Shown piece after piece: positions 1 through 64,000 of a DNA stretch of 64,000 nt. The position numbers and the translations under genes are program-made. Numbering within the stretch: position 1 is the stretch's first letter; each line of letters opens with the position of its first letter. This DNA is from Aequorivita sp. H23M31 (GTDB lineage Bacteria; Bacteroidota; Bacteroidia; Flavobacteriales; Flavobacteriaceae). The DNA lies in the NCBI RefSeq assembly GCF_004022485.1, contig NZ_CP034951.1:806001-870000 (forward strand), given 5' to 3'. The notes beneath the pieces were generated by a model, which saw only the letters and a list, made by a program, of their open reading frames with translations, made no database searches and was not told the origin of the DNA.

Positions 1-1
1 T

Positions 2-277
2 GCGCTGCGCAAATTGGAGGAAGAATACTCCGAATTGCAATTTCAAAAAAATTATTTCAACGAAATCAATACCGTCCTAGCCCCCAATTTTGAATTTGAT
101 GAAAATGGCAAGCCAAGCGGGATCGCCCTCCCTTTGGAAATCAGTGAAAATCAGAAGAAGATTTTGCTGGTGTACCTATCTAAAATAGAAGAAAACAGAA
201 ACTTTATCCTCACTTTCTATTCCGATATTGAAACCAAAATTGAATCAGTTCGAAAGAATATTACAAAGGAAATATAA
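2..277 (+). CDS. 3' end of an unknown protein (partial)
   Basis: The frame is already open at the first bases of the window, so the gene starts outside it; a TTG at 14 is unlikely to be the true start. The visible 91 residues are charged and helical, with a Glu/Lys-rich beginning (KLEEEYSEL) and a final helix rich in Ile/Glu/Lys, which suggests a helical or coiled-coil C-terminus. No family is recognised. It is followed by a 123-base gap before a secreted-protein gene on the same strand. Confidence 0.6.
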   Translation, partial: ALRKLEEEYSELQFQKNYFNEINTVLAPNFEFDENGKPSGIALPLEISENQKKILLVYLSKIEENRNFILTFYSDIETKIESVRKNITKEI

Positions 278-400
278 AGAATAGTCCTAGCTAAAAAATT
301 GCGATAACCCAGATAAATCATCTCTCCCAATTTCCAAACACCCCCGAAGAATTAAATAGAATGTTCCATAATTCCCTTTAAAAACAAAAAGCATATACAG

Positions 401-1171
401 ATGAAAACAAAATTAATTGTCGTCAAAGCCATCCTACTTCTATTCTTTATTTCAGGAAATGGTCAAAACGAAAAATCCAATAAAGCAGCTAAAGCCTATA
501 AAACCGAAGTTTTTGTTATCAGCACAATTCACAAGGCCCATACTATCAATCCCAATTATACCTACGATTCCCTCTTCACTTTTATAAATAAATACAACCC
601 TGATATAATTGGGGTGGAAATTAGACCTGAGGATATAGACAGCTCACTTGAATATCTAAAATCGAATTATCCCTATGAAATGTACACCTGTATTACGCAA
701 TTTCCGTCAAAAAAAGTATTGGGGATAGACTGGTTGGGTAATGACCTCGTGGGAAAACCAATTCCCCAGGACTACTGGAAAGAAAAGAGCACCATAAAAA
801 AATTACAACATAAATTGAATGCCGATACGGTAATGCGACGAAAACTATCCGTAACGGAGATAATCCAAGAAGAGAAGAACCATCTTGCCTTAAATTCCTC
901 CCTTCGGGAAATGAACGACGGACGGTATGATTTGATTAACTCCATTTATTACAAACAGTTGGAATTATTACTGAAGGATACAGAATATCAGCCCTTGACC
1001 GATTTCTATAAAAAAAGAGACGAAATGATATTGCAAAACTGTGTCGAAATAATAAAAGGCAACAAGGGGAAAAAAATCATTTTCTTGGTGGGCGCAGATC
1101 ATAGGGACTTCATCCTAAAAAAGATTTCTGAAGTATATGAAGGCAATCTTATTGAACTCACTGCCATTTGA
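401..1171 (+). CDS. Secreted TraB/ChaN-like hypothetical protein
   Basis: The 256-residue protein begins with a clear Sec signal peptide (MKTKLIVVKAILLLFF, cleavage near the ISGNGQN stretch). The mature part has the layout of the TraB/ChaN/EreA-like fold: an early strand with a His motif (VISTIHKAH), then IGVEIRPED around residue 70, and a late strand IIFLVGADHRDFILKK around residue 235. In these families such His and Glu residues line a presumed metal or catalytic pocket. The fold assignment is an inference from these motifs; the substrate is unknown. It faces the minus-strand defence island, with only 29 bases between the two ends. Confidence 0.55.
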   Translation: MKTKLIVVKAILLLFFISGNGQNEKSNKAAKAYKTEVFVISTIHKAHTINPNYTYDSLFTFINKYNPDIIGVEIRPEDIDSSLEYLKSNYPYEMYTCITQFPSKKVLGIDWLGNDLVGKPIPQDYWKEKSTIKKLQHKLNADTVMRRKLSVTEIIQEEKNHLALNSSLREMNDGRYDLINSIYYKQLELLLKDTEYQPLTDFYKKRDEMILQNCVEIIKGNKGKKIIFLVGADHRDFILKKISEVYEGNLIELTAI

Positions 1172-1200
1172 GAATTCCTAAAAATAGATTATACCTAGGT

Positions 1201-1722
1201 CTATAAATACCCATCCTCTTGAAAATAGTCAACCAACCGCTCCCCTATTCCTTTATCCAGTTTGCCATCCAAATCCAATATATTGATCTTTAAAATTCCA
1301 CAAAAATGATCTGGATAGGAAAACTTACGGCGAAAAATGGGAGTTTGTTCTGCTCCGGGATAAAGCAAAATTGAAAATTTAGATTGCCAATGATCATTGT
1401 AAACGTACATCTGCCTCAAATCGTTTGTGGAGGGTTTCTTGGCTTCTATTTGTTTCCATTTGGTGTCGATGATCACCTGGGTCGTATTGTCTTTTTTGAT
1501 GATGATATCCGGGCGGAGGCTCATATTGCCCCAAAAGGACTTGGATTGCTGCTCTGATACGCTGTAGGGCGTGTTTAGACAGGCCTTTTTTAATTGCACC
1601 AGTATATATTCTTCCCACAGGCTATTCATATCGACGTCTGCTTGACCTACTTGGTTAACTTTTAGTTTTCGGGTAATGCGAACCATTTCGATGAGTACAT
1701 TACCCCCAGTGCGGGATTGCAT
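1201..1722 (-). pseudogene. McrC-like C-terminal nuclease fragment (second copy)
   Basis: Residues from about 33 onwards match the C-terminal half of the intact McrC at 2775-4067: DMNSLWEEY against DMNKLWEEY, then LRPDIIIKKDN and VIIDTKWK, a complete PD...DxK nuclease core, then DLRQMYVYNDHWQSKFSILLYP. The first 32 residues do not look like McrC, and the N-terminal half of the family (normally 350-430 residues) is absent. It lies between the secreted protein and an IS256-type remnant on the same strand. I read it as the tail of a second mcrC truncated by insertion and recombination. A stand-alone nuclease protein of 173 residues cannot be excluded. Confidence 0.6.
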
Positions 1723-1879
1723 CGCGTTCCTTTCCCCGTCTTCCTTAAATAGCTTCTATTTTTCGAGATTCAATCCTTTTGGATTTGTAGTTGCGCCACG
1801 TAACCTAAAGTTGGTCACTTTCTAAAATGTATCAAAAAATGATTCGTGGTGCCACGCGATGCAATCGCGAGGGAGGGGG

Positions 1880-2238
1880 GAGGGGGGTTGAAGGAGGCCT
1901 CACGGTCTCTGGGAACGGCAATCTCGGATTCGCCAAAGGAGGTTTTTATTTTCTTCCGGGAGTGCCCGTTGCGCGAGTTGCCTCCATTGGACCTCTGGTG
2001 TTTGTCGTATTCTAGGTGGCCGTCGAGCTCACCTTCGAGCATCTTTTCGATCCCACGCTTCTGGATGTGCTTTAAAAAACCGCTGAGCTTCTCGTGGGTC
2101 TTGAACTGCTTCAGAAAATCATCTGAAATTAAATCGTCTTTCATAATGTGTAAAAGTTAAAGATTAAAAACTAAATAATAAAATAGCGGGGGCCGGCCCC
2201 CGCTATTTTATTATTTACACACTTTATGAGATAGTCCC
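1880..2238 (-). mobile_element. IS256-family (Mutator-type) insertion sequence remnant
   Basis: A minus-strand frame starting at 2144 (ending at 1815) encodes about 85 residues of a typical IS256/Mutator transposase N-terminus, including FKTHEKLSGFLKHIQKR, MLEGELDGHLEYDKH and KIKTSFGESEIAVPRDRE. After about position 1885 the frame runs into unrelated proline-rich sequence, so the catalytic DDE part is missing. The outer end appears to reach 2238, where the minus-strand sequence GGGACTATCTCATAAAGTG resembles IS256-type terminal repeats. The stop codon of the neighbouring membrane-protein gene lies directly at that end (2239-2241). The opposite end of the element is lost, so this is a single-ended remnant. 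Confidence 0.65.
2172..2217. repeat. 46-bp perfect palindrome (23-bp arms, no loop)
   Basis: Two 23-base arms are exact reverse complements with no spacer. The axis lies between 2194 and 2195 in GGGGGCC|GGCCCCC, and the flanks continue as AT-rich complementary sequence. It lies between the start of the IS256-type transposase fragment (2144) and the presumed outer end of the element (2238). It could be a bidirectional terminator that shields the element from outside transcription, or part of the IS end. Perfect symmetry without a loop is unusual for an ordinary terminator. Confidence 0.8.
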
Positions 2239-2775
2239 TTAAAATTCCATTTCTACATATTTTGAAAACCTAAAATCCCCTATTCCACTAGAAACATCTC
2301 TTAAATAGTCAGATCCATCTACAGATGAAATTTTAAGCTGTACTAATCCATTATCTGGCCGAATATAAAATATACGACTAGGATCTTCAATCGTTCCTTT
2401 AGGAATTTTCAACCAAACGAAACCGTGGTCCTTTGCAAGAATTAAATGTAAATCATCTAAGAATCGCGTTCTGTTTATATCAAACCACCAAACTGGCACG
2501 GTTGTATTGATGCTTGAATAATTGGTATTGGAATTATTTAATTCTATTTTACCTAGGAAGGAATTTACAATTTCCATAGCCTGCCACTTTCCCACTTTCT
2601 TTCGGGCAGAATGGTCATATCGAGATTCACTTTTTCGGGTCAATATTTCAGACGTTTCATTCCCTATATCCTTTCTCGCTTTCTGCAGAACAAGTTGCAA
2701 TCCTCGATTATGGACGTATAAGTAAATAATCACAACTATAAGAATAACTATGATGATAACCAGTATAATGATCAT
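2239..2775 (-). CDS. Membrane-anchored protein, last gene of the McrBC operon
   Basis: The first 21-23 residues are almost only Ile, Val and Leu (MIIILVIIIVILIVVIIYLY), a single N-terminal membrane anchor. A short charged linker and a soluble domain of about 120 residues follow, with WWFDINRTRFLDDLHLIL and ending GDFRFSKYVEMEF. No family is recognised. Its start overlaps the mcrC stop by one base (TAATG), so the two are translationally coupled. The context suggests a membrane-associated accessory of this McrBC variant. The stop codon sits exactly at the end of the IS256-type remnant, so the original C-terminus may have been altered by the insertion. Confidence 0.65.
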   Translation of the reverse strand: MIIILVIIIVILIVVIIYLYVHNRGLQLVLQKARKDIGNETSEILTRKSESRYDHSARKKVGKWQAMEIVNSFLGKIELNNSNTNYSSINTTVPVWWFDINRTRFLDDLHLILAKDHGFVWLKIPKGTIEDPSRIFYIRPDNGLVQLKISSVDGSDYLRDVSSGIGDFRFSKYVEMEF

Positions 2776-4067
2776 TACTTTATGTCTATTGAAGCCCTTA
2801 AGAGCCCTAGAATCTCCTTTCCAATATACAAATTTAAGCTGTTTTTACTATCAACAACTTCTATAGATGCAACCTTGCAATTAGTGTTTATATCTTCTTC
2901 TTCATTTTCCATCTTCCTTTTAATAGTTCCTTTATGATATTTCCCTTTTATAGAATCAGTATGTCCACAAAACGGATAAAGTAGCATGCTTAAATCCACA
3001 TTCCAATACATATTGTAAACATACATTTGCTTCAAGTCATTATCACATGGAAACTTGGGATCTATCATTTTCCATTTAGTGTCAATGACATAATCTTTCC
3101 CATCCAGATCTTTTATTACTATATCTGGTTTTATCCTTTTGCTATTCCAAAAGTCCTGCTGATTTTGAAAGTGGATTTTTGTTGGTGCTTCACTGGCTCT
3201 AACCAACATCCGATAGACATATTCTTCCCAAAGCTTGTTCATATCGAATAGCAAGGCCAACATATTTTCATCCCCTCCTTTTATGTCGGGAGAGTAATTG
3301 AGGATTATCATCTTAGCAATCTGCAATGCTTCTTGATAAGGTTGGTTTTTTCTATTTATAACAATTTTATCAAAATGTGTTTTATGTATTTCAATTTCTT
3401 CAATCTCAGGAAAGCTTAATAAAGTCCGATTAATTTTATCTTGTAAGTAGGGATTAGTGGAAATGAGCTTTAGCACCTTTAATCCTTTGAGTAATATCTG
3501 ATTAAGTTCGTGCTCTTTACTGTATACTTGATGTCTTGTAAATACACGCTCTTTGTGCACAACATTTCTTTGAATATTTTGTGCAAATTGAATCTGTCCC
3601 TTAAAGGTTTGAATGTTTTTAGAAACTGGTATATATTTCTTTATCAGCCCTTTATGAATGAGTTGATTTACTTCTTCAATATACTTTTCAAAGTATAAAT
3701 CCAGTAAAGAGTTGTATCTTTTTGAAAGACTAGCTTCTGATGCGGCACTTATTTTTATTTTTTTGCAGTATTTCAACATTGACAATAGCACCTTTTGCCA
3801 TTGTTCGCGCAGAACATCATCTTTATCAATTCTCTGAGTTCTATTCGTTTTGGGAAGTATTTCAATTACAGTACTTCCAATTTGGATTACTCCCACATAA
3901 CTATTGAATTTAACACCATTTCGAATAGCTTGAAAATAAACATTTCTATTGGCATCATTATAAGCCCATAACTTATCGATAACTCGTTTGCCCACTTTTT
4001 GACTAGGGAAAAAATCTGAGTCAGCCATTAATTTTTCATACTCAAAAACGCGAATTGGAGCTCTCAT
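2775..4067 (-). CDS. mcrC: McrC-type 5-methylcytosine restriction subunit
   Basis: The 430-residue protein has the two-part layout of McrC. An N-terminal region carries the conserved early element IGSTVIEILPK, and the C-terminal PD-(D/E)XK nuclease domain has DMNKLWEEYV, RIKPDIVIKD and DYVIDTKWK (Asp, Asp and Lys of the active site at about 313-337), then QMYVYNMYW. McrC activates the McrB GTPase ring and supplies the nuclease in type IV restriction of modified DNA. The gene starts directly after the mcrB stop (TAA-ATG) and overlaps the next gene by one base. The catalytic motif looks complete, but its McrB partner is frameshifted in this sequence. Confidence 0.88.
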   Translation of the reverse strand: MRAPIRVFEYEKLMADSDFFPSQKVGKRVIDKLWAYNDANRNVYFQAIRNGVKFNSYVGVIQIGSTVIEILPKTNRTQRIDKDDVLREQWQKVLLSMLKYCKKIKISAASEASLSKRYNSLLDLYFEKYIEEVNQLIHKGLIKKYIPVSKNIQTFKGQIQFAQNIQRNVVHKERVFTRHQVYSKEHELNQILLKGLKVLKLISTNPYLQDKINRTLLSFPEIEEIEIHKTHFDKIVINRKNQPYQEALQIAKMIILNYSPDIKGGDENMLALLFDMNKLWEEYVYRMLVRASEAPTKIHFQNQQDFWNSKRIKPDIVIKDLDGKDYVIDTKWKMIDPKFPCDNDLKQMYVYNMYWNVDLSMLLYPFCGHTDSIKGKYHKGTIKRKMENEEEDINTNCKVASIEVVDSKNSLNLYIGKEILGLLRASIDIK

Positions 4068-7000
4068 TTAAATTGATTTAAAATCCCAGGCTTTAGGAGA
4101 TTTAATTTTATAAACCGCACGTTCTTCAAGGTCACTAATAATATCACTTTCGTAACCATTAAATTTAGAAAACACACTCCTTTCATTTTTTTTCTTCTCA
4201 ACAAAACTATCGCCCAATACTAAACCGATCTTTCCATAATCTCCAAAGAAATATTCTTCCAACAACGGAATTACTTCATTCTTAAAGCATGCCTTTAACG
4301 AACGCAAATCTTTTACCTTTAAAAAGTACGAATGGCCGATCCTATGATCCTTGTCTATCAGTTTTTCAATCCTACGATTAATTTTATCCAACAAATCATT
4401 TAAATTAATCTCGTCAACCACTCCATCCTTCGCTTTGCCCTCTTCTATAATAAGTTTAGATTTCGGAGGAATTTCCCTAAAACTAAACCTCCTTCTTAGA
4501 GCGGAATCTAATGCCTCTACACTCCTATCGGCAGTGTTCATTGTGCCAATTATATATACGTTGCTCGGAACATTGAATTTTTTTTTAGAATATGGAAGTA
4601 CCACTTCTAATGTTTCATTCCCTCCAGCCCGCTTATCATCTTCAATAAGTGTTATAAGTTCTCCAAAAATAGAAGAAACGTTACCGCGATTGATTTCATC
4701 AATTATTAGTACATAAGGCTTAATTTTTTCTTCATGAGCTATTTCCCACAGAGTCCCTTGCGGAACGAAAAATTCCATTTTCAATTTATCATGGTCTAAT
4801 TTATAGATACTCCGCTGAGTAAAATTAGTATCATAAATATCTTCAATAGGAATGTTTTCATTAACAAATATCCATTCCACTTTTCTAAAATGGGTATACC
4901 TAATAGGTGAGTCATCACGATATTCGTAATCACTTGTGACCTTACCCAGAGCTCTAACAAATTGATTTCCATTGCTAATAAGCACATAATTATCCTTTGA
5001 TAATCCATGAATAAAAGTACTGAGCTGACTACCTGCTGAGCTACTTCTATTGTTTTCTTCACAATCCTTTTTTATTTCGGATTCTGTCATTCCTTTGTAA
5101 TTGGTATCCTGTCCAAAACCAATAGCTATGCAGTTATTATTAATGCAGTAATCATAAATTTGTTGGTCGTCAGGATTATTGGACTCCCCCAATGAAAGTT
5201 TATAAAAAAATGACTTGCCGAACTCCTCTTCTGACCAAGATATCTTTCCTTGCTTTTTTAATTTACTGGCACTTTGACTACTATCGGCTAATTCACATAT
5301 TCTTTTAAATATACCAGGCAATACGTCATAGTAAACGTTTTTGTCCTCATTAGTTTGAGGTTTTATACCTTCCACAAAATCCTCATAACTAAATGATTGG
5401 TGAAACGTGCAAAAAGCAATTTGTCCCTTGGTGTCCTTCCAATCGGTAATTAATAATTCACGATATCTTTCAGTTAATTTTTTTCGATCCTTCTTATTTT
5501 GAATATAAAAATCATTATCTACAATTTTAATGGCTTCGTTTATGGTATTATAAGTTTTACCTGTACCCGGGGGCCGAAAAATATTTGATTAAGTGGTGTT
5601 TTCATAATGCTAGGAGGTTTAATCGGTTCGTTCTTTTTAACTGGCTTTATATTCTTCAGCCATGCCTCATAAGAGATTTGGTAGAAAGGCTTAGTGGTCT
5701 GTTCTCTTATTTGCGCTAATATATTCTTATAGTCGGCATAGGACTCAAAGTTTGGATCAATATCAAAAACATCTCTTAAGTAAGGCTTCGTAGGGGCATT
5801 AATTGGAAAATTGTTTTCGGGATCAACATAAAAGAGTACTTCCGTTAATTTGGTTCTGCCTACTCCCTTAATTTTCAACATATCTAAAAATAACTCTTCA
5901 GTTATTCTGTTCTCAGTTATCGCATAAAAGAATGACCACAATCGATTAATCTCATTATTTATTCTAAAAGGTTTATAAGGGAAAAGCCATACTTTTTGAG
6001 GGTTAGTGGTAGGAATGCCAAAATCATCTTTTGGAATGGGAAGGTCAATCTTCCTCGCTAAGTTTTGTAAGATTTGTAGGCGTTGGGTAAAGTATTTATT
6101 GATATAACAGAAAAAAGTCAAAGGATCTATTTCCTCAAGCGGGACCATATTGTTATTTTCATCCCTGTCATTAAATAAGTCACATCCCGAATCCTTTAAT
6201 AATTGAATCAATCCGAGTTGGTCATATTCCTTACCTTTTAAATATTCTACTATGCCTTTATAAGTGGGGAGCCAAGTATAATGTGTGTTTTCTGCCATTC
6301 CCAATATTGTTTTATATTCCTCTTCAGTTGCAGTGAAATTAGTTCCTTGATTTCCTGCCTTAAAACTTGCAAATTCTGGAAGGCTTTTTATTTCTGAACT
6401 AAGTATTGGATTTTCAACCAAGTTTTTCGTGATTTTTATTTTTACTCGATCATTATCACTGTCAGTAGCAGACGATGATAAATAATATTGAAACTCTTCT
6501 GGTTCTTCTACTATCATCCCTACCTCTGAAACTACTTCAGCCAAAGCATAACATCCCGATTTTTCACCCGTTTTCCATAGAATAATCTTATCTCCAGCCA
6601 TAATTTTATCTTTATGGGTAGTGACCTTCCAGCTTTTCAAATGGTCATTGCGCAATGCATTCGTTATATCATATATATTCGGATTGCCTTGAAAAATCCA
6701 ATAGTTTATAGTTTTTACTGAGCCGAATTTACTCTCCAGAAATTTAAAATAATTCTTTTTGCCTAAAATTGCCTTTGGTATGCCACTTCCCTTGTCCTGA
6801 CTATACTTATTAAAGTTTTCTATGTCCGGATTAGTGTTTCCGTATACATTTTCAGATATATAATTTATTAAATCCTTATAACTTTCTTTACTAGCTAAAA
6901 ATAAATTACGGTCTGCAAAATAACTGTTAATCTCCTCAAGCCTATTACTAACTTCTTCAATTGAATTGTTGTAATACTGCTTATAACTACTAGGTCCATT

Positions 7001-7303
7001 TCTTAATAGCCAAGCTGCAAATTCTTGCTTTACATTTGAGTTTACATTTTCCCCTTTGTCAATTATCTGAAAGCCTAATGCCTTAATATATTTATTGGTA
7101 GGATTCCCTCCTCCTGGATGCCATAAGTACTCCCCTGTTGCGAACTCATGGGCCAGCCGCATCGTATCTTTTGGCGGATAGGTTTTACCTTGATGTAGAA
7201 TATCATACTTAGTCGAGGCTCTTATACCAATATCACCTTTATCTATTTCTGCAAAGGCTTTGAGTACGTGATCTCTTTTTATTTTTTCAGGTTCAAAAGA
7301 CAT
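4068..7303 (-). pseudogene. mcrB: McrB-type GTPase with ScoMcrA-like head and EVE domain, frameshifted
   Basis: Two frames (5540-7303 and 4068 to about 5570) join into one protein of about 1,078 residues if one C is added near 5570. Residues 1-80 match the ScoMcrA-like N-terminal head (HVLKAFAEIDKGDIGIRAS, then WHPGGGNPTNKYIKALGF). Residues about 180-330 form an EVE domain (YWIFQGNPNIYDI, DKIILWKTGEKSGCYALAEV), a PUA-like fold that reads modified bases. A helical linker precedes the AAA+ GTPase. The restored Walker A would be FFGPPGTGKTYN, followed by the McrB-typical FCTFHQSFSYEDFVEGI, Walker B YVLIIDEINRGN, sensor IIGTMNTADRS and ALRRRFSF. As written, the first frame ends 14 residues after the shift and the second frame lacks Walker A, so neither half could be an active GTPase. 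It sits directly upstream of mcrC. Confidence 0.85.
5569..5573 (-). other. Single-base deletion site in the McrB Walker A codons
   Basis: The minus strand reads GGC CCC CGG GTA here, with five C. Six C would restore GGC CCC CCG GGT ACA GGT AAA ACT, i.e. GPPGTGKT, and reopen the frame through to the mcrB stop at 4068. The change lies in a homopolymer, so a sequencing or assembly error, a genuine null mutation and slipped-strand phase variation are all possible. The sequence alone cannot decide between them. Confidence 0.85.
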
Positions 7304-7328
7304 GTTGAATTTGTTTATAATTGATTTT

Positions 7329-7400
7329 ATTTCAAAACTTTAGCATCAAAATCAGGATTATTATCCATAATTTTTTTAATTACAGTAAAGCCAATAATAA
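7329..7400 (-). pseudogene. Remnant of a PD-(D/E)XK nuclease C-terminus
   Basis: Between the vWA gene and mcrB the minus strand encodes GFTVIKKIMDNNPDFDAKVLK and a TAA stop. This matches the last residues of the nuclease at 9601-10629 (GFDVIRNFIDDNPDLNWDAKVLR). No upstream remainder of a nuclease frame is seen, so this is the 3' end of a second copy left directly in front of mcrB. The rest of the 7304-7532 gap shows no gene. Confidence 0.7.
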
Positions 7401-7532
7401 GCTATTTATTTATTTCGTTAAATCATTATCCCCTCTATTTCTCTCTTTGGGACCGCTTTAACGACAACATTTTAATCTGCAAAATTGTTCGTCTGAGGTA
7501 ATATCATACCAATCTTTTAGCCTCTCAATAGA

Positions 7533-8891
7533 TTACTTTAAAGTCTCACATAATTCCTTATTGAGAAAAAACATAACATTACCTGCTTTAACTTTTCGGT
7601 TTTTATCACTATGTAGTCTTACTCTCCTTTCCTCAATATCTTTCAATAAATCTTTCAATCTATAAACTTTAGGATTTCCCTCTACATCCGAAACAAAGCA
7701 AATTCGATATGAGTTTTTATTTTGGAGATAAAACTCCCATTCATTTTTAGATAAATGAAATTCAGATAGGTCTCCACTAGTACCTTTGCACTCATAATAA
7801 ACAGTGCTACCTTTATCCTTAACTATAAAATCAAAAGACTTATAACTTTCTCCATCTCTATTCATCCATTCTACGGATTCCCACTTTTTATTACTCAAAA
7901 CTGTATATAAAAACTCTTCAGCCTTACGGCCAATTCTAGAATTGTATTCGCTGTTTTCATGTATAGCAACTTCCTCATCTGCATTCAGTAACTTATCTTT
8001 ATCTTTTAATAATGCTATGATGTTTTGGAGTTGTACGGAAATCCCTTGTAGTGTATTGGTATGAGAATCGACTTGAATTTTTAATGACTCAAGTGAAATC
8101 TGGGTGGTACTATCTTCAGTAGTATTATTATCTTCTTCTTTACTTGGTGGTTCGCTATTTTCATTTCTTAAAGTTGAGGATTCATTTTGTATTACGGTTT
8201 TAAAAATATTTTCCTTTATAACATCAGTAACTACATCCACTTTTAAATTAATTAATAATGACTCTAACTTTGTTGTGTCAAAATCTAATTTACTTAAGTT
8301 TACGTAAACTCCTCCAGTCTGATTGCAAACTATGGAACACCTTTTTCGGGCTACATCATTTTGTGAAATACCTATAATATGAATTTTCCCTACAAATTGA
8401 TATTTTTTGATGTATTCTAATATGTGCTGTTGCCAGTTCTCTGGTGTATTAATATGAACATTATTATCACCATCTGTTATAACCAAAATATGACTCTTTC
8501 GTTTTCCACTCACTAATAATTTTGAGCCAAGAGCCCAACAAAGCGCAGTAGCCCCAGGTTCGGGATCTTTGATTTCTTGAATTTTATGAATAAAGAGATT
8601 TTTTGAATATTTACCATTATAATGAGTTTGAAAGTAAGGTTTCACATCCCGCTTTCCATTTATTAATATAGGTTTTAACTCGCTATCTAGACTTTCATGA
8701 GTTTTGAAAGATTTTATTGTAATGTTTTCAAAAAGAGAAATTGTATCATTTAGGTTCTCTATCAATATTTTTTTCACCAAGGTTGTTCTTGTGTTTCCAT
8801 CAGGTAGCAAATATTTATTTTCTTCTAAAGAACCCTTTAGGTAACCCATACTTCCACTCCCATCAATCAATATGTCTAGAGTTTTTGTCAT
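7533..8891 (-). CDS. vWA domain fused to a DUF3883-type nuclease-like domain
   Basis: I chose the ATG at 8891 because it overlaps the stop of the upstream gene (ATGA); the frame extends further but without support. Residues 1-190 form a von Willebrand A domain with a complete MIDAS: DGSGSMG at 10, a Thr in PGATALCWALG, and ITDGDNN. A low-complexity Ser/Glu/Thr linker and a helical stretch follow (LKIQVDSHTNTLQGISVQL). Residues about 330-420 resemble DUF3883: IGRKAEEFLYTVLSNKKW, SFDFIVKD and YYECKGTSGD. The Asp...Glu-x-Lys spacing and LSKNEWEFY fit the PD-(D/E)XK-like fold of that family. vWA proteins commonly pair with MoxR/McrB-class AAA+ rings, so a role as an adaptor-nuclease for the neighbouring McrB is a reasonable inference. 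The fusion itself is unusual to me. Confidence 0.72.
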   Translation of the reverse strand: MTKTLDILIDGSGSMGYLKGSLEENKYLLPDGNTRTTLVKKILIENLNDTISLFENITIKSFKTHESLDSELKPILINGKRDVKPYFQTHYNGKYSKNLFIHKIQEIKDPEPGATALCWALGSKLLVSGKRKSHILVITDGDNNVHINTPENWQQHILEYIKKYQFVGKIHIIGISQNDVARKRCSIVCNQTGGVYVNLSKLDFDTTKLESLLINLKVDVVTDVIKENIFKTVIQNESSTLRNENSEPPSKEEDNNTTEDSTTQISLESLKIQVDSHTNTLQGISVQLQNIIALLKDKDKLLNADEEVAIHENSEYNSRIGRKAEEFLYTVLSNKKWESVEWMNRDGESYKSFDFIVKDKGSTVYYECKGTSGDLSEFHLSKNEWEFYLQNKNSYRICFVSDVEGNPKVYRLKDLLKDIEERRVRLHSDKNRKVKAGNVMFFLNKELCETLK

Positions 8892-9598
8892 AGTTCGATA
8901 TCTTTGTTTTGAAATGATGACTGTAACTCTAAACATATATTCTCAAACATCGGGACTAGGTCTTTCAAAAACCTGTGATTGAATTTTATTTCTTGAGTGT
9001 CTTTCGCGATATCGATATTATCGTTTTTTGAAATGAAATTTTGCAAGTATTCATTACTTTGCTCTAACTGGCCAAAATTGTGCGCAATGTTATTTCTGAG
9101 GGTTTGTAAACACATTAAATCGCTCCACATTCTATTTAAGTTATCGTTAAAATTAATTCCCACGACATTAACTAAATACGATTTAATAGCAAGCTATAAA
9201 GTGGGTTGCCTCTTCCGGATCTCCTTTAGATCAGTTTTAATCTTATACTGTCTTTGAGCAAAAGCACATAAGGAAGTAAACCGTTTTTCGAACATCCCCA
9301 TTATAATAACTAAGGTGCTATGCCTATTTAATTGAGGGTAAAAATCTTTATAAATTTCTTCAATACTGTGTAGTGCTAAATTATCCAAATTGCGGAAAGT
9401 TTCTATAAATTGGACATCATATTCACCGTTATGAATTGCGTCTACTTCTTTATATTTATAATAGGAATCCAGAGCATTTTGATTATTGATTTCATTGTTT
9501 TCGATATACTCTGCCATTAGTTCAATATCTAAACTAACCTCTCGATCATACCAGTAATTAATATCAGCTAAATAAAAACCGTCCGTAATCTTCTTCAT
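8888..9598 (-). pseudogene. HEPN-like (MAE_28990-type) protein with an internal stop
   Basis: Two pieces lie in one frame: 9194-9598 (134 codons, starting MKKITDGFYLADINYWYDRE) and a downstream piece ending at 8888. They are separated by an in-frame TAG at 9194-9196, and the frame stays open from there to the end. The second piece contains LRNNIAHNFGQL, the Arg-x4-His signature of HEPN RNase-type domains, and the first contains EKRFTSLCAFAQRQY, as in abortive-infection HEPN proteins. Whole length would be about 236 residues. An alternative reading is two compensating indels, because another frame across 9200-9230 gives the plausible stretch KGDPEEATHFIACY. A GTG at 9161-9163 could restart translation. 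The gene abuts the nuclease gene upstream and overlaps the vWA gene by four bases. Confidence 0.6.
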
Positions 9599-9600
9599 AA

Positions 9601-10629
9601 CTACCTCAAAACTTTAGCATCCCAATTCAAATCAGGATTATCATCAATGAAATTTCTAATAACATCAAAACCACTGGTGAACCATTTTTTTATTTCACCA
9701 TCAACATCTTCAGCATCAATAAAATTGTATAGTTTGATATTTCTGTTAATCATAAACCCGTGCTCATTTTTATTTGCAACATCGAAATCTTTCAGCACGG
9801 ATACTCGTTCGAGTATTTTTGGGCCTAATGGATGGGTAAGACTTAACCAAAGCTGGAGTTGAAATGTCACGTCCCTAATATGAAAAGCGAGTAAAATTTC
9901 TGAATGATAGTTTTTATGCTCTTTAAATAGATCACTGATTATATAATATACTCTATGCCCTTCAATTATCCGTTTATAAGATTGAAAATTATGCCCATGC
10001 GTCAAGGTTTTCGGGAAATAATTTTGGAAGATTTTCTGTCCTGATTCTAAATGAAGAATGGCAGTACTATAAGCATCATAAAAATTCTTTAAAGCAATAA
10101 CTCCATCAGTAGTAATTTCCTTTTTTCGAGCCATATTTTGTGATTTTAAAAAGTTATAATAATTAGTTACTAATACGTTCTCAGCAAACTCTCGCTGAAG
10201 CCAATCGGCTATCTCATACCAACGATACTGTTTGAAGCGGGGAGAAATATTTATTTTTACATCACTCCATTTGGTTATGTATCTTAAAACAGTTTCCTTT
10301 TCTCCTTTAAATGATTCCAACACTTTCTTGTATCTCTCCAGTTGCTCAAACCCTTCTACCGAGTTTACTTTGTTTTCAATAAAACAAATGCAATTATCAC
10401 TCTCAAGAACCATATCCACTATGCAGTTAGGATCTTCTGATAAAGGATAATATAATTGAGTGGATACATTATATGCTCCTAAAGGTAGATCCAAGAAATC
10501 GACAACAAAAGAGTTCAATATCTCTGGATAACAATTAAGAATCCCGGCAAAACACTCCGTATTAAAATCCTCAAGAGGAGTATGTTGACTGTTATTGTTT
10601 CGATAGAGTTTGTAGAGATTGTTAAACAT
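9601..10629 (-). CDS. PD-(D/E)XK nuclease superfamily protein (PDDEXK_4-like)
   Basis: The N-terminal third carries the core of this family: NCIVDMVLESDNCICFIENK has the Asp, then Glu-x-Lys, of the active site, followed by GFEQLERYKKVLESF. About 200 residues of mixed alpha/beta sequence without a recognised domain follow (IEGHRVYYIISDL, FQLQLWLSLTHPLG). Family members are frequent in defence islands as stand-alone nucleases of unknown target. The stop lies two bases before the HEPN-like gene. A remnant of the same C-terminus occurs at 7329-7400, which indicates a former second copy. Confidence 0.75.
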   Translation of the reverse strand: MFNNLYKLYRNNNSQHTPLEDFNTECFAGILNCYPEILNSFVVDFLDLPLGAYNVSTQLYYPLSEDPNCIVDMVLESDNCICFIENKVNSVEGFEQLERYKKVLESFKGEKETVLRYITKWSDVKINISPRFKQYRWYEIADWLQREFAENVLVTNYYNFLKSQNMARKKEITTDGVIALKNFYDAYSTAILHLESGQKIFQNYFPKTLTHGHNFQSYKRIIEGHRVYYIISDLFKEHKNYHSEILLAFHIRDVTFQLQLWLSLTHPLGPKILERVSVLKDFDVANKNEHGFMINRNIKLYNFIDAEDVDGEIKKWFTSGFDVIRNFIDDNPDLNWDAKVLR

Positions 10630-10636
10630 ATGTTTT

Positions 10637-10912
10637 CTAAAAATATCTTTTAAACTTTTTAAATGTATTGGTCTGTTTTAAGCCATACAACTCCAAATCA
10701 ATCACGAAATAATTAAACAAAAATGCATCTGAGTCTCTAATGGGGAATTTATGGTAATAGGGAATATCAACATATCGAGGAAAAAACTCCTTTACGAAAC
10801 CTAAGCTATTCTTGCCTTTCTTATTAAACTCATTGTTATATGCTTCCAATTTATCTTTTGGAACATAGGGCATAAAACCGTGATATAAGTATTCTACAAT
10901 CCTTCTATTCAT
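10637..10912 (-). CDS. Small hypothetical protein (91 aa)
   Basis: A basic, aromatic-rich 91-residue frame with an ATG start lies 7 bases upstream of the nuclease gene, in the same direction. It has a Tyr/Phe/Pro-rich middle (FFPRYVDIPYYHKFP) and a Lys-rich end. I do not recognise it. The close spacing argues for a real operon member, either a partner of the nuclease or the tail of a larger decayed gene. Confidence 0.45.
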   Translation of the reverse strand: MNRRIVEYLYHGFMPYVPKDKLEAYNNEFNKKGKNSLGFVKEFFPRYVDIPYYHKFPIRDSDAFLFNYFVIDLELYGLKQTNTFKKFKRYF

Positions 10913-10935
10913 GACTAATTCTAAAACTCTAAAAT

Positions 10936-11139
10936 TTATCCAATGAAATTTATATATTTCTTAAATTCAAATACAGCTTCTTCTATTTTAGCATTCCCAA
11001 AACCTACGAGATTGCCCTTTTCTTTTTCGGTTAACAATATTCTTTTAAATTCCTGTAATTTATAATCATTGGTAAACAATGAATTTTCAAGATTGTATTC
11101 GTTTAATATCGCCAAACAGCATTTTTCTAAAGTTATAAT
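10936..11139 (-). other. Open frame continuing past the TGA of the 605-aa gene
   Basis: Directly after the TGA at 11140-11142 the same frame stays open for 67 codons, with good protein character (LEKCCLAILNEYNLENS, KEKGNLVGFGNAKIEEAV), and ends at a TAA. It has no ATG, GTG or TTG start of its own. It may be the original C-terminus of the upstream protein cut by a nonsense change, or a small gene whose TTG start (overlapping the TGA) has been separated by one extra A in the run near 11120. Confidence 0.4.
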
Positions 11140-12957
11140 TCAATCAGGATTTTTATTAAGCGTGCTATTTGCCTGTATTACATCAATGAAGGATTCCTCT
11201 TTTTTATAAGTGATTTTAGGCTCCTCGACAATGTTCTCTTTTTTTATAACCCATTCAACTATTGGAGATTTTGAATCGGTAATTTGAGCTGTATCCAAAA
11301 ATCTATCTAACCTGTGTTCATCAATCGATCTATTTAAAATGAATTCTGAAGTATAATTCTCAATAATTTTCAAGACATCATCCATAGTCTCCAAAGGCTC
11401 TAATAAGATTTTCGAAATATTAGCATATCCATATGCGGCACCCCATAAGCCATAAGTCAAACCATAATTCTTATATTTATTTTTTTCCATATAATCCTGT
11501 AGTTTATCCATTTCACTATATCGTGCCATAAAACAGGACAATGATTGTAATGCCAGATTGGAAGATTCTTCAATTTTAAAACCAACCCCAACAGTTTTTA
11601 AACTTTTATACAACCGTCTTAAATATTCTATATCCTCAGTACTAGATGTGTTGTTTAGTTTCAATGCTTGTGCAGTATTTTGAATGATATCAAGTCTTTG
11701 TTGTGCAATTTCATCTGTTGTAGATAATTCTAATCTCGATAATAATTCATTTATAATAAGATTGTATGAATTATTATCACTATCTGACAGCTCGGAAAAC
11801 TCGGCTTTTTTTACTGATAAATCCTTTTCAACGCTAAAAGGAAGATTCTCGAAAGTTACGGAAAGAGATGTTTCTTTTTGATATTCAGATATCTTGGAAG
11901 CAATCAATAATCTGTAGTCATTGAAGGTTTCTTCTAACACTTTATAGCCATGAGATGATGGGCGGGAGAGAAATTTTTCCGCATTATCAATCAACGCATT
12001 TAATAATTCATCAATCCCATATAAATCCTTATTCCTTTCTTTTAAAAAAACTGAAACAATTGAATAAATTGAGTTGTTGGTATTATTATATTTAAGCGTT
12101 TGGAATAGCTCAAGCTGATCGTTATTTATCCCAAACGAATTTTTAAAAAATTTGTCTAATTCTATTTGTTCGTTCTCACTAAATAATATGCTTATCCTTT
12201 CCTTTATATCTTTAAGATGACTGAATTCGGAAGTTGTTCGTTTTTTATCAACTCTCTTCGGAGACTTTCTCTCATTCGAAACAACAGAAAGCTCATTTAT
12301 TAAAACAGAATAAGAATTAATAAAATCCTGAAAATACCGTTTCCCTTCAGCTATTTCATCGGGTTGTTCCTTTAATTTTCCTGCCACAAACCCATATATA
12401 AACCCTTTAAGTTTGTTGATTTTTTGATCAATCAATATTTGTTCGTGATTTACATTTTTATAATCTCTGACTGAATCAAGAAATTTCTCATCCCAAGAAA
12501 CTATATCAAACCTGTAATCATCAATTAAAAAAATGTTTGCCAAGTAGAGATCTGAATGCTTTATTTCCAGACTTCTTCTTGTTGAAGCCATTAATTTACT
12601 TTTTTCTATATCGCTCGACACAATAAAAAAGCACTCCTTCCAATTTAGGTAAATAGTGGAATCTGTTTGTAAAACAGTTACTTCTCCACTTCTTACCTCC
12701 CTGAGATTATTTGAAAAACATGATTTAGGTATAGCCACATAAATTCCAAATTCTTCTCGGTCACTTTTTAAAGCATCCACAATTGTAACCTTACTATATG
12801 CCAAAATGGAATTAGGAAAAGGATTTGCACTGATTCGCTCAAATCTCTTAAAACCATAGCCCCTTTTTTCATAAAACGAAAAAGGGGATATACTTTCGGA
12901 TGAAAGAATATTATTAAAGTTCAAGCTATTGACGGGTATGTAATAATAATTGTTCAT
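11140..12957 (-). CDS. Unknown 605-residue partner of the UvrD-like helicase
   Basis: I do not recognise this protein. It starts with a Tyr/Asn/Ser-rich N-terminus (MNNYYYIPVNSLNFNNILS), continues with a beta-rich part (FGIYVAIPKSCF, VTVLQTDSTIYLNWKECFF), and then a long helical section with several Lys/Glu-rich stretches. No transmembrane segment or known catalytic motif is seen. It starts 10 bases after the helicase gene, so the two are very likely one unit. A substrate-sensing or nuclease-adaptor role would be a guess. The same frame stays open for 67 codons after its TGA stop. Confidence 0.6.
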   Translation of the reverse strand: MNNYYYIPVNSLNFNNILSSESISPFSFYEKRGYGFKRFERISANPFPNSILAYSKVTIVDALKSDREEFGIYVAIPKSCFSNNLREVRSGEVTVLQTDSTIYLNWKECFFIVSSDIEKSKLMASTRRSLEIKHSDLYLANIFLIDDYRFDIVSWDEKFLDSVRDYKNVNHEQILIDQKINKLKGFIYGFVAGKLKEQPDEIAEGKRYFQDFINSYSVLINELSVVSNERKSPKRVDKKRTTSEFSHLKDIKERISILFSENEQIELDKFFKNSFGINNDQLELFQTLKYNNTNNSIYSIVSVFLKERNKDLYGIDELLNALIDNAEKFLSRPSSHGYKVLEETFNDYRLLIASKISEYQKETSLSVTFENLPFSVEKDLSVKKAEFSELSDSDNNSYNLIINELLSRLELSTTDEIAQQRLDIIQNTAQALKLNNTSSTEDIEYLRRLYKSLKTVGVGFKIEESSNLALQSLSCFMARYSEMDKLQDYMEKNKYKNYGLTYGLWGAAYGYANISKILLEPLETMDDVLKIIENYTSEFILNRSIDEHRLDRFLDTAQITDSKSPIVEWVIKKENIVEEPKITYKKEESFIDVIQANSTLNKNPD

Positions 12958-12967
12958 ACGCTAATTA

Positions 12968-14098
12968 TTAAAAGGGTAAATCATCATGTTCCTCTTCATC
13001 ATCAAAATTATTCGATATTTCAAGATTATAATTATTGGATACTGAATCACTAGAGTTCTTACTTCCGTTACCTAGTTCTATAACTTCAAATAAGTTTTTT
13101 GACACTTTTTCCAATGAATGCGATAAAGAATCCGTGTACAAAATGAACAAATCCAGGTATGTTCTTGTTAGTGCCACATAAAGAGGATTTCCATCTGCTT
13201 TTTGTAAAAAAATACTTGAGCAATTAGGAATAAATACAGCTTCAAATTGCAACCCTTTCGCACTGTGATATGTTAGAATCTTTGGGTTTTCACTATGGAA
13301 ATTTAAAGTGAACTTAGTATCATTTGGCCAGCTAATATCATATTTAGCTTCAACCCGAAAGTTCTTCCCCTTGTAATATTCATCAGCAGCTTTAACCATA
13401 TTATTATCTGGAAGAAGAATACCAACATCTGTATATCCACGTTCCTCTATCGTATCAGAAATAAAATTAAGTTGCTCTTGCCAGGATCCGGCCTTTACTA
13501 GAAATGGTTTATTAGCTCCTTCTTTTGTACATCTACTTTCTAGCGAATCTCCAGTTCCATTAATATATTCAGCAACTCGTGCTATTTTCTTTGGCAATCT
13601 ATGGTTTAAAACTAGTTGCTCCATTGGCAAAGAAGTATGATAGGCAATTTGCTCCATAGTCATTAAATTCTGCTTTAAACCTTTATAAATTTGCTGTGCG
13701 GAATCGCCGAATAATATTAAAGCCTTTTTCGCCGAATTTTGAAGTTCCATTAACTCTTTTCGGGAGAAATCCTGAACCTCATCTATTATAACGTAATCGG
13801 CATTTGGTTGTCTTAAACCATTTTTCCATCTATAATGGTGTACTACGCGGTCCTGCGCCAACCCCGTTTCGTTAACACCATCATTAATAAATTGACGCAA
13901 AGCTTTGGTGTAAACTATAAAATAATAACTGCCAAGATTAGCCTCGCTAATTTCTCGTGCCTTCCATAATGCCAAAACGGTTTTACCTGATCCAGCACAA
14001 CCTTTTACTACAAAGGACTGGTCTATTTTCTTTTGGATTATGGGTGTCTGAAAATCATCCATCTCAGACTCATTGATATACCAAGCTTCTCTTGCCAT
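12968..14098 (-). CDS. UvrD/Rep-like superfamily 1 helicase
   Basis: All main SF1A motifs can be read in 376 residues: motif I GCAGSGKTVLALWKA (33-47), motif II YVIIDEVQDFS (about 100), motif III LFGDSAQQIYKG, motif IV-type LNHRLPKKI, motif V TYHSAKGLQFEAVFIPN and motif VI YVALTRTYLDL. The protein is short because the 1B and 2B insertions of UvrD are reduced, as in small helicases of defence loci such as GajB. The acidic tail (DDEEEHDDLPF) is unusual. It is expected to be an ATP-driven DNA or RNA translocase. It is coupled to the 605-residue gene downstream and separated from the DUF6339-like gene by the McrB-head remnant. Confidence 0.85.
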   Translation of the reverse strand: MAREAWYINESEMDDFQTPIIQKKIDQSFVVKGCAGSGKTVLALWKAREISEANLGSYYFIVYTKALRQFINDGVNETGLAQDRVVHHYRWKNGLRQPNADYVIIDEVQDFSRKELMELQNSAKKALILFGDSAQQIYKGLKQNLMTMEQIAYHTSLPMEQLVLNHRLPKKIARVAEYINGTGDSLESRCTKEGANKPFLVKAGSWQEQLNFISDTIEERGYTDVGILLPDNNMVKAADEYYKGKNFRVEAKYDISWPNDTKFTLNFHSENPKILTYHSAKGLQFEAVFIPNCSSIFLQKADGNPLYVALTRTYLDLFILYTDSLSHSLEKVSKNLFEVIELGNGSKNSSDSVSNNYNLEISNNFDDEEEHDDLPF

Positions 14099-14120
14099 AG
14101 AAATTAATATTTTAATTTTG

Positions 14121-14315
14121 CTAAAAAATATTCATACTTTGCCACTTATAATTTTCAATTAGGATATCGTATTTTGTCGAGGCTCTTATACCAAAATCAC
14201 CTGTACTTCTTTCTGCAAAGACTTTTAGTATAAACTCTCTTTTTACTTTTTCGATATTGATTATACTTTCAATCCGTAATGCAATTTTTGCAATGATATA
14301 GTTAGCGTTTTTCAA
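14121..14315 (-). pseudogene. Remnant of a ScoMcrA-like N-terminal head (McrB start)
   Basis: A 64-codon frame contains IEKVKREFILKVFAERST, then GDFGIRASTKYDIL, which aligns with residues 6-35 of the McrB head at 7187-7303 (PEKIKRDHVLKAFAEIDK, GDIGIRASTKYDIL). The DNA similarity is visible too, including an exact run of about 19 bases (GTCGAGGCTCTTATACCAA on the plus strand). Similarity stops after about 37 residues. It follows the DUF6339-like gene directly, so an McrB/McrA-like gene once stood here and was cut by recombination. Confidence 0.7.
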
Positions 14316-15814
14316 TCAAATAAACTCCCAGTTCCACTTCCTGTGAAATACTCTGGGGCATATTTACTAATAACAAAAAACTCCTCTCTGTAATGAGGAT
14401 TATTTATAGATTTCCCCAAAGCGGTTAGGGAATTAAAAATCAACTTATCAATAGAATCCTCAATGTCTTTAGGAAGCATAATATAATCAATAGTTCCTGA
14501 ATCATAATGGTCATATAAAGTCTTATACCCTTGTAACCCCACAGTGGAATTATTGTTTTTGAACTTTGATGATAAATGGGCTTTGAAATATCGGACGCCA
14601 TTATAATCATAAAAAATTCCAATAATTGCCTGATTAGGAATCAACAATAATCTCTTCAATGTTTGACCTGCGTACAAACCATTCTTATATTCCAAGCGAT
14701 TTCGACGTAAAAGGCTTTCTACCGTGACTTTGTTGATATTTCCGTCTTCATTGTAACAAATTAATAAATGTCCCTGTTGAAACTCCTCCTTAATGGGAAC
14801 TTGATATTTATAATTATTATTAGGTACCGAGGTTACGCAATAGCCCCCGTTGTCATTTAAATTAAAATACCGAAGCCATTTTCCATTCCTCTTGTTATTT
14901 GTAGAAACCGATTTTGGATTAGGTTTTTCAATATTTTTTCTTGTGGGCTCTGCTGCATAGCTTCCCGCACTAATAATCTTTTGCTCAGGGACGTCTGTAC
15001 TTTCTTCTTTCTGAGTTTTCTCGCGAGACTTGACTTTTCCTTCCTTCACCCCTTGTGCGCGATTTAATATGCTTTCCTTATACCTGTCCAACTTTTCTTT
15101 AATTTCCTCCTGTGTCAGAAAGCTTAAAACCGTTAATGCTCCTATTTGATTAAGAGCTCTGCTCGTTTGCTGGGCCACGGCCTCCGATCCTATTCTTTTT
15201 CCGTCTCGCGATGCATCTTTGTTCTCATTGTAAAAATCCAACAACGCAAATATCGTAGGTTGATGACGTATAAATTGATACGTCCCTACGTTCTTATCCC
15301 GCAAGTTACGGTCGGAAAGAAATATTTTTGTATAATGATATTTGTCGGAAGGATTATCGTCATTAATGGTTAAATGTACTGACCACCATAACCCTGCAAT
15401 TGGCGATTTGATTAAATTATTCTGTGACGGCTTCAATGCGAGGAAAAAACGCTCAAAACGTTCCGATAATTTTCCCTCATCATCTTCATCCTTGTGCTCT
15501 ATCCATCGCCTTTTAATATAGCTGAAGAAGTATTTCAAATTGAAATACACCCAATAAAGATTATCTGAAGCCATTTGAGGATCCAAAGGAAGAGATTCGT
15601 ACAGTATCTTGGCTAACTCAAATTCATTTTTAGGTTCTGTTTCAAATTGGTGATAAAATGAAGTCAAAGTGTGTTGTGAGATTGACGGATATTGAACATC
15701 ACGAACTTCAATGCTGGTCATATCAAATTCATGTCCATCTAAAATCGCTTGAATATTTTCACGAAAAGATTTTCGTAATTGCGTTAAGCTTTCAATTGTA
15801 ATCCTTTTACTCAT
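14312..15814 (-). CDS. DUF6339-like protein, last gene of the seven-gene defence unit
   Basis: I chose the ATG at 15814, which overlaps the previous gene (ATGAGTAA), instead of a TTG 9 bases upstream. The N-terminal half has LPLDPQMASDNLYWVYF, SPIAGLWWSVHLTIND and GTYQFIRHQPTIFALLDF, which I associate with DUF6339, a family found beside restriction genes; that identification is from memory. A basic linker (KVKSREKTQKEES) and a C-terminal domain of about 180 residues follow (GQTLKRLLLIPNQAIIGIF, LYDHYDSGTIDYIMLPKD). No catalytic motif is evident. Its tight coupling to the GHKL and methyltransferase genes makes it a probable structural or recognition subunit. Confidence 0.65.
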   Translation of the reverse strand: MSKRITIESLTQLRKSFRENIQAILDGHEFDMTSIEVRDVQYPSISQHTLTSFYHQFETEPKNEFELAKILYESLPLDPQMASDNLYWVYFNLKYFFSYIKRRWIEHKDEDDEGKLSERFERFFLALKPSQNNLIKSPIAGLWWSVHLTINDDNPSDKYHYTKIFLSDRNLRDKNVGTYQFIRHQPTIFALLDFYNENKDASRDGKRIGSEAVAQQTSRALNQIGALTVLSFLTQEEIKEKLDRYKESILNRAQGVKEGKVKSREKTQKEESTDVPEQKIISAGSYAAEPTRKNIEKPNPKSVSTNNKRNGKWLRYFNLNDNGGYCVTSVPNNNYKYQVPIKEEFQQGHLLICYNEDGNINKVTVESLLRRNRLEYKNGLYAGQTLKRLLLIPNQAIIGIFYDYNGVRYFKAHLSSKFKNNNSTVGLQGYKTLYDHYDSGTIDYIMLPKDIEDSIDKLIFNSLTALGKSINNPHYREEFFVISKYAPEYFTGSGTGSLFD

Positions 15815-16589
15815 CTTTTTCAATTTTAGCTGTATTTATCAAGTAATGTGCAAAGGTTAAACTCGGCTCCTGCAATATGTGATTCACCAAACTTAAATGA
15901 TCTTCAGGGTCAGGATAATCCTTATCACCTCCCGATAATAGTACCCATCTTTTATGAAGCTCTTCATACCAGGCCAAGTGGTTGCTGCCCCCGTTCTCTA
16001 CTAATAATTGACAAGCTTCCAGTAGCGCAACTTGTGCAAGTTGAGAAGCGAGAAAATGTTTGATTTCAGGTCGGTTCTTCATTTTAACGAGTTCCTTATA
16101 AACCTCCTCGGGAAGTTGAATTTTTATAGTGTGAGAATTAAATAAATAGCTGATATCTTTAGCCTTACTCACTTCAAATTCGATCAAACCTATTCTACTC
16201 TTATCTATTTTGTATTTATGTGAACCTAAATGAGCCAACGGCATTCCTTTTTCAATTCTTTGACCGTCTAAAGGAATGGGCCGTTTTGCGACAATCATTG
16301 TGTCTATTTCAAAATTTACACCTACTGCTTTTTTAGGAATTTTGAAATTCAAACTCTTATCTTCAATATCTTCAGATATAAAGCACTTTCTGTACATAGT
16401 AGCAGAACAATTAACCTCTGCCACTAGATTAATATCGGTAAAGCCTATTCCCGAAGTTCCATTGATAAAAACAGAATGGACAGCTGGAGGTAACGAAATT
16501 TCGTATTCATAAAAATCTTCTGACGGATTTCCATTTATTCTTAGCGAGTGCTTTAAAACATCGTAGGGAAATTTGACTGAATATTTCAT
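15807..16589 (-). CDS. Unknown 260-residue protein between GHKL and DUF6339-like genes
   Basis: The N-terminal 150 residues are beta-rich with alternating hydrophobic positions (DFYEYEISLPPAVHSVFING, IGLIEFEVSK). The C-terminal 100 residues are helical (FLASQLAQVALLEACQLLVE, HLAWYEELHKRW). I do not recognise the family and see no catalytic motif. It starts 5 bases after the GHKL gene and overlaps the next gene by 8 bases, so it belongs to one transcriptional unit. A binding or assembly role for the GHKL ATPase is plausible but unproven. Confidence 0.6.
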   Translation of the reverse strand: MKYSVKFPYDVLKHSLRINGNPSEDFYEYEISLPPAVHSVFINGTSGIGFTDINLVAEVNCSATMYRKCFISEDIEDKSLNFKIPKKAVGVNFEIDTMIVAKRPIPLDGQRIEKGMPLAHLGSHKYKIDKSRIGLIEFEVSKAKDISYLFNSHTIKIQLPEEVYKELVKMKNRPEIKHFLASQLAQVALLEACQLLVENGGSNHLAWYEELHKRWVLLSGGDKDYPDPEDHLSLVNHILQEPSLTFAHYLINTAKIEKDE

Positions 16590-16594
16590 ATTAT

Positions 16595-18256
16595 TTATTT
16601 AATAGAATTTATAGCAGGCGCAACTAAATATGGGGTGGAAAATTTTATTCCACGAATGCTATTTTCTCCTTTCTTCACGTCTATAATCACAGTATCATTT
16701 TCAAAATCATATTCATCGAGTTCAACGATCTCCACAGAATCTCTACTTGATTCCGTTGCGATTGAGAATTTAATCTTTTGTTTTCTGATAGTCTTGGATG
16801 AGGTAAATTCTACATCATAAATATATTCTCCACCCTTCTGTTTTACAGAGAATTTGTGATGGGAAATCAAACGATCCCGTGGTTCTGGATCAGGATCTGG
16901 AGTAGATTTTTTTGGTCCTGCATCAGGTTTATTATCTTTCGTGGATCCAGGAGTTCGTTCAGTAAAGCTGAAAATTTCATTTAGATCATCAAGCCCAAAA
17001 GAATCGGAATCGTCCACGCCTGCATAATTTCCAAAGGATTCCGTAATAAAATCTTTGATAGCGCGGATTGTCTCTCGAGCATCGGCTTTCCTCTCTGGAT
17101 TAATATTCGGATTCCATTCATCGTGAGCTTCATTTTCTATATCTTTAAGAAAAACGTTACCCTTAGGATCATCACATAAAAACACCCCGGCGTACCCACT
17201 GTACAGATTATCCTCCTTGTAAATCAACATTTTTGTCTTTCGAAATCGAGCTACAGCGCCAAGATTAAATTCATCATTTTTATAAAGCCAAAGACTACAT
17301 TCCCCAATGTTCGGAATCCGCTCATTATATCGCATTCCTTTATTATAGGTTTCGTAATATGGCCTTGGGTTTTGATTAAGACCGGTTTTATGGTCTTTAA
17401 AGCTTGGAAAATGATCGGTCATTAATACCTCCAGATTCTCAGAACTAATAACCTCATCTTCAACCTCAACGAGCAATTGATCTGTAGCAACTGCAAACCA
17501 ATAATTCCGCAAAACCTCGGTAATAACCTTCTTTTTGAAATCACCAGCACCCTGCCAAGATCCCAGAATAAATATGGAAGTGCCTTTTTCGTACCGTCTA
17601 AATCGGAGAGGAACATCTGCTTCATCAACTACATCCGTAGTTCCAAAATAACCTTGATATTTTAATTTCTGCGAGTCATCCAAAGGACTTTTGTGAGTTG
17701 AAATGCGGGAAGTTCCACGAAATCGCAAGCCTTCATCACTTTTCGAACTGATTATCATCGTCCTTAAAGCTGAACTTGCAAAATATGCAGCTTTACCCAC
17801 TCCCTTACTTCCTTGGGAACCTGGATCATCCTTATGCGATTTAAAATCACCTTGGGTGAAATAAAGAAAGGACTTGGGATCCATTCCTTTCGTATTATAA
17901 TCAGACACCTCAATATATTGATAGAAAAATTTATCGTTATCAATATGATTTAAATGGCGTTGAATTTCTTTATTTTCTGCTGAATTGTTGTCTCTGCTTT
18001 TACAAATTCTCAAATGATCTTCGATATCTCTTAAATTGGGAATTTCATCCTTCGCTACCTCCCCAGTTCTGATAATCACCTTAACTTGAGTATGCCCAGC
18101 AGTGTCATCCAGGGCATCACTGGAGTTCTGAATCCCCTCTCTTACAATAGATTGAATAGGATTTTTAGCGAAATTCTGAATCGCATTATGTATGAAGCCA
18201 ACTATTGTGCTGGTTTCTTCCTGATGCTGTTCAAATTTCCAAGTATAGTTTTTCAT
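16595..18256 (-). CDS. GHKL (Hsp90/MutL/MORC-like) ATPase of a restriction-type locus
   Basis: The Bergerat ATP-binding fold is clear. The N-box is IVREGIQNSSDALDD (37-51) with its Glu and Asn, the G1-type motif is SDYNTKGMD (118-126), and the glycine lid is GSQGSKGVGKAAYFASS (146-162). Next come TMIISSKSDEGLRF and a transducer-like region (GTSIFILGSWQGAGDFKKKV). A Pro/Asp/Lys-rich linker near 445-470 leads to a beta-rich C-terminal domain of about 90 residues. GHKL ATPases act as ATP-gated clamps. Comparative work by Iyer, Abhiman and Aravind (2008) on MutL/MORC-like proteins in restriction loci, as I recall it, supports a clamp role next to helicase and methyltransferase genes. No histidine-kinase receiver or phosphoacceptor region is seen. 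Confidence 0.85.
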   Translation of the reverse strand: MKNYTWKFEQHQEETSTIVGFIHNAIQNFAKNPIQSIVREGIQNSSDALDDTAGHTQVKVIIRTGEVAKDEIPNLRDIEDHLRICKSRDNNSAENKEIQRHLNHIDNDKFFYQYIEVSDYNTKGMDPKSFLYFTQGDFKSHKDDPGSQGSKGVGKAAYFASSALRTMIISSKSDEGLRFRGTSRISTHKSPLDDSQKLKYQGYFGTTDVVDEADVPLRFRRYEKGTSIFILGSWQGAGDFKKKVITEVLRNYWFAVATDQLLVEVEDEVISSENLEVLMTDHFPSFKDHKTGLNQNPRPYYETYNKGMRYNERIPNIGECSLWLYKNDEFNLGAVARFRKTKMLIYKEDNLYSGYAGVFLCDDPKGNVFLKDIENEAHDEWNPNINPERKADARETIRAIKDFITESFGNYAGVDDSDSFGLDDLNEIFSFTERTPGSTKDNKPDAGPKKSTPDPDPEPRDRLISHHKFSVKQKGGEYIYDVEFTSSKTIRKQKIKFSIATESSRDSVEIVELDEYDFENDTVIIDVKKGENSIRGIKFSTPYLVAPAINSIK

Positions 18257-18268
18257 AATATTCCAATA

Positions 18269-18913
18269 TTAAATAATCTCCACTTTCAAATTCAATTTCA
18301 ATTTATCCGAAATTTCATCTAAAATCTGTTTCTTCTGTTTCGTACTCGAATGGGTACAAACAAAATAACCTCCTTCAACCAAACGTTGCATATAAATAGA
18401 ATCATCAGTCTCTGAAACCAAATCCACCCCACTTATTTTTAAGCCAAGTTCCTTTACTCGTAATGCTCCAATTCTTTCAATAGTTTTGAAAAAAGTATAG
18501 GCAGCATAACCTTCTCTGATTATTGTGCCATCAGGAAAATAAACAATCAGACGGCTTGGATTGGCAATGGAAAATTCTTGTTCCTCTTGAATATCGGATG
18601 GATCCTCAAATTCAGTATGAGAAACGGAAGTGGCATCTTCTATGTTGATAGAAGATGCCGAAGCTATTTCTCCCGACTGTTGATTTACCTCAATTTTTAA
18701 TTCCTCTCTTGGGCGATACCAAATAACCAGTTTCATCTCCCGTCTCATTTTTCCAACAATGGGTTTAATGGCATCCGACAGAGACGGAATCAAATCATTG
18801 GCTAGAATTTCTTGTTCCACCCGACGCGTTTCTTCCATAAGTGTTTCCGGAATTTCTACCCCTAAATCCTTGAGATTTTGAATGGAATTATATAGCTTTT
18901 CAAGTTTGGACAT
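18269..18913 (-). CDS. Unknown 214-residue protein of the seven-gene defence unit
   Basis: It has two parts. An N-terminal helical segment (about 1-60) leads to a strand LVIWYRPREELKIEV and an acidic linker. A compact C-terminal alpha/beta domain (about 118-214) contains RLIVYFPDGTIIREGYAAYT, then FFKTIERIGALRVKELGL, GGYFVCTHSSTKQKKQ and KLNLKVEII. I have the impression that this C-terminal domain recurs beside methyltransferase genes in Bacteroidota, but I cannot name it. It could be a small DNA-binding or specificity module. It starts 31 bases after the ATPase gene and ends 12 bases before the GHKL gene. Confidence 0.6.
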   Translation of the reverse strand: MSKLEKLYNSIQNLKDLGVEIPETLMEETRRVEQEILANDLIPSLSDAIKPIVGKMRREMKLVIWYRPREELKIEVNQQSGEIASASSINIEDATSVSHTEFEDPSDIQEEQEFSIANPSRLIVYFPDGTIIREGYAAYTFFKTIERIGALRVKELGLKISGVDLVSETDDSIYMQRLVEGGYFVCTHSSTKQKKQILDEISDKLKLNLKVEII

Positions 18914-18944
18914 TAGTTACAGATTTTAAAAAAAATAGAGACAC

Positions 18945-20504
18945 TTAAACATTTATATTAGCTTCAATAGACAGCGCCTCGATTGTTTCAATAGCTCTTT
19001 TTAACTCAGTCTCAAATAACGGCGTTTCTATGTCGTAGTGAGAACTAGGATTTAGAATTCTATTCTTGTATTCTATTAGTTTAATTAAATTATTTTGATT
19101 CAATCCATTCGCCATGCCCTTAGTACGAAAGGCTTCTAACATTTCATGTAAGTTCTTTACTGAGTAATTAACATTAATTCTTTCTTGACGACTTAGATAA
19201 GCGTTACATAATTTCTCAGTTGCTTTCCTTAAACAATTAGCCGCCATTGAAAACTCTTTTCCATGATATAGCTGCCAAACTTTACTAATTTGATTTGTTT
19301 TTTCTATGATCAATGGTTTTGGAAACGTCCCAGAACTATCTTCAAACATTTCTAAATACTTCCAATTGGCAATCCCATTTTGTGCAATCTTAGATTTCGC
19401 TAATTCGTAAAAGAATCTATCGTGTGTGAGTAAAATTATTTGATAATCATTAACATAGTTATTTAGAATAATATCCAATAACACATCTCTATTGCACATA
19501 TCTAAACTCAAAATCATATCGTCAATAACAAGTATTTTTAGATCAGCCGTGTATAATCTTGTTTCTAAGATTGCAAACCGTAAAGACAAACCAATCGCGG
19601 ACCATTTGGCTTCATTTAAAAAAGTATGTGGTTTTTTAATAGCTGGATTTTGGATTCCTTCATATTCAGTAATAGAAATAATTATTTCGGGATCTGTCCA
19701 CTTTATTTTATCATCAGTTGCTTGAAAAGTGGGAAATTTTTTAATTATGTTAAGCCCAATTTTAAAATTGTATTTAAAGTCATGATTGATTAAATCATTT
19801 GCCCTTGTAGTAATGTTTGTAAGAAATGTTTCTAGCCAAAAATGCCAAGTGACCCATTTTTGCTTGTAATCTCTATAATTACGATAAAATATCTTTTCTT
19901 CATCTGAAGGAGCATCTTGTAAAGAAGCTGTAGGGAATAATTGATTTCCATTTAAGTCTAAGAATTTAGTTGGACCTTCCTTTAAAGCTTCAAATTCAAT
20001 TAAGCAGGGATCGCTACTCTTTTTAACATAAGGAAATACCTCTTCAAGAAACCAGTTCCAAAGGTTGTTTTTATTTGAATGTTTCGAACTATGAAGTTTA
20101 AACAGAACTCGATAGTTGATAAAATCCGAAGCCATATTACTTTCTCGAATATCTGTGTTGGCTCTGATTGACATATCACTACTTTTTCTTGAAACTCTAT
20201 AAGTTTTTGGATTTCCTAAAGCATCTTTTAGAATTGTTTTTACATAAGTATTATTAGTGCCCGTTGCATGGATATTTACCAAACTCTCATCTCCAGTTTT
20301 TTTAAAGTATTTTCTTACTTCATCATCACTTTTTTTAAAGCTGCATTCTAAAAGTGTATAAAGAGCCCAATATATCGTAGATTTTCCACTTCCATTTTCT
20401 CCATAAACCAATAAATGATTACCATCAATTTTCAACAAAGGACTATCTCCTTCAACTTGTGAGAAAAACTTAAAATCATTAATATGTAATTCGTGAAGTT
20501 TCAT
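18945..20504 (-). CDS. SMC/RecF-like ABC ATPase with a helical C-terminal domain
   Basis: The start reads MKLHELHINDFKFFSQVEG, the usual opening of RecF/SMC-like ATPases, followed by Walker A YGENGSGKSTIYWAL (34-48). The ABC signature region is represented by FLNEAKWSAIGLSLRFAILE near 300. Walker B with D-loop is LKILVIDDMILSLDMCNRD near 330, and the H-loop is IILLTHDRF. The arms are too short for a true SMC coiled coil. The last 130 residues are helical with AANCLRKATEKLCNAYL and NRILNPSSHYD, an arrangement that recalls HEPN-like tails of defence ATPases (inference). It starts one base after the methyltransferase stop. Likely role: a DNA-sensing or loading ATPase of the system. Confidence 0.82.
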   Translation of the reverse strand: MKLHELHINDFKFFSQVEGDSPLLKIDGNHLLVYGENGSGKSTIYWALYTLLECSFKKSDDEVRKYFKKTGDESLVNIHATGTNNTYVKTILKDALGNPKTYRVSRKSSDMSIRANTDIRESNMASDFINYRVLFKLHSSKHSNKNNLWNWFLEEVFPYVKKSSDPCLIEFEALKEGPTKFLDLNGNQLFPTASLQDAPSDEEKIFYRNYRDYKQKWVTWHFWLETFLTNITTRANDLINHDFKYNFKIGLNIIKKFPTFQATDDKIKWTDPEIIISITEYEGIQNPAIKKPHTFLNEAKWSAIGLSLRFAILETRLYTADLKILVIDDMILSLDMCNRDVLLDIILNNYVNDYQIILLTHDRFFYELAKSKIAQNGIANWKYLEMFEDSSGTFPKPLIIEKTNQISKVWQLYHGKEFSMAANCLRKATEKLCNAYLSRQERINVNYSVKNLHEMLEAFRTKGMANGLNQNNLIKLIEYKNRILNPSSHYDIETPLFETELKRAIETIEALSIEANINV

Positions 20505-20505
20505 C

Positions 20506-23500
20506 CTAAACCGTAGCTTCGTTTATACGCTTAATTATATGTGGACTCCGAGTTGTTGAAAGTAAAATCCTGTTCCTAATTTGATTGTCATTTTTATTTA
20601 AATTAATATACTGCTCTGCAATTATCTTCTTTACGCCAGTTGGTGAGCTCAAACCTTCAAGATGAGGAAAATCTATAAATTTCATTATATCAATTTTCTC
20701 CTCTTTCATGTGCTTCTCAAAATACAGTTCAAATGCCATCATATCTACAATACTTTCAAATAGATTGGAGAGAATTTCGTTACTAACCCTAGGGATAATA
20801 GACGTTTTTTCCTTTTTGATGAACAGAATGTAATCAACCAAAAGATTGAATTTATTTTCGGTTTGAGCATCAGGGTAATGAACAAACATTGGCTCCAATG
20901 CTTGTACGCTTATAATTTGATCACCGGTTCCAGTTTGAGGAGATGTTTTTAATAATTGGTATAGTCCAGGTTTTGAATTTAAAATGGCAGTTAAATATTT
21001 TATTTTTTCTCCAGTAGCAATACAGGTACTATCCAAAGAATAAATCTCTTCGTCTGAATAAGCAAAACGCATTATGGAGCCTATACGTTTCCAAATAACT
21101 TTTTCTTTCTTAAACTCATTTAAATATGCGCAGTTTCTTAAATTAAACGGCGTATCACCTTGGTCCTGTCTCCTTTTAACCGAATCCCATAATACCTTAC
21201 TCTCCAAATGATTTTTTATTGAAGGATAGTCATTTATAGAAATTGGTTTTAAATTAATATCTTTTATACCATTATGAGTATTGATTAAAAAGTCATTACT
21301 CCATTCTGCATGATATCGCTCTATTTCTCTCCCTTTTAATATTGGCCGAATGATTTCTTCAGATTTTGGATCTTCTCTGACCAATTCATCTCGCTTAACT
21401 TGATCGATTATAAAAGCTTCATTGAATCCTGTTAAAACTCCTCTATAGATTTTTAAATCCCAATCTTTTAAAGGTTTGCCAAATTTTTCAAAACCTTTTG
21501 AAATAATTAAGTCAACCTCATCCGATACAATCCAAGCATTTTCATTCGGATCTTGAATAGGAATAAATTCTTGTTCATTTAAAACCAGTATATCCTTTCT
21601 CTTTTTTATTGAAATTCCCTTGACATTATTGGTAAAGGGTTCATTTTTCCCTACATATATATTAGTATCGACTGTGGCACTATGAAAGATATTTGGGCCG
21701 AGATTTATTATTTTTGATGTATTAACTTTAGTAAAATATTTCCTCAACACTTTTCCATATCCTCCTTTCATCCATTTATTTGAAGTGATAAAAATTAAGG
21801 TTCCTTTTTCCTTTAGTAATTGAAATCCCTTTTCGTAAAAAACACAATAAATGTCGCCAGTTCTTGCAAATGTTTCAAACTTCTCTTTTTCTAATTCTAA
21901 CTTATCCTTTTCATCCATTTTCTGAATTTGATAATATGGTGGATTTCCAATCACAATATCAAACCCATACGCATTTGCAATTTCTTCATTAAGGACTTCT
22001 GGAAAATCGAGCTTCCAATCAAAAAACCGTAAAGGAACCTCATCTAATGTTTTAGCATGCTCTAAACGTTTAATATGATCAAGCCAGCTTAATGTTTCTA
22101 AATACACTTTCGTGTCATTTTGAAATTGCAATTTATTTCTGTTTTGATAATCCGTTATTTTTGGCGCTTTAGTGACATTTTGCTTTTCTATCATTATCTC
22201 TAATTGGATAATTAAAAGCTCAATCTTTTTGTTTCTAATTTGTAATGCAATAACTTCTTCGTCACTATTTGGATCAAAAGCTTCTTTCTGCAAATCAGTA
22301 ATTTCCCTAAGCAATTCGAGTTTTTGTTCAGTCTTAGGACCAGTAAAAAAGCCTTGATCTTCCTCCTTGGCTTTCCAATTAATATTAATAACTGTATTTT
22401 CTAATTTCGGCACCAAACTATCTCCCACTACAATTTTATAGTTTAAATGAGGTAGAGGTCGAGGAGTTTCATCTTCAATAACCAAGGATAACCAAAAACG
22501 TAAACGAGCAATGTCTACAGCACCAGGTTCTATATCTACACCATAAATGCTGTTTTGGATAATATTTTTCTTAACGGTATGTGGTTCCCAACTTTCACCC
22601 GCCATTTTCCAGACTGCACCTACACGGTCAGGACTTTCATCGTGTAAATTCTTAGTCATTGTAAATATCTCATTGAGCAAACCCATAGGGAAAGCTCCTG
22701 AACCAATTGCGGGATCACATATTTTCACTTCTTTTAATGCGGTGGCTATTTCTTTATCAAACTTGGCAATTTTGGCAGTTTCCTTTTTCTCAACAAATGA
22801 TGCAATGGTTTTTTCAAGTTCATTACTTTCAGCTTCATTATTTGGCCATAAGCTTTGCTTTTCTAAATAGGTTTTTAAGTATTCCTTTAAAGATTCCTGA
22901 CACATATAACGCACAATCTCCTTTGGCGTGTAAAAAGCACCTTTGTCCTTGTTGTCTTCCAATAGATTTTCAAAAATATGACCTAGCATTTCAGGGTCTA
23001 TCCCTACCTCTTTATCGTGGGCATCATTTTCGTCTATGGTAAAGTTGTATTGGTTAAAGAAATTAAAGAGGCTTTCTAACACTGGCGCTGGAAAGTCAAT
23101 TTGTTGTTGCTTATTGCTATCGGGTTCAAAAAGACCTCCACTCAAATAGGGGATTTTTTTATCTATTTGCACCCAAATGTCGTTGGGCCGTTGCGTATTT
23201 AAAGCATCATAAAATAATGGGTTTAAGAATTGGGTAACAAATTGACCAGCGCTTCCACCGTCCATTGCTTTTGTAAAAGCATTATCTAAAAACTGGTACT
23301 CTCCTTCCTTCCAATCTTCTCTATCACTTGGAACCCCGAGCCAGCCTTTCTTTTCTATAAATTTTAAAAATACCAAACGTCCCATAAAACGTTTTACGTA
23401 ATTGCGAACTTCAGCATCTTCTTTTTCAAAAATTGTAATGTAGTGATAAGGAGTTTGATTTATTTGCCCTACCAAAGCTTCGAATTGCTTGATGTACTCG

Positions 23501-24060
23501 CTAAAAAAGAGTTTGCTTACGGCTTCAACATTAAAAGCACTTTCTAGATCATCTAGATTTAATTCTTCTTTATCTTGTATGGAAGCTAGTTGTATTGCGG
23601 CAGTTCGACAGGGCTCGTTTTCACCTAATAAATACGTATAGCGTTTAGCATCTGTGCTGCGCTCAATAAATTCCTGCTTATTTTCGTCATAATCTGTGGC
23701 ATAGGATGAAAATGTTAGGCGATAATATCCGGTGTCCTTTTGGAAAATTGCCAAAACACCATCTACTACATTTTCTTCTATAGTACTGCTTATAATCTGA
23801 TTGAGCCCTGCCCTGTTATTTCGAAGATTTACATCGTTTGCAACATTAAGTTCATAAAGTGCGATGATTTTACCATCATCCAACTGTAAATTGCCCAACT
23901 GTCTGAAGGCCTCTATTTTTTTATCCTTTTTTTCTACATCTTGAGGGACCCTAAACAGTTGTACTTTACCTTTAAACACATCTGTAAGTAATTCTTTCCA
24001 CTCATCGCGATTATACCGATGATTTAGATGTTGTTGTATTTCCTTTTCGGTCTTTTTCAT
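20506..24060 (-). CDS. Type IIG-like adenine-specific DNA methyltransferase (Eco57I/PglX class)
   Basis: I prefer the ATG at 24060 (MKKTEKEIQQHLNHRYNRDE), one base after the helicase stop, over an ATG 48 bases upstream inside the helicase gene. The 1,184-residue protein has an N-terminal region of about 350 residues, then EMLGHIFENLLEDNKDKGAF and YTPKEIVRYMCQESL, the SAM motif VKICDPAIGSGAFPMGLL (about 448), and the N6-adenine motif VIGNPPYYQIQ (about 703). A target-recognition-like region follows (FRNNR-type repeats absent; LNSKPGLYQLL and SVQALEPMFVHYP present). It resembles the methyltransferases of BREX (PglX) and class 1 DISARM in size and layout. A nuclease motif in the N-terminal part is not obvious, so it may only modify host DNA. 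Confidence 0.88.
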   Translation of the reverse strand: MKKTEKEIQQHLNHRYNRDEWKELLTDVFKGKVQLFRVPQDVEKKDKKIEAFRQLGNLQLDDGKIIALYELNVANDVNLRNNRAGLNQIISSTIEENVVDGVLAIFQKDTGYYRLTFSSYATDYDENKQEFIERSTDAKRYTYLLGENEPCRTAAIQLASIQDKEELNLDDLESAFNVEAVSKLFFSEYIKQFEALVGQINQTPYHYITIFEKEDAEVRNYVKRFMGRLVFLKFIEKKGWLGVPSDREDWKEGEYQFLDNAFTKAMDGGSAGQFVTQFLNPLFYDALNTQRPNDIWVQIDKKIPYLSGGLFEPDSNKQQQIDFPAPVLESLFNFFNQYNFTIDENDAHDKEVGIDPEMLGHIFENLLEDNKDKGAFYTPKEIVRYMCQESLKEYLKTYLEKQSLWPNNEAESNELEKTIASFVEKKETAKIAKFDKEIATALKEVKICDPAIGSGAFPMGLLNEIFTMTKNLHDESPDRVGAVWKMAGESWEPHTVKKNIIQNSIYGVDIEPGAVDIARLRFWLSLVIEDETPRPLPHLNYKIVVGDSLVPKLENTVININWKAKEEDQGFFTGPKTEQKLELLREITDLQKEAFDPNSDEEVIALQIRNKKIELLIIQLEIMIEKQNVTKAPKITDYQNRNKLQFQNDTKVYLETLSWLDHIKRLEHAKTLDEVPLRFFDWKLDFPEVLNEEIANAYGFDIVIGNPPYYQIQKMDEKDKLELEKEKFETFARTGDIYCVFYEKGFQLLKEKGTLIFITSNKWMKGGYGKVLRKYFTKVNTSKIINLGPNIFHSATVDTNIYVGKNEPFTNNVKGISIKKRKDILVLNEQEFIPIQDPNENAWIVSDEVDLIISKGFEKFGKPLKDWDLKIYRGVLTGFNEAFIIDQVKRDELVREDPKSEEIIRPILKGREIERYHAEWSNDFLINTHNGIKDINLKPISINDYPSIKNHLESKVLWDSVKRRQDQGDTPFNLRNCAYLNEFKKEKVIWKRIGSIMRFAYSDEEIYSLDSTCIATGEKIKYLTAILNSKPGLYQLLKTSPQTGTGDQIISVQALEPMFVHYPDAQTENKFNLLVDYILFIKKEKTSIIPRVSNEILSNLFESIVDMMAFELYFEKHMKEEKIDIMKFIDFPHLEGLSSPTGVKKIIAEQYINLNKNDNQIRNRILLSTTRSPHIIKRINEATV

Positions 24061-24061
24061 A

Positions 24062-27000
24062 TCACTTGGTGTGTATAAAGGTTTCTGAAATAATGATTTC
24101 TGGGGCATATTGCTCCATAGATTTTATTGCAATTGCTGGATCCTCAGTTTTTTGCATCTTCAGCGGATATTGTTGTAATATTTTAATTAGAGCTTCCAAT
24201 TCTTGAATGTGCGGTACGGGTGTCTTCTTTACAGCACGTTGTAGTTTATTTACATCGCGTTGTAACTTTTGAAACTTGCCGACGGATATTGCTTTTATTG
24301 CCGCTTTCATCAATACTTTTTCCTCTTCTGAAATAAAGGGTAATTTCAACCGCTGACTAATAAATGCTTTTGCTCGTTTTTCATTTGGCCCTTGAGTGGT
24401 ATCTACCGCTTGGGGAGATACTAAATCACTCATTATCTTTTCCTTAAAGTCTGTGTGGGCAATCTGAACTTGCTTATGATGAAAATCTGGCAATGGCACT
24501 GCTTTTTCTGGAGGATCGCATCTAAACTCGTTTGCGGTTTCAACAAATGATAATTCGTCTATACTATTATCTGCTTTAATCCAATAAAAAGCGTCACGAC
24601 GTTTATTGCGCATAAAGCAGATAGTATTTTTATCCAATATCTTTTTATTCCTTGCAACACGCGCACGCAATGGCATATTTTTCATCTTCCTAAATTCTTC
24701 GGGATGATCCTTTTTAAACTTGCGCAATTCCATTAAAAACGCAAGTCGCTCATCTTTGGATTCGTCCATATCCTTCTCAAAAAGTCCAAAACTTTGCGTT
24801 TCTTCATCTGGAGAATAGATCTCGCTATCTTCACCCAAGGCACTATGAAAAGCTTGAAGTTTCATAATAGCTCGTTTCTCCAACTCTATGTCGTTATTAA
24901 CCTTAGCCGTAGGATAAAAATTATAGATATGTACGCTACTCGCTGTACTACCAATTCGGTTTACCCTACCTATACGCTGCATCAGGCGTGTGGAGTTCCA
25001 CGGTGTATCATAATTTACAATAACATTACTACGATGTAGGTTTATTCCTTCGGCAAGTACCTCTGTAGCTATAATGATATTAAAATCACTTTTATAATTT
25101 CCGCGTGGAATATTGGCATCAAAATTTTCACGAATAACGTTTTCAAGCTTATTCCGGTTATCACTCGTAACTTCCAGTACACCTTTTATACCTGCCTCTT
25201 CAAGTTTTTCTCTCAAATAGTTAGTTGTGTCCATAGCTTCTGAAAAAATAACAAGCTTTCCGGTTTTATTTACTGGTGCTACAAGCAACTCCTCTTTTAG
25301 GCGTTTTAAAAACTCATCTAACTTTGGATCAACCGTTACTTTTTGCCATTTTTCATTTAACGGTTTTAATAAATCGTAATCCTTTTTTAATATTTCAATA
25401 AATTCATCTCTAAATTGGTCTGGTTCAGTAATTGTAATGGATGGATCTGTTAGTTGAAGATCTAATAGCTTGGCCAATAACTCTTCTTCTCTACCGTCAA
25501 TTATATATTCATTCACTTTTTGATTGGGTGCTATATAAACTGTTCCATTCTCAAACATATCTACCATAATCTTGGTAGCTTCTGTGAATCTATCTAAGGA
25601 TTTTTTGAAGGCAAAGAAGCTGCTGTCTAGCCTTTTGACAAGAAGTGTGCGCATTAATTTTGCTAATGCTGTGGATGCTACGTCGGCATTTTTGTATTTG
25701 CTGCGTAGTGGTTCCTTTAAATATTTAATCGCCTGATAACGGAAGTATTTAATGCCATATCTTTCATTATCCAAAAGTCGCATCGTTTCATCATAGAGAT
25801 TATCCAAATCTTCGTCTAATTGATAAAAAATCTTTTTTGGTTTTTCTATATCTGGAAAACGAATTCCTTGCTTTTCGAGATCCGCTGAATATAGCTCGTG
25901 CTCCTTTAAATCGCTTCTTGTTCTACGTATGGTTAGGGGCTTAATTACTTTTTCACGAATTTCTTTATAAATATGTTTCACTCCGTGTTTTACAGCTTCA
26001 ACATCGCGCTCATTCTTAAGAGCTTTGTACCGGTCTATGCGTTGTCGAAAGAAATGTTGCAAGTTTGCAACCTCTAAGGAGCTATCTTTTGAGTCTTGGA
26101 AAAGATAAATTTGGTTGGCAATATCCTCTGGTCTATTATTTAAAGGTGTTGCTGAAATTAGCATTACCTTCTTCTTTTCAAAGCTGCCGTCTTTTAAGCG
26201 GTGGTTTGTTGAAGTTTTGCAAATCTTTTGGAGTTCATTATATGCTTCGGCACTATCATTTCTAAATTTATGTGCTTCATCTACAATTATTAAATCGTAT
26301 TTTTTTGCATTGGTTATCTTGTGTAAGCTACCGTTTGTAATGATTCTGTAGTTCTGAAGACCAAAGAGATCTAATGTTTCCACCCAATTCTGTTTAAGTG
26401 CTGGCGGAACAATAATCAAAGTGTTGGTAATATGTGACGGAAAACCATTTGTATAGAAAAACTCCTTTGCTATCAATGTTCCAACAACCGTTTTCCCCAA
26501 ACCTACTACATCACTTAAGAAGAATCCATTGTGGTCTCGCAATAATTTTAATCCAGATTTTACAGCATCAGTTTGGTAATTAAGGCGCATAAAACCTTCT
26601 GGTAAGTCATCGATTGTATTTGGATCAAACTCAACACTATTGCCGAAGTATTCAATTAGAAACTTGATATAAATTTCGAATGGAGTGAATTCATCGTTGA
26701 GATAGGTTTGCTTTTTAAGTTTAGTAATCTCAAATGGCAATATATGTACCCCTTCAATCCATAGCCTTTCAAATTCTTCACTAGCAAATTTTACATCATC
26801 GTAATCTTGTAGCTTTACGTTAAACTCATAATTGAATTGATTGGCATTACTGCCAAGACCGGAATCTGTCAAATTGGATGAACCTGTTATTACGCTTCCT
26901 GACCTATGCTCATTCCAATTTTCAGGCTTGAAAATGTAGATTTTGGCGTGTAGCTTTTTAGAAGGATGCGCCTTTACCTCTATTTTTTTTGTGCAGATAT

Positions 27001-27346
27001 CCTCTATAAATTGCAGAATACCATCTTCAACCTCCTTTGAATATTTAGCTGTTTGAATATCCTCCTTTGTTTTAGCTAAAAAATTCTTTAAAGTCTGATT
27101 TGCATCACCTTGAAATAGAAGACCTTTAGTTTGATAATGGGAAATTAGAGCATCAACATTTATTCCAACCAAAATGCGAATATTAGGAACATCGTTTAGC
27201 AACGGTCTTATTTTAAAATATCCCGACGCTCTAAAATATCCTACCAATGCATCAAAATATTCAATATCCTTGTTGTTATCGAATACCCCCTGAAATTTAT
27301 TGAATAATGTGTTTTGGTCTTGGTTGGTAAAAAACTTTGTTGACAT
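24062..27346 (-). CDS. PLD-nuclease-like / SNF2 superfamily 2 helicase
   Basis: The first 200 residues form a phospholipase-D-like domain with the HxK element LHAKIYIF (about 132) and GSSNLTDSGLGSNANQFNYE (about 155). The SNF2 helicase follows: motif I LSDVVGLGKTVVGTLIAKEF (about 278), motif II LIIVDEAHKFRND, motif III MLISATPLNNRPED, and motifs V/VI IATEVLAEGINLHRSN and LMQRIGRVNRIG. A long C-terminal region of about 280 residues has no recognised domain. Such PLD-SNF2 proteins accompany adenine methyltransferases in defence loci and are expected to translocate on invading DNA. It is the first gene of the unit, and a candidate TAnnTTTG promoter element lies about 23-30 bases before its ATG. 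Confidence 0.88.
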   Translation of the reverse strand: MSTKFFTNQDQNTLFNKFQGVFDNNKDIEYFDALVGYFRASGYFKIRPLLNDVPNIRILVGINVDALISHYQTKGLLFQGDANQTLKNFLAKTKEDIQTAKYSKEVEDGILQFIEDICTKKIEVKAHPSKKLHAKIYIFKPENWNEHRSGSVITGSSNLTDSGLGSNANQFNYEFNVKLQDYDDVKFASEEFERLWIEGVHILPFEITKLKKQTYLNDEFTPFEIYIKFLIEYFGNSVEFDPNTIDDLPEGFMRLNYQTDAVKSGLKLLRDHNGFFLSDVVGLGKTVVGTLIAKEFFYTNGFPSHITNTLIIVPPALKQNWVETLDLFGLQNYRIITNGSLHKITNAKKYDLIIVDEAHKFRNDSAEAYNELQKICKTSTNHRLKDGSFEKKKVMLISATPLNNRPEDIANQIYLFQDSKDSSLEVANLQHFFRQRIDRYKALKNERDVEAVKHGVKHIYKEIREKVIKPLTIRRTRSDLKEHELYSADLEKQGIRFPDIEKPKKIFYQLDEDLDNLYDETMRLLDNERYGIKYFRYQAIKYLKEPLRSKYKNADVASTALAKLMRTLLVKRLDSSFFAFKKSLDRFTEATKIMVDMFENGTVYIAPNQKVNEYIIDGREEELLAKLLDLQLTDPSITITEPDQFRDEFIEILKKDYDLLKPLNEKWQKVTVDPKLDEFLKRLKEELLVAPVNKTGKLVIFSEAMDTTNYLREKLEEAGIKGVLEVTSDNRNKLENVIRENFDANIPRGNYKSDFNIIIATEVLAEGINLHRSNVIVNYDTPWNSTRLMQRIGRVNRIGSTASSVHIYNFYPTAKVNNDIELEKRAIMKLQAFHSALGEDSEIYSPDEETQSFGLFEKDMDESKDERLAFLMELRKFKKDHPEEFRKMKNMPLRARVARNKKILDKNTICFMRNKRRDAFYWIKADNSIDELSFVETANEFRCDPPEKAVPLPDFHHKQVQIAHTDFKEKIMSDLVSPQAVDTTQGPNEKRAKAFISQRLKLPFISEEEKVLMKAAIKAISVGKFQKLQRDVNKLQRAVKKTPVPHIQELEALIKILQQYPLKMQKTEDPAIAIKSMEQYAPEIIISETFIHTK

Positions 27347-27368
27347 TAATTGGGTTTGGTTATGTTCT

Positions 27369-27376
27369 CAAATTTA
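27369..27376 (-). promoter_or_regulatory. Candidate Bacteroidota -7 element for the defence unit
   Basis: On the minus strand TAAATTTG matches the Bacteroidota -7 consensus TAnnTTTG and lies 23-30 bases upstream of the PLD-SNF2 start codon. A good -33 element at the right spacing is not visible, so the assignment is tentative. Confidence 0.4.
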
Positions 27377-27391
27377 ATGGAATCTAGAATG

Positions 27392-27476
27392 CTTTCTTTA
27401 CGGGAATCCTTATTCTAGCTAAGTTTGTATCAAATCCCCCAAATATAAGGTTTCTCTTGGGATTATTTTAACAATT
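27392..27476 (+). repeat. Dispersed 85-bp repeat, copy A
   Basis: This stretch contains TTCTTTACGGGAATCC, AAGTTTGTATC, AAATATAAGGTTTCTCTTGG and ATTTTAACA. The same elements occur in the same order and orientation at 34619-34706. Similarity is clear but imperfect. It lies just upstream of the defence unit. Confidence 0.6.
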
Positions 27477-28680
27477 GGAAGAGGTAATTGAAATACTCAA
27501 TCATTTGGTTAGTTCTAGTATTCACGCCTTCTGAGAAAACGTCTTTTATATTCGTTAGACTCGTCAGAATCAACCTTTCTAATGCGGTGGCGAAAAGCCC
27601 GGGAACCGGAAAGAAATCAATTTCGCAGCTAATGTGAGAAATCGTGCCTCGGCTCCTTTCGACTCCGCTCTGGAACCAGCGCACGGGAACCATAGCAGGT
27701 TTAAAGTTTAGAACTTGGGTTCGATTTGTAATTGTCCTTGTCTCAGTCTAACATGGACTTGTTTAAATACAAAACTTCAACAAGGTATTTAGCGAAACCG
27801 ATTATTTGGGATTTTCGAAATTCGGCATCACTTGCAAGTCGTTCTTGTATGGACTTTGGATAATGCTTATTAATAAAATGCATTAACCCTTGGTCATAGG
27901 CATTACAAATTCAGGATTCAGATCGGAGATTCTGTTGTGGTAGATGTTGCAGAAAACGATATTTTTGAGGTAGTAATTTAAGGTGACATAACTCCCCCCG
28001 CTAGTGCGCGAGTCCCCTCGCGTTCCTTCGTAAATGCAGATTCATTTACAGTTTAGATCTATAGCTGAGGAAACCCTAAAGGAAATCCGGATACCAACTG
28101 ATAAATGCCGGCAACTGATAAATGGGTATACAAGATTTAAGAAATAAAAGCGAAGAGAAATAAATTATAAGTGGTTAGGGATTAAGGATTCGAAAACAAT
28201 CCTGTCTTAAATAAATTTTGTGGTCCATTTGAAACCTTCCCGTTCCGCAGGCGGGTTTTACGATAAATTTTCGATAGGCCGATTTGACATTTAATTTTCA
28301 ACCCCTTAACACATTAAACCTCCAGTAATATTAATAAAATGAGGTGTTTTGCAGAGATTAAGTAAAAACATTTAGGACGCTAATGATTGGAAAAGTAAAT
28401 TTTTAAAAATGAATTTACGATTCTCAAATCCAAAATCAACAAAACCAAAATCAACGAATCCCAAGACAATTACGGATAGAGGTCATACATTAAGTTATTT
28501 AAGGCAAGAGTTTGTGACCGCGGCTACTGCCTCACAGCTTGGAAAACCAAGTGTTGCTCCCGAAGGTCTCGGGACGCACGGGAGCGGGGACTATGTGGAG
28601 AAAGTTGGATAGGTTTAAAAATATTATAATATTGAACACAATAAGACCGGCATTAAAACCTCATTTCACATATATTAATT
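27477..28680. other. Intergenic region without a convincing gene
   Basis: About 1.2 kb between the defence unit and the acetyltransferase gene. The short frames here have low-complexity or GC-jump composition and no recognisable protein. It contains one copy of a GC-rich hairpin repeat (near 27995-28027) and stretches such as GTTCCGCAGGCGGG that recall flavobacterial dispersed repeats. No RNA gene was recognised. Confidence 0.5.
27995..28027 (+). repeat. GC-rich hairpin repeat, copy 1
   Basis: Contains GTGCGCGAGTCCCCTCGCGT; CGCGAG and CTCGCG pair as a short stem. It shares its core with the copies at 29288 and 29332, in the same orientation, in an otherwise AT-rich region. Confidence 0.65.
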
Positions 28681-29244
28681 ATGATAACTTTCGAAACGAC
28701 AGACAAAAAAGAAGATTTACACGCAATACTAAACTTGCAAAAAGACAATTTAAAGAAGAACCTTTCCAAAGAAGAGGCGGAAATGGATGGCTTTGTTACG
28801 GTAGATCACGATTGGGAAACGCTTATTGGCTTAACCAACATTGAGCCGCATATAGTGGCAAAAGAAAATGGTAAAGTGGTTGGATATGTATTGGCAATGA
28901 CCAAAAAATCTCGATTTGATATTCCTTTGATTTATCCGATGTTTGATGAATTTAAAAAAATTCCTTATCGAGGAAAATCAATTGCCGATTTTAATTATAT
29001 GGTCGTGGGACAAGCCTGTGTGCACAAGGATTATCGTGGGCAGGGATTGATTGAAGGATTATTTCATCAATACAAAACCGCTTTTTCTGATCGTTACGAT
29101 TTTTCTATTACAGAAATTGAATCCAGTAATAAACGTTCTTTAAGAGCACATCAAAAAGTGGGATATGAAATTATACATTCTTATACCGACTCATCAGACA
29201 ATCATTGGAATGTGGTGATTTGGGAGTGGCAAGAAAATATATAG
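28681..29244 (+). CDS. GNAT-family N-acetyltransferase
   Basis: The 187-residue protein has the GNAT layout. The middle strand is HIVAKENGKVVGYVLAMTKK. The acetyl-CoA binding motif A is VGQACVHKDYRGQGLIEGLF (Arg-Gly-x-Gly type). Motif B is FSITEIESSNKRSLRAHQKV, ending GYEIIHSY. The substrate is unknown. It is a single gene flanked by GC-rich hairpin repeats on both sides and by recombination scars, which suggests mobility as a cassette; that is inference. No clear promoter was found. Confidence 0.88.
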   Translation: MITFETTDKKEDLHAILNLQKDNLKKNLSKEEAEMDGFVTVDHDWETLIGLTNIEPHIVAKENGKVVGYVLAMTKKSRFDIPLIYPMFDEFKKIPYRGKSIADFNYMVVGQACVHKDYRGQGLIEGLFHQYKTAFSDRYDFSITEIESSNKRSLRAHQKVGYEIIHSYTDSSDNHWNVVIWEWQENI

Positions 29245-29287
29245 GTTTTTACTTGCCTTTCTTTAATTTAATATTTTAATCATGATA

Positions 29288-29319
29288 CCCCGCTCGTGCG
29301 CGAGTCCTCTCGCGTTCCT
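29288..29319 (+). repeat. GC-rich hairpin repeat, copy 2
   Basis: Reads CCCCGCTCGTGCGCGAGTCC, then TCTCGCGTTCCTT, nearly the same as copy 1 including the flanking CCCCGCT and CTT-GTAA. It is 44 bases downstream of the acetyltransferase stop. Confidence 0.65.
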
Positions 29320-29331
29320 TGGTAATTAACT

Positions 29332-29362
29332 CCTCGCAGGTGCGCGAGTCCCCTCGCGTTCC
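29332..29362 (+). repeat. GC-rich hairpin repeat, copy 3
   Basis: Contains GGTGCGCGAGTCCCCTCGCG, then TTCCC, with the same pairing stem as copies 1 and 2. It follows copy 2 after 12 bases, so the two form a close tandem pair. Confidence 0.65.
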
Positions 29363-29468
29363 CTACAACTTAAATTATTTTTCAACTCCCTATAAAGAAA
29401 CGACCCAAACCGTAGTCCCTGAACGGAGATAAAGGGAGTCAAAGGGAGCCGATGGGCCACCCCAAAAC

Positions 29469-29852
29469 CTATCCAAAAATAGCCCGAAAACGCTCTTCAA
29501 TTCCCAAAACCTCTTCCTCAGTAAAATCATCAAACTCCTTTTCACTTTTATTCTTTGAAAGTATCCCCTTATTCTGATCTAGAACCTTGATAAGTAAGTC
29601 GACTTTAGTGTCTGGCAAGGAGAAATTACTGTTTATATAATGGGCCAGTCGATCGTATTTCCCCAAGTAATCCAATTCGGCAGGTATTATTTTTTCAATG
29701 GTTTCCGCCACGCAGTCATATAAAAATTCAGCCTGAACAGTGAGATCGTAATAGCGGTATAAATCAATTGTGTCATTTAGAATCCGAACGTTATGATCCT
29801 TTGTTGGTTCCCATTCCACTATATCAATTCTAGGCGAAGAGTAGGACTCCAA
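29469..29852 (-). pseudogene. Fic-family protein, C-terminal remnant
   Basis: The 127 codons match the region downstream of the catalytic core of Fic/DOC AMP-transferases: VEWEPTKDHNVRILNDTIDL, YRYYDLTVQAEFLYDCVAET, ELDYLGKYDRLAHYIN and KGILSKNKSEKEFDDFTEEE. The catalytic HPFxxGNGR motif and everything before it are missing. The frame opens with a few non-matching residues (MESYSSPRI) at the junction with the truncated secreted protein. It is a dead remnant left by recombination. Confidence 0.65.
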
Positions 29853-29867
29853 GGTGGATTGATATTA

Positions 29868-30083
29868 CTATTCAAGATGGCCTCCATAAATAGTTATTCT
29901 TTCATCATCTAAATTGTGGATGATAAGAAAAGACGATTTTTCCCAATCACCCCATTCTCCCCAATTACCGTTATAATCCAAAAGTTTTATCGGGATTTCC
30001 TGTGTTCTGAATTTAGCGATATTTTGACTCATCGCAGAAATAGCGAATGAGATAAATACAACCAGAAAGATTGTATTTTTCAT
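29868..30083 (-). pseudogene. Truncated secreted protein
   Basis: The frame starts with a signal peptide (MKNTIFLVVFISFAISAMSQ) and continues with NGNWGEWGDWEKSSFLIIHN, then LDDERITIYGG, before an abrupt stop. At 71 residues it looks like the N-terminal half of a longer periplasmic protein whose remainder was replaced by the fic remnant directly downstream. A short native protein is possible. Confidence 0.5.
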
Positions 30084-30271
30084 TATTGTATCCTTATAAT
30101 TGTTCTCTTTAGTGTTTTAGCAAATGCTGAAACAGACGGTACGCCGCCCATTTATTTTCCACTCACTCATAATTTAAACCTGGACAAGGTAAGGCCGACC
30201 TTAACTTATCAAAACTAGAATTTCCAAAAAATAATGGCAAATCAAGACCTGATTTTCCCTCCTCTCGAATA

Positions 30272-31183
30272 TCATTTTAGTATAAATGTTTTAATAATTT
30301 TATCTAAGTCCGATGGTAAGTCAGCAGTTTTAATTTCATATCTACCTACCTCCATCGCTTCAAACCAGTCAGTCCAATATTTCATAATAACCTCTTTTTC
30401 ATATGGGTTTTTGGGGTCTGGATTAATACCCAAGACAAGAACTTCCAAATTGTGGAGATTTGTGGTAGCCGGAATGTATCCGTACTCATTTTTATCCATT
30501 TTCTCTTGCCAGGCCTTCGTGTTTAGGCCATAGTTGCGGATAACCTGGGGGGTGATATAGGAGGTCTTATTTCCTTCCTTCATTTTGGTATTCTCATGAT
30601 AGATATATCCATCGGTAAAAATCACCAGTATATTTCTATGGTCCTCTTCAATAGAGTAATCTTTTACTTTATCCTTAAAAAACCTCCAAGTATCAGAACC
30701 AATAAAATTATTGTCATTTATAGCAAGGTCGTATATTTCCAATGGTTTGGATGCATAGGTGTTCTTAATTTCATCCAGAAGTTCCAAGGAGGCATTTTGT
30801 CTATTGATTAAAAATTTAAGATTTCTGGAAATAGCATTGACGTTATTATTTTGAGGTTCGGGGTCAAAAAACACTTGGATTTGATCGTTCATCTCTCTTA
30901 CCTTTTTATTTCGCATATGCGTATCAAAGGCCTCCGAAACAGATTTTATATAGGCAACATCCCGCTCATAAAACTCCATTGACTTATTTGGATATTTCTT
31001 AGGGTCGATTCTATCTGAGAGGTCCAAGAGAAAACTAATATTTAAATTGGCGTCTCCAGCTTTTTTTATCACACTTGTATTTGCGGGTCCAGGAGTCTTT
31101 TCGTTTTCTTTTTTATCTTCCTTGCACGAAAATATTGAAAGCACTGCCAAAAACACAATACACTGAATATATAGATTTTTCAT
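30272..31183 (-). CDS. vWA-like lipoprotein
   Basis: I chose the ATG at 31183 (MKNLYIQCIVFLAVLSIFSC) because it puts a signal peptide with a lipobox Cys at residue 20 at the N-terminus; the frame extends 15 codons further upstream. After an Asp/Lys/Glu-rich linker, the domain starts NISFLLDLSDRIDP, and RNILVIFTDGYIYHEN has the layout of the second conserved Asp strand of a vWA fold. The MIDAS is degenerate (DLSDR instead of DxSxS). It follows the coiled-coil membrane gene by 4 bases and is probably membrane-anchored with it in one complex. Confidence 0.7.
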   Translation of the reverse strand: MKNLYIQCIVFLAVLSIFSCKEDKKENEKTPGPANTSVIKKAGDANLNISFLLDLSDRIDPKKYPNKSMEFYERDVAYIKSVSEAFDTHMRNKKVREMNDQIQVFFDPEPQNNNVNAISRNLKFLINRQNASLELLDEIKNTYASKPLEIYDLAINDNNFIGSDTWRFFKDKVKDYSIEEDHRNILVIFTDGYIYHENTKMKEGNKTSYITPQVIRNYGLNTKAWQEKMDKNEYGYIPATTNLHNLEVLVLGINPDPKNPYEKEVIMKYWTDWFEAMEVGRYEIKTADLPSDLDKIIKTFILK

Positions 31184-31187
31184 ATTT

Positions 31188-32450
31188 TTAATTTTTTGTA
31201 AACACCAAGTTTTGATAGTCCATCCCATTTAGATTTAGTACTTGAAGGTGTTTTTCAGCGATTATTTCACACTCTTGGTGCAATTGATCCAAATGATTTT
31301 GAGGGAATTTCAGCTCAGCATTTATGGATTGATACCATCCTTCAACATACTGATAATGATACAAGAGATATTCCTTTACAGGGAAAATGAAGCCATCAAT
31401 TTTTGATTGAAGTTCAGAGATAACACCATTGATAGTGGTAATGTCTTTCCTTACTTCTTCCATCTGGGTATTCAAGTCGGTCTTTTTTTGAATCGCATTC
31501 TTTATCTCTGCCTGCTTGCCTCTTATAAACGACTTAATTTTATCGACGTTTTCATATTCCTTCATAACGAAATCAAAGACGAGGCCCCAAATAACGTACA
31601 CGATAAAACCCGCGAAAATTATTCCCCAAAAATTGACACTTTGTACAGCGTCTGTGGGAGTGAATTTATCTCCCAAAACGGCATTAAACAAAAAGATTTT
31701 CTTTTCAATTAAATAGGCAAGAATCACGTCGAACAGGAAGGTAAGAACAAATAAAAACACGAGCTTTACAATTGCCAACCATCCCTTTGTTTTTTGAAAC
31801 ATGTGAACTAAATAACCCAATCCCATGAAAACAAAGGGAATGGTACCGACAAAAACAGCCTCCAGCCAACCGTCATTTATAGCCTTACCCAGTGCATCAG
31901 CATCAAAAATTGCTGCGGTTAAACTACCTGTTTCAAAATCCTTAAAAAATGCGGAGTATGATGCAGATATATAAAAAACAAAAAGATAAATTGTTATTGG
32001 CAGTAAAAGGAACAGGCCTATGTAAAATTGGGCTTGTGGCCTCTTATTGGCATCTATCCCATATTTATCCGGATTCTGCTTTATGTCGACTATTTCAAAC
32101 CTATGTCCTTCAATTTCCCTTTCGATCTTTTTAGTTGTTTCTTCATAAATAGAGAGTGCAGTTTCTTTCTTTTTTAATGAAGTACGCTGCCTTTCTTACT
32201 CCTCTATATAAGGTTGCTTTAATCGTCTCTGCTCATTCAGCTGTTTCCTGCAAAGCTCCTCAAAACTATTGTAAAGATTATTCAAGGCAACCCCAAATGT
32301 GGTTGGATTTCCATTAGCTTTCTTAGATGCACCATAACCACTTTGGTAATAAGTAATTCTAATTTGCTCTCTCGCATCCTCAGTTTCATCCTCTACTGGT
32401 TTAGGAGCTACTTTGGTTTTTAGCTTAAATAATTTGTTGATTGCTGCCAT
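31188..32450 (-). pseudogene. Coiled-coil multi-pass membrane protein with an in-frame stop
   Basis: The frame from 32450 (MAAINKLFKLKTKV) runs to a TAA at 32196-32198 and stays open to 31188. The joined protein of 420 codons is coherent: NEQRRLKQPYIEE before the stop and ERQRTSLKKKETALSIYEET after it form one charged helix. Membrane segments follow (FYIGLFLLLPITIYLFVFYI, then GTIPFVFMGLGYLV, LVFLFVLTFLFDVILAYL and NFWGIIFAGFIVYVIWGLVF), then a second coiled coil (NTQMEEVRKDITTINGVIS). No ATG, GTG or TTG lies between the stop and position 31826, so a separate downstream gene is unlikely. The gene lies between a TerB-like and a vWA lipoprotein gene. A CAA or GAA to TAA change would explain the break. 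Confidence 0.7.
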
Positions 32451-32452
32451 AA

Positions 32453-32845
32453 TTATGAATTGATATTATTAATGATTTCATCTTTTGGTAGACCTTCCTT
32501 GGCACTTTCCAATAAATAATCCGCCAGTCCGGTAATGTTCTCTTCCAAAAACTCAAACTTTCTGCAATATTTTTTCAAGGTGATATATTCATCATCAGTA
32601 ACCTTTTTATCAGCCCAAATCATAACCGCTAAGTCATATAGATATTCGACCCTTTTTTCCAAAGAATCGGGGATGGTAGAATCGTGTGAAGGATTTAATA
32701 AAACTTCATTCAATTGCTCGGGGGTGAAGCCTCGTTCCTCGGCAAACTTATATAGCATTTGCAATTCCAGGACATCGAAGTTATCATCCGAAAATGCTAT
32801 TTGGTACAATCTTAAAAAATGACTTTTTAGTTCTGCTGTTATCAT
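32453..32845 (-). CDS. TerB-like domain protein
   Basis: The all-helical 130-residue protein shows the TerB/tellurite-resistance pattern of acidic clusters in helix turns: YQIAFSDDNFDVLELQMLYK, then LAVMIWADKKVTDDEYITLK. TerB-type domains bind divalent metal or membranes and recur in stress and phage-response modules together with vWA (TerY) proteins. It is the first gene of a three-gene set with the coiled-coil membrane protein (2 bases downstream) and the vWA-like lipoprotein. Confidence 0.75.
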   Translation of the reverse strand: MITAELKSHFLRLYQIAFSDDNFDVLELQMLYKFAEERGFTPEQLNEVLLNPSHDSTIPDSLEKRVEYLYDLAVMIWADKKVTDDEYITLKKYCRKFEFLEENITGLADYLLESAKEGLPKDEIINNINS

Positions 32846-33116
32846 AATTAAATATGGTTAAAGTTCTAACAAAGCAAATCTAAATCAACCATTTATATAA
32901 TCTTTACGGAAAACCATATCGGCCATTATTTTTAGAAAAATGAAATTTAAATTTAAAATTAAATAAGCTCGGGGGAATCGGGAATTCTGGGGACAGTAAA
33001 CAATTTAATAAGACAAAGGACCAAAAAACCACTGGAAAAAATTTCTCTTATAATCGTGGAAGAGGTCGCCTGAAATTCTGCTATCTTAGAACTTGACAAG
33101 AAGTGGGAGCGTTCAA

Positions 33117-33838
33117 TGTGTACGTCCCTGATATAGGTTGACCATTTAAAGAGTGGAAAACTATGAAAGCAAATGTACGAAGTATTCGCAAGCAGCGTAA
33201 ATACTCAATTGAATTTAAGAAAAGGATTATTGCAGATTTTGAGAGAGTGGTAAGTTTAGCGTACCCCAATTAGAGAAGTTTAATGGGTTGGAAACCATAC
33301 GATCTATGGTTGGATCTACAAATTCTCTACCTTTAACGAACAAGGATTTAAAATTATAGAGATGAAAGACAGCAGCAACCAAAAAATGAAGGAGCTCGAG
33401 GCCCGTGTAAAGGAGCTTGAGCGCACTGTAGGCAGAAAGCAGATAATGATCGATTATCTTGAGAAGATGATGGAGATCGCCAAGGATGAACTTGACATCG
33501 ACATTAAAAAAAACTTCGGCACCCCACAAACAACTGGTTCCGGGAAAGCAAACAAAAAATGAGTTTTTCCCTGAACAGTCTTTATAAAGAAGCTGGTCTG
33601 AGCAAGCAGGCCGTTGCCCAGTACGACACTAGGCAAAAGATTTTTGATAACAAAACAGCACAGCTGGTTCTTGAAGCAGACGAACTGCGTGAGTACCATT
33701 CAGGTTATGGGATGGATAGAATGTACTATACACTTAAGCCCGACTTTATGTGAAGGGATCAGTTTATAGAACTTATGATGGAACTGGGATATCGATTGAA
33801 GCGTAAAAAAAACTATAGAAAGACAACTATCTCTAAAA
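33117..33838 (+). mobile_element. Decayed IS3-family insertion sequence
   Basis: An OrfA-like region starts at 33163 (MKANVRSIRKQRKYSIEFKK) and is frameshifted, then continues at 33362-33562 with the coiled-coil part (MKELEARVKELERTVGRKQI). The OrfB start at 33559 overlaps it (MSFSLNSLYKEAGLSKQAVA), as in intact IS3 elements, but OrfB hits a stop at 33753. Remnant coding (ELMMELGYRLKRKKNYRKTT) continues to about 33835, where the element is cut. The rve integrase domain is missing. The left end probably lies near TGTACGTCCCTGATATAGG at 33117-33137. Confidence 0.7.
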
Positions 33839-34181
33839 CAGATTTCGGCCCATTTGGATGACATCTCGGAAAATCTTAGAACAATACTGCTCCCCTTTTG
33901 GGAAAATCTGGGCCTGGAACTTACAAAGTTTTATGTTACATTTATAGAAGTTGACAGTTTAACAGAGGCAGGAAGAAAGGTTTTGGAAGCGATTTCAAGA
34001 CAAAGCGCACAATTCCATTGATGGTTATACCTGGCAACAAGAAAAAGCATTTGACGTTGCAAAAGATGCTGTTGATGAATTTTCAAATAGCAATTCCGGG
34101 ATTATGGGAGCTGTTATCGCTACGGAAATGATGGGTGGCTTAGGAGGTGCAGGCGGGGTTATGCAGTCTCAATATAATTAA
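33838..34181 (+). pseudogene. SPFH-domain protein, C-terminal remnant with frameshift
   Basis: After the IS3 remnant the plus strand encodes ISAHLDDISENLRTILLPFW, ENLGLELTKFYVTFIEVDSL and TEAGRKVLEAISRQSAQ. One base later, in another frame, it encodes IDGYTWQQEKAFDVAKDAVD and a Gly/Met-rich tail GGLGGAGGVMQSQYN. Removing one T near 34010 joins them into the characteristic end of SPFH (stomatin/virion core-like) proteins. The N-terminal SPFH domain is absent. The stop TAA (34179-34181) overlaps the end of the HsdR-N-like remnant on the other strand. Confidence 0.65.
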
Positions 34182-34510
34182 CTCCCAATCAACAATCCAA
34201 AATCCACCCTCATTATGACCAAATAAGATGAAAGCTGTCCTTGATAGATTGAACTTTCGATCTCTACTGACGGTTTTTTAACCTCAACAATAAAAAGATT
34301 CCCTTTCTCAGCTGAACGAAAAACCAAATCTGGACTGATTCTGTTGGATGCGCCCAATTGAATACTTTCCCTCACGATAATTTCATTGTTGTATTCGCTC
34401 CATCCCAATTTTTCAAAGGAACGAATTACTTTTAATTCGAATAATTGCTCGCTAGTATTAGTTGGTAGATTTTCGGATAGAATATAACAGAGTTCATTCC
34501 ATTTCTCCAT
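34178..34510 (-). pseudogene. Truncated HsdR-N-like (type I restriction) domain protein
   Basis: The 110 residues resemble the N-terminal PD-(D/E)XK domain of type I restriction enzymes (HSDR_N): NEIIVRESIQLGASNRISPD, then LVFRSAEKGNLFIVEVKKPS with the Asp and Glu-x-Lys of the active site, then YQGQLSSYLVIMRVDFGLLI. The protein stops where such domains normally continue (GLLIG... then more strands), at the junction with the SPFH remnant, so it is probably cut short. Confidence 0.6.
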
Positions 34511-35014
34511 TTTATTAATTTCTTTAGGTTGAGCTATTGAGTATCTTCTGAGATAGCTGGTATTTATTTAAATTGAATATTTCGTGATCTTATTCCCCAA
34601 AAATAACTCAAAACATGGTCTATTCTTTACGGGATTCCAGATTAAGGATAAAGTTGTATCGAATTCCAAATATAAGATTCTCTTAGGTATTTTTTAACAT
34701 TTCAGAGAAGATATTATTGATCGCAATGGAAGTCTTGTAAAAGCACATACTCCAAATTTCTAACAGCCAACCATGATTTCTGATGCTAACCATCCATTAA
34801 ATTGGATTTTAATTGAAAGCTGAATATTCTCTACCCTCAACACCCTGTCCTTTCAATATTTATACATATCAGTAACCACTTACTCCAACTGTAAACTGCC
34901 AATACAACCCAAACTCAACACTGAATACTAATACTGAATACTTACCGCTGAAAACTGAGCACACTGTATTCTTAACCCTCGCATCACTATACTCTCATTC
35001 CACAAACTACTCAT
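34511..35014. other. Intergenic region with a dispersed repeat
   Basis: No gene is seen. It holds copy B of the 85-bp repeat (34619-34706) and a low-complexity tract with recurring ACTGAATACT-like words (about 34910-34970) that also appear near 44310. Confidence 0.5.
34619..34706 (+). repeat. Dispersed 85-bp repeat, copy B
   Basis: Contains TATTCTTTACGGGATTCC, AAGTTGTATC, AAATATAAGATTCTCTTAGG and TTTTTAACA, collinear with copy A at 27392-27476. The two copies bracket the scarred 27.5-34.6 kb region in direct orientation. Confidence 0.6.
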
Positions 35015-35052
35015 AAAAAAACCGTCCCAATTCGTATTTGGGACGGCTTTTT
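35015..35052 (-). terminator. Rho-independent terminator of the TonB receptor gene
   Basis: A stem CCGTCCCAA / TTGGGACGG with a 7-base loop is flanked by A and T runs on either side, so on the minus strand it ends in TTTTTT. It lies about 35 bases after the receptor stop codon and could also work in the other direction. Confidence 0.8.
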
Positions 35053-35086
35053 ACAGTTCAGCAGAAATCTACTGAATATTTTATTG

Positions 35087-37720
35087 TTAGAAGCTATATT
35101 TTAGGCTTGCGTTCCAGGTTCTACCATTTCCGTAGTAATAACCGTAAGCATCTTTTTGACCTAGATATACTTCATTGGTCGCGTTATAACAGTTGGCGCG
35201 AATGGTAAAGTTCTGCCCTCCAAAGTCAAATTGGTAGGTAATACCGGCATCTAGCAAGCTATAAGCGGGCAAACGCTCTGCTTGATAAACTTCACCTTTA
35301 ATTGCAGACTTTGTAACATCCTTAGCATCAACCAAGCCGTACAAATCCGTATAGATATTATAGTCGGCATCAATGCTAAGACCGCCAACAATATTGTACT
35401 TAAATCCAAAACCGAAAGAGGTTTGTGGTGCGTTTCCAACTTTAGTACCAGTTAGGTCAACTTCACCTTCTTCCAAAACAACGTTGGTCTGGTCCTCTCT
35501 GGTTTGAAAAGGAGAAGATCCATCATATTTCCAGTTTCCGATGCTTCCAAAAGCTCTAAACATAAATTCACTGGAATATCTGTATTTCGCTTCATACTCA
35601 AATCCAGTATGAACTTGTGTAATGTTGGTGAATCGCTGATATCTATCAACTTGTTGAACTGGATCTGGGCTATCAGGATTTCCTTGTATAAACCCACCGC
35701 TAAGGAATCTATTTCCCCATTTAGTATAATAACCATTAAGATCTAAACTAAAGTTTCCACTTCTTAACTTATAACCTCCCTCTATTCCGGTAATTTCTTC
35801 GTTGTCAATAGCATTATCTCCAGAAAGAATGTAATTGGAGTTTCTGATATCGGAAAAAATGTTATCCAAGAAAGGCTGACGGGAATAATGTCCGGCGTTT
35901 ACGAAAAGCGTGTTACCTTCAATAAAGGTATAACCTAATCCTCCTTTAATGTTATAACCGGTTTTGTTCACCTTATCAGATTTACCCAGACCGTTTACAC
36001 CTTCTATTTCAGAACCTGTAGCACGTCCTTCTCTCTGGTAGCTTTGTGTAGAAACAGCTCCCTGAACAAAGGCTGAGAAATTATCAAGCTTATATTCTGC
36101 CTGACCAAATCCACCAAGGTAATTTATAAATTCGGTGTAGTCATAATTAAAACGCTGTCCTTCACTAGCAGAGTTGAACAATGCCGACCAAGGATTAGCT
36201 TTAAAAGTCTCGGAAATTACGTAATCCGGGCCTCTCATTCCACCGTATCCACGATCGTCGGCATAACCGGACAACCCAAGAAGATCGTTCATTTGGTACC
36301 AGTGGTTACCGGTATAAAAACGAGTATCCAATCCAACGTTATACGTGAAATTGTCACCTGCCCCACTTTGAAGGTTGGTAAGGAAACCGTACCAGTTATG
36401 ATTGTTTACCGACATTCTTCGTACCAAAGAACCCCGACCATAGCTTCCAATTCCGTTTTCGGCCGAGGCAATGTTATTTTCTTCAATAGCGTCAAAGTCA
36501 ACACTTCCATTGTCATCCCTTACTATATTTCGGCTACTACCTGCAGGACCTGTACCACCACCTCTACCCCAAGAGGCATAAAGAACGGAGGAAAGATTGG
36601 TCTTTTCACTAATGTTCCAATCCCAGTTAAGGTTGGCAATAGGCTTGTGATAATAGTTTCTTCTCAAAGTATATCTTTCACCGTGGTAAAATCCAGAGTT
36701 GTCATTGTACCTTCTTCCGTATTCATCATAAACCTCCAATTTCTTTGAAAAGTTCTGATCGTGAAACTGTGGTGCACCTGTCAATAGGAAATTGAATGAG
36801 TGCTTTTCATTTGGTACAAATCCAATTCCAATAAAATAGTTCTGGCCTTCACCCGCAGTTCCGTCAGCATATTTTCTATGCGCTTGCCAGTGGTCTAACA
36901 AGAAAGAATAAGCCCACTTGCCTTTTAGACCTGAATCGTAGCTAAGAGTTCCTTTTAGGTAGCTATCGTTACCTGTCATAAGACGTGCGAAACCACCTTG
37001 TTTTCTTCCAGCAGCACGTGAAACGATGTTTACAGTACCTCCTACAGAAGAAATAGCCAGTTTTGAAGATCCTAATCCTCTTTGTACCTGAACCACGTTT
37101 GCAACGTCGGACATTCCGGACCAGTTGGACCAATAAACCTTACCGTCTTCCATACCATTAATGGGCTGACCGTTTAAAAGGAAAGCTGTGTTGGTTTGGT
37201 CAAAACCTCTTAGAAACATTTGAGAATCACCAAAACCTCCCGATTGATTGCTGACATAAACGCTAGGAGTACTTTTTATAACCTCTGGAAATTCTACGTT
37301 ACCCACTGCTTTGGATTGAATTTCCTGTGAAGTGATGGTAGAAACAGCTATGGGAGTTTGTCTATCCGCAGCCAAATCGATAACACCCTTTCCTACAAGT
37401 ACAACTTCTGAAAGTGCATCGGCATCAACGTTTAATGCGATGGTTCCTAGTTCTGCCTTGCCATTAACGATGGTAAATGAAACTTTCTTTTCATCATATC
37501 CAATGTACGAAATAGAAAGCGTCCCAGAATTGGCTTTGGCTTCCAAAATAAAATTACCGTCAAAGTCGGTAATAGATCCATTTTGTGTTCCTACCTCAAT
37601 CACGTTGGCTCCAGAAAGAGGCATCCGCCCATCCGAATCAACTACGGTCCCGGTAACTGTTCTTTGGGCGAACGTAGCTAATCCGACCATCAAAAAAACA
37701 AGCACTAAAATTTTTTTCAT
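35087..37720 (-). CDS. TonB-dependent outer membrane receptor (SusC-like N-terminal extension)
   Basis: The 877-residue protein begins with a signal peptide (MKKILVLVFLMVGLATFAQ). A carboxypeptidase-regulatory-like beta-sandwich follows (RTVTGTVVDSDGRMPLSGAN, ITDFDGNF, about 20-105), then a plug domain with the TonB-box-like region (ALSEVVLVGKG) and QMFLRGFDQTNTAFLLNGQP. The barrel ends in an aromatic C-terminus (NGRTWNASLKYSF), as needed for outer membrane insertion. Such receptors import large or scarce nutrients using TonB energy. There is no SusD partner next to it, so the ligand is open. It is a monocistronic unit with its own candidate promoter and terminator. Confidence 0.92.
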   Translation of the reverse strand: MKKILVLVFLMVGLATFAQRTVTGTVVDSDGRMPLSGANVIEVGTQNGSITDFDGNFILEAKANSGTLSISYIGYDEKKVSFTIVNGKAELGTIALNVDADALSEVVLVGKGVIDLAADRQTPIAVSTITSQEIQSKAVGNVEFPEVIKSTPSVYVSNQSGGFGDSQMFLRGFDQTNTAFLLNGQPINGMEDGKVYWSNWSGMSDVANVVQVQRGLGSSKLAISSVGGTVNIVSRAAGRKQGGFARLMTGNDSYLKGTLSYDSGLKGKWAYSFLLDHWQAHRKYADGTAGEGQNYFIGIGFVPNEKHSFNFLLTGAPQFHDQNFSKKLEVYDEYGRRYNDNSGFYHGERYTLRRNYYHKPIANLNWDWNISEKTNLSSVLYASWGRGGGTGPAGSSRNIVRDDNGSVDFDAIEENNIASAENGIGSYGRGSLVRRMSVNNHNWYGFLTNLQSGAGDNFTYNVGLDTRFYTGNHWYQMNDLLGLSGYADDRGYGGMRGPDYVISETFKANPWSALFNSASEGQRFNYDYTEFINYLGGFGQAEYKLDNFSAFVQGAVSTQSYQREGRATGSEIEGVNGLGKSDKVNKTGYNIKGGLGYTFIEGNTLFVNAGHYSRQPFLDNIFSDIRNSNYILSGDNAIDNEEITGIEGGYKLRSGNFSLDLNGYYTKWGNRFLSGGFIQGNPDSPDPVQQVDRYQRFTNITQVHTGFEYEAKYRYSSEFMFRAFGSIGNWKYDGSSPFQTREDQTNVVLEEGEVDLTGTKVGNAPQTSFGFGFKYNIVGGLSIDADYNIYTDLYGLVDAKDVTKSAIKGEVYQAERLPAYSLLDAGITYQFDFGGQNFTIRANCYNATNEVYLGQKDAYGYYYGNGRTWNASLKYSF

Positions 37721-37750
37721 AATTAAAAGTTAAGGTTTTGAAATTTTCGA

Positions 37751-37758
37751 CAAAAGTA
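37751..37758 (-). promoter_or_regulatory. Candidate -7 element of the TonB receptor gene
   Basis: TACTTTTG on the minus strand fits TAnnTTTG exactly and lies 31-38 bases upstream of the start codon. About 18 bases further upstream a T-rich stretch (CCGTTTTAT) could serve as the weaker -33 element. Confidence 0.5.
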
Positions 37759-38156
37759 CAATCTTAATTATAAAACGGATAAAAAATCGAAGATAAAATT
37801 AGACGGAAATCAATTCAGATTTATCAATTCAGAATTCAGAATTATGAATTGAGAATTAAGAATTCAGAATTTTCTATTATTAGGCGGGTTGAAGGATGAT
37901 CCGGATAGACTATGGGGAGAAGATGAAGTGAAAGATAAAGTGAAAATAAAGTTGAAATTTATTGAAATGGATTACCTCTACCTCTCCACTCCTGTGCTCC
38001 CTCGCGCTAAGAAGCTACATGGAATAATGAAAGAGGAAGTGGAAGTTGGGTTGAAGATGAAGTTGAAACTGGAATTCACAGGATACTGCCACTGACAACG
38101 GCTACTTTTTTCTATTTGCTAAGATTTATTTCTGGAATAAAAAAGACTTAAAAAGA
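37759..38156. other. Intergenic region with AT-rich and Gly/Lys-like simple repeats
   Basis: No gene is supported. There is a palindromic AATTCAGAATT-type tract (about 37810-37872) and a GAAG/GATG-rich purine tract (about 37915-38070). The stretch AATTCACAGGATACTGCCAC at 38073 resembles one at 44310 on the other side of the carotenoid operon. Confidence 0.5.
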
Positions 38157-38840
38157 TTAAAGTTTAAGCGTTACAATTCCGCAACCCATGCTAAAAATTT
38201 GTCCTGAGATAGAGGCGGCTTTATCTGAAATTAAAAATGCAGCCATTTCTGCCACTTCTTGGGGATCTAAATATTTTTTTAAAGGATGTCTTTCAATCAT
38301 TTTCTCTTTCATTTGGTCATTTCTCAATAGGTTCGCTGCCAAACCTGTATCTGTAACCGTTGGAGCTATGGCATTCACTCTTATTGTAGGAGCTAACTCT
38401 GCTCCTAGGGATTTTACAAGACCTTCCACTCCCCCTTTCGCGGTTGCAATACTTGCGTGGAAAGGCATCCCCAATTTTACGGCAACGGTGCTGAAAAGTA
38501 ATATTGAAGAATTTGAACCTTTCTTTAATAATGGAAGATATTTATGAATAACCTTAACAGCACCCAAAACATTAATATTGAAATCATTCTGAAAGACGTC
38601 AATACTTAATCGCGAAATAGGTTTTAAATTGATGCTGCCAGGACAATAGATCAAGGTGTCTGCCTCCGAAATTTCAGGCAGATCATCTTCCAAAACATCA
38701 CATTGGTATTGGGTTAGATTGTCATTTTCAATGTCCGCAGGGGTTCGGCTTATATTGATGATTTCGCAGTCAATAACCAAGGTTTTAATTATCGCACGGC
38801 CAATCCCTCTACTTCCACCTATGATTATAACTTTTTTCAT
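38157..38840 (-). CDS. Atypical short-chain dehydrogenase/reductase, end of crt operon
   Basis: The Rossmann start MKKVIIIGGSRGIGRAI (Gly-rich NAD(P) motif) and the core strands of an SDR are present, as is VNAIAPTVTDTG downstream. The catalytic YxxxK is not: the corresponding segment reads MPFHASIATAKGGVEGL, keeping the Lys but with Ile where Tyr is expected, and Ser in LLFSTVAVKLG. The protein may use a different mechanism or act non-catalytically. It lies 90 bases downstream of crtY in the same direction, so a role in pigment modification is possible but not shown. Confidence 0.8.
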   Translation of the reverse strand: MKKVIIIGGSRGIGRAIIKTLVIDCEIINISRTPADIENDNLTQYQCDVLEDDLPEISEADTLIYCPGSINLKPISRLSIDVFQNDFNINVLGAVKVIHKYLPLLKKGSNSSILLFSTVAVKLGMPFHASIATAKGGVEGLVKSLGAELAPTIRVNAIAPTVTDTGLAANLLRNDQMKEKMIERHPLKKYLDPQEVAEMAAFLISDKAASISGQIFSMGCGIVTLKL

Positions 38841-38930
38841 TCCTCTACTTTTTTTGGGTTTTGGATTTAGTGAAAAACTGAAACTTCGATATCGATTGCT
38901 ACATTAAATAAATACACAAAGAGCCGTAAA

Positions 38931-39656
38931 CTATTCAGTTAGTGCCGACTTAATTTCCTTCTTATCCGAATATTTCTTCTTAAGTAAAGTGAAAAAATAA
39001 ACATTCAGCATAAACTGGCTATAGCCATAAACAGCATCTTCTATTGGCACGGTGAGCATACGAACATTTAAAAAATGCTGTGAATTGTAATTAACTATAG
39101 GAGTTTCAATGCCAGAGCCGGTCAGAACTCCGTTCACAAGAAAAAATGGAATCATCAGGATTATAAAAACAAATGAGGCCTGGCCCAACCAATCCCTTTT
39201 TGCGATAAAATGCAAATACAAAATTGCACCTAAAGTAACCAATGCGGTAACAAAAGTGTATATTTTATCGTGGTATAGCAGAGCTGCAACCACACAAACA
39301 ATGGTTGTTATAAAAACAATTACATTATTGAAAACATTTGCCCAGCTAAGATCGAAAAACCTATCTAAACAGTAATATGTAAATATGCAGGCAAAAGGGA
39401 TACAGTAAAAGAACATCCATTCTTCAATAGGCAAACCTGCGATAATAAGACCTGTAGTATAATCCGTATTAAACCACCAAACTCCCATATCCGTGAACCA
39501 AACATCCCAGGCAATAAACGGAATGGCCACAATGGTACTGGATATAAGAAAGATTCCAAAGTATTTATAAAATTGGACCCTCTTATCAAATGAAGCAATA
39601 AAACAAATAATTACTGCGAAGAAATTAACAAGTAAATAGGTACTCGATTGAAGCAT
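38931..39656 (-). CDS. crtY: Lycopene beta-cyclase, fused CrtYc/CrtYd type
   Basis: The 241-residue integral membrane protein has six or seven hydrophobic segments and the duplicated motif of the heterodimeric bacterial/fungal-type cyclases in one chain: LPIEEWMFFYCIPFACIFTY (first half) and VPIEDAVYGYSQFMLNVYF (second half). It converts lycopene to beta-carotene in the cytoplasmic membrane. The start codon shares one base with the crtZ stop. In actinobacteria the halves are separate (crtYc, crtYd); the fused form is usual in Bacteroidota. Also written crtYcd. Confidence 0.88.
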   Translation of the reverse strand: MLQSSTYLLVNFFAVIICFIASFDKRVQFYKYFGIFLISSTIVAIPFIAWDVWFTDMGVWWFNTDYTTGLIIAGLPIEEWMFFYCIPFACIFTYYCLDRFFDLSWANVFNNVIVFITTIVCVVAALLYHDKIYTFVTALVTLGAILYLHFIAKRDWLGQASFVFIILMIPFFLVNGVLTGSGIETPIVNYNSQHFLNVRMLTVPIEDAVYGYSQFMLNVYFFTLLKKKYSDKKEIKSALTE

Positions 39657-40111
39657 TATTTGTTTTTATTAAAATACATTTTAAAATATTTTATAGGAAC
39701 CCATAGAAATCCGAAACATTCTCCCTCTTCCTTCCCAAGATGTTTATGGTGCTGTTTATGGGCCCTTCGGATAGCGAGCAAATAGGGATTTTCAGTTTTT
39801 TTAATAACCTTGGCGCGTTGGTGTATAAAAATGTCGTGTACCATAAAATAGGCCATGCCATACAGTGTAATGCCCAAACCTATATAGAATAGGTAATTGA
39901 CTCCTTGCTGTACACCTAAGTAAAACAAAAGAATGGCTGGAATGGCAAAAATTACAAAGAACAAATCGTTTCTTTCCAAGGGTCCATCAGTGCTATGATC
40001 GTGGTGATCGCGATGTAGCACCCATAAAAAGCCGTGCATCACATATTTATGGATAACCCAAGTGGCCCCTTCCATTGCTATAAAAACTACTATGACTATC
40101 AGAAAGTTCAT
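39656..40111 (-). CDS. crtZ: Beta-carotene 3-hydroxylase
   Basis: The 151-residue membrane di-iron hydroxylase has all four histidine clusters: HKYVMH (21), HRDHHDH (34), HDIFIHQ (about 93) and HKQHHKH (about 119), set between hydrophobic segments. It adds 3-hydroxyl groups to the beta-rings, giving zeaxanthin from beta-carotene. The start overlaps the upstream SRPBCC gene by four bases and the stop overlaps crtY by one, so the three are translationally coupled. Confidence 0.92.
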   Translation of the reverse strand: MNFLIVIVVFIAMEGATWVIHKYVMHGFLWVLHRDHHDHSTDGPLERNDLFFVIFAIPAILLFYLGVQQGVNYLFYIGLGITLYGMAYFMVHDIFIHQRAKVIKKTENPYLLAIRRAHKQHHKHLGKEEGECFGFLWVPIKYFKMYFNKNK

Positions 40112-40581
40112 TTCTCGTTCTTTAAATCGTTAAACCGTTCTTCCAAAACTTTATAACGGTAATCGAAAATACTATTTAGCTTCTTTTTTACAAATATCTT
40201 GTGCGCTATTCTGCCCAAAAATCCAAGAGGTAATTCATAATCTACTGTATCCATCATTAAAACTCCCCCCTCATTTGGACGAAATACGTGCTGATGGTTC
40301 CAATATTTGTAAGGACCTTTTTTCTGAAAATCGGTAAAGCTCTTTTTATAACTCACTTCCGTGATGATTGTTTTCCATTTCATAGGAATATTTAAAACAG
40401 GAGAAACCGTGTAAGCAATCTCCATTCCTTCGTAGATTTCATCTTCCTTTATTTCGGATTTTACAACAAAATTCATCTCCTTGGGTGTGATTTTAGAGAG
40501 ATTAAATGGAGAGGAAAAAAAATTCCACGCCGTGTCTAAATCACAATTCAATTGTTGTGCAGTATGAAGCTGATATCTCAT
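40108..40581 (-). CDS. SRPBCC (START-like) fold protein
   Basis: The 157 residues follow the START/Bet v1 pattern: LHTAQQLNCDLDTAWNFFSS, then PFNLSKITPKEMNF, WKTIITEVSYKKSFTDFQKK and VDYELPLGFLGRIAHKIFVK. This resembles the cell-division-inhibitor-like SRPBCC family that often sits in flavobacterial carotenoid operons. Such folds bind hydrophobic ligands, so carotenoid handling is a plausible inference. Coupled to crtZ downstream. Confidence 0.78.
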   Translation of the reverse strand: MRYQLHTAQQLNCDLDTAWNFFSSPFNLSKITPKEMNFVVKSEIKEDEIYEGMEIAYTVSPVLNIPMKWKTIITEVSYKKSFTDFQKKGPYKYWNHQHVFRPNEGGVLMMDTVDYELPLGFLGRIAHKIFVKKKLNSIFDYRYKVLEERFNDLKNEK

Positions 40582-40589
40582 TATAATCC

Positions 40590-41042
40590 TTAAATTTTAT
40601 TGATCAGTCGTAATAATGAAAGCGATTCTATTTCGTCTTTATAATGTTCAATAACTGCCTCATCTGTTTCTATTTCTTTATAATAACCTAAAAACCTAGG
40701 CGCGTTTTTTTGAACTGATAAGCGTATAAATCTAATTTCCAAGTTATTCGGAGCCATAGTTACTGCTCTATCGAGATTTGTGGTTCCTTTTTTAAAAGTA
40801 TCCCATTTGGCTATGGGATTTATCGTGTGGTTTGCCCATAACGTTTGCAAGCCACTTAGATAAGCTAAGTAAACCGGTTCATCCTTCTCCGCCGTCAAAG
40901 CGTCCATCATTCCGCGGCAAAGCTCTTTATCCTTAACCGCATTTTCATAATTTGAACGTATAAATTCTAAATCCATGTTCTGAGATTTAACTGCGAAAGA
41001 GCCAATGAAAAAAAGAAAGATAAGTATAAACGGGTGTTTCAT
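40590..41042 (-). CDS. Secreted hypothetical protein inside the crt operon
   Basis: A signal peptide (MKHPFILIFLFFIGSFAVKS) precedes about 130 mostly helical residues with TPR-like character (VYLAYLSGLQTLWANHT, LDRAVTMAPNNLEIRFIRLS). It has no catalytic motif. The start overlaps crtB by four bases, so it is co-translated with it. I know such proteins only as hypothetical operon members in flavobacteria; a scaffold role at the periplasmic face is possible. Confidence 0.68.
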   Translation of the reverse strand: MKHPFILIFLFFIGSFAVKSQNMDLEFIRSNYENAVKDKELCRGMMDALTAEKDEPVYLAYLSGLQTLWANHTINPIAKWDTFKKGTTNLDRAVTMAPNNLEIRFIRLSVQKNAPRFLGYYKEIETDEAVIEHYKDEIESLSLLRLINKI

Positions 41043-41875
41043 AAAAAGGCGGTTTTATAACGCACATAACTCTTTAGCATCACAACAAATTTTAAACTAT
41101 TCGGAATTCGAATGCGCTGATTTAAAATATTTTGGGCGTTTTTTCTTTGTATTTTATGAAACAATGATAGGTAATATCTATAAGCCATATACACTCCGAA
41201 TTTGGAAGAAATGGGCAATAATTTAATCCCGATCAGCGCCTCCCTAAATTCTTGTTCTATTCCTTTTTCAATTTCAGCTTTTACTTCATTTGAAAATACA
41301 CTCATTTCTATTTCGGGAAAATAGGTTCTGCCCAGATATTGATAATCATCTTTAAGGTCTCTTAGAAAATTAAGTTTTTGAAAAGCGGACCCCAATTTTC
41401 TGGCATAAGGTTTAAGATCTTCATATTGTTGCTTATTACCTTCCGTAAACACTTGCAAACACATAAGCCCGACCACTTCCGCAGAGCCGTAAATATATTC
41501 ATCGTACAATTCAGAATTGTAATCTACCGGTTTTAAATCCATTTGCATGCTGTTTAAAAACTGATAAATTAATTCCCTGTCAATCTGATAAGCCTTTACC
41601 GTATCCTGAAAGGATTGTAAGATGGGATTCAGCGAAATACCTTCGTCCAAAGCTAAATCGGTTTCAGTTCTGAACCTTTCCAGTAAAACATCTTTATTGT
41701 AATCGTGGAAGCTATCCACAATTTCATCTGCCAATCGCACATAGCCATAAATAGCATAAATGGCAGGACGGATGGAAGGCTTTAATGCTAGAATTCCCAA
41801 AGAAAAACTGGTGCTATACTTTTTTGTGGTGCTCTTGCTTACATCGTAGGACAGTTCGTCAAACAGCTTTTTCAT
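41039..41875 (-). CDS. crtB: Phytoene synthase
   Basis: The trans-isoprenyl diphosphate synthase fold is shown by both Asp-rich motifs: YVRLADEIVDSFHD (46-59) and NFLRDLKDDYQYLGRTYFPE (about 170). SAEVVGLMCLQVF lies between them. It condenses two geranylgeranyl diphosphates to phytoene, the first committed step of the pathway. The 278-residue length is normal. The start overlaps crtI by 17 bases and the stop overlaps the secreted-protein gene by four. Confidence 0.92.
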   Translation of the reverse strand: MKKLFDELSYDVSKSTTKKYSTSFSLGILALKPSIRPAIYAIYGYVRLADEIVDSFHDYNKDVLLERFRTETDLALDEGISLNPILQSFQDTVKAYQIDRELIYQFLNSMQMDLKPVDYNSELYDEYIYGSAEVVGLMCLQVFTEGNKQQYEDLKPYARKLGSAFQKLNFLRDLKDDYQYLGRTYFPEIEMSVFSNEVKAEIEKGIEQEFREALIGIKLLPISSKFGVYMAYRYYLSLFHKIQRKNAQNILNQRIRIPNSLKFVVMLKSYVRYKTAFL

Positions 41876-43352
41876 AGGTTTGTTTCATTAGGTTATTTAC
41901 TTCTTTAGCTACTATTTTTCCTGAGATAATGGATGGCGGAACTCCAGGTCCGGGAACAGTTAACTGACCGGTATAAAATAAGTTTGTTATTTTTTTATTT
42001 CTGATTTTAGGTTTTAATACAGCCGTTTGGGACAATGTATTTGCGAGTCCATAAGCATTTCCTTGATACGCATTATAATCGTGGATAAAATCACTTACAC
42101 AGTAGCTTTTTTTATATTCAATGTTTGAGCAGATATCATTCATTCCAGTATGTGTTTCAATACGCGTCAACATTTCCTTTAAATAAATTTCTCTTGTTGC
42201 TTCGTCATCGCTTATTCCAGTTGCCAATGGCATCAACAAAAATAAATTCTCACAATTTTTGGGCGCAACAGTTGAATCCGTTTTGGAAGGTGCACAGACA
42301 TAAAACAACGGCTTTTCAGGCCACTTCTTATCCCCATAAATACTGTCTATATGCGCATCCAGATCATTTTCGAAAAATAAAGTATGGTGTTTTAAATTAG
42401 GGATTTTCATATTGATACCTAAATAATAAATCAAGCAGGAAGGTGCAAAAGTCCGCTCTTTCCAATAAGTTTCGGTATAATTTCTTTTGTCTTCAGACAG
42501 TAAGGTTTCGGTATGGTGATAATCTGAGGAAGCAATTACGGCATCAAAAATTTGCGTCTCTCCATTTATTATCAAGGAGGTCACTTTTCCATCTTTTGTG
42601 TTTATTTTCTCTAGAGTATGGTTAAAATGAAAAGTGGCGCCCTGTTTTTCCGCAACGTCTTTCATTCCCTGAACCAATTGATGAAAACCACCCATTGGAT
42701 ACCAGGTGCCCAAAGCATAACCACCGAAGTTCATTAGGCTATAAAGGGCTGGAATATTTTTTGGGGAAGCTCCGAGAAATATTACTGGAAATTCCATAAG
42801 CGTCCGCAACTTTGGATTTTTAAAATATTTACTGACATAACTTCTAAAATTGCTGAGCAAATCTAATTTTATAGCGCTACCAGCAATCTTGGGGGATACA
42901 AACTCCCACCAGTTATGGCAGGGTTTACTCACAAAATCCTGCATTCCCACTTCGTATTTAAACCGGGCAGAATCCATAAACTTATCCAACTGCTTTCCAG
43001 CGCCAGGTTCTAAAGACTCAAATAATTTTTTCAGATCTCCATAAGATTCAGGAATAGAAATATTTTCTTCCTTAAATATCATTTCGAACTGTGGATTTAA
43101 GGAAACCAATTCAAAATAATCTGAAGTTTTGGCATCGAAATCAGCAAAAAAGCTTTCCATAATATCGGGCATCCAATACCAACTGGGTCCCATATCGAAA
43201 ACATAGCCATTATCGGTAGAAAACTGTCTTGCTCTGCCACCGGGTTGGTCATGCTTTTCGAAAACATGCACTTCATTCCCCGCTTTTGCCGCATAGGCTG
43301 CTGCAGAAATACCAGAAAATCCAGATCCTATTATTGCTATTTTCTTTTTCAT
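41859..43352 (-). CDS. crtI: Phytoene desaturase
   Basis: The FAD-binding Rossmann start IAIIGSGFSGISAAAYAAKA is followed by EVHVFEKHDQPGGRARQFST. The CrtI C-terminal signature is FYTGQLTVPGPGVPPSIISG. The 497-residue length is typical. It introduces the double bonds that turn phytoene into lycopene. It follows marR after only 2 bases and overlaps crtB by 17, so it is the first enzyme gene of the operon. Confidence 0.92.
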   Translation of the reverse strand: MKKKIAIIGSGFSGISAAAYAAKAGNEVHVFEKHDQPGGRARQFSTDNGYVFDMGPSWYWMPDIMESFFADFDAKTSDYFELVSLNPQFEMIFKEENISIPESYGDLKKLFESLEPGAGKQLDKFMDSARFKYEVGMQDFVSKPCHNWWEFVSPKIAGSAIKLDLLSNFRSYVSKYFKNPKLRTLMEFPVIFLGASPKNIPALYSLMNFGGYALGTWYPMGGFHQLVQGMKDVAEKQGATFHFNHTLEKINTKDGKVTSLIINGETQIFDAVIASSDYHHTETLLSEDKRNYTETYWKERTFAPSCLIYYLGINMKIPNLKHHTLFFENDLDAHIDSIYGDKKWPEKPLFYVCAPSKTDSTVAPKNCENLFLLMPLATGISDDEATREIYLKEMLTRIETHTGMNDICSNIEYKKSYCVSDFIHDYNAYQGNAYGLANTLSQTAVLKPKIRNKKITNLFYTGQLTVPGPGVPPSIISGKIVAKEVNNLMKQTYEKAV

Positions 43353-43354
43353 TT

Positions 43355-44020
43355 TTATTTGTTCTCCATTTCTTGTATAACCTCATCCAATAATTCGGAA
43401 GAGTCAAGATTTTTTAGATAGATTGGGTTATGGAAGTCGTTCAACTTATTCAATAATCGAATGAGCTCCATTTTTTCGTCGTGATTTAAATCCCCGACTA
43501 CAATTTCGGAAGCTTTTCTCACTTTGTCCATTAAATTTTCCAACGCCTTCAGTCCCTTTTTAGTAATTGCTACTAGCTTACTGCGTTTATCCTGCTTGGA
43601 ATCGGTTTGGACCACCCAGCCTTGTTTTATCAAACGATTTATAATTTGGATACCCACGGACTTTTCGTGAACATTCTTCTTTATCAACTCCATCTTGGTC
43701 ATGGCCCCAAATGCTTTTAAATTGATAAGATAAATAAAATCCTCTTGCGTAGAAAAATCGGAATCATAAATTGCTGCTTTTGAATAACTTCTTGCATATC
43801 GGTTCATATGCACTATAAGCGTATTAATAACGCTTTCTGGGCTGCGCCCATATTCTTTCGCTTCCCAAGCGGGTTCTATCTTAGCTTTTGTTGAATTTAC
43901 AGACACGGCAATCCATTCTTTAAATCCCTCTACATCATTGCTATATTGAAATCCATTTTGAATTTGGCGCTCAAATTCCTGAACCAATTTGAGGACTTCA
44001 TTAATCAAATCATATTTCAT
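43355..44020 (-). CDS. MarR-family transcriptional regulator of the crt operon
   Basis: The 221-residue protein has the MarR winged helix-turn-helix near the middle: KAFGAMTKMELIKKNVHEKS, then VGIQIINRLIKQGWVVQTDS, KQDKRSKLVAITKKG (the Asp-Lys-Arg-Ser wing signature). It also has N- and C-terminal helices for dimerisation. Position as first gene of the carotenoid operon is common in flavobacteria, and the repeated AGTATA/TATACT half-sites in its promoter suggest autoregulation of the whole operon. Confidence 0.88.
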   Translation of the reverse strand: MKYDLINEVLKLVQEFERQIQNGFQYSNDVEGFKEWIAVSVNSTKAKIEPAWEAKEYGRSPESVINTLIVHMNRYARSYSKAAIYDSDFSTQEDFIYLINLKAFGAMTKMELIKKNVHEKSVGIQIINRLIKQGWVVQTDSKQDKRSKLVAITKKGLKALENLMDKVRKASEIVVGDLNHDEKMELIRLLNKLNDFHNPIYLKNLDSSELLDEVIQEMENK

Positions 44021-44054
44021 AACGGATTGTTTTATAAAGATTGGTTAATTAGTG

Positions 44055-44096
44055 TACAAATATACTATTATTTGAATTCAATAGTATAAAAATATA
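44055..44096 (-). promoter_or_regulatory. crt operon promoter with candidate MarR operator
   Basis: On the minus strand TATATTTG (44055-44062) matches the TAnnTTTG -7 consensus, 35-42 bases upstream of marR. It overlaps a set of inverted half-sites: ATACTATT (44060-44067) pairs with AATAGTAT (44078-44085), and AGTATA-AAAA-TATACT spans 44081-44096. A dimeric MarR protein bound here would cover the promoter. Confidence 0.55.
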
Positions 44097-44122
44097 CTAA
44101 ATTTTTCAATTAATTTCTTGAA

Positions 44123-44190
44123 CGAAAACGAAATCGAAAACGAAATCGAAAACGAAATCGAAAACGAAATCGAAAACGAAATCGAAAATT
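44123..44190 (+). repeat. 12-bp tandem repeat, five full units
   Basis: The unit CGAAAACGAAAT is repeated exactly five times (44123-44182) and followed by a partial unit. A second short tandem (TATGAGTT, about 44238-44275) follows in the same 360-bp gap between marR and the kinase-like gene. No gene is seen in the gap. Confidence 0.9.
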
Positions 44191-44381
44191 AAGTTGAAGC
44201 TGAAGATGAAGATGAATTCAATCTTGATTGCCCTTTGAGTTATGAGTTATGAGTTATGATTTATGAGTTATGAGTGGAAATCGAAGATGTAAATGAAAAT
44301 GAATATAAAATTCACTGAATACTGCTACTGCAAACTACTACTTTTTAAGAGCCTTTATCACTGAACATTGAGCACTACCAA

Positions 44382-45656
44382 CTACATCGGACACTCAAAA
44401 CACGCCCTTAAATCTCCAGAAATCTTTGCATCTTCTGACCCTTTTAACGGCTCGGCCAAAATTCCTTGCTTATCTATTTCTTCCTTAAAGGCTATCGCAT
44501 AGTCAACTAATTGATTGCGGCGGGCAATTAGTTTGTCCCTGATCTCATTTCCGTGCAATTGGTAGATGATTATGGGCCAAGTATTCAAGGCATTCTGAAT
44601 AGCATCATCGGTTAAGGTTTCCTGGATAAATCTTGCTTGCTCTTTAAAGACTTCTGTTGGAGTATTGAGTAAAAAATAACGGTCAAATGGATAGACCAAA
44701 CCGGGGATATATTCTATTTCCTCCTCAAAAGACCTAAGACGGGGCTGGATATTTTTGGAAGAAACCACTTTCGGGATTAAACCATCCAGCGTAAAAAAAG
44801 CATTGTCCCTATCTCCCGCCAATGGTATGGCTTTATAAGCATCACCTTCGTTTTGAACCACCCAGCCCCATTGTTTGGCATGCCTGTCCCAGTCGCCAAT
44901 TACCAAATCGAATAGACGGTTGCGAACCAAAATTTCCTTATCGATATGGAGTTTATCGCCCAATTCGGTCTTCATTTCCTGCAAATTTTCAGTGTCCAGA
45001 ATTTCGGTGACATTTTTGTAATGGGTCCAATTTACCGGACTTTCGGTCTCATACTCCAACCAGTAAAGTTTGTTGCCATATTTCGCACTATATTTCCCAA
45101 GCCTATCTTGTTTGGGGCCAAAAACCAAGATAGGATGGGTATGTAAAATGGAAACTTTTTCAGCCATTTTTGCGACTACCATTGCTCCGTAAGGATGCTG
45201 GGCTGAGATGCCGTCGGTAATAATATTTTCGACACCAAAGGTTTTGGCAAATTCGGGTACCAGCGGTTGAGGATTTTTACCCACACTGCGCAAGGTATAA
45301 TAAACCCTATCAGGATTTTCTAATCGCAGTGATTAGGTCTGATGGCCGCCACCTTCTTTAATGATGGCTAGTCCACCCTTTAGAGTATCAAGGTAAACAA
45401 CGGGAACCTTAACCGGAACACTCCATTCTGCCCGATATTGCTCCCCTTGGATCATTTTTTTGAGAATATTCGCCTCGTACATTGTCGTTACGGCGATACT
45501 TACAGAATCCAATTTCTTAAAATCAGTGCTTTCAATATTATCAGCATTTACCAGAATCTGCGACTCAGCCTTCGCGGGAGAACTCCAAATAGAAATATAA
45601 ATAATTAGAATTACGAATACTATAGCACTGAGGATTATGAGAATAATTTTCTTCAT
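44382..45656 (-). pseudogene. Kinase-like membrane-anchored protein with an in-frame stop
   Basis: The N-terminal part (start MKKIILIILSAIVFVILIIY, one membrane anchor) runs to a TAA at 45333-45335, just after AIIKEGGGHQT. The frame stays open and continues SLRLENPDRVYYTLRSVGK and ISAQHPYGAMVVAKMAEKVS to 44382. The joined 425-codon protein is coherent, so one gene is cut by a single-base change (for example AAA to TAA). The C-terminal part has RNRLFDLVIGDWDRHAKQWG and IPLAGDRDNAFF, an Asp-x-x-Arg-His plus Asp-x-Asp arrangement that recalls atypical kinase-like folds (HipA/FAM20-like). That is an inference. An ATG at 45293 could start a truncated product without the anchor. Confidence 0.65.
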
Positions 45657-45774
45657 ATAGGGCAATATGATAAGGTTTACAATTTAATAATATTCTTTAA
45701 AATGAAATTGAAAAACCATATTCACCTTTTTATCATCGAACTCCATTATAAAATTATTTTAATCCAAATAATAA

Positions 45775-45810
45775 AAAAACCGCCCCATTGATTTAATGGA
45801 ACGGTTTTCT
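45775..45810 (-). terminator. Hairpin terminator downstream of the Q/N-rich gene
   Basis: Imperfect stem AACCGCCCCATT / AATGGAACGGTT with a 5-base loop, followed on the minus strand by a T run (TTTTTTTATT). It lies about 40 bases past the stop of the small hydrophilic protein. Confidence 0.55.
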
Positions 45811-45846
45811 TGAATTTCAGGTATCAAACCATTATTCACAGTATTC

Positions 45847-46188
45847 CTATTCTTCCTCATCCCAATTTTCACCTCTTCTTGTGGGATCTTGGTTTCTCTG
45901 GTTTTCACCAGGGTTTTGCCTGTCATAGTTTTGCGGACCGTCACCTCGGTTATATTGCTGATTTTGTGAATCACTCTCCTGATGGCCTGGATTGGCATCC
46001 CAATTTTTTTGATCACTGCTTTGTGACTTCGGATTGTGGGAGGTCTGGGAAGTGGGTCCATTGGATTGGGAACTTGCTTGTCCCGAATTGCTGTGATCTT
46101 GATTATGATCTTGTCTTTGACTCTGTCCTTGATCCTGTCTTTGACCTTGTCTTTCCTGTTCTTGCGAATTTCTTTCGTTAGTACTCAT
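45847..46188 (-). CDS. Small Q/N/D-rich hydrophilic protein
   Basis: I chose the ATG at 46188 (MSTNERNSQEQERQGQR). The whole 113-residue sequence is built from Gln, Asn, Asp, Ser, Arg and Gly, with repeated GQRQDQGQ and DHNQDHSN-like elements, and has no hydrophobic core, so it is expected to be disordered. Such stress-type hydrophilic proteins (hydrophilin-like) occur in flavobacteria next to general stress genes. The function is inferred only from composition. Confidence 0.55.
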   Translation of the reverse strand: MSTNERNSQEQERQGQRQDQGQSQRQDHNQDHSNSGQASSQSNGPTSQTSHNPKSQSSDQKNWDANPGHQESDSQNQQYNRGDGPQNYDRQNPGENQRNQDPTRRGENWDEEE

Positions 46189-46445
46189 AACATTTAGTTT
46201 TATGGTTAATAATTTTTCTTTCCATAAATTTATATCATTGTAGAACACATTTTAAAAATCTAACATTCCTTTAATAGCTAATTTTAGATTTTATAACATA
46301 AAAAAACGTTTTGCGTTAGGGTCAAGTTGTTTCGAGTTAATCCGTTTTGTTTGCGACGATTAATTGTTTCATATATTTTGATTTGTAATTAAAAAATTTT
46401 CAAGAAAGGCTTTATTTTTAGGTGAGTACGCTATTGCGATTCCTT

Positions 46446-47099
46446 CTACCAGCCATCAGGATTGGTGTTTAGATTTGCAGGTGGTGGCGGTGGCGGGACG
46501 GGAAATTTTCTACTTAGCCATATTTTTAAATCACTACGGTTTGTAACATTCTCCAATGCCTCGGTTAGTCGGCTTAGGATTTGGGGCAATTTTGCAACTC
46601 CATCTTCGTCGTACGAAATATAGATTAGTAATTTGTCAGGACTGTCACTAAATTTTGGATATTTTCCATTGTTTTCTATATCTCTCCGTAATACATTCTC
46701 TAAACTATCTAATGCATAAAAATTTTCGTACGATTTATTTATAGTGTCATTATGAATTTCGATAATATTTTTTTCTCTTATTAAAATACAAGACAATCCT
46801 TTCAAACAGGGATTTCTCAAATAAACTCTTTTTATAACAGAATCATTTTCAATAGTTATTTTGGGAACGCTATCATTGCAAACAATTTGTTCTGTTCTTT
46901 CGAGTAATTCTTTCCAGTTATTAAATTCGCTCAGTTTTAGTTCAACCGCAATACTGTCGCTTTCATCTTCATAAAGTCCAAAGTTCTTTTCGATTTTCTT
47001 TATATGTTTCTGATCAATATTTTTACAACTAAAAATTGAAAGGATAAATATTATCGAAGCTAATATTTTAATAAAAGGTCCTATTGATTTAGTATTCAT
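46446..47099 (-). CDS. Hypothetical lipoprotein
   Basis: From the ATG at 47099 (MNTKSIGPF...) the signal peptide ends in SIFSCKN with a lipobox Cys. The mature part has no recognised domain but includes VIKRVYLRNPCLKGLSCILI and a proline tract (PVPPPPPPANLNTNPDGW) at the very end. The C-terminal proline run may serve as a flexible tether. It is a single gene followed and preceded by non-coding sequence. Confidence 0.6.
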   Translation of the reverse strand: MNTKSIGPFIKILASIIFILSIFSCKNIDQKHIKKIEKNFGLYEDESDSIAVELKLSEFNNWKELLERTEQIVCNDSVPKITIENDSVIKRVYLRNPCLKGLSCILIREKNIIEIHNDTINKSYENFYALDSLENVLRRDIENNGKYPKFSDSPDKLLIYISYDEDGVAKLPQILSRLTEALENVTNRSDLKIWLSRKFPVPPPPPPANLNTNPDGW

Positions 47100-47126
47100 C
47101 ATACCGTTAATATGTCGGTTAGACAA

Positions 47127-47866
47127 GGGATATACCAGGCTAGCTATCCTTTTTTTTAATTTGTTAGTGGTATATCAAATAGCACACCATCTTACTTCAT
47201 TGGTAACGAACCTCGTAGTAGTTTGCGCTTTTGTATATTTCAAATTGGTAGTGTCCGATTAAGATGTAAGACCGCGCTGCAATAAGACTCAGGACTTAAG
47301 ACGTGATTCCTAAATAATTAATGAGGGTTTAAAAGTTTAAGAGTTTACATTATTTCTGGGGATAAAATGATTCTAAATGGGGCTGAAACCTTAACCACAA
47401 TGAACACTATGAAGACACAGAGTTCTCAGAGGTTTTACTCTGTGGACTTTGCGCCTAACCCTATCCTAAATAAATTTTAAAAAACCTCGAGATTTAAAAT
47501 TGATTGAAGCTATTCTCTTTTGCATTGTACAAACCCCTTCGAATGCGCTCAGAGCGGGCACCGACAGACCCTCCCCTATCCTGACTCAATAAAGCTTGAG
47601 AATAGCAAAAACCTCGAATAATGTCATTTCGGACACCTAAATTGAGGATTTAAAAAAATAGAACGAGGTGACTTTTATATTTTTTAGGAAATTGACAATT
47701 AAAAAAGAAAACAATGGGTAAAAAATGTAATCAAATACTAAAGGCTGCCTTTTAACTTAAACTACCATTTAATAATCCTACGCTAACCCCAAGAAGGAAG
47801 GAGGATAACATCTCCCCTATCCCTGTACAATACAGATCCCTAAACTTAAGCCATAGGAGAATAACG
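47127..47866. other. Intergenic region without a convincing gene
   Basis: About 740 bases. It carries no frame of protein-like quality and no RNA gene that I recognise. Low-complexity words such as AAGACTCAGGACTTAAGACG and CCTCGAGATTTAAAATTGA resemble worn flavobacterial repeats. Confidence 0.5.
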
Positions 47867-49219
47867 TTAATTCCCTCTATTTCTAATGCTATGAATAAAC
47901 TCAGAAGGGGTTTGGCCGACAACTTGTTTAAAATTAGAAGTAAATTTACTATGGGAGGAAAAACCGGTTTCCTCTGCCAGATAGCTTATTTTATAGTTTT
48001 TATATTCTGGATCAGATTTTAACTTATTAAGAATATAGCCAACCCGGAGCTCATTTATATAGTTATTATAATCAGTATTCTTATTTCGCTTAAGAATCTG
48101 TCTTAAATATTTTTCATTGGTATTCAATAACGAAACCAAACTCGAATATGAAATGTCTTTTCTTAAATATTCATCCGATTTTTCAAATTCTTCCAGTTTT
48201 TGAACAAGTTCCTTTTCGGTTTCATCTGATAGAAAAACTTCAGTTGAATTATTCTTGCCTGCATTATTTCCTACTTCGAGTTTTACTGTTTCTTTTACTA
48301 TTTTAAGGCGTCTTCTCCTGTGGTTAAAATAAAAAACCAGAGCAATTACGGTCAGTATTATTGATCCCCAAACCAAATACTTTTTACTCAAAATAAGCGA
48401 ATATTTAGCAGGCCGTTCTTCATCTTTAATAAATTCGTGGATGGGAATGCTCAAACTATTGTTCATGATAACCCTCAAACTATCATTTAGTCGAATATGA
48501 TCGGCAAAATAGCTGTTTGCCTTTTCTGCATATCCCATCTTTTTATAAATAAAACCAAGTTGTTTCAATGTTTCAGCCCTTAATTGCACTCTCTTCAATT
48601 TCTCTGCAATAACCAAGACTTCGTGATATTTCTCCAAAGACGCATCAAAATCCTGCATCATATAGTAATGGTATGCATAACCTTCCGTGATATAGGCAAG
48701 ATTTAATTCTCGGGTCTGCTGTTCGGAAAGTAAATACCTAATTTCCAGCTCCTTATTATTTATAAGTGCTGTCCCTTCACTTAAATAAAAACTTGATTTT
48801 TTAAAATCCATATCCGTATCCAAAGCCAATTCCGAAAGCTTTTGATAGGTTTCCGGCAGGGGGTAACCCTTTAACGATTGGAGTAGATTCTCCGTTGCTT
48901 TACCCATTTCATTTAAATGTATATATGCCAAGGAAATATTGTTCCTGAAGACCGCTTCCAGATATAAATTTTCATGCTGGGCTTCTATAAGAGTAATGGC
49001 CTTTTCCCAAAACTGCACGGCTTTCATATACAAACCTAAATTTAAATAATTACGAGCCAGCCCTCCCAGAATCCGGGCTTCAACCTCTGGAGTGTTACCT
49101 TGGTAGCGTTGGGATATAATGTTCAGATAAGTAATACTTTTATCATACTCTCCCAAATCTATAAGAATTTGTGCTTCTTTGATATGATCGTACGCACTTT
49201 GATCGGTGGCAACAATCAT
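47867..49219 (-). CDS. Membrane-anchored TPR-AraC regulator with missing start codon
   Basis: The 450-codon frame has about seven TPR-like helix pairs (AEARILGGLARNYLNLGLYM), a membrane segment (YLVWGSIILTVIALVFYF near 285), and a C-terminal AraC helix-turn-helix (DISYSSLVSLLNTNEKYLRQ, then ISYLAEETGFSSHSKFTSNF and VGQTPSEFIHSIR). The normal layout of this family has a signal peptide so that the TPRs are periplasmic. In this frame such a peptide lies just upstream (IIKNFITPLLIFCLHVKPLH, from about 49324) but has no ATG, GTG or TTG; the best candidate codon is ATT at 49322-49324. So the start may be mutated, or translation starts at the annotated ATG without export. Confidence 0.75.
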   Translation of the reverse strand: MIVATDQSAYDHIKEAQILIDLGEYDKSITYLNIISQRYQGNTPEVEARILGGLARNYLNLGLYMKAVQFWEKAITLIEAQHENLYLEAVFRNNISLAYIHLNEMGKATENLLQSLKGYPLPETYQKLSELALDTDMDFKKSSFYLSEGTALINNKELEIRYLLSEQQTRELNLAYITEGYAYHYYMMQDFDASLEKYHEVLVIAEKLKRVQLRAETLKQLGFIYKKMGYAEKANSYFADHIRLNDSLRVIMNNSLSIPIHEFIKDEERPAKYSLILSKKYLVWGSIILTVIALVFYFNHRRRRLKIVKETVKLEVGNNAGKNNSTEVFLSDETEKELVQKLEEFEKSDEYLRKDISYSSLVSLLNTNEKYLRQILKRNKNTDYNNYINELRVGYILNKLKSDPEYKNYKISYLAEETGFSSHSKFTSNFKQVVGQTPSEFIHSIRNRGN

Positions 49220-50128
49220 TGTTGGGAATAGCCTATCTTGAAGGATAGAAATTTCGGCATGTAATGGTTTAACATGAAGACAAAATATTAATAGAGGAGT
49301 TATAAAATTTTTAATGATCGAAATTTTTTTGGGATTCTCAGAATTAAATATACGAATTCAGAAATAAATCATTGGAGGTAACCAAGAGAAAAGAATGTAT
49401 GGGAATGTTGATGTAAATTATTTTTGGGTCTTAAACGAGGGGAATGTTCTTAGGTTAACAAAAAGATCTATTTTCCCCTAACTGCCTACTTTGTGGATGC
49501 AGAGAAAGAGAGCCCTTTCCACATTATTTAAATAAGAAACAAACCGAATACCATTAGCAATCTATATGTAGCGACCCACTATTGGAAATGGTAGAATATT
49601 TCGGTAAAGTCTTTGTATTTGTCTTTGGCAGATAATGATATGTTGAAATGGATACGATCCTGCAATATCAAGCAATTTCCTTTTAGTGTTTTATAGACCA
49701 AACCATTGAAGTCCGGAATCGTTTTGCGGATACTTCAAAATCTTCTTTTTTCAATAGTAAGATCTCGGTCTCTTCGAGGACATCAATATTAGAATTTCAG
49801 AAATTCCTGTGCCTCCCTCCCATTAAAAAAATTAACCATACGATAACCCAACACCGGCATAAATGTTAAAAAATTCAATACTCCATAGGGGCTGTTGGGA
49901 TTTATCAATAAATTCGTAGTAAAATACTCTGCCGCCTAAGCCAAACCTGCTTTCCGGCAGGCGGCCATTCGCGGATAAAGGTTATAAGTTCCTTGATCAT
50001 GAATAGTATGTTTAAGGTTGCTAGTTTTAATTTCGAGTCTCCAACTTACAGGCTATAACATCTAACTTCCAACCTCTAACTTCTAACTTCCAGATACAAA
50101 GGACCAACCATCTAAAAAATTGAGAATT
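49220..50128. other. Intergenic region before ligD
   Basis: The first 105 bases are the lost N-terminus of the TPR-AraC gene. The remaining 800 bases hold no supported gene. There is a GC-rich pairing stretch (CCGCCTAAGCC with GGCAGGCGG, about 49929-49968) and a CTAACTTCC repeat (about 50060-50095). Confidence 0.5.
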
Positions 50129-52840
50129 ATGGCTTTAGATAAATACAAAAAAAAGAGAGATCCGAAGATAACCCCAGAACCGTTCGGCGGGAAGAGTGAG
50201 AAGGATGTATTGCGTTTTGTAGTTCAAAAACACGCCGCTTCGCATTTACATTATGACTTCCGATTGGAAATGGAAGGGGTGCTAAAAAGCTGGGCAGTGC
50301 CGAAAGGGCCATCTACCGATCCGCAAGTAAAGCGCCTTGCCATGATGGTGGAGGACCATCCCTATGACTACCGCAACTTTGAAGGTATAATTCCGCAGGG
50401 AGAATACGGCGGGGGAACGGTGATAGTATGGGACGAAGGCACCTACGAGCCCGCGGATTTTGACGGGAAGACCAAGGAGGAAAAAGACAAGCATCTTCTT
50501 AAAGAGCTGGAAAGCGGGAAGCTGAAGTTTATACTTAAAGGCAAAAAGCTTAAAGGGGAATACGCCCTTGTAAAAGTCCACGGACGGGGAGAAAATGGTT
50601 GGCTCCTGATGAAACTGAAGGATAAATATGCTTTGGAAGAAGATATCACCAAAAAAGACAAATCCGTAATCTCCAAAAAAACCATCGACCAGGTTGCGGA
50701 AACGAGTACCAATATTCTAGGGCAATCCAAGAAAAAGGAATCTAAAGCTTCCACTAAAAAAGATAAAATCCCCAAAGAAGATTCAAAAAATAAAGATAAT
50801 GAGGCAAAAGAGGACTCAACAAAGGAAATTGACACTATTCTAAAAAAAGCCAAGAAGGCCAAATTTCCAAAATCCATCAAGCCTATGCTGGCCACCTTGG
50901 TAGATGAACCTTTTGACGATCCTGATTGGAGTAATGAAGTTAAATGGGATGGATACCGCTCGGTGGCTTATATTCATAATGGGGATGTAAATCTATCTTC
51001 AAGAAATAATAAATCCTTTTCGGAAAAATATTACCCTATCACCGCTGCCCTGGAAAAATGGAACAAGGATGCGGTCCTAGATGGTGAAATAGTGGTTATA
51101 GGCAAAGATGGCAAGGCGGACTTTAGTGCCTTACAGAATTGGCGAAGCGAAGCCGATGGCAATTTGGTGTATTATGTTTTTGACCTGTTATGGTTCGATG
51201 GCAAAAACATTATGGATCTTCCCTTGAACGAGCGACAGGAAGTTTTAAAAGCTATTTTACCTACCGATGATGACCATATCCATAACAGCGAAGCCTTTAT
51301 TACCAATGGTATAGAATTTTTTGAAACTGCTAAGGAAATGAAGCTGGAAGGCATTATGGCCAAAAGAAAAAACAGTAGGTATTCCCCAGGCAATCGGTCC
51401 AAGGATTGGTTAAAAGTAAAAGCGAATCTAAGGCAAGAAGTAGTAATAGGAGGATATACCAAAAATGAAGATTCGCCTAAACCTTTTAGCTCGCTCCTTT
51501 TGGGAGTTTACGAAAAGGCAAAACTGCAATATGTGGGTAAAGTAGGCACGGGATTTACGGTGAAAAAGCAAAAAGAGATGATGGAGATTTTTAAGCCTTT
51601 GGTTACTTCCAAAAGTCCGTTTACCACCGAACCCGATGTAAATCAGGCTTCCCGATTTAGACCGGACCCACCTAAGGCAAAAGCCACCTGGCTTACCCCC
51701 TCTTTGGTATGTGAGGTAAGTTTTGCCGAAATCACCAAAGACGGTATTTTCCGACATCCATCCTTTAAGGGATTGCGTACAGACAAAAAGGCCAAGGATG
51801 TTGTTCGGGAAACGGCATCGGATACTGAAGCTGTTGTAGCCGAGGAAAAGGACGACAAGCCAAAGAAGCAGAAAAAAATAATCAAAATTCCCAAAGCCAA
51901 AAAACGGCAGACCTTACTCAATCCCACCGAGGAGACCCAGGTCAAGAAAATAAACGGGCACGATTTAAAATTTACCAACCTCAGTAAGGTTTATTGGCCA
52001 GAAGAAGGATATACAAAGCGGGACATGTTCAACTATTATTATCAGATAGCCGAATATATTCTCCCTTATTTAAAAGACCGGCCTTTGTCCCTTTATCGTT
52101 TTCCGAATGGCATCCATGGAAAAAGTTTCTATCAAAAAGATGTAAAAGGAAAGGCGCCGGATTGGGCCATTACGTATCCATATACTACCAGTGATGGAGA
52201 GGACAAGGAATTTCTTGTAGGCGAAAAGGAGGATACCTTATTATGGGCTGCGTCCTTGGGCTGTATTGAAATGAATCCGTGGTTTAGCACCATTCACACT
52301 CCTGACAATCCCGATTATTGTGTAATCGATCTTGATCCCGCTGAAAAAACTTCCTTTGATCAAGTAATTGAAGCCGCGCAGGAAGTGAAAAAAGTACTGG
52401 ATGAGATGAAAGTTCCCGGCTATGCGAAAACATCTGGTTCCACGGGAATTCATATTTATATTCCACTGGATGGAAACTATACGTATGATGAATCCCAAAT
52501 GTTCGCAAAATTAATTGCCAGCATCGTGCAACAAAGACTGCCAAAATTCACCAGCATTGAACGATATACCAAGAACCGCGACGGAAAAATGTATATTGAT
52601 TATCTCCAAAACCGCCCTGGGGCAACCATTGCTGCCCCATACTCATTACGGCCAAAAGTAGGTGCAACAGTCTCTATGCCACTGCATTGGGAAGAAATCA
52701 AAAAAGGACTCAAAATGAAAGATTTTGATATAAAAAATTCCGTGGCACGAGTAAGGGAAAAGGGAGATATATTCCGCCCCATCTTAAAAAAAGGAATCAA
52801 TATGGAAGATGCACTGAAAAACGCATCAAAGATTTCATAG
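50129..52840 (+). CDS. ligD: Multifunctional NHEJ DNA ligase LigD (PE-ligase-polymerase)
   Basis: I chose the ATG at 50129 (MALDKYKKKRDPKITPEPFG). Domain order is phosphoesterase, ligase, polymerase. The PE domain has ASHLHYDFRLEMEGVLKSWA and IIPQGEYGGGTVIVWDEG. The ligase has the nucleotidyl-Lys motif EVKWDGYRSVAYI, then DGEIVVIGKDGKADFSAL and LEGIMAKRKNSRYSPGNRSK. The archaeo-eukaryotic primase-like polymerase has NLSKVYWPEEGYTKRDMFNY and VIDLDPAEKTSFDQV. A Lys/Glu/Asp-rich linker (about 190-245) joins PE and ligase. It repairs double-strand breaks together with Ku. No ku gene is in this window. Confidence 0.92.
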   Translation: MALDKYKKKRDPKITPEPFGGKSEKDVLRFVVQKHAASHLHYDFRLEMEGVLKSWAVPKGPSTDPQVKRLAMMVEDHPYDYRNFEGIIPQGEYGGGTVIVWDEGTYEPADFDGKTKEEKDKHLLKELESGKLKFILKGKKLKGEYALVKVHGRGENGWLLMKLKDKYALEEDITKKDKSVISKKTIDQVAETSTNILGQSKKKESKASTKKDKIPKEDSKNKDNEAKEDSTKEIDTILKKAKKAKFPKSIKPMLATLVDEPFDDPDWSNEVKWDGYRSVAYIHNGDVNLSSRNNKSFSEKYYPITAALEKWNKDAVLDGEIVVIGKDGKADFSALQNWRSEADGNLVYYVFDLLWFDGKNIMDLPLNERQEVLKAILPTDDDHIHNSEAFITNGIEFFETAKEMKLEGIMAKRKNSRYSPGNRSKDWLKVKANLRQEVVIGGYTKNEDSPKPFSSLLLGVYEKAKLQYVGKVGTGFTVKKQKEMMEIFKPLVTSKSPFTTEPDVNQASRFRPDPPKAKATWLTPSLVCEVSFAEITKDGIFRHPSFKGLRTDKKAKDVVRETASDTEAVVAEEKDDKPKKQKKIIKIPKAKKRQTLLNPTEETQVKKINGHDLKFTNLSKVYWPEEGYTKRDMFNYYYQIAEYILPYLKDRPLSLYRFPNGIHGKSFYQKDVKGKAPDWAITYPYTTSDGEDKEFLVGEKEDTLLWAASLGCIEMNPWFSTIHTPDNPDYCVIDLDPAEKTSFDQVIEAAQEVKKVLDEMKVPGYAKTSGSTGIHIYIPLDGNYTYDESQMFAKLIASIVQQRLPKFTSIERYTKNRDGKMYIDYLQNRPGATIAAPYSLRPKVGATVSMPLHWEEIKKGLKMKDFDIKNSVARVREKGDIFRPILKKGINMEDALKNASKIS

Positions 52841-53050
52841 AGGATATTGAAAACAAGAATAATCTTTTGACCATGTAGGATTGTTTTAGATTTAAAATTT
52901 GAAATTTTAGAGTCGAGATTTTAAATTAAAATTTTAGAACTGAAATTTTAGAATTGAAATTTTAGGTGAGGTATTCTAGAGTATTATTATAGAACAAAAA
53001 ATTAGCCATTTTCATGAAATGAGACTATCTTGTAGCAAACTTAAGGCTCA

Positions 53051-54073
53051 ATGCAAACCATCCTGTCCCATTCCATTCCCTTAAAATTGGTTCTCCAAGA
53101 TTTAGCCAAGGAATTTGGTGTTACCGTTAATAAGGAATGCAATGAATATAGCATTTCAATTCCTGCTAATTATGGAACAGGAAAGATAACGGGGATTGAT
53201 TTTGAAGATGGTCTGGGTTTAATATTTTATGACTGTACTTTTCTAGAGGATCTTCAGATAAGATTTATTGTAGATAAAATTCACCCTTTAAAATTCATAT
53301 TCTGCGAACAGGGAAAAATTTCACACCAGTTTGAGAATCAGACTTCTTGGCACAGTTTAGATGTCCTTGATAATATCATTGTGGCCAGTGACCATAAAAA
53401 CGGACATATTTTAAGGTTCAAGAGTGGCGTAAGGACCGTGGTCAACAGTTTGGAAATAAACAGGGAAGAATTTCTCAGTCACAGAGAATGCTCTCTAGAG
53501 GGAATTGGAAAAAATATGGGAGACATTTTGAAAGATACCAATGCCTCCTACCCATTTTATCACACGAGTCTATATAGTGTAAAAATAGCAGATCTATTTA
53601 TTGAAATAGACGAATTTGATGAAGATGCATTTCTAAGGTCTTTATTTCTTGAAAGTATGTCACTCAAGATCCTGATCAATCAAATATTACAGTACCAGGA
53701 TGATTTAGAATTACCAGAAAATAAAACGGTATTGCGAACCTCCGAAATGAAACTTATAAAAGAAGCCGCCAATAAAATAGATGAAAATATTCTTGATTTT
53801 TCATCTGTCCATACTCTGTCACAAGAAGTAGGGATGAATATTAATAAGCTTCAGAATGGCTTTAAAGCAATTTTTAATACCACTGTAAACAATTATGTGC
53901 AGAACCAGAGACTGGATTTGGCCAACCAGCTCCTTCGAAATAGCGAATTGTCTATTTCAGAAATTGTTTATCGGGTAGGTCTTTCCAGCAAAAGTTATTT
54001 TTCCAAAATCTATAAAAATAAATATGGCTGCTCTCCATCTGATATTCGTAAGAGGCAAAATAGGAGTTCCTAG
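53051..54073 (+). CDS. AraC-family transcriptional regulator
   Basis: The C-terminal 100 residues form the double helix-turn-helix: SVHTLSQEVGMNINKLQNGF, then NQRLDLANQLLRNSELSISE, IVYRVGLSSKSYFSKIYKNK and YGCSPSDIRKRQ. The N-terminal 230 residues are a beta-rich sensor region without recognised ligand motif. It is a single gene between ligD (210 bases, with repeated GAAATTTTAGA words) and the acyl-CoA dehydrogenase gene. Confidence 0.88.
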   Translation: MQTILSHSIPLKLVLQDLAKEFGVTVNKECNEYSISIPANYGTGKITGIDFEDGLGLIFYDCTFLEDLQIRFIVDKIHPLKFIFCEQGKISHQFENQTSWHSLDVLDNIIVASDHKNGHILRFKSGVRTVVNSLEINREEFLSHRECSLEGIGKNMGDILKDTNASYPFYHTSLYSVKIADLFIEIDEFDEDAFLRSLFLESMSLKILINQILQYQDDLELPENKTVLRTSEMKLIKEAANKIDENILDFSSVHTLSQEVGMNINKLQNGFKAIFNTTVNNYVQNQRLDLANQLLRNSELSISEIVYRVGLSSKSYFSKIYKNKYGCSPSDIRKRQNRSS

Positions 54074-54409
54074 TTTAGTTTTTTTCGGGTTTCCAGTTTC
54101 TTAAATCTCAAAAAGCGGGAGTTTTCTGCCGCGAATACACGAATATTTTGTAACCTGATACGGCCAATTTTATTTTAGTTTCTATTCCCCAATATAAATT
54201 ATTATTTCCGCCCACTACTCTCCAGACTTTAAACGCTAGACTCTAGGCTCTAGTTTCTAGGCTTCGTCCCTTGTCAATTGGCCTGTAATTCTTATTTCCA
54301 TACGTTAAAAGATTCAAAACCGGAATTATAGATTTCTTGGAAAATTTTAGTTTTATAAGGGTTAAAAGATAGCCCACATCCAATTAAACTAATTGCATTT
54401 CTTAGAGCT
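54074..54409. other. Intergenic region upstream of the acyl-CoA dehydrogenase gene
   Basis: No gene or RNA is seen. It contains a CTAGACTCTAGGCTCTAGTT-like simple repeat (about 54237-54262), typical of flavobacterial spacers. Confidence 0.5.
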
Positions 54410-55477
54410 ATGTTTAAGGCAAATGATTATATGAATCTATTCAAAAATATTGGCGATGATCCGCAAAAGTTTCCTTTGGAAAGTAAGCTTCTCCTAAAAG
54501 AATTGGATTTAATGAAAATATTACTTCCAGTTTTTTCAAAAAATGAAAGCATTGATGTGAACAATCCTCAAAATCTTTTAAATATACTGTTCGAATTGGG
54601 AAAAGGTAACCTATCTATAGGAAGGATAATCGAGGGGCATATTAATGCACTTTTACTTATTAATGCTTACGGGACCGAAAATCAGAAAAAGAAATATTTT
54701 GAAAAGGCGCAGGAGAAAGCACTCTTTGGAGTATGGAATACCGAAGCGTCAAGTGAGAATGTTAGAATAAGAAAAAAAGATGAAAACTTCTTCCTCGAGG
54801 GTGCGAAAAACTTTTGCTCGGGCGGAACAAACCTGTCCATGGCAATCGTTACTGCGGAAAGATCCAAAAAACCTCAAATGATTTTAATGGATATTTCGGA
54901 AGAGACCCCACTAGAGGCTGATTGGTCTTTATGGAACCCAATTGGAATGCGGGCATCAGTGAGCTGTAAAATAGATTTTTCCGGAATCAAGATTTCGGCG
55001 GATCAATTCTTGGGAAATCCTGGCGATTATTTTAAAGAACCCCATTTTTCATGGGGTGGAGTCCGGTTTTCTGCAGTTCAACTTGGAGGTGCAAAAACTA
55101 TTTTCGATAGAACCTTGCAACACCTCAAAAAGCAAAAACGAAATTCCGATCCCTACCAAAAACAACGGTTGGGAAAAATGGCCATTCTAATGGAAAGCGC
55201 CGAACAGTGGATATACCACGCAATCGTATTCGAAAGCCAACTGGAAGAAGCTTCGATTAAAAACAAAGTAAATTTTGCAAATATGATGCGCTACGCCACT
55301 TTGGATATTTGTGAGGAGATTATTTCCCTTGCAGAAAAAGCCGTAGGCGTTCAAGCTAGCATGAAAAACCACCCTTTAGAGCAACCTATCCGCGATTTGA
55401 GAGTTTATTTAAAACAGGCAGGGCCCGATGCCGCTCTGGCCAGTGTTGGAGACTTTGTTACACGAGAAAAGAAATAG
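54410..55477 (+). CDS. Acyl-CoA dehydrogenase-like protein
   Basis: At 355 residues it is slightly short for the family (about 380). It has NLSIGRIIEGHINALLLINA, ALFGVWNTEASSENV (the flavin/substrate loop), FCSGGTNLSMAIVTAERS, a middle beta-domain, and the C-terminal helical bundle (RYATLDICEEIISLAEKAVG, PIRDLRVYLKQAGPDAALAS). It oxidises an acyl-CoA-like substrate with FAD. It precedes the PIG-L/methyltransferase gene by 5 bases, so both probably serve one biosynthetic path instead of beta-oxidation. Confidence 0.8.
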   Translation: MFKANDYMNLFKNIGDDPQKFPLESKLLLKELDLMKILLPVFSKNESIDVNNPQNLLNILFELGKGNLSIGRIIEGHINALLLINAYGTENQKKKYFEKAQEKALFGVWNTEASSENVRIRKKDENFFLEGAKNFCSGGTNLSMAIVTAERSKKPQMILMDISEETPLEADWSLWNPIGMRASVSCKIDFSGIKISADQFLGNPGDYFKEPHFSWGGVRFSAVQLGGAKTIFDRTLQHLKKQKRNSDPYQKQRLGKMAILMESAEQWIYHAIVFESQLEEASIKNKVNFANMMRYATLDICEEIISLAEKAVGVQASMKNHPLEQPIRDLRVYLKQAGPDAALASVGDFVTREKK

Positions 55478-55482
55478 CTGCT

Positions 55483-56826
55483 ATGGAAAGCGAAGAACAT
55501 CTTACTTCAGAGACCTTATTATTCTCACCATTACTGGCGTCCGAGCAGTTGAGCAAACAAATTGGCAATGCCCTAATCCTCGCCCCACATCCCGATGATG
55601 AGGTTTTGGGTTGCGGCGGACTTATACAGTTTTTATTGGAACAAAATATTTCCGTATTCGTTTGTTTTGTAACAAGTGGCGGGGCATCTCACCCAAATTC
55701 AAAGGAATATCCACCAAAGAAATTGGCGGCCCTTCGCGAAAAAGAAGCCATAAAATCCTGCGAAATACTGGGAGTTAAAAAAGAGGATGTATTCTTCATG
55801 CGACAACCTGATTCGTGCCTATCCAAGCTAAATGAAAATATTCAGGTTAAAAATCGGGAAAAACTTATCCAAATATTGAAGGAATTTTCAATCTCGTCAA
55901 TCATACTTCCCTGGGAAAGGGATCCGCATCCGGACCACATAGCTTCGTGTAAATTGGGTAAGTTGGCGGCGGAAGAAGTTGATTCGGAAATACAATTGAT
56001 AGAATATCCCATCTGGCTATGGAAAAACTCGGTTGAAAAAGATTGGCCACTCAAGGACGAAAGAGAAATTTACCGTTTGGAGATAAGTTCCAAATTAGTT
56101 AAAAAGAGAGAAGCTATCCTTGCACATAAATCACAAACCTCACATCTTATTGATGACGATCCTCAAGGGTTTATTTTAACAGAGTACTTACTTGAGCCCT
56201 TCCTGACACCGTACGAGTTTTATTTCTTTAAAAAACCCGAGTCAGTTCCATCTCTCACTAAATCCTATTTCGATACTCTTTATGACCATAATCCCGACCC
56301 ATGGAATTTCCGGAATAGTGATTATGAAAAAAGTAAATACAAAACGATTGACCAATTTCTAAACGGAAAATTATATAAAAATGGATTGGAAATGGGTTGC
56401 TCCATTGGCATTCACACCTCCCATCTCGCAAATCATTGTAAAAAATTGTTGGCCGTAGATATAAGTGCGGAAGCCATTGAAACTGCCAAAAAATCTACCA
56501 ACTTACCCAACGTTACTTTTGAAATAAGAGATATAGAAAAAGACTTTCCAACAGGACCGTTCCAGTTTATAAGTATGTGTGAAATGGGATATTATTTCGA
56601 TAAAAATACCCTGTGGAATATTTTTGAGCACATATCGAAAAACCTGGAAATTAACGGCCAATTTTTGATGGTGCATTGGACTTCCTTTGTTCGGGAATAT
56701 CCGTTAAATGGAAAAAAAGTACATCAACTTTTCGAGTCCTTTAACGAAAAGGAGAAAGCATTTGCTCTTCTATCCTCCTCTGCTGCTGACAGATTTGAAC
56801 TTATGCTTTGGGAGAAGAAAGGGTAG
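55483..56826 (+). CDS. PIG-L deacetylase fused to class I SAM methyltransferase
   Basis: Residues about 25-240 are a PIG-L/LmbE metal-dependent deacetylase: ALILAPHPDDEVLGCGGLIQ (zinc motif HPDDE) and ERDPHPDHIASCKLG. Residues about 255-447 are a NodS-like methyltransferase: YDHNPDPWNFRNSDYEKSKY, then the SAM motif GLEMGCSIGIHTSHLA and AVDISAEAIETAKKS. The combination suggests N-deacetylation and methylation of a sugar-lipid or sugar-nucleotide. It overlaps the convergent GT2 gene by 26 bases. The trio with ACAD and GT2 recurs in other bacteria, as I recall, but its product is unknown. Confidence 0.88.
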   Translation: MESEEHLTSETLLFSPLLASEQLSKQIGNALILAPHPDDEVLGCGGLIQFLLEQNISVFVCFVTSGGASHPNSKEYPPKKLAALREKEAIKSCEILGVKKEDVFFMRQPDSCLSKLNENIQVKNREKLIQILKEFSISSIILPWERDPHPDHIASCKLGKLAAEEVDSEIQLIEYPIWLWKNSVEKDWPLKDEREIYRLEISSKLVKKREAILAHKSQTSHLIDDDPQGFILTEYLLEPFLTPYEFYFFKKPESVPSLTKSYFDTLYDHNPDPWNFRNSDYEKSKYKTIDQFLNGKLYKNGLEMGCSIGIHTSHLANHCKKLLAVDISAEAIETAKKSTNLPNVTFEIRDIEKDFPTGPFQFISMCEMGYYFDKNTLWNIFEHISKNLEINGQFLMVHWTSFVREYPLNGKKVHQLFESFNEKEKAFALLSSSAADRFELMLWEKKG

Positions 56827-58000
56827 AAACCTCTTTCTTTTGAGAATCGATATATTCTCTTATTTCGCGGCAGGCATTAAAAACGGAAATATTGCGATAC
56901 TCGGAATGCCATTCTATGTTATTTTTTAAATGTTCGTCCATAGCAATCACCCAACTTTCGTAGTTAAGGGGAATATTATAAAATCGCTCCAGCTCTTCCT
57001 TCTTAATATGGCTTAATCTGATAATTTCGGAAATGATATTTTCTGAATAGGAAAGAAAAAGCCTTTTTATTAAATTATAAATAGAATAACGTATTAAGAG
57101 CTTTTCCAATCCTTCCACATAATAGGATACTCCTGGGATATGGGCCCAGTCCTTAAGTTCAGCCCCGAAACCTTCCGAACAACGAGAATCAATTCTGGTG
57201 GATGTGGTTACTATAGTGTTGTTACAATGTCTAGCTTTATATCCCTGTCCCACTGCTCGATTATATAAATCCACATCCTCAAGAAAGTGCATTGGACGAA
57301 TCCCACCAATAGCACCATAAGCCTTTTTCTTAATGGCAATATTAGGACCCCAATTATATTCATGTTTAGGCCACGGATCATCTGGATTAGGAAAAATAAG
57401 AGCTCCCAATTCACTCCTCAAATCTAGATATTCATCTTTTGCCAGTAGGAATTTCAACGCCTGTGGATTCAAATTTTCATAGTTGGGAACTATTCTACCA
57501 CAAATAAAATCAAAATTCTTATCCACATAACCATTTAAATGATAGAGCCAATGTGGGTGGGGTACTGTATCTGCATCTGTACTAATGATCAATCCCTTCT
57601 CTGATGTAAGACGATGGTAGGCGATGTTCATTAATACTCTTCGGGCTGCACCTACAGTATTTGCCTTTTCCGAATCTAACCGTAAAACATGCCCAGATAA
57701 TTGTGGATGTTCTTTAAAAAATTGTTCTACTATTCCAAAGGTATTGTCCGAACAATTATGGCACAATACGAGAACTTCGAAATAATGTTTCTGAATCGGG
57801 TTATTATCGGAATCAACTTGATGGGCTAAACTTAGTAAAGTATCTTCTATTTGGTTTGCTTCGTCCTTTGCCGGAATTATTACAACCATTTTGAACAAGC
57901 CATCTGGTGGTGGGAGAATGGTCTCTAATTCCTGTGAAATGCCATCAATAAATTCCAGCAATTCGCTCTCTTCTGTACTGATATTCAACAAACTATTCAT
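56801..58000 (-). CDS. Family 2 glycosyltransferase
   Basis: I chose the ATG at 58000 over a GTG 6 bases upstream. The GT-A fold is clear: MVVIIPAKDEANQIEDTLLS (about 38), LVLCHNCSDNTFGIVEQF, the DxD motif IISTDADTVPHPHWLYHLNG (about 140), and MHFLEDVDLYNRAVGQGYKA. It has no membrane segment. It converges with the PIG-L/methyltransferase gene and probably works on the same glycan. Confidence 0.88.
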   Translation of the reverse strand: MNSLLNISTEESELLEFIDGISQELETILPPPDGLFKMVVIIPAKDEANQIEDTLLSLAHQVDSDNNPIQKHYFEVLVLCHNCSDNTFGIVEQFFKEHPQLSGHVLRLDSEKANTVGAARRVLMNIAYHRLTSEKGLIISTDADTVPHPHWLYHLNGYVDKNFDFICGRIVPNYENLNPQALKFLLAKDEYLDLRSELGALIFPNPDDPWPKHEYNWGPNIAIKKKAYGAIGGIRPMHFLEDVDLYNRAVGQGYKARHCNNTIVTTSTRIDSRCSEGFGAELKDWAHIPGVSYYVEGLEKLLIRYSIYNLIKRLFLSYSENIISEIIRLSHIKKEELERFYNIPLNYESWVIAMDEHLKNNIEWHSEYRNISVFNACREIREYIDSQKKEVSTLSSPKA

Positions 58001-58058
58001 TCCCACCTAATAACATTCTTTAATTGGAGTTCGCCAAAAATATCAATCAATAAATGGT

Positions 58059-59222
58059 TTATTTATCGACGTTCAATAGATTAAGAGAGGATTTTGTAGG
58101 ATGGAGAAATCTTTCTATCATCTCATCACACTCTTTAAATGCCTGGAGATATCCACTATCTCCAATGCGTTCCTTATTTTCACCCAAATCCCAAATACCG
58201 CTCTTACTATATAGAGTTAAGTCATCCCAATCGGGTCGATCTATGATTGGATAGATACAAATTCCCCTTAGGTCCACACCCAAATCCATCGCTTCCATAC
58301 ATTCCAAGGTTATTTTTTTCAACCAGAGATCCCTACCCACTCCAAAATGTCCCGTTTCGGTAAGGAGTACTGGCATCGAATAACGGTTATATGCCATCAG
58401 CAACAAATGTGAAAGTGGCGTCATCGGTTTGCCAGGAATTTCTGGCCAAGGAATCCGTTCATTTTTATGGTCCCACTGATTATTGTAATAGTAGTTAAAG
58501 CCTAAAAAATCAAAAAGATTTCTGCTTCCTCCCAATTCTGGAATTGCTATTCCCAACAAAACGTCCATTGATTTAAATTGGTTATGGTTCATTAAAGCCA
58601 ATTCAGCTGCAGAAATGGAATCATCCGCAGCATGTATTTTAATCAATGGCTCAATAATGAAAAGTATGCAGGTGGGATCGATTTCCTTTAATCTTTTCGC
58701 CCCCTCAATCGCTGCTTTGCATAGATGATATTTAATATCGTCGCCGCTATTAATGGCAAAAGGTACCGTTCCCCTAACATCGCCGGAATGCCAGGAAAGG
58801 AAACTGATTTCATTAATGGGCACCACCATCAAAGGCTCCGTAGTCTGTTGTGAGTGGAATATAGAAAAAGCCTCACATAGGGCTACAAATCGGGAAGTAA
58901 ACTGAGGATGTGTCGGGATCAGACCATCAGGATAACCAAAGTGGCACATATCCCAAATAATTTGAAATCCCATTTCCTTGGCAGCCTCATAAAAGGGAAT
59001 GAGATAGGAGAAATCAAAAATATAAGGAGCCGTTTCTGCACGGCTCCAACACACTCCTTCACGAACAACTTTTACTCCTATACCCTCCAGAAGTTGGTAA
59101 TCTTGTTTTACCCAAACATCATGCTTGGTTTCCTTCATAAGATTCACCCGCTCTCCCGATCGATTTATTTGGTCAGCACATTCAAAGCCGCCCATAAAGA
59201 AACTATTGAACTTCAATTCCAT
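58059..59222 (-). CDS. Glycoside hydrolase family 1-like (clan GH-A) protein
   Basis: The 387-residue TIM-barrel protein starts FNSFFMGGFECADQINRSGE. It carries the acid/base Glu in MVVPINEISF (Asn-Glu motif) and the nucleophile Glu in MPVLLTETGHFG. It has no signal peptide, so it is cytoplasmic. At this length and with these motifs it is a clan GH-A enzyme, nearest to beta-glucosidase-like GH1 or a relative. In a cluster with a UDP-galactopyranose mutase and glycosyltransferases it could trim or remodel a glycan precursor. The start overlaps the glf gene by 20 bases. Confidence 0.75.
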   Translation of the reverse strand: MELKFNSFFMGGFECADQINRSGERVNLMKETKHDVWVKQDYQLLEGIGVKVVREGVCWSRAETAPYIFDFSYLIPFYEAAKEMGFQIIWDMCHFGYPDGLIPTHPQFTSRFVALCEAFSIFHSQQTTEPLMVVPINEISFLSWHSGDVRGTVPFAINSGDDIKYHLCKAAIEGAKRLKEIDPTCILFIIEPLIKIHAADDSISAAELALMNHNQFKSMDVLLGIAIPELGGSRNLFDFLGFNYYYNNQWDHKNERIPWPEIPGKPMTPLSHLLLMAYNRYSMPVLLTETGHFGVGRDLWLKKITLECMEAMDLGVDLRGICIYPIIDRPDWDDLTLYSKSGIWDLGENKERIGDSGYLQAFKECDEMIERFLHPTKSSLNLLNVDK

Positions 59223-60375
59223 TGCTCTTAAAGGTTTTGTTTAATTTTTCTTCTAGATTCGCATCGCTGTCCCCTTCCAAGGAGTGAAACAGATCAAGCG
59301 CGTTTTTAAAAGCCTGATCCATATTAAAATATTTATAGTTGGCTAATCTTCCTACGAAATAAACATCCTTCACTTTAGCCGCTTCCTCTTGATATTTTTG
59401 ATAGATAGCAAGGTTTTTTTCATTCAAAACAGGATAGTACGGATCTCCTTCATCGGTAGTATATTCCTTTACAATAGTTGTTTTTTCAGATTTCTGTTTG
59501 CCAAAATGTTTGTACTCAACAATTCGGGTGAAATCCACTTCCCTACCGGGATAATTAACCACTGAATTGGATTGAAAAAATTCACTATCTACGGTTTCCG
59601 AAACAAAATTAATAGATCGGTATTCTAGCTTATCCTCCAAACTATGCTTAAACTCAAAGAACCTATCAATCGGACCCGTATAGAAAAGTTTTGTATATCC
59701 AATTAACTTATCCATAACGTCAAAATAATCCGTATTAAGTTTTACAGTGATATTAGGATGGTCCAACATTTTCTCAAATATTTTGGTATATCCATGCTTT
59801 GGTAGCGCCTGAAATCTATCGGAAAAGTAACGGTCGTCCGTATTGGTCCGCACTGGAATACGATTTAAAACCGAGGCATTCAATTCCTCGGGGTATTTAT
59901 CCCATTGTTTTTTGGTATAGTGCCTAAACATTTTCTCATAAAGCACAGGACCGACCTTATCAAGCACAGCCTCTTTGCCATTCTTTGGATCCTTAATTGG
60001 CAATCTATTTTTTTCTAACCACTCTATCATTTCCTCTTCGGTGGAGATGGTCAAACCGAATAGTTTGTTAACCGTATTAATATTCACGGGTATCGGCACC
60101 AATTGGTCATCCACTTTTGCCAGAACTTTGTGCTCCCAGGGATACCAATCGGAAAAGCGATTTACATATTCCCAAACCTCTTTCATGTCAGTATGAAAAA
60201 GATGTGCACCATATTTAGAAACCAAAATGCCATTCTCATCGATATAATCATAACAATTTCCGCCAATATGGTCCCTCTTTTCCAAGATCAGAACTTTTTT
60301 TCCCGCCTTGGAATATCTTTCCGCCAATACGGCTCCAGAAATGCCCGACCCTATAATAACTACATCTGCTCTCAT
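59203..60375 (-). CDS. glf: UDP-galactopyranose mutase
   Basis: The FAD-binding start VVIIGSGISGAVLAERYSKA is followed by EKRDHIGGNCYDYIDENGI, the UGM signature. Family-typical elements follow: SKYGAHLFHTDMKEVWEYVN, RHYTKKQWDKYPEELN, FYTGPIDRFFEFKHSLEDKL and EYRSINF. The 390-residue length is right. It interconverts UDP-galactopyranose and UDP-galactofuranose, so a galactofuranose-containing glycan is expected. It overlaps both neighbours, consistent with one operon. Confidence 0.92.
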   Translation of the reverse strand: MRADVVIIGSGISGAVLAERYSKAGKKVLILEKRDHIGGNCYDYIDENGILVSKYGAHLFHTDMKEVWEYVNRFSDWYPWEHKVLAKVDDQLVPIPVNINTVNKLFGLTISTEEEMIEWLEKNRLPIKDPKNGKEAVLDKVGPVLYEKMFRHYTKKQWDKYPEELNASVLNRIPVRTNTDDRYFSDRFQALPKHGYTKIFEKMLDHPNITVKLNTDYFDVMDKLIGYTKLFYTGPIDRFFEFKHSLEDKLEYRSINFVSETVDSEFFQSNSVVNYPGREVDFTRIVEYKHFGKQKSEKTTIVKEYTTDEGDPYYPVLNEKNLAIYQKYQEEAAKVKDVYFVGRLANYKYFNMDQAFKNALDLFHSLEGDSDANLEEKLNKTFKSNGIEVQ

Positions 60376-61550
60376 TTTTTGCTTGTTTTTATAAGTTTAT
60401 GCATACTTTCTACCGTGGCGTTCCAAGAAGTTTTTGACAAAATATCCTGAAACTCCTTTTGGTACGATTCCGAATTAATATGTAAGAGATCTATGATGGA
60501 TTTCTTAAACTCTTCCGCAGACTTAACAATAGAAACACAGCTTTCATAATGTCGGACCACGTCCTTGATTGCTGTTGAAATAATAGGAACTCCACCTGCC
60601 ATATATTCCAAGGTCTTCGTTGGGCTTATATATTTGGTGGCATCATTCATGGCAAAAGGCATCATCGCAATATCAAAGGCCTTTAGATAATTGGGTAGAA
60701 GGTCATAACTTTTCATTCCCAAATAATGGATATTGGCTGCCCGGGGAAGTTCTTCTTCACTTACTTTGGCAAGCGGTCCTAACATTACAAATGAGACTTC
60801 GGGCAGGGATAGGGCAGTCTTTTCTAACAGGTCGTAATCGATTCTTTCATCAATCACTCCGAAATATCCCACGATCGGATGTGCGATATTCTTTACATCC
60901 TCAGGGATAGCGATATCGTCTTTCGTCTTTGCAAAATGCTCCCTATCTACCGAACTGGGAAAACAATGCACGTTAGTATGTCCATTACATTTAGATTCGT
61001 ATAATGCAGTTCCGCCCGTAAAAACAACATCCGCCTGGGCCATCAAACATTTTTCCTGCACAACCAATTCGCAAGGTGCACCCTTAAAAAGGCTTAGCTC
61101 GTCCATACAATCATAAACTATGGTCTCAAAATTGAAATGCGGAATTAACACGCTGAACGCTGCAGAATAAAACCATCCAATGCTTACCGTTCTATCGAGA
61201 TGCATTCTCTCAAGAACCAAGGGTATTTCCGAAATCGCATTAACTTTCGGCTTTAATACGTGAAGGGTCGGGGAAATTTCATCCAAATCATATGTTCCTC
61301 TTTCATTTTCCAGACAAGGTATAGGTTCCTCCACCAATAAAACCTTATACTTTTTAGAAAGTCTGCTGATAATATGCTGTGGCCGCTGATGAACAAAAGC
61401 CCAGCGTAAGTGGCAGAAGACAACAAGATCATAGGAAACCAAGTTCTCCTTAGAAAAAGCGACGGAATTCTGTTTTTTTCCAGTAGCAATTTTTTGGTTC
61501 CCATTGGGAAAACTGGAGGTCTTTTTCGAATTTAATATAATTTCTTCCAT
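60372..61550 (-). CDS. GT4-like glycosyltransferase
   Basis: The GT-B fold is recognisable: VFCHLRWAFVHQRPQHIISR, then IVGYFGVIDERIDYDLLEKT, SFVMLGPLAKVSEEELPRAA and IAMMPFAMNDATKYISPTKT followed by LEYMAGGVPIISTAIKDV (donor-binding Glu region). The stop overlaps the glf start by four bases. Acting with glf, it may add or use galactofuranose (inference). It is the first gene of the four-gene minus-strand cluster. Confidence 0.85.
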   Translation of the reverse strand: MEEIILNSKKTSSFPNGNQKIATGKKQNSVAFSKENLVSYDLVVFCHLRWAFVHQRPQHIISRLSKKYKVLLVEEPIPCLENERGTYDLDEISPTLHVLKPKVNAISEIPLVLERMHLDRTVSIGWFYSAAFSVLIPHFNFETIVYDCMDELSLFKGAPCELVVQEKCLMAQADVVFTGGTALYESKCNGHTNVHCFPSSVDREHFAKTKDDIAIPEDVKNIAHPIVGYFGVIDERIDYDLLEKTALSLPEVSFVMLGPLAKVSEEELPRAANIHYLGMKSYDLLPNYLKAFDIAMMPFAMNDATKYISPTKTLEYMAGGVPIISTAIKDVVRHYESCVSIVKSAEEFKKSIIDLLHINSESYQKEFQDILSKTSWNATVESMHKLIKTSKK

Positions 61551-61612
61551 AATGACTAAGGCTCTTAACCTAGTTTTTGTGAATTTTATTTAGAAAATGA
61601 TAATTTTTATTT

Positions 61613-61620
61613 CAAAATTA
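61613..61620 (-). promoter_or_regulatory. Candidate -7 element of the glycan cluster
   Basis: TAATTTTG on the minus strand fits TAnnTTTG and lies 63-70 bases upstream of the GT4-like start. The nearest TTTG upstream is about 26 bases away, longer than usual, so the call is weak. The rest of the 61551-62170 gap shows no gene. Confidence 0.35.
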
Positions 61621-62170
61621 TGCGGAATGAACACATAGGAATAATGCAAAAAGTAAAAACATTAACACTTTGACTTTTTATTGGCATTTGCACCTTCGAG
61701 GGCAAAGAATGGGAAATTGAAGAGACTATTTCAACCCAGGGAGATTAGAAAAAAAAAATTATTATGGGAATTTCCAACAAGAAGTATTGGTGTATAATTA
61801 GGACATTGATAATTTCACTTTATCCAATAAAATATGGATACGGAGGTGGAAAAGACTCCTTTTTTACATACGCCCCAATTCCGTGCTTTATTTTTTCGTC
61901 TGGTACTTATCGGTTAGAATTATGAATGATACAATATTATATTCTTGGAGTGATCATTTAACAACAATGTGAAAGTCTCGATAAATTTTTCATAATGACC
62001 TAATATTGAGTGCCCAAAAAATATAATTTTAAAATCAATATTTGGAAACGGGATTTGTCATCAATTAACCGAGGTTATTATTTGCAATTCGCGGTTAACA
62101 CGACAACATAATGGTCCAAAGAATATTCAATCAAAAAATAAATCTGTTAAAACCTAAAAACTAAAAAGCT

Positions 62171-62653
62171 ATGAAAAACTTAGAAGAACTTTTCGAACAT
62201 CAATTACAGGATTTGTACAGCGCCGAAAGCCAACTTGTAAAAGCACTGCCAAAAATGGTTGAAAATGCAAATGATGCCAAATTAAAGAAGGCGTTTGAAG
62301 ACCATCTTGAAGAAACTAAAGAACACAAAACGCGTCTTGAGGAAATCTGTAAAGAATTAAAAATCGATCCGAAGGAGGAAACCTGCAAGGCAATGCAAGG
62401 TTTGGTAAAAGAAGCCAGCGATTTTATGAAGGAAGTTAAAGACAAAGAGGTTCTGGATGCAGGGATCATCGCCGAGGCGCAGCGTGTAGAGCATTACGAA
62501 ATTTCCGGATATGGAACTGCCGTGCGATATGCAAAAGAGCTTGGCCATAAAGACATAGCCAAGAAATTACAAAAAACACTGGATGAAGAATATAATGCCG
62601 ACAAAGTGCTCAATGATCTCGCCGAAAAGCGCCTTAACCGCAAGGCGAAGTAA
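62171..62653 (+). CDS. Ferritin-like DUF892 (YciE/YciF-type) stress protein
   Basis: The 160 residues form the four-helix ferritin-like bundle: LEELFEHQLQDLYSAESQLV, DHLEETKEHKTRLEEICKEL and AGIIAEAQRVEHYEISGYGT, with conserved Glu and His of the di-metal site. Family members respond to osmotic or oxidative stress. About 50 bases upstream a TTTG (62051) followed after 18 bases by TATTATTTG approximates the Bacteroidota promoter, but with one extra base. A terminator follows immediately. Confidence 0.88.
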   Translation: MKNLEELFEHQLQDLYSAESQLVKALPKMVENANDAKLKKAFEDHLEETKEHKTRLEEICKELKIDPKEETCKAMQGLVKEASDFMKEVKDKEVLDAGIIAEAQRVEHYEISGYGTAVRYAKELGHKDIAKKLQKTLDEEYNADKVLNDLAEKRLNRKAK

Positions 62654-62670
62654 TTACCCTGAATTAATCG

Positions 62671-62697
62671 AAAACCCGTGAAAGCGGGTTTTTTTAT
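62671..62697 (+). terminator. Rho-independent terminator of the DUF892 gene
   Basis: AAACCCG and CGGGTTT form a 7-bp stem with a 6-base loop, followed by a T run. It lies about 20 bases after the stop codon and just before the DUF421 gene. Confidence 0.85.
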
Positions 62698-62710
62698 ACT
62701 TTAAAAAATT

Positions 62711-63235
62711 ATGGGAAAATGGTTTAATATCTCTACCTCAACAGCTCTCCAGATTTTTCTGAGCACTCTTATAATTTATATTGTTGTTATATTTCTTACC
62801 CGAATCTTTGGAAAACGAAGTTTTAGTAAAATGTCAAGTTTTGATTTCGCAATGACCGTTGCAGTAGGTTCCTTGATCGCTACCACGATCCTCTCTTCCA
62901 ACGTATCTATTTTAGAAGGAGCATTCGGGCTTTTTCTAGTATATACACTCCAATTGCTTGCCGCATTTTTTAGGCGATTTAAATATGTTACAAATGCTAT
63001 TGACAATACTCCCCTCCTACTTATGAACGGATCCTCCATTTTGTACGACAATCTGAAGAAGGCAAGAGTTACCGAGGGCGATCTCCGGGCAAAATTGAGA
63101 GAAGCAAATGTGCTGGATCTTTCTCAAGTGCATGCGGTAGTTTTTGAAACCACTGGCGATATTTCAGTACTACATTCCGACGAGGATTCGGTGCACTTAG
63201 ATCCCTGGCTTTTAAAAGATGTGAATAGGGAATGA
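62711..63235 (+). CDS. DUF421 (YetF-type) membrane protein
   Basis: The 174 residues have three hydrophobic segments (ALQIFLSTLIIYIVVIFLTR, FAMTVAVGSLIATTILSS, EGAFGLFLVYTLQLLAAFF) and a soluble C-terminal domain with PLLLMNGSSILYDNLKKARV and LDLSQVHAVVFETTGDISVL, the usual DUF421 plan. The cellular role of the family is not well defined; relatives are found with stress and sporulation proteins. It follows the DUF892 terminator closely, so it needs its own start of transcription or relies on read-through. Confidence 0.82.
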   Translation: MGKWFNISTSTALQIFLSTLIIYIVVIFLTRIFGKRSFSKMSSFDFAMTVAVGSLIATTILSSNVSILEGAFGLFLVYTLQLLAAFFRRFKYVTNAIDNTPLLLMNGSSILYDNLKKARVTEGDLRAKLREANVLDLSQVHAVVFETTGDISVLHSDEDSVHLDPWLLKDVNRE

Positions 63236-63367
63236 AAAGTAGTTATTGAGTTTTTTTCTCTGTACATCCTAACTAGTGTATACAAAAAAATATAAAAAGC
63301 TTTTCTTATTTGGAATTATTCCATAATTTTGGAATCTTACCAAACTGTCTCTTATTTAGAAATAGAA

Positions 63368-64000
63368 ATGTCCTTCGAGAGAACCCAAGAAAAACTGAAA
63401 ATTCTGGCAGATGCCGCTAAATACGATGTTTCCTGTTCCTCCAGCGGAAGCAAACGCTCCAATAAAACTAAAGGATTGGGAGATGCCACCGGAATGGGAA
63501 TTTGCCATTCCTATACGGAAGATGGAAGATGCGTTTCCCTCTTGAAAATCCTACTTACCAATTATTGCATTTTCGACTGCGCCTATTGTGTTACCAGAAA
63601 AAGTAATGATATTAAACGTGCCGCTTTTCAGGTGCAGGAAGTGGTTGACCTCACCATTAATTTCTATCGCCGCAACTATATCGAAGGTCTGTTTTTAAGT
63701 TCCGGAATTTTCAAAAGTGCAGATTATACAATGGAACGTCTGGTGGCAGTAGCCAAGAAATTGCGATTAGAAGAAAATTTCAATGGGTATATACACTTAA
63801 AATCTATCCCGGGAGCGTCAGATGAATTGATGAAGGAGGCAGGATTATATGCAGATAGATTAAGTGTTAACATTGAGATTCCTACAAAGGAAGGATTGAA
63901 GCTTTTGGCTCCGGAAAAAAATAGAGAGGATTTTCTTAAACCGATGATTAAAGTGAAAAATGAAATCATCCAATATAAATCGGAAAAGAACATCATTAAA
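63368..64000 (+). CDS. Radical SAM protein of the putative DNA modification/repair type (partial)
   Basis: The frame starts at ATG 63368 and runs off the window at 64000. The N-terminus MSFERTQEKLKILADAAKYD and VSCSSSGSKRSNKTKGLGDA match the family annotated as putative DNA modification/repair radical SAM protein (TIGR03916-like). The cluster-binding Cys are in LTNYCIFDCAYCVTRKSND (Cys-x3-Cys-x2-Cys), followed by EGLFLSSGIFKSADYTMERL. The next expected gene outside the window would be its DUF4130 partner, often adjacent. Confidence 0.85.
   Translation, partial: MSFERTQEKLKILADAAKYDVSCSSSGSKRSNKTKGLGDATGMGICHSYTEDGRCVSLLKILLTNYCIFDCAYCVTRKSNDIKRAAFQVQEVVDLTINFYRRNYIEGLFLSSGIFKSADYTMERLVAVAKKLRLEENFNGYIHLKSIPGASDELMKEAGLYADRLSVNIEIPTKEGLKLLAPEKNREDFLKPMIKVKNEIIQYKSEKNIIK

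Follow-up and report, generated by a model that had tools for sequence, protein, structure and literature searches.

We found that the seven intact minus-strand ORFs packed tightly between positions 14312 and 27346 of the window (the whole stretch of 64,000 nucleotides analysed here, from Aequorivita sp. H23M31) are best read as a mosaic in which a restriction core is joined by a fail-safe cargo gene and by a mobile module that helps restriction (Table 1). The preliminary description of this DNA was right in seeing seven real, closely spaced genes and a restriction-like locus, in which Pfam, PADLOC and motifs identify an N6-adenine methyltransferase (MTase), a nuclease-helicase of the PLD/SNF2 type and a GHKL ATPase linked to restriction. 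Its proposal of one dedicated seven-gene system is not supported, since the last three genes match the catalogued candidate system PDC-M33 and are found beside many other restriction systems. The anatomy of the locus, its modularity, its recurrence and its link to restriction genes are direct observations. A modular restriction reading is very likely, and our best explanation, to which we give a probability of roughly 0.6, is a mosaic restriction-modification (RM) island of interchangeable units, with the last three genes (GHKL, M33B and DUF6339, hereafter the trio) as a general restriction add-on.

Table 1. The seven genes of the locus in gene order, with positions in the window.
Feature	Position	Strand	Evidence
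PLD-SNF2 helicase-nuclease, 1094 aa	24062..27346	-	Pfam, PADLOC, motif
Type IIG-like N6-adenine DNA methyltransferase (MTase), 1200 aa	20506..24108	-	Pfam, PADLOC, MTase neighbour of PLD-SNF2
Rad50/RecF-like ABC ATPase (SMC-like), 519 aa, optional cargo gene	18945..20504	-	Pfam SMC_N, AAA_23, AAA_13
U214, 214-aa accessory protein, FPDGT region	18269..18913	-	Homologues, shared slot
GHKL ATPase, paraMORC2 kind = PDC-M33A, 553 aa	16595..18256	-	PADLOC, invariant columns, ExxxH signature
PDC-M33B, 260 aa	15807..16589	-	PADLOC 4.4e-13, alignment of 58 sequences
DUF6339 protein = PDC-M33C, 503 aa	14312..15823	-	Pfam 2.7e-44, PADLOC 2.1e-23, alignment of 43 sequences

In gene order, neighbouring ORFs overlap by 47 bases, are then separated by 1, 31, 12 and 5 bases, and overlap again by 17; the DUF6339 gene opens with TTG, an ATG being its codon 4. 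Catalytic motifs were found along the locus (PLD HxK..GSxN, GxGKT, DEAH, NPPY, and the GHKL N-box and G2). The downstream neighbour, a UvrD-like helicase (12968-14098), is separated from the DUF6339 gene by 213 bases. The window contains no tRNA and no Rfam family reaching its gathering score, and promoter- and terminator-like sites are not commoner in it than in shuffled sequence. On the right flank, neighbouring genes are conserved in 2 of 27 other genomes of the genus; none of the window genes to the left of this flank were found in these two stretches, so that no clean empty site was delimited.

The first two genes represent the restriction core. The helicase carries an N-terminal PLD nuclease domain (residues H133, K135, G155-S156-N158 and E174), behind which is fused an SNF2/SF2 helicase part (G282-K285, D356-E-A-H359), and is matched by the Pfam families PLDc_2 (1e-8), Helicase_C (1.8e-15) and SNF2 (7.3e-12), as well as by the PADLOC model C3a139 'HKD+Snf2' (9.7e-41). 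The MTase has the motifs DPAxGSGAF (465-473) and NPPY (722-725) and a TaqI-like recognition domain (922-1046), with matches to Eco57I (6.5e-39) and TaqI_C (7.5e-9) in Pfam and to REase_MTase_IIG (7.6e-142) in PADLOC; type IIG RM enzymes unite MTase, recognition part and a nuclease domain of their own in a single polypeptide, and a search of the N-terminal 220 aa for a loose D..[EQ]xK pattern matched 19 of 33 MTases of the IIG-like kind but not that of the window. Of 395 Bacteroidota genomes searched, 72 encode the PLD-SNF2 helicase. In the 39 loci examined (38 of the better-scoring matches plus G394) all relatives have the motif H.K..GS.N, and an MTase lies at most three genes downstream in 34, three of the five loci that miss it being at contig edges. 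No GHKL gene is present in any of these 39 stretches. PLD-SNF2 and the IIG-like N6 MTase are a stand-alone pair, in which the MTase would label the self site and PLD-SNF2 would travel along unmarked DNA and cleave it.

Several described systems share elements with this pair. Scans of window proteins (20 by Pfam, 16 of these by PADLOC, 10 by NCBIfam), with the best 25 rows of long PADLOC tables considered, gave no drmB, drmC, pglZ, brxC or brxL families, in agreement with the earlier statement that the hallmarks of DISARM and BREX are absent. Class 1 DISARM (DrmD, DrmMI) has a distant similarity in its SNF2 helicase and large N6-MTase, but was rejected: DrmD scores 161.9 against a cut-off of 610 bits, drmB and drmC were not found by PADLOC in 16 window proteins, and the sole DrmA match among those listed (3.8e-20) falls on the SNF2 helicase. 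BREX was likewise rejected, with BREX_1_MTaseX at 86.8 against 500 bits and PglZ and BrxC absent among the matches listed. Type-2 BR systems, as described in PMC12839542, have in common with the window an HKD(PLD)-Swi2/Snf2 helicase and an N6-MTase, as well as a proposed restriction action; this candidate was set aside because the DUF499 ATPase is absent from the window's own genome. Among 40 helicase-bearing genomes, DUF499 is present in three, on other contigs or far off and never beside the helicase, and DUF3780 in none, the control genomes giving no match to it either. ARMADA, as presented in PMC12458937, shares an SNF2-type helicase and a PglX-like MTase, with a GajB-like UvrD helicase nearby; it was rejected, as a YprA-family helicase was not recognised in 20 window proteins by Pfam, and the window helicase carries a fused PLD domain instead. 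Finally, Hma has a similar make-up of helicase, methylase and ATPase, but its HmaB is an m5C methylase according to PMC8565338, as opposed to the N6 enzyme here (Eco57I, NPPY).

The SMC-like ATPase is optional cargo. It is present in 7 of the 39 PLD-SNF2 loci, and the slot behind the MTase, which it fills in the window, is empty in loci L013 and L146, occupied by YhcG in L050, and by a hypothetical gene together with TIR in L209. No gene clustering with it was found in 80 other GHKL loci (here and throughout, the best 80 of 142 confirmed relatives), and ABC-type ATPases of other families sit upstream of GHKL in L016, L017 and L037. The earlier idea that the GHKL and SMC-like ATPases stand in for drmABC is not supported, given this result and the lack of GHKL genes in the 39 PLD-SNF2 stretches. 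An alignment of 60 of 77 homologues of 500-540 aa, from at least 120 listed, reveals conserved residues in a C-terminal RxxxE...NPxSHxD region; there, the His of R482-x6-H489 is kept in 60 of 60 relatives and the Arg in 37 of 60. From these residues, the C-terminus may be a candidate HEPN-like domain as in PrrC/RloC. The ABC-HEPN nucleases of this kind, as described in PMC3710099, share with the SMC-like gene a Rad50-like ABC ATPase, a conserved C-terminal His motif and restriction neighbours, whereas the arginine of their Rx4-6H motif, Rx6H in the window, is only partly conserved here. The ABC ATPase would act as fail-safe cargo, probably as an ABC-HEPN RNase set free on restriction failure.

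Concerning the trio, its adjacent genes match all three models of PDC-M33, a candidate system of PADLOC-DB 2.0 (M33A 1.6e-63, M33B 4.4e-13, M33C 2.1e-23). A named system therefore accounts for this three-gene part of the locus and not for the remainder, and the window differs from PDC-M33 in that the trio forms an operon with the PLD-SNF2/MTase pair, the ABC ATPase and U214. The literature searched contained no paper naming DUF6339 or PDC-M33. The GHKL protein has a weak Pfam match (0.056), an N-box at 40-47, G2 at 149-155 and E374xxxH378, whose E374 and H378 are invariant across 27 aligned rows; N-box and G2 are present in 79 of 80 GHKL proteins of more than 500 aa (the window's own counted), and 72 of 80 show E...H..W at some point of their sequence. 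In M33B, C61, T64 and R67 are near-invariant and W207 invariant among 58 aligned sequences, and scattered single-member Pfam matches were judged to be chance. The DUF6339 domain covers residues 67-246, and the C-terminal half of the protein is missing from most of 77 relatives whose lengths were compared; a match to DNA gyrase A (E 0.06) was also judged to be chance. Profile searches gave no PDB relative for GHKL, and no convincing solved relative was found for M33B or DUF6339. A fourth protein of ~76 aa often accompanies the trio.

The GHKL motifs and ExxxH are also those of paraMORC2 (Iyer, Abhiman and Aravind, 2008; PMC2292703), in which ExxxH belongs to the S5 domain behind the GHKL domain and whose neighbourhoods, in the part of that paper dealing with the family, include SF-II helicases, methylases and Vsr, as do those of the GHKL loci examined here. 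M33B, DUF6339, the 76-aa protein and U214 do not figure in that description, and paraMORC2 is characterised there as mainly cyanobacterial and Gram-positive, whereas the best relatives found here are mostly from Bacteroidota.

The order of the trio is conserved in 75 of the best 80 GHKL loci, and L013 and L050 retain all genes of the window locus but the SMC-like one in unchanged order, YhcG standing at its place in L050, so that co-occurrence at no more than chance level can be dismissed. These six-gene arrangements, together with the operon-like packing, would favour a single obligate multi-protein system of seven genes. Such a system is extremely improbable, as GHKL is missing from every PLD-SNF2 stretch, only 6 of the best 80 GHKL loci carry a PLD-SNF2 label, which in one case is weak, and the SMC-like gene clusters with nothing in those 80.

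In fact, the trio has many partners. A labelled DNA MTase lies within 6.5 kb in 53 of the best 80 loci, compared with one of 20 random stretches of 20 kb drawn from four genomes (Fisher p 4e-7), a comparison in which the labels, home-made profiles from these loci's own clusters plus motifs on mechanically called ORFs, favour matches in GHKL loci over the control; for no more than one of the 53 is an N6 motif the sole basis of the label. The next same-strand gene on either side is a labelled restriction gene in 25 of the best 80, mostly at less than 30 bases or overlapping, directly adjoining the trio upstream in L011, L026, L045 and L054, and downstream in L015, L024, L028 and L036. Partners include type I (L004), MmeI (L006), C5/Vsr, HpaII and McrBC-like genes (two representatives each of the McrB-like and McrC-like labels were scanned by Pfam, the L027 and L025 members being unmatched). 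In an independent check on randomly drawn genomes, a C5 methylase accompanies GHKL in four of six loci (eight other genomes had a GHKL match; G038 and G094 were left out), and all eight plasmid loci examined, of 21 records, have an MTase. A quick tree, with long branches and no bootstraps, has the trio meeting PLD-SNF2 plus N6 five separate times, with 22 partner changes. Adjacency alone is no proof of cooperation, since defence islands gather unrelated genes, and an MTase within 6.5 kb is missing in 27 of the best 80 loci; the available span is incomplete for 43 of the 80, and 9 of the 37 full-span loci have no MTase. With two of the six independent loci also lacking one, the trio may function by itself or with partners of other kinds.

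The position of the trio beside many unrelated restriction systems suggests a putative general helper of bacterial defence. It would be a dimeric DNA clamp, gated by ATP and loaded onto DNA processed by the accompanying restriction system, and would help convert recognition or cutting into DNA destruction, a clamp-type role that we put forward tentatively, at less than even odds. Somewhat unlikely is its stronger form, in which the trio, often with the ~76-aa protein, would be a cofactor of restriction that does not depend on the partner, a clamp resembling MutL, fitting almost any RM type and serving a shared downstream DNA-processing or alarm step. The trio could instead be a defence system in its own right (PDC-M33 as listed in the catalogue), for example an abortive-infection or DNA-sensing complex that merely shares islands with restriction systems and works by itself: PADLOC models the three genes under a single system name, an enzyme might have gone unrecognised in M33B or DUF6339, and the loci devoid of an MTase are in line with it. 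We consider this unlikely, as MTase proximity far exceeds that of random stretches and a same-strand restriction gene so often adjoins the trio. Quite unlikely is a trio that, by analogy with PrrC beside the type Ic PrrI, would kill or stall the cell upon restriction inhibition rather than help cutting. A watchdog of this sort is compatible with partner-independence, and in Anantharaman 2013 (PMC3710099) such a role is ascribed to ABC-HEPN proteins and paraMORC-HEPN fusions that neighbour restriction genes, but the trio showed no recognisable HEPN, TIR or nuclease domain, and the separate ABC-HEPN-like candidate in the locus may already hold that role.

Restriction systems are usually viewed as self-contained. 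Under the general add-on reading, a three-gene ATPase module with fixed order across phyla and plasmids and repeated change of partner points to a shared post-recognition step, and the question raised in 2008 on prokaryotic MORC-like ATPases near restriction genes becomes directly testable. If the trio boosts restriction by any partner, it would provide a bacterial precedent for the action of eukaryotic MORC on methylation-marked DNA, and, if the cofactor reading is true, chemically unrelated restriction systems would converge on one downstream step.

U214, which has 24 homologues besides itself and no Pfam family above cut-off, occupies the same slot in L013, L050, L146 and the Parabacteroides plasmid L209, and is a second restriction-linked accessory; a SeqA-like match (E 0.085, in 1 of 19 members) was judged to be chance. 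No GHKL relative was found in viral contigs; one unverified scaffold labelled as phage (L210) has the trio beside a C5 methylase. Homologues of U214, GHKL or the SMC-like ATPase also have equal longest contigs (11324, 13659, 7235, 9981), a hint of metagenome co-location that we kept out of the evidence.

The seven minus-strand genes at window positions 14312..27346 had been read in the preliminary description as a single system linked to restriction. The link with restriction is borne out, but the single-unit reading is not: the locus consists of several interchangeable units, one of which, the PDC-M33 trio, is already catalogued. The seven ORFs have the positions, strand and spacing first reported, and their domain assignments are upheld by Pfam, PADLOC and NCBIfam profile scans. 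No gene shows any sign of breakage, and a motif check of the window proteins found the catalytic motifs intact in the PLD, helicase, methylase and GHKL parts. What is new here is the breadth and frequency with which the trio changes its restriction partner (partner labels come from profiles built on the same loci, and partner changes from a quick tree), its separate unions with PLD-SNF2 systems, and the effector slot, the accessory protein U214 and a 76-aa protein.

The A+T-rich 2-14 kb beside the operon (31-34% G+C) encode, on the operon's strand, UvrD-like helicase, PD-(D/E)XK, NO VEIN, EVE, McrB-like AAA and McrC proteins (see table), and because of these defence-like genes we consider the operon part of a defence island. 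Among the 59 nearest genomes searched, the GHKL gene is present in one, the window's own, which matches the expectation for an acquired island. The genome has seven further near-identical copies of the transposase remnant (about 1884-2142), at 97-98% over some 258 bases. A 376-aa protein resembling UvrD and viral helicases, and distantly similar to GajB, is followed after 10 bases by a 605-aa protein without family, and the two genes possibly form a separate defence unit.

Features in the window and in the opened loci
Feature	Position or locus	Remark
McrC, second, truncated	window 1201-1722	same strand as operon, beside transposase remnant
Mutator-family transposase, truncated	window 1815-2144	beside truncated second McrC
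McrC	window 2775-4067	same strand as operon
McrB-like AAA protein	window 4068-5375	same strand as operon
EVE-domain protein	window 5540-7303	same strand as operon
NO VEIN C-terminal domain protein	window 7533-8936	same strand as operon
376-aa and 605-aa proteins	window 11140-14098	
McrB-like protein	L011:6127-7653	weak U214-profile match
Schlafen AlbA_2-type protein	L013:13614-15311	
Schlafen AlbA_2-type protein	L050:11838-13577	
Basic 76-80-aa protein	L067:9748-9981	relatives in other loci
593-594-aa protein	L152:6606-8387	
KAP-family NTPase	L154:3928-7272	
KAP-family NTPase	L157:2477-4912	
Trio-order exception	L037	M33B outside cluster
Trio-order exception	L058	M33B split, two pieces
Trio-order exception	L078	GHKL fragment only
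Trio-order exception	L079	third gene not found
Trio-order exception	L080	third gene of 256 aa, outside cluster

The last three operon genes, coding for the GHKL ATPase, the 260-aa M33B and a DUF6339 protein, match the PADLOC models PDC-M33 A, B and C, which share one system name; PDC entries are candidates from guilt-by-embedding, according to the accessible part of a later paper (PMC12988326). The GHKL alignment (27 rows) has 35 invariant columns, E374 and H378 included; in the accessible text of Iyer 2008 (PMC2292703), which alone in the open-access literature searched uses the term paraMORC2, the mark of that family is an ExxxH conserved within the S5 domain. DUF6339 and PDC-M33 are not mentioned in that literature, and none of its seven papers with the term paraMORC appears, from the listing, to be an experiment on this family. 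Of 142 confirmed GHKL relatives, the best 80 genome loci were compared, and 75 of them keep the order GHKL, M33B, DUF6339. Plasmids yielded 21 records with a match; the eight trio loci opened among them come from Bacillota, Actinomycetota and Deinococcota, two of them (L201 and L202) sharing their alleles, and have the same arrangement with 24-27% GHKL identity, the third gene being unrecognised in L208. A human-stool scaffold, L210, labelled as phage but unverified and perhaps bacterial DNA, also has the whole trio adjoining a C5 methylase. In the two loci most window-like, L013 and L050, DUF6339 is followed by a Schlafen AlbA_2-type protein (a label borrowed from its cluster mate in L060), and ABC-type ATPases whose families differ from that in the window precede GHKL by one to three genes in L016, L017 and L037.

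GHKL ATPases of the MutL/MORC/topoisomerase kind close as dimers on ATP. Given this behaviour and the proposal, in the accessible text of Iyer 2008 (PMC2292703), of superstructure manipulation together with nucleases, the trio would act as an ATP-gated clamp aiding restriction. Profile scans recognised no nuclease in M33B or DUF6339, a result more in keeping with a helper than with a restriction enzyme; either protein may nevertheless be an unrecognised enzyme, and the trio may be a watchdog rather than a restriction helper, or an independent system.

A fourth gene can accompany the trio. Profile matches place it immediately upstream of GHKL in 20 of the 80 loci (a single cluster supplies 19, and L029 is the other) and in 4/8 plasmid loci. 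Its product is basic and some 76-80 aa long; the spacing to GHKL is 0-11 bases in 17 of the 19 measured, and the genes overlap in two. The single member scanned matched neither a Pfam nor a PADLOC family. The profile of this protein has no match in the window locus, where U214 sits at that position.

Searching 395 Bacteroidota genomes with a five-row alignment (threshold E 1e-60) gave PLD-SNF2 proteins in 72. In the 39 loci opened, the PLD and DExH motifs are universally present, and an N6 methylase of the same profile lies on the same strand at most three genes downstream in 34 and anywhere in the stretch in 36; three of the five loci without a nearby downstream methylase (L149, L154, L184) are at a contig edge. 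GHKL is absent from all 39 stretches, and genome G394 carries a frame-broken GHKL about 27 kb from its PLD-SNF2 locus. Within the open-access literature searched, the pair is nearest to the description of Type-2 BR systems, a likeness that does not prove that none closer exists; the accessible text defines these by a DUF499 ATPase (PMC12839542), which was not found in the window's genome and occurs in 3/40 genomes with the helicase, each time on another contig or distant from the pair. In L151, L152 and L162, PLD-SNF2 is preceded at a distance of one or two genes by a protein of 593-594 aa; the only one scanned matched no Pfam family.

U214 has matches in the window, L013, L018, L050, L146, L147, the Parabacteroides plasmid locus L209 and, weakly (about 1e-8), L011 and L028. 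Five of these nine loci are PLD-SNF2-MTase operons (window, L013, L050, L146, L209). In L018 it lies behind the trio; in L147, a 20-kb stretch of another genome with neither GHKL nor PLD-SNF2, it follows genes for a type III methylase and a ResIII helicase; the weak L028 match is behind a McrBC-like set. From the weak L011 match (2.4e-8), which falls within an McrB-like protein, the U214 region may also be fused to a restriction ATPase.

The genes between MTase and U214 vary, with an ABC ATPase in the window, none in L013 and L146, a YhcG nuclease in L050 and a hypothetical plus a TIR protein in L209; this changing content leads us to regard the interval as an effector slot. In 7/39 opened PLD-SNF2 loci the MTase is followed by the ABC ATPase, which belongs to a large family (of 8000 scored, 2578 are relatives at E 1e-3). 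In the C-terminus of this ATPase R426, E430, N485, S488, H489 and D491 are retained in 60/60 aligned sequences; the region is a HEPN candidate only, since R482, needed for the complete Rx6H motif, is kept in just 37 of the 60. A KAP-family NTPase directly behind the MTase in L157 is perhaps a further occupant of the slot, and another lies upstream of the helicase in L154.
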